This document shows, in pieces, positions 1 through 64,000 of a stretch of 64,000 bases of DNA (position 1 is the first letter of the stretch; every line of letters begins with the position of its first letter). The translations under genes and the position numbers were made by a program. Source of the stretch: Eucalyptus grandis (lineage: Eukaryota; Streptophyta; Magnoliopsida; Myrtales; Myrtaceae); assembly GCF_016545825.1 (NCBI RefSeq), contig NC_052613.1:56432833-56496832 (forward strand), written 5' to 3'. Below the pieces are notes generated by a model. The model made no database searches. It was not told the origin of the DNA and was given only the letters and a program-made list of their open reading frames with translations.

Positions 1-780
1 CAAGGCCTGTGCACTTTGCTCAATGGTTGCACCAACTAAATGTAAAAGGGTAGACCTGTATGTCAAAATTTAAGCTTTAACACGATCTTCTATTCTGCTT
101 TGTTTAGCTCTGTTGAGAAGGCCATGAACTTAAGGAAGGAAATGTTTTTAAAATGAAGATTAAGCGATAGGAAGTGATTCAGGTACATAACCATGGGTTC
201 CAACGTATGGCCCGAGACAAAATTAGAAAAGAAGGAAATATAGAACATTCTCATTCTGCCTTCGCACATCTCTATCCATTATGTGATTTATGGGGAAAAA
301 AAGTTTGTACTATTCTTCGAGGACCTTCTAATCACTTACCAGAAAATTCATCTTGTTTATGCATGTAAGTGTTATTGTCATTTCAAATAGGTTATGCTAA
401 GTCAAAGAGGAATAAGTTTTTAAAGTACTTCGCCAAATACGGGTTCTAGATTTCTATATTTCCTCAGCTATTGGCTATGCCATTATCTCACAAGGGTTGA
501 TAATCTATCACTTCTTTTTCCCATAATTGGTTCGAAATTAATGTCCTTTAATATACAATGGATCTTCATAGCATGCAAAATATTCGATTTACTGAATTAA
601 GGAGGAGGATAATAATCTGGATTTATTAAGTCAAAAATTTTAGAAGTGTTTTCTGTTCAGTCTTGAAGTAGTTGATATATGTTTCTAGCTCAAAGTAATT
701 AGAAGACAAATAGTGACTACTGGTCCTTCCCGATCAGCCGATGGTGAAAGAAGTAATAATTCCCTTGTCCCTTCCTTTCT
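1..780. other. AT-rich sequence with no recognised gene
   Basis: I see no convincing coding region or repeat family here; the only open frames are under 70 codons and look random. The sequence does not resemble the family-A LTR found immediately after the N gap, so the gap probably hides a junction between the LTR and this flank. It could be intergenic DNA or a decayed element. Confidence 0.4.
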
Positions 781-880
781 NNNNNNNNNNNNNNNNNNNN
801 NNNNNNNNNNNNNNNNNNNNNNNNNNNNNNNNNNNNNNNNNNNNNNNNNNNNNNNNNNNNNNNNNNNNNNNNNNNNNNNN
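781..880. other. assembly gap (100 N)
   Basis: Exactly 100 consecutive N bases, the conventional placeholder for a gap of unknown size. The sequence to its right is the middle of a minus-strand family-A LTR whose outer end is missing, so real sequence is lost here. Confidence 0.99.
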
Positions 881-3876
881 ACCAATGTTTGCATCCCACA
901 ATTTATCACTCGCACCCAACCTGGTGTCATGAGGAACCTCCGGGCATGCATCATAATACAACCCCTCACCCTCCAGGCATGCATCATAATACAATCCCTC
1001 ACCCTCCAGGCATGTATCATAATACAACCAGGCATCCAAAGGGCATCAACTCATTCGAATCTCTGGGCATCTCGCACCCCACCTGGCATCACGAGGAATC
1101 TTCGGGGCTCGCCATGAAAATGGTTACCCCTACCCTCCGGGCATGTATCATAATACAACTGGGCATCCCGACACTCCTGGGGAAAACCTCTAGGCATGTA
1201 TTCATAATACAACCAGGCATCCAAAGGTCATCGACTGATTCAAACCTTTGGGCATCCCGACTCCCGGGGCATCGTCGGCTCACACCTCCGACGGTATCAT
1301 CATTATCTCAATTTATATTCACACATGTATCTCAATTTCAACATGGCATTTGATGTATCAATATCAAGAGTCTCAACCAGCTTTTGATGTCATATAACAT
1401 GCCACATGTCACCACATATGCAGTATAATCAACCACTCAAGACATCATATCACATGGAGCAATTTCATTTATTTTTGAAAATATAACAAAATTTCGGATA
1501 AAAACAGATTGCGCTCCTTTGGTCATAATTCTTGAAAAATTAGTAAACAGCATTATTAAACTCTAAAAATTTAACATGTTATAGACAAGATCTGGAAGAA
1601 AATATTTCGTGAAGAACACCAAATCAAAAGAGCATCACACAAATCATTACAATTCACGCACCCCAGTCCTTAAAATTTCGGAATATTGCCATACACAGTT
1701 TTGTTCACAAATTCGGTAAAAATCCTAAATAAACTCCAAAAATTCTGAAATTTTTATATGTTATAGACAAGTTCCAGAGGTAAATATTTCATGATAACAC
1801 AATATCAAACAAGGCTTCAAAGAATACGTACAGGTCCATACATCACCGAAAAAGGATTTTTTTAACATCACCCACGCACAGTTTCGAAAACAATTTTGAT
1901 TAAACCCTTAAATGAACTCAGAAAATTATGAAATTTGGAAATGTTGTATTTAAGACCTAGAGGTACAAGTTTTATGAAGAAATAAAGGTCCAATTATTTC
2001 TGGATTAAAAGCTATAATCGATTTACTTTTCCAATTCTCGGTACCATTTTCCAGATCCACCCGTGTAGAAGAAAAATCGTTTCCTTGGTAATTACTGGTC
2101 CATTTATTCTGGAATTTCAGTATATTGTTCCTCAAAATGTCATCTACAATTTTTATCAAGGGCACAAAATCAAATTCGTACTGGAACATTTTATAAAATT
2201 CACAGAATCGTAAGAGGTCAAAGAGCAGTTTTCCAGATCTAGTATTTTCGAAGAAAAAAGGTTTCACCACTCAATAATTGTCCATTTCGTCTCAAATTTT
2301 AGTATGTTAACCATAAAGAAGTTCTCTACAACTTTAATTAAGAAGTTGAAGTGAAATTCCAAGTAGAAATTCACATGCAGCTCGCGAAATCATCAAAGGA
2401 CAAACTGTTTCTCCAGAAAACAGAAGGCTAGACTTAGAACACAGCTTCTTCATCTCCAAAAATACTCACCTCTACCCCATTCGAATTCCACCATGCATCA
2501 CACATCATCACAGCAAGTAAACCACAACAAACAAAGTGTAGATTAACGGACTCTACTTGCCTCTAATCCAAGTAAAAACACAGCAAGCACACGGTGGGGC
2601 AAAGCGGCTCAATGGCGGCAAAGACGGGATGGCGGCAGCTCGTACGAGCACGGACGGAGGGCGGTCTCCTTTCCCTCTTCCTTCACTGCCCTCTCTCGCA
2701 GATCACTTGCTCGAACTCTCTCTAGCTCACTGGTTATTTCGCTCGATTCCTCTCTCTCCTCTCCCTCAATCACACGAGCACTTTGCTCTTTCAATTCTTC
2801 AATTAATCTAATTACTGCATGCAGGATTTTAGGTGGCTGAAGCTGCAATGGACAGGTGGAGGAGGCGAGGACAGGTGGGTGGGAACGTGACTTGCATGCA
2901 TGCTGGGCTCTCTCCGCTGGCCACCGAAGAGGGAGAGAGAAACATGGCTTGCATTCGGTCTTCTCTCGCCAGCTCGGTCTCTTTCTTATTCGGTTTCGTG
3001 AGTCAACACAAGGGAAAAGTCCAGCGTTGCACGAGTGAAGGGCAGCTGTCGAAGACGTGGCTGCTCTCGGCATCACTCGGCTGCCACTTGAAGTTCCATG
3101 CAGTGGAACGTGTCCCTTCGTGCGCCCATGTCCTTCATTGCTGTCCAAGAGAAAGGAATAAACGTGGCATCACTTGAGGGGCTCAAAGTGTCCTATTATT
3201 GCATGATTTTGACGTAGCTGCACGGTTGACTTCTTCATGCAAGTGGTGCGGTCAGCAAAGGAGAACGGCGCGGACGTGGTTTTTAAGAAGTCAAGGTCTT
3301 CAAGTCTTCATAAAGGAAAATAGAGAGACACGGCTGCATGGCCTTGTACGTGCAGGGGAAAATGGCAATTTATTAAGGCTACTAGCAAGTCAATTATCCT
3401 CCTTTATTGACTCCCAGTGGACGTGGCTTCAATCGCCGCATGGAGGAGGGAATTTTACGTGGCTACATGGCCGAAAAATGTGGCCATTTGTGAGGCCGTT
3501 CGTATGGCTGTCTAAGGGGAAAAATCGTGCATGAAGTTGTGAACGTGGACCTTCGGTTGCTTCATTCTTGCATGGAGAAAATGTTGCGGATGTACGTATG
3601 GCCGTTGCATGCTACAGGCCTTCAGCTCAGCTGATTTGCGAGGCCGCTCGGGACTAATATCGGACGTGTGCTTGGCCGTGCATGAGAAATTTCTCTCCGA
3701 AAGTTGATGTTTCGGAACGACGGGTGGTGATGAAACGATGGCCTAATGCTATACCGACAATGACGAAGACGAAATAGTGTCCGTAAATGGTGCCAATGAC
3801 GCAATTTGTCGACACTCCCATCAACCCTTGATGAGCCGTTACTTATTCGAGGTCTAACGAAAACCCGGATGCCACA
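881..3876 (-). mobile_element. partial family-A-like long LTR (variant subfamily)
   Basis: On the minus strand this begins TGTGGCATCC at 3876, the family-A LTR terminus. Towards lower coordinates it passes through the pyrimidine-rich and GC-rich promoter-like stretch (about 2600-2800), AT-rich units built around 'atgaaattt...atgt', and the degenerate 'gggcatcc' repeat block (about 900-1290) seen in every other family-A LTR. The first kilobase of the LTR (2830-3870) differs strongly from the other copies, so it is a separate subfamily. It interrupts the gag of the neighbouring family-B element: reading frame resumes directly at 3877. The expected 5-bp duplication ACGGT (3877-3881) cannot be checked because the other end lies in or before the gap. 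No copy of the LTR-borne ORF is visible, since that part is missing. Confidence 0.75.
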
Positions 3877-5056
3877 ACGGTGGCAGCGGCGGTAACTGCT
3901 ATGGTCTCCTTGGCTTTCTGGGATAGTCTCTGGCCAAGTGACCCCGTTGGCCACACTCAAAGCAAGCATCCATCCTTAAATGGCATGGGGCTGATCCATG
4001 TCGCCTTCCACAAAAGCGACACACGCCATTCTGACTCGGCGCTGACTTGCTAACTCCACCATTCCTATTGGGCAGAACATGAAACCTTCCTTCGATCATG
4101 GGCTTCTTCCCAAACCGGTTTATATCTCTATTCGAACTAAACCTTGAACCAGACGCAACAGTCTATTCACCTAGGTCTCTCTCTATTAGTTGGGCCCGAC
4201 CATAAATCTTGTTATAATCTTTCAGGTCTAATGGCACCAGTGGACTCCTCAGCTCTAGTCGAAGGCCGTTCCTGAACCTTCGAGCTTTATCTTCAGGGTC
4301 TTCTACCAATCTTGGAGTGTACTAAGACAGCTCTGCAAACTTAGCCTCATACTCGTCCACAGTCATCATCCCTTGACGGAGGCGTTGGAATTCCTCAATC
4401 TTTCGCTCTTGGGCACTACCAGAATAGTATTTGTCATTAAAGGCTTTGAGGAAGGCGTTCCACACTAGAACTACGCCTTATGGGAAAACTATGCCTCTAG
4501 TGGCTCTCCACCACGTATTAGCGTTATCCTGCAGCTAGTATATCGCCAGGACAACCTTCTCCTCTTCAGTGCACATTAGAAGTGCAAAGGCTTTCTCCAG
4601 ATCTTGGATCTAGAGCGACGCAGCTTCTGGATCTCCTGCGCCATTGAACCTCAGTGGGTTCAGCTTCAAGAACTGCTCCATGAGCTTATGAATAGGCCTC
4701 TCTCTCTATATAACCACGTTCCTAGGTGGAACTTCAGCAGGTATGGCAGCGGCAGCGGCCTTAGCAGTGGAGGCAATGGCAGCAGTAGCAGCAATTGTAG
4801 TGACGGTGGCTTGATTTTAGGTCTACTACCCCATCATTGCTCCCATAGGTTCAAGCGCCTGGATGATCCCTTCAATCCTGGGATCGCTAGGGCCTGCTAC
4901 CCCAGCACCAACTGGAGGTGGTGCTACTCCACTAGCGCTGACCTCAGCCTGTACTCTACCATGGCCACCTCGGGTACTAACCCTGGTCGGCGTACTACCC
5001 CGAGTCACTGGACCCATGGTCCTCTTTCTAATAGTCCTCTGCTCCTGATCACTCAT
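3877..5056 (-). pseudogene. gag remnant of family-B Ty3/gypsy element (degenerate)
   Basis: Minus-strand gag of a gypsy chromovirus, broken by several frameshifts and stops. It opens at 5056 with the same MSDQE start as the gag at 61633. A capsid-like middle follows, recognisable by a PLVPLDL block near 4230 that matches the second family-B gag. The nucleocapsid zinc knuckles near 3900-4030 include CRFCGRRHGSAPC and CFECGQRGHLARDY, where the last Cys of the CCHC motif has become Tyr. The proline-rich tail QLPPLPP ends exactly where the family-A-like LTR is inserted. Protease, reverse transcriptase and integrase are not in the window. It once packaged element RNA in virus-like particles; it is now non-functional. 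Confidence 0.85.
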
Positions 5057-5233
5057 CTACAGGATCTTTATAGAAACCTATTTGCTAATTCTAATACCAT
5101 ATTAGAATTTGAGTGATCCACACCAAACAATTTACCACAAAGCTAACAATCATATGCATCAGCATGAAATAGAGGTCATTCCTACTAACTATCCCAAGAA
5201 CCTATCGCACCTTATCACTCAAACTATTGACCA

Positions 5234-5245
5234 GCTCTGATACCA
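5234..5245 (-). other. primer binding site (initiator Met tRNA)
   Basis: The minus strand reads TGGTATCAGAGC, the usual plant retrotransposon site complementary to the 3' end of initiator methionine tRNA. It lies 13 bases inside the LTR boundary at 5259 and upstream of the gag remnant, which identifies 5259-21338 as the 5' LTR of a minus-strand element. Confidence 0.9.
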
Positions 5246-6132
5246 CTTCGAGCGGGGATGTCACGCGCTGATCCTCGAGTGCGTGCCCATCCCTCGGTGG
5301 TCAATAAATATGCGACGTCCTAGGACGCGTCGTCGACCCATTCATTTTAATATGCATGCGGAAGCAAAACAATACCCTTGACAACATACAGCTTGGGATA
5401 GGAAAGCAGGAAACAATTCATAACCAAAATAAGCCTTTTATAAACACACAGGTTTATATACAATACAAGGCTGTCTACAAAAGACCAGCTCGACAAAAAG
5501 GGAATTGTCCTATGACCAGCTAGTCAAACACATTCGCCGATCCTTCAGTCTCCACCTCCACAGACTCTGGAGCTTCGGGTCCTCCACAACTACCATCTAA
5601 GGACCTGAAAATGTTGAGCCCACGACGGGGTGAGACAATGTCTCAACAAGTTCACCCTCTAAACTCTGACTAGAAAGGAAATACGCCTAGAGGCCTAACC
5701 ACACAAGTCAGAAGACTTATCTCACCTCAGTTCCTTTGTGGCATCCTGAAACACCTTAGGTCGCCACAGGTACCTATCGCTTCACTAGTTACATCTCTTA
5801 GTAGAAGCATCGTAGTTCATAGGCATTTTTTTTTAAACGGTCCCAGCACAACTCATTAGCGGAAGCATAATTGAGTCTCACCATCTCTCCCTCCAATAAT
5901 CATAATGCAATGCACACCACTAAGCACCATAAGAAAAGATAAAGCCAAGACACTTTTATTTATATATTTTCATGATGGATTTTCTCGGGTCGGTACAACC
6001 AAAAAGAAGGCCAAGACTTTTAACTACACTTGGCCACATCGCAAAAGGATATCTCGATCCCTATAACGATCACGCGTCATCCTCCATCAATCAGTGTCGG
6101 CTATTCTCAAAAAAACGTCAGCTCTCTACTCC

Positions 6133-6390
6133 TCATGCGGCCATCACACCCATCCTGGCGGGCGGTGGTGGCGGCAACATCCCCCTAAACACTCCATCTC
6201 GGCGAACGTGAACCAACAAAAACTCCTGAATGACTAGGCCCCCAGCCAGGCCCACATCGTACATGACCAGCACTCGAACTCGCACAAACGTTAGACCAGG
6301 AACGGCAATGCAATCAATCTCCGAACACTCTACCTCCACGTCAGATGGGAGGCCATAGAAGGTGCCCCGCGTGACAGTAGGGAGCGGCAT
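6133..6390 (-). pseudogene. LTR-borne conserved ORF, family A, frameshifted copy
   Basis: Starts with MPLPTVTRG and keeps the family core (GLPSDVEVEC, VMYDVGLAGG, VHVRRDG, RGMLPPPPP), but a frameshift near 6165 replaces the usual DxPGWV ending. Function unknown; no domain recognised. It lies about 120 bases downstream of a splice-donor-like GTAAGT in the LTR, as in the other copies. Intact 84-codon relatives lie at 16158-16409 and 55587-55838. Confidence 0.75.
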
Positions 6391-6584
6391 CTTTCTAATC
6401 TGAAATGTTGGTCCCCGAAGGGGTGAGTATAGCCACTCAGCAGGTAAAAGATCCAATAAACCACTAAATGCATCATATAATACAATCATAACAATCATAG
6501 CATAGTACATGTCATTCATACATCCAAGCATAACTTACCTTGCAGTCATGCATATGCCATCAAACCATATGTACATACATCCTC

Positions 6585-6830
6585 ATGTACTCATCACCAT
6601 CATGTCATGCATCTACCATGCCATAGGTGCACATACAACCATGCACTCATCATCATCATCATGTCACACATATACCATCGTGCCATAGGTGCACATACAA
6701 CCATGCACTCATCATCATCATATCATCCACCTACCATCATGCCATAGGTGCACATACAACCATGCACTAATCATCATCATATCATACAGCCATGCATATG
6801 TCATCATATCATATGTGCATAATTCAATTT
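6585..6830 (-). repeat. CAT-rich minisatellite inside family-A LTR
   Basis: About four imperfect tandem copies of a roughly 55-bp unit containing 'gccataggtgcacatacaac' and runs of 'catcat'. Every family-A LTR has a minisatellite here, but the unit differs between copies. Confidence 0.8.
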
Positions 6831-7663
6831 CTACTTTTATCTTTCAATTTGATCACCACATCTTTTTTCCCGGGACCAGTGTGGCATCCCAAAATTCAAG
6901 ACAAGCTCTAAGGTGTATTAAAGCTCGTAATTAGGTAATGAAATTACCTATGGTTTATGCTTTAGCCATTAGTCTCCTTTTAAGACTAAGTGATATGTGC
7001 TTGTGTTTATGAGATTTTAAATTAGATAAATCAATGATAATAATCTATGCTTGGCTATGCACTTTATAGATTAAATTCCTATAAATAAAATGTTACAAGA
7101 TTTTTGGCCATGTGAAATTTAGTAATTAAATTCTAAAAGGAAGAATAAGAAAGGGGAAAATTTGATTTTTATTTAGGTTTGGGCCTTAGGCCCAAAGGTG
7201 GATTTTAATGGGCCAAGTTGGCCGGCCCATTAGGGCCCATGTGACACCCCGAACCACCTAGGGTCGCCACAGGCACTTGGCGTTACACCTAATTACATCT
7301 CTTAGCTGAAGCGTCATAAATCATAGACAGAAATTTTTTTTTTGAAAGCGGTCCCAGTGCGACTCATTAGCGGAAGCAAAATAAAACATCATCATCTCTC
7401 CCCCTACCAACCATTATACAAATACACACCACTAATCACCATGATTAATAGACAAGCCACGACACTTTATTTACATATATTTTCAAGATGGGATTTCTTT
7501 GGGTCGATACATCAAAAGGAAAAGCCAGGACTCAGCCACGCCCGGCCTAAAACCCCAAAAAGAACCCTCGACCCGCTACAACACACGTGCAACAATCCCC
7601 ATCATCAGTGTCGGCTAAACTATCCCCAAAAAGATCCAGCTCCTTCTCGTCACGCACAGGCCC

Positions 7664-7915
7664 TCACACCCAACCCGGTGCATCTGGCGGTGGCGGCGGC
7701 AACATCCCTTGCATCACTCCATCGCGACGAATGTGGACGGAGATGAACTCCTAGACAATCGGGCCCCCAGCCAGGCCTACACCGTACATGAATAAACAGT
7801 GCACTCGAATATGCGTCAATCCAGGAACAGAAGGACAGCCAAACTCCTCGCACTCGACCTCAACATCGGATGGGAGACCGTAAAACACACCCCGCGTGAC
7901 GGCAGGGAGCGGCAT
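7664..7915 (-). pseudogene. LTR-borne conserved ORF, family A, single internal stop
   Basis: Exactly 84 codons from MPLPAVTRG to PDAPGWV and stop, the same length as the copies at 16158 and 55587. One codon is damaged: the conserved Gln after GGPIV is TAG (7751-7753), a C-to-T change of CAG. Otherwise the frame is open and the core GLPSDVEVECEEFGC is intact. No known domain is recognised; function unknown. Confidence 0.8.
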
Positions 7916-8104
7916 GCTGCTAATCTGAAATGTTGGTCCCCAAAAGGGGTGAGTACAACCACTCAACAGGTAAAGGAATCCAATAACCACTCAATGCATC
8001 ATACAAATCATACATGCATTCCAAGCATCACTTACCTTGAAGCCATGCATAGACTATCATGCATTGTCATCACAATCATAACACATACATGCATTCCATC
8101 ATGT

Positions 8105-8405
8105 CATACTCGTATCATCGTCATCATGACATCATCATATCATATCATGTATCATCATCATTATCATGCCATAGGTGATCATCATCATATCACATCATAC
8201 ATCATCATCATCATCATATCATGCATATCATCATGCCATAGGTGATCATCATCATCATGTCATATCATATCATGCATATCATCATGCCATAGGTGATCAT
8301 CATCATCATGTCATATCATATCATATGTGCACATCATCATCATATCATGCATATCATCATGCCATAGGTGATCATCACCATCATCATGTCATATCATATC
8401 ATGCA
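8105..8405 (-). repeat. CAT-rich minisatellite inside family-A LTR
   Basis: Tandem imperfect copies of a unit of about 51 bp containing 'catgccataggtgatcatc' and 'catatcatatcatgcatatc'. It corresponds in position to the repeats at 6585-6830, 15435-15630 and 55141-55440, with a different unit. Confidence 0.85.
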
Positions 8406-8514
8406 TGGTTCAATTTTCCACTTTTTAACTTTCCATTCGATCACCACATCACCCTTCCTCGGATCACCAATTTCATCTCATATTATACACTCGTGCCTCA
8501 TCCTGGCATCGCGA

Positions 8515-8790
8515 GAAAAACCTCCGGCATTCAGCCATTCCAGGCCACCGGGCATCCAGCCCCCCCACATTCCGGGCATCTCGCATCCCAACTGGCATCA
8601 CGAGGCATCCCCTCGAGCAAAGACCTCCGAGGCTTCCGGCATTTACACTCCCTGGCCGAGCATCCCACACCCCTACTGGCATCGCGAGGCATCCCCCTGG
8701 GCACAGACCTCCAGGGCTTCCGGCACCCCCAACTTTCCGGGCATCCTGAAACTCCCAGGGCCATCCGGCAATGTATCTCTATACATTCCG
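8515..8790 (-). repeat. degenerate GC-rich repeat block of family-A LTR
   Basis: Repeats of roughly 60 bp built from 'ggcatcacgaggcat', 'cagacctcc' and 'ttccggcat'. Related blocks occur at 900-1290, 15100-15330, 16860-17100 and 54780-55080, always next to the CAT minisatellite. No sign of protein coding; frames differ between copies. Confidence 0.7.
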
Positions 8791-10549
8791 GGCATTATCA
8801 TCCGCCACAACATTCTCCTCATTTAACATTATTCATGTTCACCGATTTCGGTCTCAATTTAGCATGGCATATGATGTAATGGCAATCAAAACCATATTCA
8901 GCATGGAATTTATACATGCATCTCAATTCATTGTCATGCATACATCAAGACCTCATCGTACATGCTACATGGTACAATAAAATTTATGGAATTTATGCCA
9001 ATTAAAGTAATCCATTTATCACACCCTTTTTACATTTATTTAAATTTCCAGCTTGTGCCATTTTCAAAAATACTAAATTTAATATCTATATAATTCTAAA
9101 AAATTATAAAAATTAAGGCAAGTGATAATCAAGACAATAGGATAATGAATTCCACACAAATCCACAATTCACACAAAACAGCATGAAATTTTCGGATGAA
9201 ATCAGAATGCACAGTTTCCAAAATAATTTGATTAAAATATCCATACGACCTCAAAAAATTACAAAATTTTACCTAGTTATAGCCAAGAGACTAACGTAGA
9301 TTTTTCATGAAGACTTTCAAGTCATATTCGTTTTAGATTAATTTCTGCAGTCTCACGAAGCTTCTGGATCCAACACAGAAACGTCCAGTGCATGCTTCTC
9401 CGAAATACTGAGTTTTCACCTACCTATTCTTCTTCATTTCCTCTAAAATTTGGATATTTTTTACATCAAGATGTTCTATACAAGTTTCATGAAGAGATCT
9501 AAGTCAAAAATCCAGAGTATAGTCGTCGTTTAGGTCCATGAAGTCTCAGGTGTCCTGTACTACATCTCCAGAATTACCGTCTCCAAGATTCAGTCGATTT
9601 ACTAGGTTATACTTGTTCATTTTGCTTCAAATTTGAGTATGTTGTATTTTAAGATGTCCCCTTCAACTTCCATGAAGGAATCGAAGAGAGATTATTAGCA
9701 CAACTCAACATGCAACCACAAATCCATCAAAAGGTCAGTGAAGTCGTTCCAGATCTGAGGTCTCCGTAGGATGAGATTTTAACCCCTCAAAGCTCCATAA
9801 TTTTCCAAAAAATTTGATTATGTTGCATTTTAAGATGTTAGATACAGCTTTCATGAAGAGATAGAAGTTAAAATCGAACTCTAAACATGCATGCAAGCTC
9901 TCACAAGTTTCTGACTCAAACAGTTTCTGCGAAAACATTCCAGATCTAGCATTTCCGTAGGATGAGTGTTTGACCCCTCAAATCTCTATAATTTTCCACA
10001 AAATTTGAGTATGTTGTATTTTAAGATGTTAGATACAACTTTCATGAAGAGATTGAAGTCAAAATCTGACTCTAAGCATGCATGCAAGCTCTCACAAAGT
10101 TCTGACTCGGACGGTTTTATACGAAAACAGCATGCAACCAAAACACATAGCTTCACTCCCATGCCTCCAAATAATCCTAGATTCCGACCATACATACAAA
10201 ACATTGGTGCAAGAGTAGGAAGTGGATTCCCAACTTGCCTCTAGACCACACGAACGGCGGCACATGGCGGCGAACACGGCACACGGCGGACGAGCGGCGG
10301 CGAACGGCGGCTCCTCCTCTCGGCTTCTCCTCCCTCTCGGCCACTCTCCCTCTCTCTCACGAAATCTCTCTCTCTCTCCCTCTCTTGGCCGAACAAAGCA
10401 ACCGGCCACTCTCTCTCTCTTCTTCCCTTTTATTCCCCCCATTTCCTAATCATTTGCAATGATTAGGTTGCCTCACCAATGGCCAATGCATGCCATCCCT
10501 CTCTAAGCCAATGCATGAAGACCTCTTGCCACTTGTCTTCATAATGGGC

Positions 10550-10690
10550 TTTTGGGCTTGGGCTTTTGGGCTTGGGCCGGCCACTCTTGGGCCTCCTCTT
10601 AGGCCGGTCGACAACCCCCTTTCGTGGGCCTAATTGGGCCGACTAGCTTGGCCCATCAAGGCTTTGGCCTATGGGCCTAAGGCCCATCCT
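10550..10690 (-). promoter_or_regulatory. GGCCCA/TGGGCC (site II-like) cluster in LTR U3
   Basis: Several TGGGCC/GGCCCA motifs lie about 300-430 bp from the LTR start and upstream of a TATA-like AATAAAAGG (about 10430). In plants this hexamer is the core of site II elements bound by TCP factors in proliferating tissue. The same cluster is conserved at 7195-7239 and 53055-53165. The role here is inferred, not shown. Confidence 0.5.
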
Positions 10691-10981
10691 AATAAAATTT
10701 AAAATTTCCTTTTTATAATTTCTTCTATGAATTTTAAATTTTAAATTCCACATGGCCAAATTCTTGTGAAATTTTATTTATAGGAATTTAATTCATAAGG
10801 TGCATGACCAAGCATAGATTATTATCATTAATCTATCTAATTTAGAATCTCATAAACACAAGCACAAATCACCTAATCAAAAAAAAGACTAATGGCTAAA
10901 GCATAGACCATAGGAGGTTTCATTACCTAATTACGAGCTTTAATACACCTTAGAGCTTGTCTTGAATTTTGGGATGCCACA

Positions 10982-10997
10982 ATTCTCCCCTCCTTAG
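10982..10997 (-). other. polypurine tract of family-A element
   Basis: The minus strand reads AAGGAGGGGAGAAT directly before the LTR start TGTGGCATCC. This is the plus-strand priming site expected at the 3' end of the internal domain. Confidence 0.85.
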
Positions 10998-12510
10998 AGA
11001 ATTTCGTCCTCGAAATTAGACACCACTCGTGCCTTCTTGAAACAAATAAGGGTACTTTCCTTCATCTGATCTTCACTTTCCCATGTGGCTTCCTCCATAT
11101 CATGATGTCGCCATAATACCTTAACCAGAGGAATCTTCTTAGTCCTAAGAATTTGCTCCTTTCGATCCAATATCTGCACAGGTTCTTCAATGTACCTTAC
11201 TTTCTCATCCACTTTGATGGCTTCATGATCGAGTATGTGACTAGGATCCGGCTGGTACTTCCTCAACATTGATACATGAAACACATCATGCAAATTTCCC
11301 AACTTAGGAGGTAGCGCTAAACGATAAGCTACATCCCCTATCTTTTCGAGTATTTCTAAAGGTCCAGCAAATCTAGGGCTTAACTTACCCTTCATCCCAA
11401 ATCGAGATATCCCTTTCATTGGAGATACCTTAAGGAATACATGGTCTCCTACACTAAATTCTAAAAGCCTTCTACGCCTATCTGCGTAGCCTTTCTGTTT
11501 ACTCTAAGCTGTTTTAAGTCTTTCTCTGATAATTTCAACAGCCTCAGTGGTAACTTGTACCAGTTCAGGTCCTGTCAATTTCCTCTCACCTACTTCATTC
11601 CAAATGCATGTGAGTCTTACATCTCCTTCCATATAATGCTTCATAGGGAGCCATGCCGATACTTTTTTGAAAACTATTATTATAGGCAAACTCCACCAAA
11701 TGCAATCTTTCATCCCAATTTTCTTTGAAATCAATTACACAAGCCCTTAACATATCCTCTAATATCTGGATTACTCTTTCGATTGACCATCTGCAGGGAT
11801 GAAAAGCAGTACTAAAGCGAAAGCTTAGTCCCTAATGCAATTTGAAGACTTTGCCAAAAATTCGAAGTAAACCTCGAATCCCGATATGAAGTAATGGTCA
11901 CTGGAACACCATGTAAGCGTACCAGTTGACTTACATACATGTCCGCATACTTATCCATTGGGTAGTCCATGCGAATCGCTAAGAAATGAGCCGATTTAGT
12001 CAAACGGTCCACTATTACCCAGATAGAATCATGGCCACTTGATGTCCTTGGCAATCCTTGCACAAAGTCCATCGTTATATGCTCCCATTTCCATTCAAGA
12101 ATGTCTAATGGTCTCAAGAGTCCTGCGGGTTTTCGATGCTCGCTACTTGCCGGCACGTCAAACATTGAGAAACGTACTTAGTTTGTATCTGCCTTCATAC
12201 CATTCCACCAAAATTGCTGACGCAAATTCCTGTACATCTTTGTACTACCTGGGTGGATACTATAATTACTCTTATGTGCCTCCGAAAAAATTTCCTTCCT
12301 TAATTCCTCATTGTCGGGAACATAAAGTCGTCCTTGACATCTTACTATTCCATCATCAGAGACTTGAAATTCCGATCTTTTTCCTAAAAATACAGTATCT
12401 TTCACTTTCAAAATCTCTGGGTCAGATTCTTGCAGGATTTTAATTTTCTGGATAATCTCGGGTTCTATTCTTAATGCACTAAGCATACCAAGAAGGCAGT
12501 CCATTTTCAA
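10994..12510 (-). pseudogene. integrase with chromodomain-like tail, Ty3/gypsy (broken)
   Basis: Integrase inserts the element cDNA into the genome. The minus-strand frames run in order: N-terminal HHCC-like region (12510-12178, with 'HKSNYSIHPGSTKMYRNLR'); catalytic core (12165-11812, with TMDFVQGLP carrying the first Asp and a degenerate ITSYRDSRFTS around the second); a further core/C-terminal part (11734-11504, GERKLTGPELVQ); and the C-terminal domain (11419-10994) with the GPFEIL-type motif GPLEILEKIGDVAYRL and a tail VKVLWRHHDMEEATWE. That tail resembles the chromodomain-like end of Tekay/Del chromoviruses. At least three frame breaks make it non-functional. The lineage call rests on motif memory only. 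Confidence 0.85.
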
Positions 12511-12516
12511 TTTAAA

Positions 12517-13714
12517 TTACGAGTCTGCTACAGACTTTAACAACCCCCATTCTGCCATCCTTAAACTGGCCATTTCCACAGCTGACTTACGACTAAGAGC
12601 ATCCGCTACTCTTTTTGCTTTCCCTAGATGATATATTATCTCACAATCATAATCCTTTAACAACTCCATCCACCTCCTTTGTCTCATGTTCAACTCCTTT
12701 TGTGAGAACAGATACTTCAAGCTCTTATGATCCATATAAATTTCAAACTTTTCCCCATACAAATAGTGTCTCCATATCTTTAAGGCAAACACTATAACTG
12801 CTAGTTCTAAATCATGCGTCGGGTAATTCAGTTCATGGGGTTTCAATTGTCTAGATGCATAGGCTACGACCTTGCTATGTTGCATCAAAACACATCCCAG
12901 TCCTTTGTGAGATGCATCACTATACACTATAAAACCATCAGGTTCAGTCGGTATAGTTAGAATTGGAGCCGAGGTCAATTTCCTTTTAAGCTCCTGGAAA
13001 CTCCTTTCACATTCCCCATTCCATTCAAATTTCACATTCTTTCGGGTCAACTTGGTTAAAGGTCCTGCCAGCCTTGAAAATCCTTCAATGAACGTCCTAT
13101 AATAACCAGCCAGTCCTAAGAAACTTCGTATTTCAGTAGGTGTCGTCGGTCTCGGCCAATTTATTACCATCTCAACTTTAGTCGGGTCTCTTTGCAATTC
13201 CTTCTCCTGATACCACATGCCCTAAAAATATTATCTGGTCCAACCAGAACTCACACTTACTAAACTTGGCATACAACTTATGCTCTCTCAAGGTCTGCAA
13301 AACTATCTTCAAATGTTGCTCATGCTCTTTAGGCCCTTTTGAATATACCAGAATATCATCAATAAAAACAATCACAAACTGGTCTAAATAAGGCTGAAAT
13401 ATTCTATTCATCAGATCCATAAATGTAGCCGGCGCGTTAATCAATCCAAATGGCATAACAAGGAACTCGTAGTGTCCATAACGAGTCCTAAAGGCAGTCT
13501 TAGGAATGTCCTCCTTCTTAATTCTCAACTGATGGTATCCCAACCTTAAGTCAATCTTAGAGAAGACCGAACTTCCCTGGAGTTGGTCAAATAGGTCATC
13601 AATCCTAGGAAAAGGATACTTATTTTTAATGGTCACCTGGTTCAGCTGCCTATAGTCAATGCACAAGCGCATCGATCCATCTTTCTTTTCACAAGCAAGA
13701 CCGGTGCACCCCAA
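12517..13714 (-). pseudogene. reverse transcriptase and RNase H, Ty3/gypsy (frameshifted)
   Basis: The enzyme copies element RNA into DNA and degrades the RNA strand. RT lies in 13714-13178: [47 protein letters not shown] and the catalytic FIDDILVYS are all visible. A frame change near 13200 leads to RNase H in 13218-12517, with [16 protein letters not shown] linking to [35 protein letters not shown] and DALSRKS. The catalytic residues are largely preserved, so decay is moderate. It follows the gag-protease frame and precedes integrase, the normal gypsy order. Confidence 0.92.
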
Positions 13715-14850
13715 GGTGAAGCACTTGGTCTAATGAATCCCTTGTCAAGCAACTCCTGCAGTTGCACTTTCAACTCCTTCAATTCAACTAAGGCCATCCT
13801 ATATGGGGCTTTTATATTGGTTCATTCGTGCATTAATTCAATTTCAAATTCAATCTCCCGCTCTAGCGGCAATCCAAGCAATTCCTCAGGGAATACATCT
13901 TGAAATTCGTTAACTACACGAACTTCCTCAAGTTTAGGTTCCTTCTTTGCAAAATCTTTAACTATGGCCAGGTATCCTTGACATCCTTTGTCAAGTAACC
14001 TACAGGCTTCTACTGCCGAAATAAGTGCTACAGGAAGATGGGTCTGACCTCCTAAAAATTCACAACTAGACTGATCAGGTAAAACGAATTGAACCACTCT
14101 TCTGTAACAATCCATTCTAGCCCGATATTTACGAAGCCAATCCATTCCTATAATAACATCAAAATCATACATAGCCATTACAACCAAGTCTATTTCCATA
14201 TCTTTTCCTCCCATTGATATCTTACAATTTCCATATACCAGCGTAGACAATACCATATCCTTTAAAGGCGTGGAAACACAAAGAGGCGTCTCAAGAGGCA
14301 TAACTTCTATCTTATTCAAACGTCTATATCTTTCAGACACAAATGAATGCGTTGCACCCGTATCAAACAATGCATATGCCTTTTCATTATTGATAAGGAT
14401 CGTACCTGAGATAACATTCTTGGAAGCTTCCGCTTCCTCTTGGGTGACCGCATACGCCCTTCCTTGTGCTGGTGGCCTCTGAGGATTTCCTTGTGGGTTT
14501 GATCTAACAGCACTTTGATATCCCTGTTGCACCGAGCCAACACTCACTTGCGACCTCTCTTGTGGGCAACTTCTCCTAAGATGACCCACTTGTCCACAAC
14601 CAAAACATTTCAGTCGTCCAGGGCAAGGTCCTGGGCCATGTCGCCCATTACACTTTTGACAAACACCAGGCTGATAGGGCGCTTTCCCTATATTCAGACC
14701 ACTTCTTGCTCCCCCAAAATTTCCAAAATTACCCTTCTTCTTCACATTCCAAGTTTGACCTTGTACCTTATTGTGTGGAACTCTATTGGGCATGTGCTTT
14801 TCACGAAATTGCTATCTTATTGTCTTGTCTAGCACATGTCTTAATTTCAT
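13715..14850 (-). pseudogene. gag C-terminus and aspartic protease, Ty3/gypsy (5'-truncated)
   Basis: The open frame 14793-13822 begins with basic residues, then a zinc knuckle pair (CQKCNGRHGPGPC and CFGCGQVGHLRRSC), then protease with the catalytic AYALFDTGATHSFVS and the downstream VIIGMDWLRKY, ending in the linker to RT (ELLGLPLEREIEFEIELMHE). The capsid half of gag and the whole 5' LTR are missing: similarity stops near 14850, where plus-strand LTR sequence begins. In-frame coding can be followed upstream of the Met at 14793 across one TAG. Confidence 0.88.
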
Positions 14851-15434
14851 GATTTTTGAGAAGCATATGGATATTTAATTTAAATATTTTCTAAAAATGG
14901 TATTTGCTGGAATTTTGTATGGATTGGATGATGATGTCTTGATGCATGCATGAAAATGAACTGAGATACATGTATAGATCGAAGGATGAAAGTGATTTTG
15001 TCTACCATTACATCATGTGCCATGTTGAGTTGAGACCTAAGTTGGTGAACATGAATAATGATAAATGAGGAAACTGTTTGTGGCGGATGATAATGCCCTG
15101 GGAGTATTAGGATGCCCGGGATGGGGGGTGCCGGATGCCCGGAATGTATAGAGATACATGGCCGGATGGCCTCGGGAGTTTCGAGATGCCCGGAATGGTT
15201 GGGTGCCGGAAGCCTTGGAGGTCTTTGCCCGAGGGGATGCCTCGTGATGCCGGTTGGGATGCGAGATGCTCGGAATGTGGGGTCGGATGCCCGGTGGCCT
15301 TAAATGGCTGAATTTGGAGGTTTTAAGCGATGCCGAGGATGGGATGCAAGTGTAAAGTATGGGATGAAATTGATGATCTCGAGTAAGAGTGATGTGGTGA
15401 TCGAATTGAAAGTTAAAAGTGGAAATTGAATCAT

Positions 15435-15630
15435 GCATATATGATATGATATGATGATGATCACTTATGGCATGATGATATGCATATATGATATGATATG
15501 ATGATGATCACTTATGGCATGATGATATGCATGTATGATATGATATGATATGATGATGATCACTTATGGCATGATGATATGCATATATGATATGATGATG
15601 TCATGAGGACGATGATATGGGTATGACATG
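15435..15630 (+). repeat. ATG-rich minisatellite inside family-A LTR
   Basis: Units start at 15435, 15482, 15529 and 15581 (spacing 47, 47, 52 bp), each with 'gatgatcacttatggcatg'. It is followed by looser 'gatgatgatgacat' repeats to about 15930. This is the plus-strand counterpart of the CAT-rich repeats in the other family-A LTRs. Confidence 0.9.
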
Positions 15631-16157
15631 ATGATGATGACGTATGATATGATATGTTGATGACATGATGATGATGACATGTGTATGATATGATGATGTC
15701 ATGATGATGATGGTATGGGTATGACATGATGATGATGACATGTGTATGATATGATGATGTCATGATGACGATGATATGGGTATGACATGATGATGATGAC
15801 GTATGATATGATATGATGATGACATGATGATGATGATATGTCTATGACATAATGATGATATGCATGTATGATATGATGATGACCTATGATATGATGATAC
15901 ATGTGTATGACATGATGATGGCGACCTATGACATGACGACATGTATGTGTTATGATTGTGATGAAGATGTGTGATGGTATATGCATGGCTTCAAGGTAAG
16001 TGATGCCTGTCTTCAAGGTAAGTGATGCCTGGAATGCATGTATGACATGTATTATGCTATGATTGTATTGTTTGATGCTTTGAGTGGTTATCGGATCTTT
16101 TACCTGCTAAGTGGCTGTACTCACCCCTTTTGGGGACCAACATTTCATATTAGTAGG

Positions 16158-16409
16158 ATGCCGCTCCCTACTGTCACGAGGGGCGTGTTTTACGGTCTAC
16201 CTTCTGATGTAGAGGTCGAGTGCGAGGAGTTTCATTGTCCTTCCGTTCTCGGACTGATGTATATTCGAGTGCACTGTTTAGTTATGTACGATGTGGGCCT
16301 GGCTGGGGGCCCTGTTGTCCAGGAGTTCATATCCGTCCATGTTCGCCGAGATGGAGTGATGCGTGGGATGTTGCCACCGCCACCGCTTGATGCACCGGGA
16401 TGGGTGTGA
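16158..16409 (+). CDS. LTR-borne conserved ORF, family A (intact, function unknown)
   Basis: 84 codons including the stop, from MPLPTVTRG to LDAPGWV. Conserved blocks: FYGLPSDVEVEC, VMYDVGLAGGP, EF.SVHVRRDG, RGMLPPPP and the PGWV terminus. There is no signal peptide, membrane segment or known domain. The Met was chosen because the same position is Met in all four family-A copies. The open frame extends upstream to 16038, but that part crosses a predicted intron: GTAAGT donors at 15996 and 16018, with the usual TTTCAG acceptor mutated to TTTCAT and an alternative AG at 16155-16156. Compared with the copy at 55587, 29 codons differ only synonymously and 15 change the amino acid. Confidence 0.7.
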   Translation: MPLPTVTRGVFYGLPSDVEVECEEFHCPSVLGLMYIRVHCLVMYDVGLAGGPVVQEFISVHVRRDGVMRGMLPPPPLDAPGWV

Positions 16410-19289
16410 GGGCCCGTACGTGATGAGTAGTTGTTGAAACTTTTTGGGATGTTTAGCCGATGCTAGTGATGGGGGATCTTGCACATTAGTCATAGTGGGT
16501 CGAGTGTTTCTTTTTGAGGCTATGGCCGAGTGTGGCTATAAGTCCTGGTATTACCTTTTGATGTACCGACCCAAGGAAACCCATCTTGAAAATATGTAAA
16601 TAAAGTGTCATGGCTTTGTCTTTATTATGATGTTTAGTGGTGTGCAATTGTATCATGGTTGATGGAGGGGGAGATGGTGACGTTATATTTTGCTTCCGCT
16701 AAATGAGTTGCGGTTGGACCATTTTCAAAAAAAAAATGTGTCTATGATTTACGACGCTTCTTCTAAGAGATGTAATTAGGTGTAACATTTGGTGCCTATG
16801 GCGACCTACGAGGGGTTCGGGGTGCCACAACCAGTATTGCATCCCACATTTTATCACTCTCACCCAATCCAGGCATCGTGAGAAAACCTCCGGCACACAC
16901 CACCGAGCATCCGGCACCCCCACATTCCGGGCATCTCGCATCCCAACTGGCATCACGAGGCATTCCCCGGGCACAAACCTCCGAGGCTTCTGGCACCCAA
17001 CCATTCCAGGCATCTCGAAACTCCCGAGGACATCTGAGCATGTATCACAATACAACTGGGCATCCGACAGCCCCTATCCCGGGCATCCTGACACTCCTAG
17101 GGCATTATCGACCCACCTCCAACAGTTTTCTCATTCATCATAATTCATATTCATCAATTTATGTCTCACAATCAACATGGCACATGATGTAATGGCAACA
17201 AAATCAAATTCAACATTTGATTCTATATGCAATGCCAAATATCATCACATGCTCAGCAAGATTCAATCGCCTCTATCAATATAATTCATGGGGCTCATCC
17301 AAAACAGAATAATCATAAATTTCAGCAGTTGAAATTCGCACAATCCAGCTTGCATAGTTTTAGAAAATATTTCCATTAAATACCAAAATGGTCTTTAAAA
17401 ATTATGAAATTTGAATATGTGGTAGTCAAGACATAATGGCAGATATTTCATACGGGACACTGCACCAAAAGACCCTCATACAATTTGTTATAGATCACGC
17501 ATCACAGCATTTCTATTCTATCAATACAGCTTGCACAGTTTTTGAAACATTTTTGGTTAAATAGGAAAATGAACTTCTAAAAATATGAAATTTGAGTATG
17601 TTTCAGGGAAGACATACAGAAGAGACTTCGTGAAGAACACTTTTCCTTAAGAGCTTCATACAAAATGATATGACCCATGCATTGAAACTGACTAAACCCG
17701 AACGCGTCAGATTACTCGTTTTTTGAAATATTTCCGATTAAATACTCTAATGACCTCCAAAAATTATGAAATTTTAATATGGGGTATTCAAGACCCTAAA
17801 ATATATTTTTCATGAAGATATCGAAGTAAGATTCGTCCTAGATAATTAATTATGGACGGTTGAAGCCCCTGTTCCTAGTACCGAACATTCCAGGTTTAGC
17901 CGTCTCCGAAAATCATGATTTCACCTACTTATATTCCATATTTTCCTCTGAATTTTTGATATGTTTTGCTTCAAGAGGTCTAATACAACTTTCATTAAGG
18001 GATCAAGGTGAGATTTTCAAAGAAAAGTCACTTTATAGTCCATGAAGTCACTGGAGTTCAGTGCAACATTTCCAGATCTAATGTCTTCAAAAGAAAAATC
18101 GTTTCACTAGGATATACTTGTTATTTTTACCTCAAATTTGAGTATGTAAGTCTTCAAGATGTTCTCTACAACTTTCGTGAAGGGGTAAAAGTGAAATTTT
18201 TAGTAAAAAGTTACATGCAACACACAAAATCACCAAGAGGTCAACAAAACAGCTTCAGATCTAACATTTTCGTAGAGGGAGGGTTTCACCCCTCAAAACT
18301 CATCCATTTTGCCTCAAATTTTATTATGTAATACTTTAAGATGTTGTCTACAACTTTCATGAAGAAGTCAAAGCCAAAATCAGACTCAAAAATCGCATGC
18401 AAGCCACTACAACATTCTGGGTCAGACTGTTTACTCGAGAACAGTTTACTATTTCAAAACAACACTCTTGAAACTTCGGTTTTTCACGCCCTAGACATCC
18501 GAAATTCATCACCATTCAATAACACATTCTAGACACAACATGCAAGAGTAGATCAAAGGATCTAACTTGCCTCTAAATCGAGCTAGGGTGAGCACGGACG
18601 GCAACTGGACGCGGCGACGAACGACAGACGCACGGCGGACGGTTGACGGGCAGCTCTCCTTCTTTCCTCTCTTCCTTTCTCTCTCGATTTCTCTCGGTAA
18701 CTCTCTCTCTCTCTCCCTCTTCGGACGAACCCCTCACTCTCTCGCTTAAGCCAGCCATCATCCCCTAATTTCTTCTCCTCAATCATTAGCTATGATTAGG
18801 CATGCATGAAGGACACTTGGCACACTTCAATGGACAAGTGGAGGAGGGCATGCAACCGGCCTCTTCCCCTCCCCTCTTCGTGTGGTCGACAGCCCTTCGT
18901 GGGCTCTATGGGCCGGCCAACTTGGCCCATCTTAGGCCCATCCCTCTTGGGCCCTAAGACCCAAGTTTAATTAACCTAAAATTTACCCTTTTTAAAACTA
19001 ATTAAATCCCTATTTAATTAAAATACTAAATTGCAAATTAAGATAACTATATACTTGAAATTATAAATCCATAAGTTCCCATTTATCATACATATGGCCA
19101 AAGATAAAACTTCCTTTCCAAAATTCATCCATTAAAGACTTGGCCATACATCTTATCGCAAATCATGGATTAGAAGGCTACAAATTACAATATCAGTACT
19201 TCCATCACCTATCCATGGTTCATGGCATATTCAGGGTTTTTTATGAAATTCTAGGATGCCACATCCTTACTCCAGTTAGTACAATTTAA

Positions 19290-19410
19290 ACACTCAATGT
19301 TGCTCTCACAAGCTGACATACAATGCTCACACAAGATGACAATGATGCTCACACAAGCTGATAACAATGTTCACACAAGCTGACAACAATGCTCACACAA
19401 GTTGCTATGG
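19290..19410 (-). repeat. CAGCTTGTG-type minisatellite in family-B LTR
   Basis: About five copies of 'tgctcacacaagctgac' spaced 20-30 bp. The same motif forms longer arrays at 30070-30500 and 50683-50885 in other family-B LTRs. Confidence 0.8.
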
Positions 19411-21338
19411 TACTTAAAAATCACTTTCGGTATCAAAACCCAACACCCAGTATTTTCTGATTAAAATACCTACATTTCACAATCATCACTCAATTTCACA
19501 AAATAGCATTGAATTATAGAAACTAAACATACCACTTTGCGATCGAGTATGAAATTCTAACAACCGGCCATCCCGACATAATTTTATTTAAATATAAAAT
19601 AATATAATTAAATAATATTTAATTTAAATAATTAATTAATTGAATAAATAATTAATTAAAAGTCTAATCATGCTTACACTAATCTAATTGCATAATTAGA
19701 CTAATTAATCCATCCACTAAACTAATCATTCATTAATCTGATTAATATTTAACTAACTTAATCTAACCACCTAAACTATGCTTAGCATAATCTAAACACC
19801 CCTTAAGTATAATTAACTCTCTAAGCAGAGTTTGGTGAGTAAACTCACCAGTTTAGTGTTCTGGTGAGTCCATGGTGACGGCAATGCCAAGGCAGGCGAT
19901 AAACCTCTAAGCAGCGACACCAACCAAGGCCCGGAAGGGACCTAAAATGGGCCACGAAGTCCAAAACTCCTTGCTGTCTTTGGCTACTGATCTTGAGCAA
20001 CAAGGACCAGTCGAAGGGGCTGGATGGTGCGAAAAAAGCAAGGCGGGAGGCTAGGTGAACATGTGGGGCTATGGCGGACAACGGCGGAGCTAGACGAGTA
20101 GCTAGACGCATTCAGTGACCTGCGACGATGGTCCAGGGGAGTCGGGATAGTGGCTGGACTTGTGGAGACGTGAACTGGAGGTGCATATGCTCACGGTGGT
20201 GCGACGGCGAGCGATGGGCGCGGCAAGGGGCTCCAGTGGCCTAGGCGATGGTCAACGGTTCAAGGGAGGGGCTACTTGGTTTCTCTGGTTCTTTAGAGCT
20301 CAAAATGGACAACAACAATGGGGAAAGCAAGCTGCAAGGAGGGAGAAGGGTCTGCTGAAGCAAGGGGGACCCCAAAGGCCTCTCAAGCCTTCAACACTTG
20401 GCTATTTCACTCATTACATGCCCCCACCAGCCATCAGCCCTATCCTCAGCCATTTGGCAACCCACAAGCTTCCTTAGCAAGCCATTGAAGAGGTCCAAAT
20501 GTTGTCTCCCCCATGGCCTACGATTTTGTGACATTTCCCTTCAATTCCAATCAATTCTCACTCAAATGGGCTCAAATCATAGCCTATAAGTTCAGCCAAT
20601 GTGCCATTGTCCATCTCAACATTTTCCTCATCAATTGGACCAACTTGAATCCCAAAAATGCGACAAAAAATGAGCCTCTGATTTTCCCGGTCCAAAATAA
20701 CCTTACTTTGAATTTTCATCGAAAATTTCGGTTTGCAGAAAAATCTTCGGATGATGAGTTGACATTTCTAAAATAAAGTGGGACATGACAAAATTTTCAA
20801 TTTCTGAAATCGGGTTTAAATTCGTGGTTAATTTCAATCTGGCGCAATTTGAGCTCTGCCTAATCTACTGGGTAGCTTTTAGGAATTTTAGTGCAATTGA
20901 CCCGTGGTTGATTATTTTCAAGCCACAGCATATATCTTCGACACATTGGTGACTCTTGGTTGTCGTGAAAATCTCGAGATTTCAAATATGGATAGAGGGT
21001 ACCCAAAACGGCAGAAAAACCGGTCTAGTGACGATCGGCGAAAATATTGCAATCAGGTGGAATCAACCACACTCTAATCACATATCTTAGTCTAATCGAC
21101 CTATCTCTGATCTTTGATCGATTTTGACAATGTCGTAATGATCCTTCCAGACTAGCACGGTTGAGCAGTCGATTCCTGGTCGAATTCTCAAGTCTATTGT
21201 ATTTAGATTTCTTAACGGCTTCACCTGATAGACTAATTATCTCGTGAGTGATCAACTCAGACAATAGAACTATAGGCGCGTCGATGAAAAGCCCGACTTA
21301 TTCAATTGAAAATATAATCAGAAATTCGGGATGTCATG

Positions 21339-22395
21339 ATAACAATGTTGAAAGGGCAGCGATTACAGTCAGAGGAAAATGGCAGTCCACGGTGGCAGAA
21401 TACTCTAGAAACTACTAGGGACAGGACAGTTGTTCCTAATAGTAGCCTTTATGGACGACATTGTAAGCCGCCCCTTATAGTCTAGCAGTGGGCTTCACAA
21501 AGCAGTTGCCAAATCCCCTTAGCAACAAGCTTATAGGCAACAACAGGGCAGCAGGCCCTCAGCCGTCGCTGTTATAGATCAAGAATGGATGTGAGTTCTC
21601 TTGTTGTGATGTGTAGCACAACCACCTACTTCGTTTCATGTGGTTATTATAATTTTATGCGAGATTAAATTAAGTAAATCTTCCGCATATCTTGACGTAG
21701 TAATTATCCACTAAGGGATTGTTTCTGTGTGGAAAGTAGGGAAATATAAAATCAAAGAATAACCCAGGCAACTTGATATCAAATGCATTCGTTGAAGTAA
21801 TACAAAGTTCAAGCAGGCCAAAGGACCAAATAAGGGAACTTTTCCTTGAAGCCGTGAACGGATAATTCTTCAGTTTCATTACGCAATTGATGAAAAAAAA
21901 AAATATTGATTCGATGTGAACACAGTGCGATAAAGTTATTTCTAAGGGAAGCAAACCAGAAGCCATTCTCCAAAGGAACATTTCATCACTTCATCTATGA
22001 AGAGTTTTCCCCGTTAGCTTCCAGATCGTCCGACTGTGCAGGCATTTTACTCCTAACTATATCAACCACAGGAGTCACGAGCCAGATTTAATGAGCTCGG
22101 AGTTGGATGAGAAGGAGTATGAATTTTCTTTATTTTTCTCGCCCTTCTGGGTATAAAGCGAGCACTTTGTTTAGGGACATCCCACTGAAAGCCATCCTGA
22201 GGGAACAACAACGTCGATGTCAATGTTGCCACACCCTGTAAATACCTGCATCCAAGGATGTGTTTAAACTTTTCACCAATCTGTCCATGTCCCCTAATTG
22301 AATCATGTATCAAAAAATAATTTGAAGGTTACTCATGTAAATACTGGGAAATAATGATCTCCATACCTACAGAAGGAAAAGTGGAGAATTCATAA
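21339..22395. other. region between family-B LTR and resistance gene; nothing recognised
   Basis: About 1.06 kb with no recognisable protein or repeat family. The part next to 22395 would contain the 3' untranslated region of the minus-strand resistance gene. Short open frames in both directions show no familiar motif. Confidence 0.4.
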
Positions 22396-25300
22396 TCATA
22401 AGTGGCGTTCATAGTATTCGAGCTTGTGAGTTATGTGTGGGATATGAGCAATCTTGTACCAGTCCTCGCCTGCATCTTTTTTACACCTCTCTTCCAAATT
22501 TTGGCAACCTGCGATTTTTAGGTGACTAAGGGACGCAAGACTTTGCATTCCTTCAGGTAATGATGCCAACAAGGGGCACCGGATTATTTCAAGTTGTTGA
22601 AGTGATTGAAGGGCCTCAATATGCTCTGGCAAAACCTTCAATTTTAAACATTTTTTAATAGAAAGATGCTCGAGATTTTTGACTTGTAGAAGCCACCATG
22701 GGAGAGATGCTAGTTTGGGAACACCAAGGATGTCCACAAACCGGAGACTCTCAAGTCCTTGTGAATCTTTGACGTTGTCGCTTTCACCTTTGGATAAATC
22801 CAGCTCCTCACAATTGGAAAAAGAAAGATGCACAAGGTTTGACAGATGATGCACACCTGAGAGGGAAGTTAACCGAGGACAGTCACTGATGCCAAGACGT
22901 TCAAGTGAAGTGAGACTCTGCAATGGCAAACATTCTAGAAACTCCATTTTCGAGATATCCAGATTCTTCAACTTGTTATGGCCAAATATCTGATTTATCA
23001 ATTCTCGGTTGACCTCCCTCAAATTCAACTCCTCAAGATGTGGAGTTTGTGGCATGGCTTTCAAGTTTTCACAGTAACGGATCTCTAATTTCAACAGACT
23101 AGGAAATAATGTTGTTGAAGTGGACGAATGGCCTGACTCAATGTATTTCACTTCAGGAAGCCTCCAAATCTCTAAAGACTTGAGGTGAGGTAGCTGGCCT
23201 AGTTGAGGGAGATGTTTACATTTTCCGCATCTTAGCAAGCGTACCTCAACTAAATTTGGCAAGGAAACGACAAGGCTTCCCATCATCCAATTTGGAAAGC
23301 TCTTACCTTCGTATCCGTCGATTGTCAACTTCTGCAGATTTGAGTTCGGCATCAGTTTATCTAATAGATCTTTATCTGTATCGCCAATTGCTGCATCATC
23401 AGTATCGAGATAGCTCCATTTAAGTATCAAAGATTCCAGAAAACGCTTCCCTTTCAAGTTCGCCGCCATGGATTCTGCTATTGCATCTTGTGAGTGTCCC
23501 AAATTTTCAATGCTAAGGCTTTCCCGGATGTCATTAAGCCCATTTAGCTCCCCAAGTCCACAATACTTCTTAACAAGAGCTTTGCCTTTGGTAAAATGAA
23601 GCGTGTTAGCCTATGCAAAGAACTCAATTGCCCTAGTCCATGTGGCACATAACTCAGACTATAACAATAATCTATGTCTAGATTTTGAAGACTGACCAAC
23701 TTTTTTATACCACTTGGCAATTCTTCAAGGGCAGAGCAACCTTGGAGATTAAGTGTTTGCAAATTTTGAAATCTCGTAATGGAGTTAGGGAGCCTTTTAA
23801 GTGTATTATTGTGAGAGAGATCGAGATATGTGAGATGCTTCAACTTACAAATGGACCTTGGCACCTTCTTGACAATTGCGGCATGCAAATCTAAGATGCG
23901 CAACCTCTTAAAACTTTGAATGAGCTGGCATAGATCTACTTCACTTGTTGGTTTTCTTTGCTCCATTTCATGAGACGTAGGCACGGAAAGAAATGTTCTC
24001 AGTGAACGTGCTTTCAAGAGTAAGATTGGAAATTCACCCATCAAATTGGAAGTTAAACCATGTGATATATGACGAATTCTTTCAGGTATGTATTTTGGAT
24101 CATCCCTTGCCACCCAATACTCGAACCCAGCAACTACACAGGCTAGATCATGCATCAAAGCAGGAATCTTGCATGTCTCCTTGTTCATGAATGAATCTTT
24201 TTGAAAATCTTGGAAGAAGTTACCCCAAAGCAGGTCCATGAAATATTGATGACCAATGTCTTCTAAATGCCGATTTCCATTCGATTGTTGGATAAATCCT
24301 TCTGCCATCCAAAGATTGACCAAAGTCTGCTTCTTTATCTCGTAATCTTTGGGAAACAATGAACAAAACGCAAAACATTTTTTCAAATGTGAAGGAAGAT
24401 TGTCATAACTGAGCTTAAGAATTAATGTTATGCCGTCTTCCCTTTGAGACACTTTTGGGAGCTCATTTTCTTTGAATTGCGCCCATTCATGCTTACTTTT
24501 ATTAAAGAGTAAATTCCCAATAGTTCGAAGAGCTAATGGAACCCCATAGCACTTTCTAGCTATATCTTTAACAAGAGCTAGCATGTCAGGATCTTGTAAC
24601 TCCTCTTCTTTACAACAAGCCGCTTGCATTAGTAATTCTAGAGATGCACTTTCAGACAAGCCCTCTAGAAGATAAGCCGGAGCAGTGCCGGTGATGTCCG
24701 CAACCAAAGGATGGCGTGTAGTTATAAGGATCTTGCTTCCTCTAGCACCTCTCAACAATAAAGTTTTCAAGCTTAGCCATGTTTCTTGTTCTACATTCCA
24801 CAAATCATCTAAAACTAAGAGGTATCTCTTTCCATCAATCTGTCCCATCAGTTCACTAATCAACAATTCCATCACACCTTCGGTTGGTTCTTTCTGCTTT
24901 GCAGAAGCTACCATATCTTTCACTATTTTTTTCATATTAAAGTCAATAGAGACACAAACCCACATTTTCAAGTTAAACTGTTTACTAACCATCTCATCAT
25001 TATACACACATTGAGCGAGAGCCGTTTTTCCAACCCCCCCAATACCAACTATTGGAAGGATAGAAAGATTCTCTTGCACATTTGAATCCAATAAAAATTT
25101 TATGACTGTCTTCTTATCATCATCTCTCCCTATAATATCTAGCCTCATTGTAAACGAATGCGTCTCTTCTCTTTTCCTCCACTCTCTCTTGGGGCGCTCG
25201 TCCAAGTGGAATTCCTTATCATACACAATGGCTTTTAGTCTCTCCCTCACTCCTCTAAGTTTGTAGCTCATCTTCATTTTAAAAGCAAGCTGGTTTGAAC

Positions 25301-25622
25301 TTGAGAAAAATATCCTTACCTCCTCCATCATTTCATAGTGGCCCCTCAATTCTCGTTGCATAGCTTCTGCATTGAATTCTTCAAGCAAGTCTTGCGTGTC
25401 ATAAAAAGCATCTTTAAGTTTATCAACCCAATCTTTGATTTGGGGATTCTTGTAGTATATCTCTTCTGCATGGCCCAGTACAGCTTGAATCATGGAGGCA
25501 ATGTCCCCGAGCGCCTCGAGTTCATGCTTGACACCCCACAACTTTCCAGCATTTTCTAGTGCTTGAGGAACCAGATTAGTGACGATCTTACTAGCAATAG
25601 GGGAGATGATAGCTTCCGCCAT
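22396..25622 (-). pseudogene. CC-NB-LRR disease resistance gene (CNL, RGA-like) with one frameshift
   Basis: Intracellular immune receptor of the CNL class, which senses pathogen effectors; NB-ARC works as an ADP/ATP switch. The first frame (25622-23544, 692 aa) has an N-terminal coiled-coil Rx-type domain (1-160; WVDKLKDAFYDTQDLLEEF at 65-83), then P-loop GIGGVGKT (193-200), kinase-2 LLVLDDLW (268-275), RNBS-B GSKILITTR (295-303), GLPL-type CYGVPLA (358-364), RNBS-D CFAFCSLFP (416-424), MHD (490-492), then LRRs from about 555. The second frame (23502-22396, 368 aa) continues the LRRs to a C-terminus at 22396. A one-base difference near 23585-23592 shifts the frame: the other frame reads directly into LGELNGLNDIRESLS, the expected continuation. 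Total would be about 1075 aa, normal for the family, with no intron. All NB motifs are intact, so this is a recent pseudogene, a truncated receptor, or an assembly error. The start Met is followed by MAEAII, typical of the family. Confidence 0.93.
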
Positions 25623-26379
25623 TTTTGTTCTCTCTGTCTCACTGTGGATCGGAAGATATTAGTTTAGTCGGTCCAAGGCAAGCGACTTCTCATGACATGG
25701 ATAACAAGTGAACGTTTCCAAAGCCTGGCGAATCAAATGATCGACGTCTATGGCCGACTTGAGCTGTTGAAGATGGGAATTCCGATCATCCACGCAAGCC
25801 TAAATCAATTATTCCATAGTGGGACCCACCGAGGTCGCTTCGTATGCCCGCAAGAACACTTACTTTTTCGAAGGCTTAAATCAATGATCCATACTGGGAC
25901 CCACCGAGGTGGCGTCCGATACCCGCCGGAACACTTATTATTTTCAAAGGCTTCATGCTTTACCTTTTTTGTCAAAAGATGACCGATCTTTTTTTATATT
26001 CTTGGGGTGGATTTAATGTATGACAGAGTTGATAACAAAGGGTACGTTACAAATCTAGGGAATATTAGTTTGCTTAGATTCATGCACTAGGAGATCTGAG
26101 CTGCCATTAAGTAATATATATGTGTACATATATTTTTAGAAATGCAGTAGACATTAGGATAGAAATTCTTTCCATAAAAATAAAAAGTTGTATATAGGTA
26201 GGTAACATAATGGATTTGTAAACATTATGATGTGAACACTACATTCCTCAATTCCAAACTCTCCTTCAGTTGTCACGTGACACTATTGCTATTATTTACT
26301 AAAAGTTTACAATTTGATTAAGGAAATTCACTCTCCTTGTTAATCTTTCAAAATAATTTCTTCCTACTATAAATGCTTC
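25623..26379. promoter_or_regulatory. upstream region of the resistance gene (to copia LTR)
   Basis: About 750 bp between the receptor start codon and the copia 5' LTR. It holds a 76-bp tandem duplication (25798-25949) and AT-rich DNA beyond. I see no unambiguous TATA box at a standard distance. The promoter of the minus-strand resistance gene must lie here if it is expressed. Confidence 0.4.
25798..25949. repeat. 76-bp tandem duplication upstream of the resistance gene
   Basis: Two copies, 25798-25873 and 25874-25949, both beginning gc(c/t)taaatcaat and sharing 'gggacccaccgaggt' and 'gaacactta'. They differ at about a dozen positions, so the duplication is not recent. It lies 176-327 bp upstream of the start codon. 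Confidence 0.9.
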
Positions 26380-26729
26380 TGTTATGAAATACATGAATGA
26401 ATGAAATACATGAAAGAATATTTAAGATATTTATCTTATCTAATATACTTATTATGGTACATTTGTATAATACATTCTAAGTACATCTCCCTATACAATG
26501 AATGTTCATCTCCTTATCAAATGTATATATTATTCAATACATTGATATTAATGATAAGTACATCATTGTTTTCCCATAAATAGGAGCTTAGTTTTTGTCG
26601 TAGATATAGTATGATATACTAGAAATAAAAAATTTATTTTCTGACTTTCTCTACGATCTTTGGTGTCTCGCTTTCTCTACTCAATCTCTCTATTCTCTCT
26701 ATTATATATTTGCAACGTAATATTTTACA
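26380..26729 (+). repeat. 5' LTR of old copia element
   Basis: Begins TGTTATGAAAT and ends ATTTTACA; aligns along its length with the 3' LTR, with an insertion of repeated 'gaatgaatgaaatacatg' near its start. The TATA-like motif is degraded here (CATAAATAGG) but intact in the 3' LTR (TATAAATAGG, about 37593). A decayed primer binding site follows ('atgttattagtacgaag', compare TGGTATCAGAGC). Confidence 0.88.
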
Positions 26730-26956
26730 ATATGTTATTAGTACGAAGATCTACCAACTAAGTAAATAATTTTTACAAAGTAGGTGTTCATTTTTATTAA
26801 TCAACTTATACTTCATCTTCTCCTATCAATTCTTCATTTTTATTTTTCTTGGCCCAAAGCCAATTTCAAATCTAAAAGTATCCTTCTACTCCTGAAGTGG
26901 TGGTGGATATTTGAAAATCCTTATAATTAATTTATGGATTTATTTTTGTAAGGATT

Positions 26957-27209
26957 ATGACAAATATTGAAAAACCCAAATTCCACACCCTAAAAGTGAG
27001 TGAAAAGAATTATCTATCCCGGTACCTTGACATGGAAATGTACCTCCAAGGGCAATGTCTTGCTAATATAATTACAGAGGACGGAACCTCAAATGCAAAA
27101 GATAAAGTAAATGCACTGATTTTTATTCGACGTCATTTGCACGAGAGCCTGCAGACTCAACATTTATCCATTCGAGACCCTTAGATCTTGTGGAGGAGGT
27201 TGAAGGATA
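26957..27209 (+). pseudogene. copia gag, N-terminal part (interrupted by LTR insertion)
   Basis: Opens MTNIEKPKFHTLKVSEKNY and continues through DMEMYLQGQCLANII, KDKVNALIFIRRHLHESLQ and LSIRDP, the start of a copia capsid domain. A stop follows in frame, then WRRLKDR-like codons lead to the insertion site at 27214. Sequence resumes at 34358 after the nested family-B LTRs. Confidence 0.8.
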
Positions 27210-27214
27210 GGTAT

Positions 27215-27665
27215 TGTAACATCCTGACTTTCAGGTTCTGTTTTCGATTGAGAAAGTTGGGCTTTTCATTGACACGGCTATAGTTCTATTGTGACATCCT
27301 AATTTTCAGGTTCTATTTTCGATTGAATAAGTTGGGCTTTTCATTTTTACCAAAAAAAAAATAATAAGTTGGGCTTTTCATTTTTACAAAAAAAAAAAAA
27401 AAATAAGTTGGGCTTTTCATCGACGCGGTTATAATTCTATTGTGACATCCTGATTTTCAAGTTCTGTTTTCGATTGAATAAGTTGAGCTTTTCATCGACG
27501 CGGCTATAGTTCTATTGTGACATCCTGATTTTCAAGTTCTGTTTTCGATTGAATAAGTTGGGCTTTTCATCGACGTGGTTATAATTCTATCGTGACATCT
27601 TGATTTTCAAGTTATGTTTTCGATTGAATAAGTTGGGCTTTTCATCAACGTGCATATAGTTCTTT
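27215..27665 (+). repeat. 75-bp terminal LTR unit repeated in tandem
   Basis: Five units start at 27215, 27290, 27441, 27516 and 27591, each opening with the LTR terminus (T/C)GTRACATC and ending in 'ttctat' or similar. Spacing is exactly 75 bp except for the second (151 bp), which carries two extra 'aataagttgggcttttcattttta' segments and A-runs. The first unit belongs to the host LTR and the rest to the guest LTR. Confidence 0.92.
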
Positions 27666-30600
27666 TCTCTGTATTGGCCACTCACGAGATAACTAGCCTA
27701 TCAGGTGAAGCCGTTAAGGAATATAAACGCAATAGACTTGAGAATTCGACTAAGAATCGATTGCTCGACCATGCTAGTCTGCAAGGGTCATTACGGCACT
27801 GTCAAAATCGATCAGAGATCAAAGATGGGTTAATTTGACTGAGATATGTGATCAAAGTGTGCATGATTCCACCTAATTGCAAAATTCTCGTTGATCAACA
27901 CTAAACCAATTTTCTATCGTTTTGGGTATCTTATCCCGTATTTGAAACCTCGAGATTTTTACGACAACCGAGAGTCACTAATATGTCAAAGATGAACAAT
28001 GTGGCTCGAAAATAATCAACCACGGGTCAATTGCACTAAAAATTTCTAAAAGTTACCCAGTAGGTTAAGTCACACTAAAATCGCGTTAGGTTGAAATTAA
28101 CCGCAAATTTGAATCCGATTTCATAAATTGAAAGTTCTGTCATGTCGTGATTTATATTAGAACGTTGACTCATCCTTCAAGAATTTTCGGCAAGCTCGGG
28201 ATTTTTACGGAAAATCAATTCAGACGATTCGGAAAAGAAAGGAAATTCGGTTGGCCATTTTTAAGTGGATTTTTGGCCTCCAAAATGAGCTATTTGGTGA
28301 AGGGAAATTGTGAAAATTGTGTAGGCGTCCTCCTTAGAAAAATTGGACATCAAATTGGAGAAATTGATGAAGAAATTGAAGTCCAATTGAGTGAAATCCG
28401 TAGGCTAGTATGAGAGCTGCAACATTTGGCACCAAAATTGGATAATTATGGGATTTTATGCAAGAAAGTATATTGGGGTACAAAGGGGATGAACATGTGG
28501 GCTTGTGGGACCAAGAATTGATGAGTGTGGGGTATTTTATTTAACTTCCCCCTCTTCGGTCTCTCTCTCACACGCCGCCTTCGCCGATCCTTTTCCCCCA
28601 TCCAACAACCCTCTGCAGTGGTCTTTCAGTTCTTTTTATCCTTTTGACTTTTAGGGCTCATCCTTATTTCTCGCTCTCTCTCCCTCATCTGTTCTCTCTC
28701 TTCCCCTTCGTGCGTAGCTTCCCCGGCCCCTCTGTTTTCTACTTCTTTCGTTTTTCCTTCATTCTTGCTGCGACAACACCACCGCTTCATCTCCACCAAC
28801 CCTCCCGCACGCTGCCACTTGCCATCCCTCGCTCCTCCGACTCAAACCCCTCCATCGAAACTCCTTGGCATTGACTCCAGCAGCATTGTCAAAGCTACTC
28901 CTTCGTTGCTAGCCATCCCTCACGCCAACCTGCTGCCACACATTTATAGCTCACATCCCACCAATCAACCCAGCGAAGACCAAAGCTGCTTCTTCAGCTG
29001 GTTTGTTGACCACTAGCAACGACACCACACGTCCTCCCCTCTGCTTGCAACGTAATTCCCCTACCCTTCACTTCTTCATCAGCATCTTATTTTCCTTTGC
29101 CTACTCGAGCCCAGCATCCACACGAAACAGCCCCAACGCCAGCCCATTTCATTTCCCCTTTAGTTTCGATTTTGTTTTCTTTCTTCAGCTTGCTATTGCA
29201 ACTTTGTCCACCCAACTTTCACGCCACCAGCTCTGCCACAAGCAGCACTGTCTAGCGACCTCAGCCCATCGGACAACCAACGTTTAGCCCTCCATAGAAC
29301 AAAACCTAACAACCGCAGAACTTCCAGCAACAACTGTGAGCCTTTCGAACCGTTTTCAGCCCGGTTCGAGCTCTCGTTGGCGCTGCCGTAAGCTCGAGTT
29401 TCGGCCACCATTGCGTCGCCGTCGCCGTGGACTCACTGGACCACAAAACCAGTGTGTTTACTCATTAAACTCTGCTTAGGGAGTTAATGATGCTTAATGA
29501 TTGATTAGTTTATGCTAATATGGTTTAGGTGGCTAGTTAGAATGGATTAGCGATTAAAATATTCGTTTGTGCATGTTAGGTCGTTAGAACGGCTTAATTA
29601 GCGACTAAATAGATCGTATTATTTATCTAGATAAGTTCGAAATTTTTTCGGGCCCATTTCGGTATTTAATTAGGCATTTCCGGCCTAAGTTCCTATTTAT
29701 GGTATTTAATTGTATTTATTTAATTAATTTTGGTATTTATTTAATTATTTATTATTTCTCAAAAATTATACTTGGGATATCGGTGACCGGAATTTTGTGC
29801 TAATTTCAATGGTATGCTTGGTTTATTTAATTGAGTGCTAATTTATGCAAATTGAGTGGAAATTGTAAATTTGGGCATTTATCCCAAATTTGAGTAATTT
29901 CGGTATTTAATTAGAAAATACCGGGCGTCGGTTGACAATTCCAAAAATGTATTTATTGACTATTATAATTAGTGGGATTTTTGAAAAGAAAGATATTGAA
30001 ATTTTGGCTCAGGCCAACCGTGTACCCACACACGATTATTTTTATCGAGTATCTTTAACTTGGTGTTTTGTCGGCTTATGAGACCATTTAATATTAGCTT
30101 GTTCGAGCATATTTATCGTCAGCTTGTGAGAGCCCCTTTGCACGTCAACTTGTGAGAACAATATACTGTATCAGCCTATTGCTTTGATATGTCAGTTTGT
30201 GAGAGCAGTATACCATATCAGTTTGTGTGAGCTAAGATCGTTTTATTAGTTTGTGGGAGCACTATATATATATATCAACTATGATTGTTTTATCAGCTTG
30301 TGGGAGCATGACCTATATATATATCAGCTTGTGTGAGCTAAGATCGTTTTATCAACTTGTGGGAACATGATCTATATATATATATATTAGCTTGAGCGAG
30401 CTGCTATCTATCTATATCATCTTATGAGAGCTATGACCATATATTGCGGCTTATGAGAGCAAATACCGTTTATTTTAGCTTGTGTGAGTAGTGGCCATAT
30501 CGAACTGATATATAGTACTGATGATATCGATTTGAGTGGATCGATTGATCGTTGGATGATTTAACTGAGCTGATTGATGAATTGAATTGTATTGATTAGT

Positions 30601-31086
30601 TGAGTATATGAATTATACGAACATGTAGAATGGAACTGAGGCGAGGTAAGTCCTCTGTCTTGTGTGTGCATAAACTACATTTACGCGTATTTCCTTCCTA
30701 GTCGAAGTTTAAGGGGTGAACTTGCTGAGACATTGTCTCACCCCGTTGTGGGCTTAACTTTTCAGGTCCCTAGTGTTAAGAACTCGGAGCTTGAGGCGGA
30801 AGGGTCAGAAGCATGGGTGACTCAGAAGTTCTTTTTGGAAATAGACCTCTTACACTTAGACCCTAGAATTGGCCTCTGTTTGTAAACCAGATTGTGGTTT
30901 TTAATAATGTATTTGTTTTGAAATTTGTTGTCCTGCTTTTTTATCCCATGTTTGTTGTGGTTAGACGATTAGTTATTCACTTCTGCATATGCATTAAAAT
31001 GAATGAGTCGGCGATGCATCCTAGGACGTCGCAAATTTTATCGACCACCGCGGGATGGGCACACGCCAGAGGTTCGGGGCATGACA
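27290..31086 (+). mobile_element. solo family-B LTR nested in the previous LTR
   Basis: Starts TGTGACATCC and ends GGGGCATGACA, with 5-bp duplications TCTAT at 27285-27289 and 31087-31091. Length 3797 bp, enlarged by three additional terminal units. It contains a GC/pyrimidine-rich stretch (28550-29440), a CAGCTTGTG minisatellite (30070-30500) and a splice-donor-like GAGGTAAGT near 30645. After TTTTCAG (about 30764) the conserved family-B ORF is absent. Confidence 0.9.
30070..30500 (+). repeat. CAGCTTGTG minisatellite with (TA)n segments
   Basis: About a dozen imperfect copies of 'tatcagcttgtgngagc', spaced roughly 25-45 bp, interspersed with 'tatatatatat' tracts. Same motif, opposite strand, as 50683-50885 and 19290-19410. 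Confidence 0.88.
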
Positions 31087-33735
31087 TCTATTCTCAGAGC
31101 TGATCACTCACTAGATAACTAATCTATCTAATGAAGCCGTTAAGGGATTTTAACGCAATAGACTTGAGAATTTGACCAGACATCGACAGCTCGACTGTGC
31201 TAATCTGCAAGGGTCAATACAGTACTGTCAAAATCGATTAGAGATCGGAGATAAGTCAATTTGACTGAGATATGTGATTAAAGTGTGGGTGATTTCACCT
31301 AATTGCAAAATTCTCGTCGAATGGCACTATACTTATTTTTCTGTCATTTTTGTACCCTGTGCCTGTAATTGAACTCTTGAGATTTTCATGACAACCAAGA
31401 GTCGCAAATGAGTCGAAGATGCACAATGTGACTCGAAAATAATTGACCATGGGTCAATTGCGCTAAAAATTCCTAAAAGCTACCCGGTAGGTTAGGTCAC
31501 ACTAAAATCACGCCCAATTGAAATTAACCGCGAATTTGAACCCGATTTCAGAAATTGAAAGTTCTGTCATGTCACAATTCATTTTAGGAACATCGGCTCA
31601 TCCTCCGAAGATTTTTCTACAAACTTGAGATTTCGGCGAAAAATCAAAGTTGGGTTATTTTAGACTGGGAAATTGAGGGACCGTTTTTTGTCGTATTTTT
31701 GGCCGTCAAGTTGGACTATTTGGCGAGGGAATTACAAGAATTTAATGTAGGTACCATGGCTGAATTTATGGGGACCGAATTGAGCCCAAATGATGAGAAA
31801 TTAAATGAAATTTGGAGGGAAATTGTCCAAATTCGTAGCCAAGGGGGTGTAACCACTTTTGGACCATTTGAATGGCTTGTTGGGAAAGCCTTAGGTGTGT
31901 AATTGGCTGGGGATGAACGCTGAAGTGGTGGGGGCCTTTGCAATGAGCAAATTGGGATATTTTGGTTGACTTGAAGGCTTGGTGGTCCCCTCTCTTCAGC
32001 AGCTAGCTTCTTCTTCTTCATTGGACTACTTTCTCCATTATTGAATGTGTTTTGGAGCTTGAGAGAACCAGAGAAACAAGCCAGCCTTCCCCCCTTGCCG
32101 TCGACCGCCAGCCTAAAGCTGTCGGACCCGTCGCATGCCCGTCGTGCTGCCTGCAAGCTAAGCCAGCGCCGTTCGCCCGTTCGCGATCATCTCGCCATCT
32201 TGCGCCGTCGTCTATGTTTGCTCATAAGTCTCACGATTCGTCTGGTCGTCTAGTCACCGTTCGTCACTGTCCAGCCAGCTGGAGCCACCGCCATCGCTCG
32301 CCTAGCCCTGTTACAGCGTCGCTGTCCCTCCTTGCCGCTTCCAGCTACTCAAGCAGCCTCCTTTGGCCCAGAGCAGAAGCCGAAGCTCAGCCCTCAGCTA
32401 AGGCTTCTAGGCCCATTTTTAGGCCCGTACGGACCTCCGTTGGTGTCACCGTAGGCTCAAGTGTCGCTGGCTTCCACATCGCCATCGTTGTGAACTCACC
32501 AGCTCGTTAAACCAATGAGTTTACTTGGTAAACTCTGCTTAGGGAGTTAATGACGTTTAGTGGATAATTAGTTTTGATTAATTAGGGATTAGGTGGTTAG
32601 TTAATTTAGATTAGTAATTTAATCACCTAATTATGCATATTAGGTGGATAGAATAGATTGATTAGAGGCTAATTAGATTGTACTATTTATCTAGATAGGT
32701 TCGGAAATTTTCTAGGCCCGTTTAAGTGGTTAGATTAGCATTTCTGGCCTAAGTTAGTATTTATTGTATTTAATTTGCATTATTTAATTAATTTTGCTAT
32801 TTATTTAATTATTTAATATTTTTTGAAAATTACACCGGGATAGCCGGTTACTGGAATTTCGTGCGATTACATGAGTGGTATGCTTAGTTTATGCAATTGA
32901 GTGTTAATTTGTGAAAATTGAGTGGTGATTGAAATTTTGAGTACTTATTTCAAAATTGTGAAATTTTGGTATTTAATTAGAAAATCTCGAGTGTTGGGTT
33001 TTGACACTGAAAGTGGTTTTAAAGACTATATCAAGCAATGAGATTTTAAAAGAGAGGATATCAATTTTTCTGGTTCAAATTAATCGTGTACCCACACACT
33101 TATTTTACCGTGTATTTTAATATGAAAAAAATAGGCCAAGTTCACTATTTTAATTGAGGCATTTGAGAGTAATGCACGGTGTCCTTGGCCAAGATTGAAT
33201 GATCGTGTATTGGTTAAGAGAACCCATCCTCGATGTGAGTTGGGTGGACGTGCCCCTATATGGGATGCCCTATTAATGAATGCCGGATTGCGGTAGAGGC
33301 CGGACCAAAGCTCTTTTGGGAATGCCGTCCCCAATGTGTGTTGGGTGGATGTTGCCGCACTCAAGGGATGAGGCGATGCCTAGTTATGCTAGAAGACCAC
33401 CGAACGTTGAGTAGGCCATACCCGTTGGGCCGTGATTAAAAATTGGAACGCATGCTAAGTGAAATTGACGCGCCTGATTATGGGACAAAATTGTGTGGCA
33501 TGGTATGGGACATGTCATAACGATTTAGCCTTATAATCGGGACCCTTGTGTTTATTGAGACGAAAATGGTGGCGTTTCAATTGATTGAGTTTGATTACTG
33601 CATATGGTTGTGTATTTGAGCTGTGCTGACCTGTAGGGAGGATCTGAGACAAGGTGAGTCTCTGTGGTTATGTGGTTGTGTGGCTAGGTGTATTTTGTGA
33701 GACGTTGTCTGACCCCGGTGTGGGCTCAATCTTTT

Positions 33736-34083
33736 CAAGTCCTTAGATGGCGGCCCCTCCGGTATGTTATGGTTAGCCTCGGAGGGTTATTAAGCTGATT
33801 ACTGACTTCCCCGTTCTCGGAGGCCACTGGGTCTATGAGCTCGTAGTGACCACCATCTAGGTTGATAAGGGCCTACCTTAGAGGGTAATTCATCAATTTA
33901 GGGCATGGTTTCGTAGCGGGTTCAATGGATACAGAGTTGGTCCCCTCTAGGGTTTTGAGATCCCCGCTGTAGTAGTCGACACTACTCTAGGCAAGGGCAC
34001 AATTGACCCTCCTGATGGTGCTGTGGAGGACCCAGCACCCTCGAAGCCTATGGAGTTCGAAGGATCGGTGAATGTGTCCAACT
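33736..34083 (+). pseudogene. LTR-borne ORF, family B, decayed by C-to-T/G-to-A changes
   Basis: Translating from the ATG at 33736 gives a product collinear over its whole length with the intact family-B ORF at 50066-50404: matching blocks include WVYELVVT, GLP, FRAWF, GFEIP, VVVD, PPDG and VEDP. It has four in-frame TAG codons, at positions that are Arg, Trp, Gln and Gln in the intact copy. All are explained by C-to-T or G-to-A changes. The final stop is TAG. Function unknown. Confidence 0.8.
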
Positions 34084-34357
34084 AGTGGGTCGTAAAACAG
34101 TTTCCTTTTTTAGGGCCAATCTTTTTGGTAGACAGACTAGTTTTGTATATAAACCTAGTTTGTTTATAAATGTGTGTTTTGGTTGTGAATTTGTTATCTT
34201 GCTTTTCTATCCCATGATGTTTGCTGTCAGGGGATTTGTTTATTCACTTCCACATGTGCAATAAAATGAATAGGTCGGCGACGCGTCCTAGGACGTTGCA
34301 ATTTCATCAACCACCGAGGGATGTGTGTGCACACGAGGTTTGGGGCATGATAGGTAT

Positions 34358-35096
34358 GATTACCAAGACTGTTATTCTCCCTCAAGCACAATATGACTAG
34401 CAAAATCTTAGACTGCAAGATTTTAAATCAGTGTCTGACTATAACTCTGCTTTATTTGATATTGTTTCTTGGCTTGAGTTATGCGGTATCAAACTCACTG
34501 ATGTGGAATTGTTAGAGAAAAATTTCTCCATGCTTCGAATATTGTATTGTAACCGCAATACTGGCAGCGTCAATTTGCCGCAGACTCTAAATTAATTTAT
34601 GTGCTCCTCACTACCGAACAAACTAATGAATTGCTACTCAAAAATCATGATCTTAGACATGTTTGCTCAGAAGCATTGCCTAAAGCACATGCTAACTCTG
34701 AGAAAAATACTGGCCATTTTAAGGGCTATAAGCGTAGGCAAGAACATAATCCTAGAAGGGATGGTAAGAAATTTAACGGCCCTAGGAAATCTAACTTTGG
34801 CTCGAATCATGGCAAAAAAAAAGAAGCCAAAGAAGGTGATTAATGAAAGTATTTTTCATCATTGTGAAATGACTAGGCACTGGTCACGTACTTGTCGTAC
34901 GCCAAAGCACTTTGTTGATCTATACCAAGTATGTTTAAAAAATACATGTAAGTGTGGTGAATCTCATGCCATTGAAATCAATCCTACTGCTATAACCACT
35001 ATTGAGACCAACAACATCTCTGTGTGTGGGACTCCTCTTTCCCTTGAAGTAGCAAATGCATCCCTGGATGTCTCTAATTTCTTTGAGGACCTCTGA
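34358..35096 (+). pseudogene. copia gag, C-terminal part with zinc knuckle
   Basis: Continues the gag interrupted at 27214. Frames are broken, but codons for the capsid end and a basic linker (HNPRRDGKKFNGPRKSNFGS, about 34740-34810) are clear. A degraded nucleocapsid motif follows: HHCEMTRHWSRTC with TPKHFVDLYQ, where the first Cys of CCHC is lost. Confidence 0.78.
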
Positions 35097-35339
35097 TTAC
35101 TTTGATGAGGCATTAGACTAGTGGATGATAACTTCGCCTTCAAACTTTATGATTCTAATAATTTCTTTTATGGTTGTTTTCCTTTAAATGTCTTACTTTT
35201 TATTATTCTCTAATATGGTTATGAAATACTTATGAACCTTATATAATATTTATTATTTTATTTGACTCTATAAATAATATGCAAATTTTATGATACTTGA
35301 CACTTGAATTTGTTAACATAAATGCAAATGGAAAATACC

Positions 35340-35640
35340 GAGAAAAATGAAAATATTTGTTTACTTGATAGCGCAACAACACATACTATATTTTATAGTA
35401 AACACTTTTTTTTAGTATGATATTGCGTAAGGCATGAATCCATATAATATCAGGTCCTGTTCCGATTATTGATGGTTTTGGGAATGCCACAACTGTTTTG
35501 CCAAATGGCGCACCATCCTGCATATTGAGGATGCGTTTCTAAGTAGTAGATCAAACTGGAATTTGCTCAGTTTCAAAGATATACACTGTAATGGGTACCA
35601 TATTGAGACTATTTATGAATAAGATAAGAAATTGAAAGTC
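35340..35640 (+). pseudogene. copia protease remnant; integrase deleted
   Basis: The codons ICLLDSATTHTI contain the aspartic protease signature in the form used by some copia lineages. The rest is broken by stops. From about 35640 the sequence is already reverse transcriptase, so the integrase and the rest of the protease are missing. Confidence 0.6.
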
Positions 35641-37110
35641 CGTTCGATATAAATGGGTATTTGTTCGGAAACGAAATGAGAAAAACGAAATTGTTGAGTA
35701 TAAAGCCCAACTCGTTGCCCAAGGATTCTCCTAGAGACCTGGGATTGATTATAATGAGACATATTCACCTGTGATGGATATGATTACATTTTGTTTTCTC
35801 ATTAGCCTAGTAATCTTTGAAAGATTGGAAATGCATCTTATGGACGTCGTGATGGCATATCTATATGGCTCATTAGACTATGATATTTATATGAAAATTC
35901 CTAAAGGATTCAAAATGCATAAAGTATGCACTCCCCACAATTTATTCTCGATAAAATTGCAAAGATCCTTGTACGGGTTAAAGCAATCTAGTCACATGTG
36001 GTATCAACGCCTAAGTGAGTACCTAATTAAGGAAAGCTATAAGAATGATCCTATATGTCCATGCGTGTTATTAAGAAATCTTTGACCGGATTTGCTAGTG
36101 TAGCAGTTTATGTCAATGATATAAATTTAATTGGAACTCTAGAAGAGTTAGCTAAAACTACTGAGTATTTGAAAATGGAGTTTGAAGTAAAGATTTAGGT
36201 AAAATCAAACTTTGTCTTAGTCTAGAGTTTGAGCATAAAGCAAATGGAATAATCATCCATTAATCAACATATGTTGAAAGATTGCTTAAACGCTTCAACA
36301 TGGACAAAACTCACCCATTGAGCACCCCTATGGTTGTAAGGTCTCTAGATCCCCAAAATGACCCATTTCGTCCTAAAGAATTTGATGAGGAGATACTTGG
36401 TCCTGAAGTACCATATCTCAATGTAATTGGGGCTTTGATATACTTGGCACAATGTACGAGATCAGATATCGCTTTTGCGGTAAATTTGTTGGCACGTTTT
36501 AGTTCTAAACCAACTCAGAGACACTGGAATGGAATGAAACATATTTTCCGTGAGCTCCGAGGAACCATAGATTTGAGATTATATTTTTCCAAGGATTCCA
36601 CTAACTCTGGTTTAGTTGGATATGCTGATGCTGAATAGAGATCTGATCCACATAAGGCTCGCTCTCAAACCGGTTATTTATTTTGTTATAACGGCATCGC
36701 TATTTCCTGGCGTTCTACGAAGCAATCACTAGTAGCCACATCCTCTAACTAGTTTGAGATTATTGCTTTATATGAAGCTGGAAGAGAGTGTGTTTGGTTA
36801 AGATCTGTTACAACCCATATTCATAATTCTTGTTGTTTAATACCGATTACAAATTCTCCCACTATCATTTATGAAGATAATGCTGCTTGTGTTGCACAAG
36901 TTAGGGGAGGATATATCAAAGTTGATAGGACCAAGCATATCTCGCCGGAATTTTTCTATACTCATGAAATCCAAAAAAGTCGACAAATTGATGTTAAACA
37001 GATTCGATCCATAAATAATCTTGCAGATTTTTTTACCAAATCATTGCCAACGTCAATTTTTGAGAAATTAGTGTATGGCATTGGTAAGCGGCGAGTTCAC
37101 AAGATGCAAA
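35641..37110 (+). pseudogene. copia reverse transcriptase and RNase H (broken)
   Basis: RT begins with the conserved AQGF...GIDYNETYSPVMD region (35720-35790), continues through LMDVVMAYLYG, and SLYGLKQSSHMWYQRL, to a catalytic motif altered from YVDD to YVND near 36110. The C-terminal RT/RNase H part (36282-37110) contains PYLNVIGALIYLAQCTRSDI, LVGYADAE followed by a stop, ISWRSTKQSLVATSS, DRTKHISPEFFYTHEI and NLADFFTKSLP. Several stops make it inactive. Confidence 0.88.
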
Positions 37111-37404
37111 ATTGACTAGCCCCAGCAATGGCTATATGTCTCAATTAAGGGAGAGATATTATGAACTATGCATTGCACTCTTTTTTCTTTTTGTTTGATT
37201 TTTTCCCATAGGGTTTTTCGGCTTAAGGTTTTTAACGAGGCAATTAATGCATCCATAAAAGGGAGAGATCATAAAATTTATGCTCTGCACTCTTTTTCCC
37301 TATTGTCTGGTTTTTTGTCCCATTGGGTTTTTCTGACTTAAGGTTTTTAATGAGGCAGTATCATTCGATGCCCATTCGTAATATAATGAATATAATGAAT
37401 ATTC

Positions 37405-37745
37405 AAGGGGGAGTGTTATGAAATAAATGAATGAATATTCATTATATTCATCTTATCTAATGTACTTATTATGGTACATTTGTATCATACATTCTAAGTA
37501 CATCTCCCCGTACAATGAATGTTCATCTCTCTATCAAATGTATCTATTATTCAATACATTGATATTAATTATAAGTACAATCTTGTTTTCTTATAAATAG
37601 GAGCTTAGTTTTTGTCATAGATATAGTGTGATATACTGGAAATAAAATTTTCTCCTCTGACTTTCTCTACAATCTTTGGTGTCTGGCTTTCTCTACTCAA
37701 TCTCTCTATTCTCTCTATTATATATTTGTAACGCAATATTTTACA
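37405..37745 (+). repeat. polypurine tract and 3' LTR of old copia element
   Basis: AAGGGGGAG at 37405-37413 is the polypurine tract, directly followed by the 332-bp LTR (37414-37745) with TGTTATGAAAT and ATTTTACA ends and a TATAAATAGG promoter-like motif. It is the partner of 26380-26729. Confidence 0.88.
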
Positions 37746-40367
37746 ATAGCTTTTACATCATTCTTTCTTCCATTATTTTTTCCTATTCTCTATTAAATAA
37801 ATAAAAATTGCCTTAAATTTGCACCCATGCAAGGCAATACCAAAAATTGTACATTTAGGCAATGTAAAATCCAATGTATAGGCATTTTATGCATGTCACT
37901 CTCATTTCCTAAATTTCGAAAGGATTCCCATGGAGGGGCAAAATGACAAACGTACCCACTGTTTTTTCTGGCATATAAAATTCTTGTACCATTTTAGTTT
38001 CCTATCGCAATCTTATGATTAGTTTGGAATATCCTTTAGCTCAAATTTATCACTTTTCTTTATCAATTACTATAAGACAAGCTATTTCTCTTATCTTTTA
38101 AGTCTGGCTCTTATTTCTTTCCCCTAACATATTATTATTATAATTTAGCTCTCTTCAATATACGCAATCAAATCTTTGCCGAATTTCCTTGTAGACATTT
38201 TCTAATAGTACTTGCAAGACCCTAGCACTTCCTAGTTGGGAACTAGTTACTAGTCAACAACACCAGACCGAGGAGACCTCATCACTACAATGAATGCATT
38301 TCAAGGATCTAAGATCGATTTAGATCTAAAACCCAACTGTAACATCTGAAATTCTGACATGTATAAAATTAGATACGTAATTTTACATATAATCTTGTAT
38401 AATTTTTGTTATGGTGGGATATTAAAAACTTGTATGCAGAGCATCTAAGTAAAAGAAAGAGCGGTATGCATATATCAACTATTCAAATTAATAAAACAAA
38501 AAAAAAGTTACAAAATACGAATATTATATAAAAGGTTGCCAGTGGTCATGCAGCTCAATGACAAGGAAATTGGAGGGTGGAGGCGCTAGAATTACTGTGC
38601 AAGATCCTAGTTCCTCATTCTATAAAGAGGCCGTAATACGAGAGAGAGGAGAAGAAAGTCAGAGTTAGGGTCGTGTAGGAAGTCTACATGACTGAGAAGT
38701 CTAACATGGCCATAAAGCAACTTAACTCGATCATGGTTAACCATTAACCATCACTTTATTCATGTACAAACACTTTCCTGTTGCCTTGTAACCGGGAGTA
38801 CTGCTTGGATCCTTTGTGTCTAGATACAGGGTAACCTCATCAAGTAGAAGGGAGTTTGACCTCCCATATTGGGGCCGCCCCGCCTTCCTAGTAACTCAGG
38901 TGGGCTGACAGGACTGCATTCCTTATTTTAATGTGCCGGTGCTTGCTCACATGCCGAGTACCTCCCCAATTTCCCACCCCTATATATTTTTCTTTTTGGG
39001 GAGGAGGGAATACAGGAGTATGCAATGGGGAGTCCCACCCCTCAGGGGTTCTTTTCCTTGTTATTTTTCCTTGAGCCTTTTAAGGACCTGCTCAAGTCCA
39101 TCTCTTAAATATTATATAAGTGTACAATAATAGTAGATAATAGAAAATATATAAATGACAAACAGCAATTGCAAAACTTATATATATTTAGGAAAAATCA
39201 CATCAAATTTAATAAATAAGGTAAGTTGATGTTGATGCATTGTTTTAAAAACATTATCTTAGATTAAATGTGATAATTAAATTTTCTGATTGTAAATCAA
39301 TAAGTCTAAATAATGTGAAAGAAAGTTGGAAGGAAGGGAGTTTCGCGACGATGTGGCAAAACTATTAAGTACTTTCTCATTACTTTTACATATATACGCA
39401 TTAGTTTGATTTTATAAATGGCACGTAATAAAATATAATGAAAGAAGGTAATCATGATGATTAGGGTTTGCTAAGTATTCGTAGGACTTGTTTTTTTTAT
39501 GCTTTTAAAAAAAAAATTTCACTTTCTTGTTAAAATGTAAAATGTTATCTAAATATTAAAAGAATTTGAAGAATTATGTGTAAATTACTTATCAATATTT
39601 AACTGGGTGGTGAAGAGTTCACATGTTTCAAACTCAAAAAAAAAAAAATGTAAAAAAACTTGCTCGGGACAAGATTAGATTAAACAAAAATAAAATATAA
39701 AGATCTATTTACACAGCCCTTCCATATATTGTTGAGGTTTGTGAAAGTAAGGCTTTCACCACAGGTGTTGGACCACGTCATTGTCTTTTGGTTTGATGTG
39801 TTTCCTTTTTTACCTTTTATTTTTCCTTACTTCTCCTTTTTCCAAAGGCGACCAAAAAAAGTGTAAGACAACGTTTTGGTGAAGCAAAGCCCCAAATTTT
39901 CACTTCATTTGGCCGACGCATAAGATTACCGTGCACTTACAAAGGCTACACCGCAACCATCTCATTACAGCTTCGACAGCAGCAGTAGCACAGGGAATGC
40001 ACAAGTGGCTGCACAATCTTTGGGTTCAGAGGATAATATCAGCTTAAGCCTGATGATAAAATGCTACGTTCGGGTTCTAACAGCAAACATTATCTAACTA
40101 CTCACTTGATTAGCAGAAGGGGAAGGACCATAAGGAAACACAAAGTTCCTTTCAATCTAACTAGAGTAAATAGGCTCATTCCAAGCAAAGCTCCAATTGA
40201 GTTTCAAACAGGTTTTATTTTGATGTTGTTCGCTGAGAGGGTTCTCAGACAAAATATTTTTCACCAAAGGATGGTTATCTGGTTTTTTGTTTGTGTATGT
40301 GTCGTTTCATAAATGAAGTTACGAGTTCTACTACAACTATGTTGAATTTTTAGCATACACATCATTT
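37746..40367. other. intergenic AT-rich region between the two copia elements
   Basis: About 2.6 kb with no recognised gene. Several A/T homopolymer runs (38500, 39490, 39640) occur. An open frame of 83 codons at 40061-40312 lacks family motifs and is probably chance. I saw no LTR termini or inverted repeats. Confidence 0.45.
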
Positions 40368-40372
40368 AAGGT

Positions 40373-40837
40373 TGATGGTTTTATTAATGTGATGGGCTTA
40401 AGGCCCGTCCGCCCATGTTGGGCCTAAAAGCCCGGCCCACAAAATTAGGGCCCATGGATGGAGGGATACGATGAAGAGTTATGTTTTATATTTTTGAGGG
40501 GACGTATAAAAGGGAGGATAGAGAGAGAAGAATGTACCTTTTGGCAAAAAGAGCGTACGTTTCCTCTCCCTCTCTCCCTCCAAAAGAAAAACAAAAAGCT
40601 TAAGGCGACGCCGTCTTCCCTTCAAGGCCAATCGACGTCATCGGATCGAATAGGACCGTTTTTTCTCTTCCTCTAATCGGCGTCGGTGTTTAATTTGTGG
40701 CTAATAAGGTACGCTCGAATCCGTGGTGTGCTTTAGGATCGGTGATATGTGATTTTCCTGGGCTTGTCTTCCGCATTCGTTTTAGGGGTTCGATTTAGTG
40801 TCGAATCCGGTTTTTTGGGAATCCGATAATCCCAACA
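40373..40837 (+). repeat. 5' LTR of young copia element
   Basis: TGATGG...CCCAACA. U3 opens with a cluster of GGCCCA/TGGGCC motifs (40391-40455), followed by TATAAAAGG (40505) and a pyrimidine-rich stretch. R and U5 are GC-moderate and end at the primer binding site. Confidence 0.95.
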
Positions 40838-40838
40838 T

Positions 40839-40850
40839 TGGTATCAGAGC
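40839..40850 (+). other. primer binding site (initiator Met tRNA)
   Basis: TGGTATCAGAGC lies one base after the LTR end, a perfect match to the usual plant retrotransposon site. Confidence 0.97.
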
Positions 40851-41108
40851 CCTAGTTCATGTTTTCCCGACCCCTTTCATGTTTTTTGATTGATTTTTCG
40901 CGAAAATAATCGGCCGACGCGGATCGGGGCGCAAAATCCCGACACCCGAGCACTGTTCATCCATTTTTTCGAGTTTCTGTAAGTCGAAATCAATTTCTGA
41001 GGCATAGAGTGAAAGGGCTCGTCAAGACGAGTCCGTCGACGGGTCGTGCGCCATCGGGAGATGCCGGACGCGCCCACGGGCAGCCAGAAGCCGCATGGTA
41101 ACCGCCGG

Positions 41109-41132
41109 GATGACGTCATCGATGACGTCATC
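41109..41132. promoter_or_regulatory. 24-bp perfect palindrome with two TGACGTCA sites
   Basis: The 24 bases read identically on both strands and contain TGACGTCA at 41111-41118 and 41123-41130, spaced 12 bp. TGACGTCA is a high-affinity bZIP target (TGA/CREB type). It lies in the untranslated leader of the copia element, about 270 bp downstream of the LTR. A regulatory role is inferred. Confidence 0.6.
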
Positions 41133-41265
41133 GCCAACGACCGTTGGATGGCCGGTCACCGACCGGCGACCCGACCCGACCCGACCCGCATGGAAGCCTG
41201 GCGCATGCCGCGCACGTGCCGGTCGGTTCGTCCGACCCGGCCCGACCGGTCCGACCACCGGCGAC

Positions 41266-41305
41266 TTGACCGTTGACCGTTGACAGTTGACCGTTGACCG
41301 TTGAC
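41266..41305 (+). promoter_or_regulatory. six-copy TTGAC (W-box-like) heptamer array
   Basis: TTGAC occurs at 41266, 41273, 41280, 41287, 41294 and 41301, an exact 7-bp period of TTGACCG with one TTGACAG. TTGAC(C/T) is the W-box core bound by WRKY defence factors. Located in the element's leader, between the GC-rich stretch and the leader ORF. Confidence 0.65.
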
Positions 41306-41421
41306 AAAAAAGAGAGGAAAAGAATGTGTTTCTTTTTCAATTAAGTCTATATGGATTATATGTGATCCCTTATTTGTTCTACATTTGTTGCAGGAACAGT
41401 TCTGCATTTGTTGTAGGAACT

Positions 41422-41694
41422 ATGCCTCCCCTCAGGTTGCACACACCTATTTGCGCAATTACCGATGAACAAAAGGAAAGGCTTTCTAAGTTGATAGCTG
41501 AACTTACTGATCATCGATGGGAGAGTGGTGACTTAATTGATCACGTCCTTGAAGTCAACGAGAAAATTCAAAAGGTCATATGGAATGGTCGTCCTATGCC
41601 ACAGTTAGAGATGGTGCGATTTTTCATGAACATCCTTCCACATGAATGGCAAGGAGTGTTGAATCGCATATGGGATGTCAACAGAGCTGCTTAA
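41422..41694 (+). CDS. 90-codon ORF in the copia leader, function unknown
   Basis: MPPLRLHTPI to WDVNRAA followed by TAA; acidic/amphipathic, predicted mostly helical by composition, no known domain. It starts just after two tandem acceptor-like segments ('atttgttgcaggaacagttctgc' type, with AG at 41393 and 41416), so it could open a spliced transcript. It ends about 500 bp before gag. Phrases such as RFFMNILPHEWQGVL vaguely resemble gag capsid helices, but I would not assign it. Could be an accessory protein or chance. Confidence 0.4.
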   Translation: MPPLRLHTPICAITDEQKERLSKLIAELTDHRWESGDLIDHVLEVNEKIQKVIWNGRPMPQLEMVRFFMNILPHEWQGVLNRIWDVNRAA

Positions 41695-42187
41695 TATAAG
41701 AAAATTGTGATGGATTTTATAGATGATTATTATATGATTGTTACAAGGGAAAAGATCAAGAAATTAAACAAAAGAGGATCTTTCCCAGTTCGTGTACTGA
41801 CTTGGTGTTAGATGTATTGGCTGGTTTTTGTTAAGTGTGTTTTGTGGACATCTTATGTAATGTTTACTACCTGATTGTTGTTGATGTAGCAACTGATATG
41901 TTAGTTGTATTATGTGAAAGCATTATTGTTTTTATTGAATGTCAATTATTATTTGCTTTCTGTTATTGCTGGTTGCTATGGGTAGTTATAGAAGTTTTTG
42001 TAGCTTCATAGAATTTATTTTGCATAAAACAATTATATTAATGATAGTTTTAAGTTAGGATTTTTGGAGGATGGTTGGAAACTTAGTGACCTTTTGATTC
42101 TGAAACCTTACTTGAAATTGTTCATTAATATGATGGGTCTATGCAAAAGGGATGCATAAATGATAGGCATTAATAATTCGTGCATAT

Positions 42188-44512
42188 ATGTCTGATGTGT
42201 TCAGATCAATGGCTTCAGCCACAAAAAGCATATTTGCCGAGCTGAACAAAGGTGAAAAGCTCAATGGTGACAACTATGAAATATGGCACATGAAAATCCA
42301 ATATGTGCTGGAAGAGCAAGAGGCACTAGAAGCTCTTAACCTGACCATGGTAGAACCTGAAGATGGAAACACTGCGTAGCACAAGAGAGATAAGGAAGCA
42401 TTTGCTACATGGAAAAGAAAGAACTCTCTTGCTTGCATTACGTTGCTTAGGAGCATGGAAAATGATGTCATGCGAGAGTTTAGGCGTTTTGACAATGCCA
42501 AGGAAATGTGGGAAGCATTGGCAGCTAGATTTGGTCATACTTCGGTGACCAGACTGAGACAGCTCACTATTAGGTTTGACTCTTATAAGAAGCCTCATGG
42601 TCAGACCATGAAGCAACATCTTATAAAGATGTGAAACATGATTAATAAGCTGAAAGATGCTGGCCATGTCCTCACTGATGAGCAGCAAGTGCAAGCAGTG
42701 ATTCGTTCCTTGCCTCAGAGTTGGGAGCATATGAAGGTGCACCTGACCCATAATGAAAATATCAAAACCTTTGAGGATGCAGTGCGCCATCTTGAGCTAG
42801 AAGAGGATCGCCTCTTGGCGGCTAAGCCGGATGCTGAACTCTATCATGCTAGTTCTAGCTCACATGGAGCTTCGAGCTCCAAGCGCAAACGCCCCAACTG
42901 GTTTGATAAAGGGAAAGGCAAGGAAGCAGGTCCTTCAGGGAAGAAACCCAAGTTTAACCAACATGAAAGAGGAAAGCGTCCTCGCATGAAGAAGCTTGCA
43001 AGGGTGAAGTGTTACAACTGTGACAAGAATGGTCACTATGCTCGCGACTGTCGTGAGCTGAAGAAGGTAAACACCCCTTGTACTTTTCAGAACTTTGCTT
43101 TTGTGTCGAGTTTTGTATTCTTAACTGAGTCTAATCCTTTGTGGACTGTAGATTCAGGAGCGACAGACCATGTAGCGAAGGATAGAGAATCCTTCGTGGA
43201 ATTCCGACGAGTACCAACTGGAACTAAGTGGATCTATGTGGGAAACAACTCCAAAGCTGAAGTGAAAGGAATTGGCACATGCCAACTGAATATGCGTGGT
43301 GGACGCACTTTGTTCCTACATGATGTGTTGTATGCTCCGGAGATTCGTCGGAATTTAGTGTATGTTTTAGTGTTGGTTAAACTAGGTTTTAATATGAACT
43401 TCTATAATAGAGGTGTGGATTTGTTTTTGGATACAAATTACTATGGTTGTGGTTATTTTCTGGATGGTTTCATAGTATTAGATATTGACTATGTTAATGC
43501 AAATGTTTGTTATTCCCTTCTCACGTCTCCTAATACATATGATAATGATGTGAATGTGTGGCATGCTAGACTTGGTCACATTGGCCAACAACGTATGAAT
43601 AGACTAGCCAAAGAGGGCTTGTTGGGCAACATTGAAAAAGTCAATTTGCCCATATGTAAGTATTGCCTAGAAGGGAAAACGACTAGGAAACCATTTGGAA
43701 AAGGTAAAAGAGCTGAATTTCCTCTGCATTTAATCCATTCTGATGTCTGTGGTCCAATGAATATGAGAGGAAGGCATGGGGCTGTTTATTTCATCACTTT
43801 TATAGATGATTATACTCGATTCGGATATGTCTATTTGATTTCTCATAAATCTGAAGCAATAAGTTGTTTCAAAAGGTTTATGAACCTGGTAGAAAATCAA
43901 TTAGACAAGAAAATAAAAGCATTGAGATCCGATCGAGGTCGAGAATATTTATCTGATGAGTTCAGAAAATTATGTGATGAAAAAGGAATAGAAAGACAGT
44001 TGTCTGTTCTATATACTCCTCAACAAAATGGTGTTACGGAGAGAAGAAACAGAACCCTACTTGAAATGGTTAGGTCCATGATGGCGCATGCTAACTTACC
44101 TATTACTTTTTGGAGTGATGCGTTGTTAACTGCTGCTTATATACTTAACCGGGTGCCTTCCAAATCAGTTACTTCCACTCCATATGAGTTATGGACAGGT
44201 AGAAAAACAGACTTAAGTTTTCTTAAGCCATGGGGTTGTGCTGCCTATACACATGAGTCCTCTCACAAGTTTGGGAAATTAGGTCTCAAAGGAAAGAAGA
44301 GTATTTTCATAAGATACTCGGAACACTCGAAAGGGTATGTGTTCATAGGTGAGCAGGAAAGTGGGAGTATAACTGAATTTGAATCACGGGATGTCACATT
44401 CTTAGAGGATGAATTTCCTAAGAAGGGCGAAATAGGGAAGATCACTCCCTATTTGAAACCTTGGATCAAGATAATGATATTAGTGGAGTTCGTCCAAGTG
44501 GGAGTAATATGA
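42188..44512 (+). pseudogene. copia gag-protease-integrase polyprotein (two stops)
   Basis: One continuous frame, start probably MASATKSIFAELNKGEKL (42209). Capsid region to about 42800, interrupted by TAG at 42377-42379 and TGA at 42632-42634 (a Trp codon in the expected context). Then the nucleocapsid knuckle CYNCDKNGHYARDC (about 43012), protease WTVDSGATDHV (about 43140), GAG-pre-integrase HARLGHIG...CKYCLEGK (43560-43680), and integrase core with LIHSDVCGPM, LRSDRGREYLSDEF and NGVTERRNRTLLEM, the D-D-E triad intact. The frame shifts near 44460. Order protease-integrase-RT is diagnostic of copia. Confidence 0.93.
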
Positions 44513-46285
44513 GAAGTGATGAATTGAATTCAACTCATTCTCAATTACAACCACATAATGAGACGACATCATCATTATCTAATCCAAGTGGGAGCATAAT
44601 AGGGAATGATGTGCAAAGTGTACAATCTCCCATACGGCGAACAAGTCGCCAAAGTATTCCCCGTCGACGTTTTGACATTGAAGGGAAACTTTTATGATTG
44701 CTCCACAAGATGAGGATGAGCCAAGAAATATTAATGAGGCTCGAATTGCCCTAGTAAGGAAAAATGGATTCATGCAATGGAAGAGGAAATGGAGTCAATG
44801 AAATCAAACCAAGTTTGGGAACTGGTTGATCTTCCAAAAGGACACAAAGCTATTGGGAATAAGTGGGTTCTCAAAATAAAGCGAAAGGCTGATGGCTCGA
44901 TAGAAAGGCATAAGGCTCGCCTTGTGGCGAAGGGGTATAATCAACAGGAAGGAATTGATTATGAAGATACGTTTTTTCCTGTAGTGAGATTTACCTCGAT
45001 TCGCATTATTCTGGCAATAGTGGCTAGTATGGATCTTGAGTTACATCAAATGGATGTAAAGACTGTTTTCCTTAATGGAGAATTAGAGGAAGAAATATAT
45101 ATGGAACAACCTGCTGGTTTCATAGTGAAAGGCCAAGAAGAAAAGGTATGTCGACTTTTGAGGTCGATATATGGCCTTAAACAGTCGTCAAGACAATGGT
45201 ATATACGTTTTCATTATGCCATAATGGCATATGATTTTACAATGATTGATGAGGATCATTGTGTATATATCAAAAGATCCAAGGATCAATTTGTGATCAT
45301 ATCATTATATGTTGATGATATACTAATTGCCGAAAGTAATATGGAGTTAGTTCATACTGTCAAGAGTTGGTTGTCTTCCAACTTTGAGATGAAGGATATG
45401 GGTGAGGCTACATACATTCTTGGAGTTAAGATTTCAAGAGATCGCTCGAAAAGATCGTTGTCTCTTTCGCAAGAAACATATATAAATAAGGTTCTTGAAC
45501 GATTTCGTATGCAAGATTGTAAACCTATAGACACTCCTATTGCAAAAGGTGAAGGATTGAGCCATAGAGGCGTGTCCAAGGACTCCACAAGAGAAGGAAC
45601 AAATGAAACATGTTCCTTATGGTAGTGCTGTTGGGAGCTTGATATACGCTATGATGTGTACAAGACCCGACATATGTTTTGCAGTTGGAATGGTGAGTAG
45701 ATACCAATCCAATCCGGGTCCAAAGCACATTGGAAAGCCGTTAAGAGAATACCGAGGTATCTGAAGGGAACTGCTGATTACAAGTTGAATTACCAAGAAA
45801 ATGATCTGCGACTTGAAGGCTATTTAGATGCTGATTGGGGAGGAGATTTAGATGAAAGAAAATCTACCTCAGGATTTGCTTTCTTGCTGAACAATGGCGC
45901 CATATCATGGAGTAGTAAGAAGCAAACGTGTATAGCCTTATCCACGATGGAAGCTGACTTCGTGGCATTATCAGCAGCAGTACAAGAAGGAGTTTGGTTT
46001 AAGAGTTTTTTGGATCATTTAGGTGTTATTGAGAAAGCTGCAAATCCATTATTGGTTAACTGTGATAGCCAAGCAGCTATAGCGTACACCAAAGATCCAA
46101 AATATCATGGCAAGACCAAACATATAGATACCAAGTATAACTTTGTCAAAGATATGGTTGCACGAAATGATGTGAACTTACAGTACATATCTACGCATAG
46201 AATGGTTGCAGATCCTATGACAAAACCAATACCTAGAGATGTGTTTTGTGGTCATGTAAAATCTCTAGGATTACGTAGAGTCTGA
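44461..46285 (+). pseudogene. copia reverse transcriptase and RNase H (frameshifted)
   Basis: 44461-44697 covers the integrase-RT linker (SQSIPRRRF-type serine-rich stretch, ending in a stop). RT is open at 44777-45625: VWELVDLPKGHKAIGNKWV, RLVAKGYNQQEGIDYEDTF, QMDVKTVFLNGELEEEIYM, SIYGLKQSSRQW and the catalytic SLYVDDILIA. A frameshift after 45600 is followed by PYGSAVGSLIYAMMCTRPDI. RNase H, 45785-46285, has LDADWGGDLDERKSTSGF, ISWSSKKQ and TMEADFVALS, and ends at GLRRV. Most catalytic residues survive. Confidence 0.93.
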
Positions 46286-47372
46286 TGTACTGAATTGTAA
46301 TTTCCCTGAGTTGTTCACATTTATGAATTTTTTTTTTCATTGTTAATGCCTATGAATCTTTGTTTGATCTTTACGCATCTTAATGCTCAGTGCATTACAT
46401 TAAGTTGAGAAAGTATGTCGGACAGATAAAAGATTAGCCTACTCACACGGGTAATCGCCTCTATTTACTATGTGATAAATATAGATGAGACTGTTTTTAA
46501 GCTTGTTATCTAGGTGATAATTGAGAGCTCAAGCTTAAAATATATATGTCGCCTTAACTAAGTGTTAAGATGATGACATAATATTTATTATGTCCGAAAG
46601 TAAAATAACCCACATATTTTACTTTATCTGTCTATGATGCCAGATGTGAGTTCTGATGAATTGTTTTTTGTGAATGAGTAGATACGTGAACTCAAGTTAG
46701 ACATTGGGTATGTCTGAACTATCATCTGTACGGTATTGAAGGAAAAGACATACGCTCCATGGGAAAGGAGTTAATACCGTAATACGTATTTCATACTACG
46801 TATGCAGGAGACGACCAATAAGAGTGGCAAAAGTTTGATCTCAACTTTTATGCCATGTGAGACTCTTGAGGAAAAGAGTTCTTCAATTTTAGTGCCCTCA
46901 TGACTTTTACTTATTCTCAAGATTTCTATTTAGTGTTTGCTATCTTAGGATGTTGCCAATGGTCATGAATTGATTCGATCTAATGGGACATTTCTAGAAA
47001 AGCAAGCTGAATTGAAATTGAGAGTTTGAAGGAAAGAGGAAGATCGATTTTGGAGAATCACATTGTAGTTTTATATTCACTGGTCGACCAATTATGACTG
47101 TCTTTGGGATAATTATAATTGTGAATACAATATATATATATATATATCATTGTGTAAAAGAGATCAAGAGAGATATAAATGTGATTGATCGATCTAGGGT
47201 ACTGCATACTAAATCTACTCAGAGTGTGATGCCCATTATGAGCTGCTATATATTCCTACGATGTATAGCAACGAGCTCTCAAAGTATGCTGGTCGCACGG
47301 ATTATTCACCGGTATCAATGTTGAAGAGAGGTAAAGAGAATCCTGTTCGGTCGACCATGTGCGAGTGGGAGA
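46286..47372 (+). other. 3' untranslated region of young copia element
   Basis: About 1.09 kb between the RNase H stop and the 3' LTR, long for a copia element. It contains a (TA)n tract (about 47131) and no convincing ORF. A purine-rich segment GAGTGGGAGA (47363-47372) precedes the LTR and is the likely polypurine tract. Confidence 0.7.
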
Positions 47373-47837
47373 TGATGGTTTTATTAATGTGATGGGCTTA
47401 AGGCCCGTCCGCCCATGTTGGGCCTAAAAGCCCGGCCCACAAAATTAGGGCCCATGGATGGAGGGATACGATGAAGAGTTATGTTTTATATTTTGAGGGG
47501 ACGTATAAAAGGGAGGATAGAGAGAGACGAATGTACCTTTTGGCAAAAAGAGCGTACGTTTCCTCTCCCTCTCTCCCTCCAAAAGAAAAACAAAAAGCTT
47601 AACGCGATGCTGTCATCCCTTCAAAGCCAATCGTCGTCATCGGATTGAACAGGACAGTTTTTTCTCTTCCTCTAATCGGCGTCGGTGTTTAATCTGTGGC
47701 TAACAAGGTACGCTCGAATCCGTGGTGTGCTTTAGGATCGGTGATACATGATTTTCCCGGGCTTGTCTTCCGCATTCGTTTTAGGGGTTCGATTTAGTAT
47801 CGAATCTGGTTTTTTGGGAATCTAGTTAATCCCAACC
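47373..47837 (+). repeat. 3' LTR of young copia element
   Basis: Same 465-bp length as the 5' LTR. Differences I can see include a one-base T-run indel and about 20 substitutions, mostly transitions; the terminal CA has become CC. Followed by the duplication AAGGT. Confidence 0.95.
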
Positions 47838-47842
47838 AAGGT

Positions 47843-49793
47843 AAAAAATCAAGATTAGGGTCTTTGATCGCGACGGAACCCGTTTCTTGAACAAAAAATG
47901 TTGTTTTCATTTCTTTATTTTGTTCTATCGTCAATAAACAATTTCTCATTGATTTACATCAAAAATTCCCAAAAAAATCAAATGATTGACTTTTGAGTTG
48001 ATTTTTTGGTCAACCATTTGACCAAAATGAACCCCAGGTCAAAAGTTGATTTGTTGCACAAAAAGATTCTAAATGATCCTAATTTCAATTTAGCCAACAT
48101 AATTTTTGAAATTTTCAAAGATTTGATCAAAAAAATCAACATTTTAGGAAAAGTTAAGTAAATGATTGACTTTTGATCAAATCTTTAAAAAAAAAAAATT
48201 AGAAAAATGAAGAATCTACAAATCACTTAATTTTAGTTTCAATTTGACTTTAGCGTAAAATTTTTACGAAAATTGATTAAGAGCCCTGTGTTCCAAATTT
48301 TTGAGTTTGAGGTTCAATATCAACCAAAAATAAAATTACTTTTTGTCTTAATCATAATTAGGCTTAGTTCCTTTTACAACATTTGATCTAGGGACCATTA
48401 CTCATTCACTCATTCATTCAATCTCAACAACATTTTGTTGAAATGTAAATTGATTAGGGCTCTAAATCAATTGTTTATGATTTGTGGACAGACACTTCCA
48501 GTCCACTCATTTTTGTGAGATAAATCTGAATTTGAGGTCCATTTTAGGAAATTCACTCGGGAACTTTTCAATTTAGGGAATGCCTTCTTGAACATAAGAA
48601 GACCAAGCTAATGAACTTCAAATGAAGAAATTCAAGTTGACCCATTTGACACTAAGGTTTAATTCCGGAAAATGAGGTTCGATTTCACCATCAAACCTCA
48701 ACTCAATTTAGCATAAAAGTCATGCTATAACATCCTCAATTTCGCCCTTTGCTTTGGTTTCGATTAGTAGACCAAGGATCGGTATGCCAATGTTGAGACT
48801 AAGCCATAAGTCGACTTGAGGGTTAGTTATGGGCCGAATAGCCCGTTTGGGAAAAGGTGACCAAAGGATCGGTTCTGCTCAAATAGAGTGTTCAACCATG
48901 GATAGGTTATTCGATCATAAGGATCAGTCGTGGGACGATCACGCATGGTCACGAATCTATCAATAGACAGTTATGGATCGATTCCATAGGGTCATTGTCT
49001 CGATCACGGGTGATTCTGTACAATCATTGTACCGGTTGTGGATGACCATGAATTGAGTCAATGCGATCATGAGTCAAGACGGATCGATCAATCCCACACG
49101 ATTACATGACAATCGAGAAAAGAACATGGATCAAAGAAACTCAATTTGGATCAATTTCAGGCTAGCCAAAAATTAAGGTGCAAGCCCCTAGACTAGCCTG
49201 AGGACCAGCCAGAGGACTGATCGACTGGCCTAATGAGTGGATCTTGGAACCATTCAAGAGCCTCTTTACATGGTAAATGAGAGAACTGAATTTGGTTCCG
49301 TTGATAAAGCTTGCTTGCGTTCGGCTTCATCCAATCATGGTTTAGGCATGAACCTCGGATCAAATAAGGTAGTTGATCGTGGACAGGCTCGAATAATTCC
49401 CAACCAATGAGAAGACCTTCAATTTAGTCACTTTTCCCATGGAACATTAAATGCCTTTGGAAGTTAGTAATTTAATGAGGGATTGACTCATGTAACCAAG
49501 TGGCGAGAAATTGTCTTGCCTCTTAAAGCAATTGATGTTCTTTGGCTTCTAGCACATTATTATGGGGATGAGTCACATGCCCAATGACAGTCCTTGGAGA
49601 GGAAGGTAACTAGGTCTTATACTTCATAGTGGACAAGATCCAAGGCTATTAATGGAGAGGATGACTTTAGGGCTTATGTGTCCCTATTAGATTAGGGTCA
49701 TCAATCCCCCTAATTGGAGACTTGGAGGATAAGGTTATCTAACCGTTAATGTTTCTTGACTCAAGACCAAGTAGGGCGCCACCCTCCTCAATT
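47843..49793. other. non-genic region, possibly part of a third LTR-like repeat
   Basis: 47843-48710 is AT-rich with repeated 'aaatgattgacttttg' segments. From 48723 'ataacatcctcaatttcgccc' resembles the opening of a long LTR (family B opens TGTGACATCCT), and the sequence continues without coding signal to the family-B insertion at 49799. The segment beyond that insertion (56362-58541) may be its continuation. No terminus could be fixed. Confidence 0.35.
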
Positions 49794-50065
49794 AGACTTG
49801 TCATGCCTCGATCCTCGAGGGCGTGCCCATCCCTCGGTGGTCGATAAATTTGCAACATCCCATGACACATCGCCGACCTATTCATTTTTAATGCACATGC
49901 GGAAGCGAAACAATACCCTTGACAACGACCATCACGGGATAGAAAACCAAAAAACAAACCACAACCAAAACACTTTTATAAACACCTCGGTTTATATACA
50001 ACACAAGACTAAAGACAAAAGTCTACAAAAGATCAGTTCTCAAAGTGAAGCTGTCCTAAGACTAG

Positions 50066-50404
50066 CTAGCCGAACACATTCGCTGATCCTTCGGTCTCCA
50101 CAGGCTCCGAGGGCGTCGGGTCCTCCACAGTACCATCAGGAGGGTTAGCTGCACTCTCACCTAGAGTGGCATCGACTACCACAGTGGGAATTTCAAAACC
50201 TTGGAGGGGACCAGCACGGAATCCATTGAAATTGTAGTGAAACCACGCTCTGAATCGATGAGGTGCCCTCTGAGGTAGGCCCTCATCGGCCCAGACGATG
50301 GTCACCACAAGTTCATAGACCCATTGACCCCCTGGGGCATGGTAGTCAAAACTTTGCTCGGTAACCCTCATAGGCCGACCGAAAAGTTCCGGAGGAACTA
50401 CCAT
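50066..50404 (-). CDS. LTR-borne conserved ORF, family B (intact, function unknown)
   Basis: 112 codons, starting MVVPPELFGRPMRVTEQ and containing GGQWVYELVVT, WADEGLPQRAPHRFRAWFH, GPLQGFEIP, PPDGTVEDP and ending SANVFG. No signal peptide, membrane segment or known domain. The ATG lies 8 bases after a predicted acceptor TTTTCAG; the donor GAGGTAAGT lies 120 nt upstream (intron 50413-50532 on the minus strand). A decayed full-length relative lies at 33736-34083 and a divergent one at 58889-59114. In three other family-B LTRs (5259, 27290, 61833) this segment is missing or replaced. Confidence 0.6.
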   Translation of the reverse strand: MVVPPELFGRPMRVTEQSFDYHAPGGQWVYELVVTIVWADEGLPQRAPHRFRAWFHYNFNGFRAGPLQGFEIPTVVVDATLGESAANPPDGTVEDPTPSEPVETEGSANVFG

Positions 50405-50682
50405 CTAAGGACCTGAAAAGGTTGAGCCCACAATGGAGTGAGACAATGTCTCAGCAAGTTCACCCCCTAAACTCCGACTAGGAAGGAAATATGCCTAGAG
50501 GCAATTTATGCACACTAGTCAGAAAGACTTACCTCGCCTCAATTCCTTCTTGTATGTCAATACAGTTCATAATCTCAATCACTCAATTCAATCCAATCGA
50601 TTCAATACAATTGATACGATCAATACCATCTATTCATCAATCGATACCATCTATCAATTCAATCGATACCATTACTGCTCAC

Positions 50683-50885
50683 ACAAGCTGAAATAGATTA
50701 TAGCTCTCACAAGCTGATATATAGATGGTACCTCGCACAAGCTGATACATAGAATATTGCTCTCATAAGCTGACGATTCAATAATGCTCTCACAAGCTGA
50801 CGATTTATCGCTCACACAAGTTGACGATTCATTGCTCACACAAGCTGAAGATTCATTGCTCACACAAGCTGACAATTTATTGCAC
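50683..50885 (-). repeat. CAGCTTGTG minisatellite in family-B LTR
   Basis: Eight or nine copies of 'gctcacacaagctga' (or ctctcacaagctga) at 20-30 bp spacing. Reverse complement of the array at 30070-30500. Confidence 0.9.
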
Positions 50886-53800
50886 CCTTTGTAGTGTCAA
50901 AACCCGACACTTAGGATTTTTCTAATTAAATATCAAAATTCCACAATTTTGGAATAAATATCCAAATTCACAATTACCACTCATCTTGCACAATTTAGCA
51001 TTCAATTGCATAAACTAAACAAACCATTGCAATCAGTATGAAATTTCAGTCACCGACTATGATATAAAGTATAATTTCCAGAAAATAATAAATAATTAAA
51101 TAAATGCAATTAAATACCAAAAATATAAACTTAAGCCGAAATACTTAATTAAACGCCCGAACGGGGGGGATTTATGAATCTATCTAGATAAATAGCACAA
51201 TCCATCTAGTGCTTAATTAGGCTACTTTAACCACTTAACATGCATAATTGATTAATTAAATCACTAATCCATTATAACTAACCACCTAAACCCTAATTGA
51301 CCTAAGCTAATCACCCCTTAAGCATCATTAACTCCCTAAGCATAGTTTAGCAAGTAAACTCACCAGTTTAGCGTTCCGATGAGTTCATGATGATGGCGAC
51401 TTGGAGGCAGGCAATAACCAAGCCCACGACGACACCAACCAAGGTTTGGAAGGGCTCGGAAAAGCTTTACGACACCTCACGGCCCGGTTGGAACTTCGGC
51501 TCTATCCAAGGCTCGAAGGAGCTAAACCGAGCGGTTCGGTTGGCTGGAACGGCCAAGGCGAGTGGCTACGAGCTAGCGGGGTGACATCGGGCTAGACCGC
51601 AACGGTGGCTTGGTTTCTAGGCGAGCTCAATGGTTGAGCGAACGGGATGGGGCTTCGGGAAGGCAAGGACACGAGCAGGAAGCCGACGGTGCTGGTTCAG
51701 CTTGCGGGTGGCAACAACGGCGCACGGTTGGTGCGGGGGAGCTCGGACGGTAGCAGGGGGCGGTCGACCAGCAAGGGAGGGAGCTGCTCTATTTTCCTTT
51801 GGTTTTTGGAGCTCAAACTGGACAACAATGGGGAAAGTAGAGCCAAGGAAGAAGAGGGAGTGCTTAGCTGAAGGGGGGATCCTAAATGGCCTCCAACTCT
51901 TCAACACATGCCCAATTCACTCATTGCTTGCCCTTACCCACCATCAGCCTTATCCTCAGCCATTTTCGTCCCTCAAGCTTCCCCAACAAGCTTCCCAAAT
52001 GGTCCAAAAGGTTGCTTCCCTCCAAGGCTACAAATTTGGACATTTGCCTCTTCAATTTCATTCAATTTCTCTTCAAATCAATCCAATTGAAGCCCAAACA
52101 ATTTAGCCAAGGTGCCTACATCACAATCCACATTTTCCCTCATCAATTGAACCAACTTGAATCCCAAAAATCCACCAAAAAATGGTCCCTCAAATTTCCC
52201 AGTCCAAAATAACCTTACTTTGAATTTTTGCCAAAAATCCCCATTTGCAGAAATATCTTCGGAGGATGAATCGACGTTCCTAAAATGAATCGTGACATGA
52301 CAGAACTTTCAATTTCTGAAATCGGGTTTAAATTAACGGTTAATTTCAATCAAGTGCTATTTTAGCATGACCTAACCTACCGGGTAGCTTTTAGGAATTT
52401 TTAGTGCAATTGACCCATAGTCGATTATTTTGGAGCCACATTGTATATCTTCGACACATTGACGATTCTCGGTTGTCGTGAAAATCTCGAGGTTTGAAAT
52501 ACGAGACATAGGGTACCAAAATGACAGAAAAATCGGTCTAGTGCCGATCGACGAGACTTTTGCAATTAGGTGGAATCACCCACACTTAATCACATGGCTC
52601 GGTCGAGTCGACCTATCTCTCATCTCTAATCGATTTTTAATTATGTCATAATAACCCTTGTAAATTAGCATGGTTGAGCAGTCGGTTCCTGGTCGAATTC
52701 TCAAGTCTATTGCGTTTAGATTCCTTAATAGCTTCACCTGATGACTAGTTATCCCATGAGTGATCAGCTTAGGTGTGGCATCCCGAAAATTCAAAGCCAA
52801 GCCTTAAGGTGTGTTAAATGTCTTTAATTAGGTGATAGAATTTTATGGCTTATGCTTTAGCCAATTTACCCTTGTATTTGATGAATTTTGCTTGTGATTG
52901 TGGAAATTTAAATTTAATTAGTTAATGCTTGGCCATATGACTTAAATTTCAATAACTAAAATATCCCAAGACTTTGGCCAAGATGAAATTTGAATTTAGA
53001 AATATTTATAGAAAAGAATTCAAAAAAAAAAAGAGAAAAAGGGTTAAAATTCGAAATGGGCCTTGGACCCATTAGCCTAAAGCTTGGTGGGCCAAGCTAG
53101 TCGGCCCATTGGGCCCAAGAGATGGCTGTCGACCAGCCCAAGGAAGAGTGGCCGGTTGGGCCAAAGCCCAAGCCCATTTAATTCAAAAACAAATTACAAG
53201 TGGCCAAAGGAAGAGCATGCATTGGCCATTGGTGAGGTGAGTTAATCCTTGCAAATGATGGGCTTTTGGGGGAATAAAAGGAGGGAGGAGAGAGAAGTGG
53301 CCGGCTCCTTTGCTTCATTTGGCCGAGAAAAGAGAGAGGGTGAGAGAGAGAGAGAGAAATCACAAGTGAGAGGGAGAGACCGAGAGGGAAGGAGGCGGAG
53401 CCGAGAGGGAGGTGCTGCCGTTCGTCCGCCGTCCGACCACCGTACGCCGCCGTGTGTTGCTGTGTGTTCATCTTGGAGGCAAGTGGGGTCCTTAACTTCT
53501 CTTGCATGTCTGTTTTGTTGGTTTCATGTTAGATTTTAGGTGTGGTTTGGGCGAAGAACCGAGGTAAGGGTTGAATGTGTTCAAGTTATGTGACTGTTTT
53601 CGTTCGGTTTGTGGTAGTCAGTACCTTATTCGAGCTTGCATGTGTGTTTTGAGTGCGATTTTGGCTTCGGTGTCTTCATAAAAGTTGAAGCTAACATCTT
53701 GTAGTATGACATACTCGAATTTCATGGAAAACGATGGTGATATGAGGGGTCAAAAGCTCTGTTATATGGAGACCTCAGATCCGCGAAATCTTCACTGACC

Positions 53801-54494
53801 TTTTGTTGATTTCTTGGTTGCATGTTGATTTTTGTTGGAGATATCACCTTGTTGTCTTCATGAAAGTTGTTGGTAACATCCTAAAATACAACATACTCAA
53901 ATTTTAAGAGAAACAAATGAGTATAGCCTAGTGAATCGGCTAGATCTTTGAGACGGTTGGTTCTGTTGAAGTATACCGAGACACCCGAGACTTTAAGGAC
54001 TTAAAAGAGGATCATACTTTGGTTATTTAACCTAGATCTCTTCATAAAACTTGTAAAGGACACATTGATACATAACATACTCGAATTTCAGAGGAAAATA
54101 AAGGGATTTGATGGGTCAAACCTAAGTTTTTCGGTGATATGTACTCTGGACGAAACGGTAGAGGTTCCAGAAGCTTCGTGGAGTTGTATCAATTAATCTA
54201 TGAAGAATTTGGCTTAGGGTTCTTCATGAAAAATGTACGAAAATGCGTTGGTTATCACCCTGTAAAATTTCGTAATTTTTGGAGGCCATATGAGTATTTT
54301 AATCGAATTAATTTGAAAACTGTGCAATCTGGCCATTTTCCGAATGTTAAGTGCTATTTTGTGGAAAATTGAGAAATTATGAAAAATGCAAATTGACCAT
54401 GAATTTTGCATAAAATTGTGATTCTAATTGTTTAGTGATTGTTTAAATATTATGATTTTGGGAAAATCATAAATATTAAATGAAATGTTTATTT

Positions 54495-54552
54495 ATAAAA
54501 ATAATAATAAATTAATAATATAATAATATAATAATAATATAATAAAATAATA

Positions 54553-54591
<39 letters not shown>
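54495..54591 (+). repeat. (TAA/AAT)n microsatellite
   Basis: Interrupted ATA/TAA runs ending in a clean array of about ten AAT units. It lies within the solo family-A LTR. Confidence 0.92.
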
Positions 54592-54592
<1 letters not shown>

Positions 54593-55140
54593 GATTATTT
54601 TATTAGCCATGTGTTCCATTGAATTTATGATGCATTGTTATATGACATAGATGCATGTATGATCATGAATTGTGATGCATGTGCGTGATTCATATGCCAT
54701 GTAATAATAATAAGATTAAAAGGAAGGTGAATGTGGAAGTGGTATGTGAGTAAGGGGTTGTGGCGGAGGATGTTGTCTGGTGGCCTGGTGGCGTAATTCC
54801 AGAGATTCCCTGGGAGTTTCAGGATGCCCGGAATGTGGGGGCCGGAAGCCTGTCGGGAGGTTTCGCCCGAAGGGAGTGACTCGCGATGCCAGGATTGGGG
54901 TGCGAGATCCCCGGCTAGAAGGGTAAAGGCCGGAAGCCCTGTCAGAGGTTTCTGCCCGAAGGGAATGCCTCGTGATGCTAGTTGAGATGCGAGATGCCCG
55001 GAATGTGGGGGGCTCCAGTGGCCATGAGATGGTTGGAATCTTGGGATCCCCGTCGGAGGTTTTCGCCGAAGGGATGGTGATGATGGTGAATTTGATGATT
55101 TGAGAAAAGATAATGTGGGGATCAATTGATAAGTAAAAGT

Positions 55141-55445
55141 GGCTAATGATGATATGATATGCATGGTGATGCATGGCTAATGATGATATGATGTGATATG
55201 CATGGTGATGCATGGCTAATGATGATATGATATGCATGGTGATGCATGGCTAATGATGATATGATGTGATATGCATGGTGATGCATGGCTAATGATGATA
55301 TGATATGCATGGTGATGCATGGCTAATGATGATATGATATGCATGGTGATGCATGGCTAATGATGATATGATGTGATATGCATGGTGATGCATGGCTAAT
55401 GATGATATGATATGATATGCATGGTGATGCATGGCTAATGATGCA
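55141..55445 (+). repeat. 34/39-bp minisatellite in family-A LTR
   Basis: Units start at 55141, 55175, 55214, 55248, 55287, 55321, 55355, 55394 and (partial) 55433, alternating 34 and 39 bp depending on an extra GTGAT or ATGAT. All contain GCATGGTGATGCATGG. Near-identity between units indicates recent homogenisation. Confidence 0.95.
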
Positions 55446-55586
55446 TGAATACTCTTGACATCAAAAAGGTAAGCAATGTCTGCATTGTATGATGGTATGC
55501 ATGGTGCACTGAGTTGTTATTGGATTTCCCTATTTGCTGAGTGGTTGTACTCACCCCTTTTGGGGATAACATTTCAGATTAGCACT

Positions 55587-55838
55587 ATGCCGCTACCTGC
55601 TGTTTCGCGTGGGGTATTTTACGGTCTACCGTCTGATGTTGAGGTGGAGTGTACGGAGATAGATTGTCCCTCTGTGCCCGGATTGACGTTTATCCGAGTG
55701 CGATGCTTAGTTATGTATGATATCGGCCTGGCTGGGGGCCCTGTCATACAAGAGTTCCTGTCTGTGCACGTTCGACGGGATGGAGCGATGCGAGGGATGC
55801 TGCCGCCGCCACCACCTGACACACCGGGTTGGGTGTGA
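55587..55838 (+). CDS. LTR-borne conserved ORF, family A (intact, function unknown)
   Basis: 84 codons including the stop: MPLPAVSRGVFYGLPSDVEV at the start, a VMYDIGLAGGP core, SVHVRRDG, RGMLPPPPP and DTPGWV at the end. It has no recognisable domain, signal peptide or membrane segment; the C-terminus is proline-rich. A predicted intron 55469-55577 (GTAAGC to TTTCAG, 109 nt) ends 9 bases before the ATG, so the ORF would head the second exon of an LTR-initiated transcript. The longer open frame from 55476 lies in that intron. Pairwise with 16158-16409: 39 identical sense codons, 29 synonymous-only, 15 replacement, no indel. Confidence 0.72.
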   Translation: MPLPAVSRGVFYGLPSDVEVECTEIDCPSVPGLTFIRVRCLVMYDIGLAGGPVIQEFLSVHVRRDGAMRGMLPPPPPDTPGWV

Positions 55839-56361
55839 GACCTGCGCGCAAGGAGTAAGAGCTAGATCACTTTTTGATGTAGATAGTTGACGCTGGTGAT
55901 GGGAGGGTTTGTGTTCATGTGATGTTAAGGGTCGGAGTCCCTTTTTGAGATTTTAGGTAGGACATGGCAGAGTCCTAACCTTTCTGGTTTGTGTACCGAC
56001 CCGAAGGAAAACCCCATCTCGCTATATGTATGTATGTAAGCAAAGCGTCAACGTTATTTATAAAATCATGATGTTTAGCTGGTGTGTATTTGTATCATGG
56101 GTAGAAGGGAGATAGATGACGATGTGAATTTTGCTTCCGCTATGAGTCGCGCGTGGGACCGCTTTAAAAAAAATGCCTGTAATCGGCAAGGCTTAATTTA
56201 GCCAAGAGATAGAGATGGTAAAAGATGTAACACCGGCGCTCGGTGACGACTCGTGAAGGGTTCGGGGTGTCACATTAGGGAAAAGAACGAGAGGCGTGGC
56301 AATGAAAAGCTCGACTTATTCAATCGAAAACAGAACCCAAAAATTAGGATATCACAAGACT

Positions 56362-58541
56362 TGTCACCTTTGGCTTCTTAGGTTCCGACTTAGATTTTCA
56401 ATTTTTCGAAACTGCTCGACCTTTGCTATTTTCTAATTTTATAGAGCTTTTTGTGGCTTGAATCTGGTAAAACTTCCTTCATGAAAGTTGTTCAAAACAT
56501 ACTTTAATTTCATATTTTTCTGAGGTGAAATAGTTGGTACGAGAACCTATTCCTTTACCATGTCGAACATCCCAATGCAATAAAAATGGTGACTTAGTTA
56601 TCTTCTTGATTTTTTTATCAATTTTTTCCTTTAGAATCTAAACATTCTTCCTTCACAAAAAATGTAGAGATATCCATATCTATAACATATAAAAATTTCA
56701 AAGTGTTTTACAAAAATTTGGATTTTGAAATGAGTTTTCCTTTATGGCTATTGAATTTATTCGATGGACAAACTATCGGGTTGCATTCAGTGATTTGCTG
56801 CTCTTTCCACATACTGAGTTAGACTTGGCTTTGCATCAAAAATGTTATTTAAGGTCTTCTCTATAACATATTAAATTTTTATAATTTTTTTGAGTCGTTT
56901 GATAAGGCAACGACATTAATTTCAAAAGTTGCTCAAAACTATTATTCACCTTCGAATGGGAGAGCCATAGGCCCAAACTTAGAGGGGAAAGGGCTACATA
57001 CCCATCTTGAGGAGCAAGCCAATCTAGAGTCTTCTTTGCTTGAAGATAAACATGCAAATGCTTTTGGACCTTAATGCATTAATGCTAGCTTGAGTCATAT
57101 GCTTAGGCATTCCTATTTGATTAGGGCCAATCAATACCCTAATTTGAGACTTGAAGAACAAATTGTCCAAAATCCAAGCTTCTCGATGACAAGTCTAAGC
57201 CATTAATGACTTTGGAAGCTAGTCTACAATGAAAAATGGTGACTCAACATCTTAATTATCCCTATAAACTTAGGTCATCATGACCCTAATATGAGCCTTG
57301 AAAGTTAAGTAGCCTAAAGCACAAGTTGTCTTCCAGATTAAGTTTAGCCATTACTAACTACGAAGAGCTTGCCTATAAATGGAGGCACGACCCATTCATT
57401 TCCCCAAGCCTTGACTCATTTCCTCCATTCCTCCTCTCTCTCGCATGCCCCCCACTCTCTCAACCACTTGTTTCCTCGTCGCTCACCCCTTGCATTTAGC
57501 CACTGCTCAGCGATGGCCATCGCTTAAGCACGTGGTAAGTGAACTTACTAATATTTGGCTAGGGTGTTGTGTTGCACTACTCCAAGCACGTAGTGAGTCC
57601 TTATTTGAACTTCGTTCTCACTTAATTGAAGTTCAGCAAATGTCTATTTGGGTCAGTTCAGACCATGTTCTTGTTGGATAAGTTCGATTCTTTCTTGATG
57701 AGCTTTGGCTCGTGCTTTGGCTTGAGTTGTTTTGAAGAAGCCCGATTCGTGTACTTGTTTAATATGCTTCGGTTATGCTTTGATTCAAACCGATTTTGAA
57801 AACGCTTTTGTGAAAGCTTGTTATTTCCTTGCAAACTATTTCGAACTATTTGACAAGCTCATATTCTAGTTCACACCCCAAGCTCTGAAAAGGGGTTTTG
57901 TCGGCCTTGAACGTACGTGGGATCATGATGGATCGGTCTTCTATTTGTCTTGGTGTGATATTGAGGCGTATCATTCCCAAGCCAAGTTTGGTACTAGGGC
58001 GTTGATCATGTCATGATGGGTTGATCCTTTCTTGGTCTTGGTACGATATTGAGGCATATTGTTCCTGAGCCAAGTTTGGTACTAGGTCTGTGATCATGTC
58101 ATGATGGGCTAGTCCTTTCATGGTCTCGATGTGATATTGAGGCACATTGTTCTCAAGCCAAGTTTAATACTAGATTGGTGCTCAAACATGTCGGATCAAG
58201 CCGTGATCTTTGATTCGCAACCTAGCATGTTCAATGTCATAGTTCGATAAATCATTTCACATGCTTATGCATGGCACGCCATTGAGCTCTTGAGCTAAAA
58301 ATGAAATAAGAACCGAATTGTGTCGCTTGATGCATGGTCACATGCGGGATTAATTTAAAGCCGTCAACCAATGGATATAGGTGACGATGCCCTCACACCA
58401 ATGGGATGTGTGTGTGTGCATGGTCACACAAAGGAATAATTCTAACTGTCACCCTTAGATTAGGGGACGTTGCTCGAATGCCCAGTGGATTCTGAAAGAG
58501 TCGATGGATTCGACTAATAATGAATGAACACTATGTGCATG
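56362..58541. other. region between LTRs with promoter-like and tandem-repeat segments
   Basis: No recognised coding gene. It contains TATAAAT at 57374 in the context 'ctataaatggaggc', followed by a CT-rich stretch (57410-57470), an order similar to the promoter-leader parts of the long LTRs here, and an 88-bp tandem repeat further down. It may be the body of an unidentified LTR family begun near 48723, but I could not find its termini. Confidence 0.35.
57921..58179 (+). repeat. 88-bp tandem repeat, three copies
   Basis: Units 57921-58003 (83 bp), 58004-58091 and 58092-58179 (88 bp each) begin 'gatcatg' and share 'gatattgaggc' and 'caagtttggtacta'. They are imperfect, with about 80% identity by eye. 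Confidence 0.88.
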
Positions 58542-59114
58542 TGTCACGCCCCGATCCTTGAGCGTGTGCCCATCCCTTTGTGGTCGATAAAATTTGCGAC
58601 GTCCCAGGACGTATCGCCGACCTATTCACTTTATTGTACATGAGGAAGCGAATAAAACAACCCTGACAACAAACAACATGGGATAGGGAAGCACGACAGT
58701 TACATTAAACCAAACACATTTATACACAAGCTGAGTCATATACACAAAGGTCTACAAAAAGACCTATATACAGAAGTCTAGATCAAAAAGGGGCTATGGA
58801 GACTCTAAACATTAGGCTCTCCAATCCTCGGCTCCGGATCCTCCATGGCACCATCAGGGGTGTCGATATCCAAAGGGTGCCCTATCTTTCATTCCCTTGT
58901 CCCGATGGAAGGCTTGTCGAAACCACCTATAGGATCCTCCCGCCTCCCATCGGGCTTATGAAGGTACCATGCTTTGAAACGATGAGGTACCAGGTGGGGT
59001 AGACCCTCATCAACCCAAACAGTGCACTCCACAAGCTCACGGGTCAGGTCAATCCCGGAAACTGGGAAATAGGAACGCTGGAAGTCTACCTCCCTTAGAA
59101 CCCCATAGCATATA
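58542..59114 (-). mobile_element. family-B-like LTR fragment (divergent subgroup)
   Basis: Starts at the LTR end (TGTCACGCC at 58542) and runs minus-strand inward until cut at 59114 by an opposite LTR. It differs clearly from the LTR at 61833, including presence of the LTR-borne ORF, so it is not that element's 3' LTR. Confidence 0.75.
58889..59114 (-). pseudogene. LTR-borne ORF, family B, divergent and truncated copy
   Basis: About 75 codons of the family-B ORF: YGVLREVDFQRSYFP, LTRELVECTVWVDEGLPHLV and PHRFKAWYLHKPDGR. The pattern W-x-DEGLP-xx-xPHRFxAW matches the copy at 50066. Its upstream end is cut by the opposite LTR at 59115; the Met at 59122 belongs to that LTR and is accidental. 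The 3' part runs into a stop at 58889 with further codons out of frame. Confidence 0.65.
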
Positions 59115-59996
59115 TGTGACATCCTAATTTTCCACTTTTGTTTTCAATTGAATAAGTCGGGCTTTTCATCGATGCGCCTATAGCCTTTTTCTCTAAGTTG
59201 GCCACTCACGAGTTAACTAGTCTATTAGATGAAGCCGTTAAGGGATTCTAATGCAACAGACTTAAGAATTCGATTAGGAAACGACTGCTCGACCAAGCTA
59301 ATCTGCAAGGGTCATTACGACACTGTCAAAATCGACCAGAGACTGAAGATAAGTTGATTCAATAGAGGCATGTGATTAGTGTGTGGGTGATTCCATCTAA
59401 TTGCAAAATTATCGTCGAACGGCACTAGACTGATTTTTCTGTTGTTTATGTATTCTTGTCTATATTTGAAACCTCGAGATTTTCACGACAACCAAGAGTC
59501 GCCAATGAGTCGAAGATGTACATTGTGGCTTGAAAATAATCAACCACAAGTCAAATGCGCCAAAAATTCCTAAAAGCTATCATGTAGATTAGGACGCGCT
59601 AAAAATGGCGCCAAATTGAAATTAATCGTGAAATTGAACCCGATTACAGAAATTGGAAGTTTTGTCGTGTAACAATTCATTTTAGGAACGTTGACTCGTC
59701 CTCATAAGATTTTTCTGCAAACCGAGATTTTCGGCAAAAAAAAAATCAAAGTATGGTTATTTTGGATCGATAAATTTGTAGGCCTGTTTTTGGTCTCATT
59801 TTTGGATACAAGTTGGTTCAATGCACAAGGAAAAATGTGGATTTAAGTGTGGTTACATTGGATGAATTTTTGGGGCTTTAATTGAGTTGATTTGGAAGAG
59901 AATTGAATGGAACTGAAGAGGAAATGTGACAAATTCGTAGGCTATGGGGCACACAACATTTTCGATTACTTCAATGGCTTCTTGACGAGATTAAGG
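59115..59996 (+). mobile_element. family-B LTR 5' fragment, plus orientation
   Basis: Begins with the terminus TGTGACATCC at 59115 and follows other family-B LTRs for about 880 bp, including the 'actcacgagttaactagtctat' block. It stops near 59996, where the minus-strand protease of another family-B element begins. The 3' part of this LTR was lost, apparently in a deletion that also removed RT and integrase of the neighbour. Confidence 0.8.
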
Positions 59997-61633
59997 TAAT
60001 CGAGGGTCCTCCTCGACTCCCAATAAACTCGAAGCTCTCACACGCTAACGGGTTAAACTAAATCTCTTTATGATAACAGTCCATCTTAGCTCATTGCTTG
60101 GTGAGACAATCCATGCTAATTATCACATCAAAATTATACATGGCTAGGACTATCAAATCTATCTCCCCCTCTCGCTTACCAGTCACTAACTTGCAACCAA
60201 GACAACCCATCATAGACAACACCTTATCCTTTAACGGTGTAGATATACTAACCACTGACTCTAACAACTCAGGACTCAATCCTATCAGCTTAACAAATTG
60301 CTCAGCTATAAACGAATAAGTTGCACCAGGGTCAAATAAAGCATAAGCAACGTGGTCGTTTAGTGAAACCGTACCTGTGACCACATCAAGCAACTCCTCT
60401 ATTTGTCCTCTAGTGCGGGCATACATTCGTCCTTGTGTGGGAGGTTGGTTCAAACCACCCTGCGGTGCAATCAGTGGCGCGATTCCTTGGTCCTGACCTA
60501 TCGGTGGCGGTGGTGGTAACTGCTGTCCCATTTGTCTTCTGGGACAATTTCTGGCTATGTGACCTTGCTGGCCACACACAAAACAAGCCCCCATCCTAGC
60601 AGGGCACGGGGCTGACCCATGTCGTCTTCCACAAGAACGACACACTCTATTCTAGCTCAATGCTCACTTTCCTATCCTACCCTTCCTGTTGGGTGGAACA
60701 GGATACCTTCCTTCAATCATCGGTCTCTTCCCAAACCAATTCCCATCCCGGTTAGACCCAAACCGCAACCCAGATGCAACAGCTTGTTCATTCTGATTCC
60801 TCTCTATCAGTTGGGCTCATCCGTACAACTAATTACAGTTATTTAGATCGAGTGGTACCAGCAGATTTTTCAGCTTCGGTTGGAGGCCATCCCTAAACCT
60901 CCTTGCTTTCTCCTCGGGATCCTCGATCAATCTAGGAGCGTACTGTGATAACTCGGCGAATTTCACCTCGTACTGGTCCACAGTCATTAAACCTTGATGA
61001 AGGCATTGAAATTCTGCCATCTTTTGTTCTTTAGCACAGCTAGAGAAAATATTTGCCGTTGAACACTCCAACAAAGGTCTTGCACATCGGATCCACACCT
61101 TCTGGGAAAACACTTTCTTTGGTGGCCCTCCACCAAGTACTTGCATTACCCTGTAGCTGATATTCTACAAGGATCACCTTCTCTTCCTCTGTGCACCTCA
61201 GCAATGCAAATGCTTCCTCCAAGTCTTGCTTCTAGAGGGTTGCAGCCTCAACATCTCTTATTCCTGTGAACCTTAGCGGTTTCAACTTTAGGAACTGCTC
61301 AACAAGCTTATGAATTGGTCTCTCAGCAACCACGTTCCCGAGTGGAACCTCAGCAAGTGCGGCGGCGGCTGTGACAGTAGCGGCGGCTTGATTCTAGGCC
61401 TGCTGCTCCATCAAGACTCCAATCATCTGAAATGCCTGCATGATCCTTATGATACTGGGATCACTAAGGGCTGCTACCCGAGCACTAGCCGGCGATGGTG
61501 CTACTCAACTCACACTGGCCTCAGCTTGCACTCTACTTTAAGCACCTCGGGTACCGACTCTTGTCGGTGTCCTACCCCAAGTTGCAGGTCCTACCGACTT
61601 CTTGCTGTGAGTCCTCTCCTCCTGGTCACTCAT
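59997..61633 (-). pseudogene. family-B Ty3/gypsy gag and protease (truncated)
   Basis: Gag starts at 61633 with an MSDQEE-type opening, continues through capsid-like sequence (61222-60829; FAELSQYAPRLIEDPEEKAR, LLVPLDLNN) with frame changes, then an open frame 60645-60091. That frame has zinc-knuckle motifs CRSCGRRHGSAPC and CFVCGQQGHIARNC, a proline-rich linker, and protease AYALFDPGATYSFIAEQF, where the catalytic DSG/DTG has become DPG. It then reads IISMDCLTKQ, degraded from the usual I-G-M-D-W-L. Coding peters out near 59997. The related gag at 3877-5056 is collinear. Confidence 0.88.
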
Positions 61634-61808
61634 CTCACAGATTCATTACGAAAACTTGCTTTCCAATTCCACACTGAATTAGAAACTGAGTGACCATACA
61701 AACAAGCTACCAATTAGCTATCACTCACATGCATTAGCATATTAAAATGGCATTTCCTACTAACTATCACAAGACCCATCGCACCTTATCACTCCAAACA
61801 CTGACCTT

Positions 61809-61820
61809 ACTTTGATACCA
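61809..61820 (-). other. primer binding site, mutated
   Basis: The minus strand reads TGGTATCAAAGT, differing at two bases from the initiator-Met site TGGTATCAGAGC seen at 5234. It lies 12 bases inside the LTR boundary. Confidence 0.8.
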
Positions 61821-63289
61821 CTTAAACGAGGATGTCACACCCCAAACTTTGAATGCACGCACATCCCTCGGTGGTTGATACAAATGTGATGTTCCCAGGA
61901 CACGTCACCGACCCAATCAATTAAGCACACGCGGAACCAAAACAATAAACCCCTGACAACATATAGCATGGGATAGAAAAGCAGGGCAACATTTCACAAA
62001 AGCCACACTTTTATAAACAACTAGGTTTAGGTACAAAACGAGTCTAGTCAAAGTCTACAAATGATCGGTTCTCAAAAAGAAGCTGTACTACGACATACTA
62101 GTTGGACACTTATGCTGATCCTTCGGACTCCACCTCCACAGACTTCGGGGCTTCGGGTCCTCCACAACCACCATTTAAGGACCTGAAAAGTTAAGCCCAT
62201 GACGGGATGAGATAATGTCTGAGCAAATTCACCCCTAAATCCCTATTATGAAGGAAATACACCCAAGGGTGGCCTAGCCACACAATAAAGAGGACTTACC
62301 TCGCCTTAGTTCCTTCCTGCACGTCAGCACAGTTCATATCACAAATGCATATAATCGATGCACACAACAATTGAAATGCCTCACTCAACTCAATCAATCA
62401 CAGGGGTACCGATTATAAGGCCAAACCATTATGACACGTCTCATACCATGTCACACATTTTTGTCTCATAATCAGGCGCATCTAACTCAATCAATCATGC
62501 GTTCCAATTGTTAATCTCGCCCATCGAGGGCACGGCCTACTCCCACGTTTGGCGGTCTACTAGCGTAGCCAGGCATCGTCTCACCACTTTTGAGAATAGC
62601 TACGTCTCTCAAAGACGGCTTTCTTGAAGGAGCATGGGTCCAGAATCTACTGTGACTCGAATCCCGTTGAGTGGGTATCCCATATAGGATAACGTCAGAC
62701 GTAAACGCTCGGGATGAGTTCTCTTTAACTAACACATGACCATTCAATCTCAGCCCCAGACACCGTACATTGCACTCAAATGCTTCAATTAAAATATTGA
62801 TCCTGGCCTATTTTCTTCGTATTACAAACACATGGTAAGACAATCGTGTGTGGGTACACTGTCAATTTGAACTTTAGAAAGTGATATCTTTCCTTTTCAA
62901 ACCCTACTATTTGATATAGTACTTAAAAACCATTTTCAGTATCAAAACCCGACACCCGGTATTTTATGATTAAATACCATAAATTTCACAATCATCACTC
63001 AATTGCACAATCCAACAATCAACTGCATAATCTGATCACACCGTAGCAATCAGCACGAAATTCTAACGACCGACTATCCCTGCAAAATTTCGAAAAAATG
63101 TTAAATAATTAAATAAATTCGAAATTAATTAAATAATTTCGAAATAATTAATTAATGCAAACAATTAATTAAAGGACTAATTAATCTTACACTAATCTAA
63201 TTGCCTAATTAGCCTTAATTAATTATCCTCTAAACTAATCAAGCCACATATTCTAATTAGCTTATACTAAACTAATCTAACCACATATA

Positions 63290-63604
63290 GGCTGCGTTTG
63301 GTTCAGCATTTCCAAGGGGCTTTCAGCCTTGAAAGCCTCTTAGGGAAATGCTAGACCGTTTGGTTCAATTTTTTTGCTAGCTTTCAGCTTTCAACTTGCC
63401 TTCAAAATGTTGAAAGCCCAAAGCTAACGGGGACTAACTTTGGGCTTTCGGCATTCGCGGGAGAATGCTGAAATCATTTTTTTCTTCCAAAACTACCCTC
63501 ACTAATTTTTCATATTTCCAATTTTGGCACTGTTTATTTATTTTTAATTGAAAAAGAAGGCAGCCCTTCATCGGACCGGCGAAGGGTTTAGTTCAATTTA
63601 AAAA

Positions 63605-63644
<40 letters not shown>

Positions 63645-63812
63645 CCCATCAAAGCCCATTGCGAAAGTTTTCTTTACCAAACGTATGCTCAACTCAAAGT
63701 CCATTTGCAAAAAAATTTTACGAAACACAATTGCATTTCCCCAAGTAGCTTTGGGCTTTCAACATTTGCATTGGACTCAAAGCGCATTGCAAATGCTGAA
63801 CCAAACATAGCC
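63290..63812. mobile_element. MITE (523 bp, PIF/Harbinger Tourist-like)
   Basis: Terminal inverted repeats GGCTGCGTTTGGTTCAGCAT and GGCTATGTTTGGTTCAGCAT (one or two mismatches in the first 22 bp, with looser similarity further in), flanked by 3-bp ATA on both sides (63287-63289 and 63813-63815). The family-B LTR sequence joins smoothly across it ('ctaaccacata' to 'aaccaagc'). No coding capacity. A 3-bp duplication and GGC-start termini suggest a Tourist-like element, although the usual TWA target reads ATA here. Confidence 0.85.
63599..63645. repeat. A-run followed by (AT)n microsatellite in the MITE
   Basis: About 14 A residues followed by about 16 AT dinucleotides, in the middle of the MITE. 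Confidence 0.95.
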
Positions 63813-64000
63813 ATAAACCAAGCTTAGCCTAATCTATTCAACCCTTAAGTATAATTAATCTCCTAAGCAAGGTTTTGTGAGTAAACTCACCGAATTTGCG
63901 AGCCGGTGAGTCCATGGTGACGGCGACGCGAAGGCGGGCGACAAACCTCCTAGCAACAACATCAAACAAGGCTGAGAAGTGACCTAAAACGGGCCACAAA

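Follow-up and report, generated by a model that had tools for sequence, protein, structure and literature searches.

A small open reading frame inside the LTRs of a Eucalyptus grandis retrotransposon family evolved under purifying selection and may belong to a spliced gene

The window analysed here, the whole 64-kb stretch of Eucalyptus grandis DNA, carries four copies of a short open reading frame (ORF) located in long terminal repeats (LTRs) of one family. Copy A (55587..55838, +) is intact, encodes 83 residues plus a stop codon and lies inside the solo LTR A; its product is MPLPAVSRGVFYGLPSDVEVECTEIDCPSVPGLTFIRVRCLVMYDIGLAGGPVIQEFLSVHVRRDGAMRGMLPPPPPDTPGWV. Copy B (16158..16409, +) is likewise open and lies in a 5′-truncated LTR, with the AG of the acceptor-like site that precedes it changed to AT. 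On the opposite strand, copy C (7664..7915, −), located inside the 3′ LTR C, retains the full length of 252 bp and is interrupted by a stop at codon 55, while copy D (6133..6390, −) bears a 5-nt deletion near its 3′ end that alters the last residues. A profile search of all six frames of the window returned the same four copies, and the next best match scored 2.0 bits. The initial annotation had assigned one ORF to four LTR copies, and this was borne out, with A starting at 55587 and B at 16158 on the forward strand and C at 7915 and D at 6390 on the reverse strand. It had also reported three copies of exactly 252 bp; the length held, since A, B and C aligned without a gap across 252 columns, but C is not open because of its stop at codon 55. 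We also considered an N-terminal extension as coding sequence, as the frame stays open before the ATG in A and D. Copies B and C have one nucleotide more before the ATG, showing that the frame upstream of it is not kept, and the extension was rejected.

LTR A (52774..56274, +) is 3501 bp long, starts with TGTGGCATCC and ends with GGGGTGTCACA. Reading of its junctions identified TTAGG as a 5-bp target site duplication at 52769-52773 and 56275-56279. Relatives of the surrounding repeat stop at 52762-52772 and restart at 56270-56281, and because they break off and resume at the edges of LTR A, we concluded that it is a solo LTR within another repeat. LTR C (7240..10981, −; 3742 bp) is a 3′ LTR, in which the pol stop, a purine-rich tract GGAGGGGAGAAT and then TGTGGCATCC follow one another, so that a Ty3/gypsy pol and its purine tract are contiguous with an LTR of the ORF-bearing family. 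A domain scan of the broken pol just upstream of it (10994..14793, −; four ORF pieces) revealed CCHC, RVP_2 protease, reverse transcriptase (RVT_1), RNase H and SH3_Tf2-1 domains. The last four of these exceeded the Pfam cut-off, and the Chromo family matched at E 0.00031 and 21 bits, under its cut-off of 25.1. As LTR C directly follows the Ty3/gypsy pol stop and purine tract, the LTR family is assigned by its predicted domains to a chromodomain-type Ty3/gypsy element, with the Chromo match itself sub-threshold. By its type of sequence, this carrier is presumably Tekay/Del-like. One E. grandis Tekay family listed in PMC4535378 has LTRs of 555/552 bp, too short to match the LTR family described here.

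LTR B is truncated at its 5′ end, and LTR D is truncated as well. No complete two-LTR element of the ORF-bearing family was found within the 64-kb window, which holds a solo LTR, the 3′ LTR of a damaged element and truncated copies; that each element would carry the ORF twice is what we infer from these pieces. Inverted fragments of the same family abut at two places. At 5738-7244, D (−) is followed by an LTR-start fragment at 6880-7244 (+) and then by LTR C (−), and at 14815-19263, B (+, 5′ truncated) adjoins a further LTR, E (−, 3′ truncated). These arrangements look like rearrangement, not simple nesting.

Searches of protein databases returned 16 relatives of the 83-residue protein, seven of them named and nine from unnamed contigs. 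All named relatives are hypothetical proteins of E. grandis (EUGRSUZ_L00463, F02275, J01420, G00526, B01610, A01253 and H04763); they are 61-95% identical to the ORF A protein (P0001), with 95% for the best, and belong to the same protein family. Among all 16, nine share the length of 83 residues exactly, three are N-terminally extended and four are shorter. We aligned the 16 relatives with P0001 and copies B and D, omitting copy C because of its stop, and in the resulting 19 rows the 83-residue core had no internal gap, even with relatives down to 61% identity. Eleven residues were invariant among the 19 sequences (Y12, V20, C22, E24, C27, L33, Y44, G47, E56, F57 and H61), and C22, C27 and H61 could serve as candidate metal ligands. 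Since gene callers list intact ORFs only, the relatives are intact partly for that reason, and databases that favour intact ORFs show which residues stay, not how often the ORF survives.

The initial annotation had recognised no known domain in this protein, and our searches agree. Of four queries, Pfam yielded no family for three and, for the fourth, one match below threshold, at 15.2 bits where 25 was required, which fell in the upstream extension of copy D; the best match in a PDB sequence search reached E 0.28. No homology to a known accessory protein was found in these Pfam and PDB sequence searches, and no convincing fold match was found for the 83-residue protein. Identical sets of four strands were predicted for two subfamilies of the protein.

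To characterise selection on the ORF, we compared its copies codon by codon. Between A and B, 29 of 83 codons differ only synonymously and 15 change the residue, exactly as counted by hand in the initial annotation, and the differences fall 12/7/32 on the three codon positions. The accompanying estimate of dN/dS, roughly 0.2, was right in lying well below 1; maximum likelihood gave a lower omega of 0.116. Pairwise omega for the remaining pairs was 0.141 (AC), 0.067 (AD), 0.186 (BC), 0.184 (BD) and 0.217 (CD), and the likelihood ratio (LR) against omega=1 spanned 18.8-58.3 over the six pairs. When the same fits were made in the two shifted forward frames, omega was 1.16-5.73 in 12 of 12 cases. 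A joint codon model of the four copies, fitted on the best of three topologies, gave omega 0.135, kappa 3.61 and LR 85.2 in the ORF frame, compared with omega 1.54 (LR 2.7) in frame +1 and omega 3.22 (LR 20.8) in frame +2, the latter LR being in the direction expected if the true frame is elsewhere.

Substitutions were also simulated under neutrality, drawn from the downstream non-coding flank, for six pairs under two settings with 2000 runs each. The biased setting placed a methylation-like fourfold weight on CG/CNG sites together with a threefold transition boost. In none of the 12 settings did any of the 2000 runs yield a non-synonymous count as low as or lower than that observed, and third-position shares as high as or higher than observed arose in 0-3 of 2000, where the biased setting triples all transitions and the pairs with D receive changes spread over D-deleted columns. 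C-to-T decay as the cause of the third-position changes was thus ruled out by the methylation-like simulations. Between 3 and 33% of the neutral simulations were free of stops (15% and 8% for A/B), so the absence of stops alone is weak evidence of coding. Insertions and deletions told in the same direction as the codon fits: the ORF contains one distinct gap interval in 252 columns vs 27 in 451 columns downstream (one-sided binomial test on distinct gap intervals, p 6.7e-5), in line with the earlier remark that the surrounding LTR is richer in indels.

Conservation of a nucleotide-level signal, such as a packaging site, an RNA structure or a promoter, with the frame open by accident, would account for the ORF being more alike than the downstream flank in five of six pairs (identity 0.73-0.86 vs 0.61-0.80; C/D equal at 0.729 and 0.727) and for the conservation (0.72-0.90) of the 100-odd bases upstream of it, which include the acceptor-like region. 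However, third positions vary most, with 48 variable columns against 24 and 14 at first and second positions across 75 codons in the four copies, and the other forward frames are unconstrained, which makes this explanation very improbable. That the frame is a chance ORF within decaying repeats is more improbable still and can be set aside: the same LTRs do hold long antisense ORFs, and one of six codon fits on them gave omega near 0 (LR 19.0), but in their alignments identity is 29-48%, gap positions number 12-47 and differences are spread almost evenly over the codon positions (for example 72/62/83 and 40/30/41), whereas the DNA-aligned ORF is gap-free in three copies with a 12/7/32 distribution matched by 0 of 2000 simulations in 12 settings.

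These antisense ORFs lie in repeat-rich sequence at 54625-55164 (−), 8175-8879 (+) and 15037-15438 (−). Six protein-guided codon fits to such ORFs gave omega of 0.00, 0.34, 0.71, 0.49, 0.67 and 0.60, with LR of 19.0, 5.5, 1.8, 4.9, 1.5 and 3.1 in the same order. The outlier is the first (A1/C1), in which identity is 34%, gap positions number 28 and codon positions are flat at 72/62/83; for these reasons we take its fit as saturation, helped by the protein-guided alignment. We read the antisense ORFs as non-coding repeats, although the control is not fully clean. Together, the joint omega of 0.135 with LR 85.2 and the values above 1 in the shifted frames support the central claim of the initial annotation, that an LTR-encoded protein evolved under purifying selection, for an ORF of which three of the four window copies are damaged. 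Because B has lost the acceptor AG to AT, C has gained a stop and D has lost 5 nt, the constraint acted in lineages ancestral to the four copies and not necessarily on the copies themselves.

An acceptor-like region, two conserved donor-like sites and an ATG-poor leader suggest, as sequence features, that the LTR resembles a spliced gene. A TATA-like site, AATAAAAGG, marks the predicted promoter at 53273..53281 (+) in LTR A and occurs at the same place in LTR C; it was not found in LTR E or in another LTR, F. With the start assumed to lie 30 nt past this site, the predicted non-coding first exon (53303..53478, +) is GA-rich and has no ATG in 176 nt. ATGs before the donor numbered 0 in 176 nt in A, 1 in 166 in C, 0 in 180 in E and 0 in 180 in F, a total of 1 in 702 nt. 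Shuffles of the A leader contained 2.8 ATGs on average and 5.5% of them contained none, so the absence of ATGs from the A leader alone is weak evidence.

The predicted GC-type splice donor, GAG|GCAAGT (53479..53484, +), lies within GAGGCAAGT (at 53476 in A). When the diverged LTRs A, C, E and F were aligned together, no other internal stretch stayed invariant over such a length, and only the LTR terminus exceeded it. We presume from the general consensus that GAGGCAAGT fits a GC-type donor. The compared stretches of E and F end short of the ORF region, and their donor is not tied to the ORF. From this donor, a predicted GC-AG intron of 2099 nt (53479..55577, +) would contain 126 ATGs inside LTR A, all of which splicing would drop from the message. 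An alternative predicted intron is short, at 109 nt (55469..55577, +; AAG|GTAAGC...CAG). The motif AAGGTAAG occurs 109-153 nt upstream of the acceptor in A-D, with two occurrences in B; in LTRs A and C, no other site matches the general donor consensus at eight or more of nine positions. The acceptor-like region CTCACCCC...CATTTCAG (55550..55577, +) is conserved in A, C and D, with AT in place of AG in B; its distance from the ATG is 9 nt in A and C, and the alignment gives equal spacing in B and D.

A similar acceptor-like motif, CTCACCCCGTCGTGGGCTCAACATTTTCAG, was present at 5605-5634 (−) in the apparent tail of another LTR. The acceptor search patterns were written after this site had been seen, and the resulting chance figure of 0.00 is no independent test. 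The stretch at 5250-5634 (−) appears to be the tail of that different LTR, followed by a PBS-like TGGTATCAGAGC, presumably of the tRNA-Met type, and by a broken gag-like stretch; the 83-residue protein is not encoded after its acceptor-like motif. Past copy C of the ORF lies AATAAA, a candidate poly(A) signal (7466..7471, −), which B and D share at the corresponding position and LTR A lacks. In D, this region also reads as TATA-like (TATATAAATA). Two sets of repeats lie within LTR A: an ATG-rich tandem repeat of TGCATGGTGATGCATGGCTAATGATGATATGATA-like units at 55140-55450, inside the predicted intron, with similar ATG-rich repeats preceding the ORF in other copies, and CTTCATGAAAGTTGTTGGTAACATCCTAAAATACAACATACTCAAATTT-type repeats at 53660-54120, with relatives in C, E and F.

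We consider it probable, though by no means assured, that the ORF under purifying selection is part of an LTR that acts as a small self-contained spliced gene, and that its product is an accessory protein, which would act on the RNA of the element. A promoter near 53273 would drive a transcript with an ATG-poor leader exon near the LTR start, the ATG-crowded intron would be spliced out, and the leader would be joined to the acceptor, which ends 9 nt short of the ORF. With the GC donor in use, the ATG of the ORF would come first among those in the LTR A message; removal of the short 109-nt intron alone would leave the leader ATG-rich, and the two donors may be alternatives. An upstream transcription start would place the ORF in R, and every LTR, including a solo LTR, would form a complete gene; with a downstream start, the ORF would lie in U3 and be reached by splicing into the 3′ LTR. 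We favour the upstream start because it explains the conserved donor and the ATG-poor leader. Use of the splice sites, the promoter near 53273 and synthesis of the protein even from a solo LTR are predictions drawn from these motifs. Counting against the gene model are the consensus-based nature of the sites, the two competing donors, the lack of a TATA-like site in E and F, the lack of AATAAA in copy A, the one ATG in the C leader, the damage in three of four copies and the TATA-like reading of the AATAAA region, which puts the promoter downstream and the ORF in U3.

In the main competing explanation, to which we give a minor but appreciable chance, U3 does contain the ORF, and only the 3′ end of the genomic RNA serves for its expression: the acceptor in the 3′ LTR would be joined to a donor that lies in gag or the 5′ leader, and the TATA-like stretch some 200 nt past the ORF would act as promoter. 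Consistent with this arrangement, B, C and D each have a AATATATAAATAAA-type stretch beyond the ORF, and a conserved acceptor-like region immediately precedes the ORF. However, it offers no reason for GAGGCAAGT to be conserved, nor for the preceding GA-rich stretch with few ATGs or the TATA-like site at 53273, and its own TATA-like stretch includes AATAAA, where a poly(A) signal is expected. Translation of the ORF might otherwise serve mainly to control downstream gag, by reinitiation or shunting, with the peptide secondary; given an upstream promoter, the ORF would indeed be the first in the spliced leader before gag, but residues are constrained over the length of the ORF (omega 0.135, with two Cys and one His invariant), which translation control by itself would not require, and we regard this role as improbable.

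If the LTR is a spliced gene of its own, what its protein does is more conjectural. Because an element whose leader contains an intron has to export its unspliced RNA too, the protein might, by analogy, be CERV- or Rev-like, made from spliced RNA and aiding the nuclear exit of unspliced genomic RNA, an idea that we put forward as a doubtful one. No known RNA-binding or other domain that would support such a function was found in the protein; anti-silencing activity or a role as a capsid cofactor are alternatives. Tentative as well is the broader proposal that an intron-containing gene resides in each LTR, two per insertion and one per solo LTR, and encodes a trans-acting regulator of unspliced RNA. 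The genome would then be seeded with promoter-exon-intron-exon-poly(A) units, and loss of elements by LTR recombination would spare the accessory gene.

Coding sequence inside an LTR is known from MMTV sag and from part of HIV nef, where it is reached by splicing. The ORF described here resembles both in lying inside an LTR and differs from them in its plant Ty3/gypsy carrier, its lack of a Pfam match and a predicted intron within the LTR itself. In the plant LTR retrotransposons Ogre, EVADE and Bagy2, introns are generally located in the internal region. Splicing gives subgenomic RNAs in these elements, as it is predicted to do here, but our predicted intron falls within the LTR. Their spliced RNAs are described in the available sections of PMC12786077 (Ogre and EVADE) and PMC7264820 (Bagy2).

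The available sections of PMC7264820, a review, further describe plant additional ORFs (aORFs), among them env-like ORFs as well as those found in antisense orientation in Grande, RIRE2 and Retand. These are assigned to the internal region, and most of them sit between pol and the 3′ LTR; the phrases 'within/inside/in the LTR' have 0 occurrences in the main text of the review. Like the aORFs in those sections, ours is an extra conserved ORF beside gag-pol, present in many copies, here the four window copies and 16 database relatives. Unlike them, it does not occupy the internal region between LTRs, since it lies inside solo LTR A and 3′ LTR C, and is hence kept by solo LTRs. For the analogy of function proposed above, PMC10309623 reports that CERV of the Caenorhabditis elegans element Cer1 is made from spliced mRNA and is required for export of unspliced RNA. 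The proposed parallel comprises an accessory protein, a spliced LTR-retrotransposon mRNA and unspliced-RNA export, and is conjecture on our side; CERV is larger than the 83-residue protein (a phosphosite at S214 is named for it), and the likeness would be one of function. Among open-access titles and abstract openings searched with a limited set of terms, we found no description of an ORF or intron inside a plant LTR. As far as this literature was surveyed, an accessory ORF of an LTR element belongs to a known class, and what is new is its location inside a plant LTR with a predicted intron of its own.

LTRs usually count as regulatory sequence that does not code for protein; a protein-coding LTR makes a solo LTR possibly a gene, not a scar. 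The 83-residue unit is small, conserved and testable alone, offering a direct route to the roles of plant retrotransposon accessory proteins. The splice-like signals, absent from the initial annotation, suggest how the ORF could be expressed, and the GC-donor leader intron, if real, would help to explain the balance of spliced and unspliced RNA and the tolerance of more than 100 ATGs in the leader.

Elsewhere in the window, an ORF of 692 residues at 23544-25622 (−) contains Rx_N, NB-ARC, winged-helix and LRR domains and is of the resistance-gene type, and a separate ORF near it, at 22396-23502 (−), is LRR-like by appearance. Pieces of a Copia-type element lie at 42638-46285 (+), where the first ORF carries gag, CCHC and integrase domains and the later ORFs resemble reverse transcriptase and RNase H.
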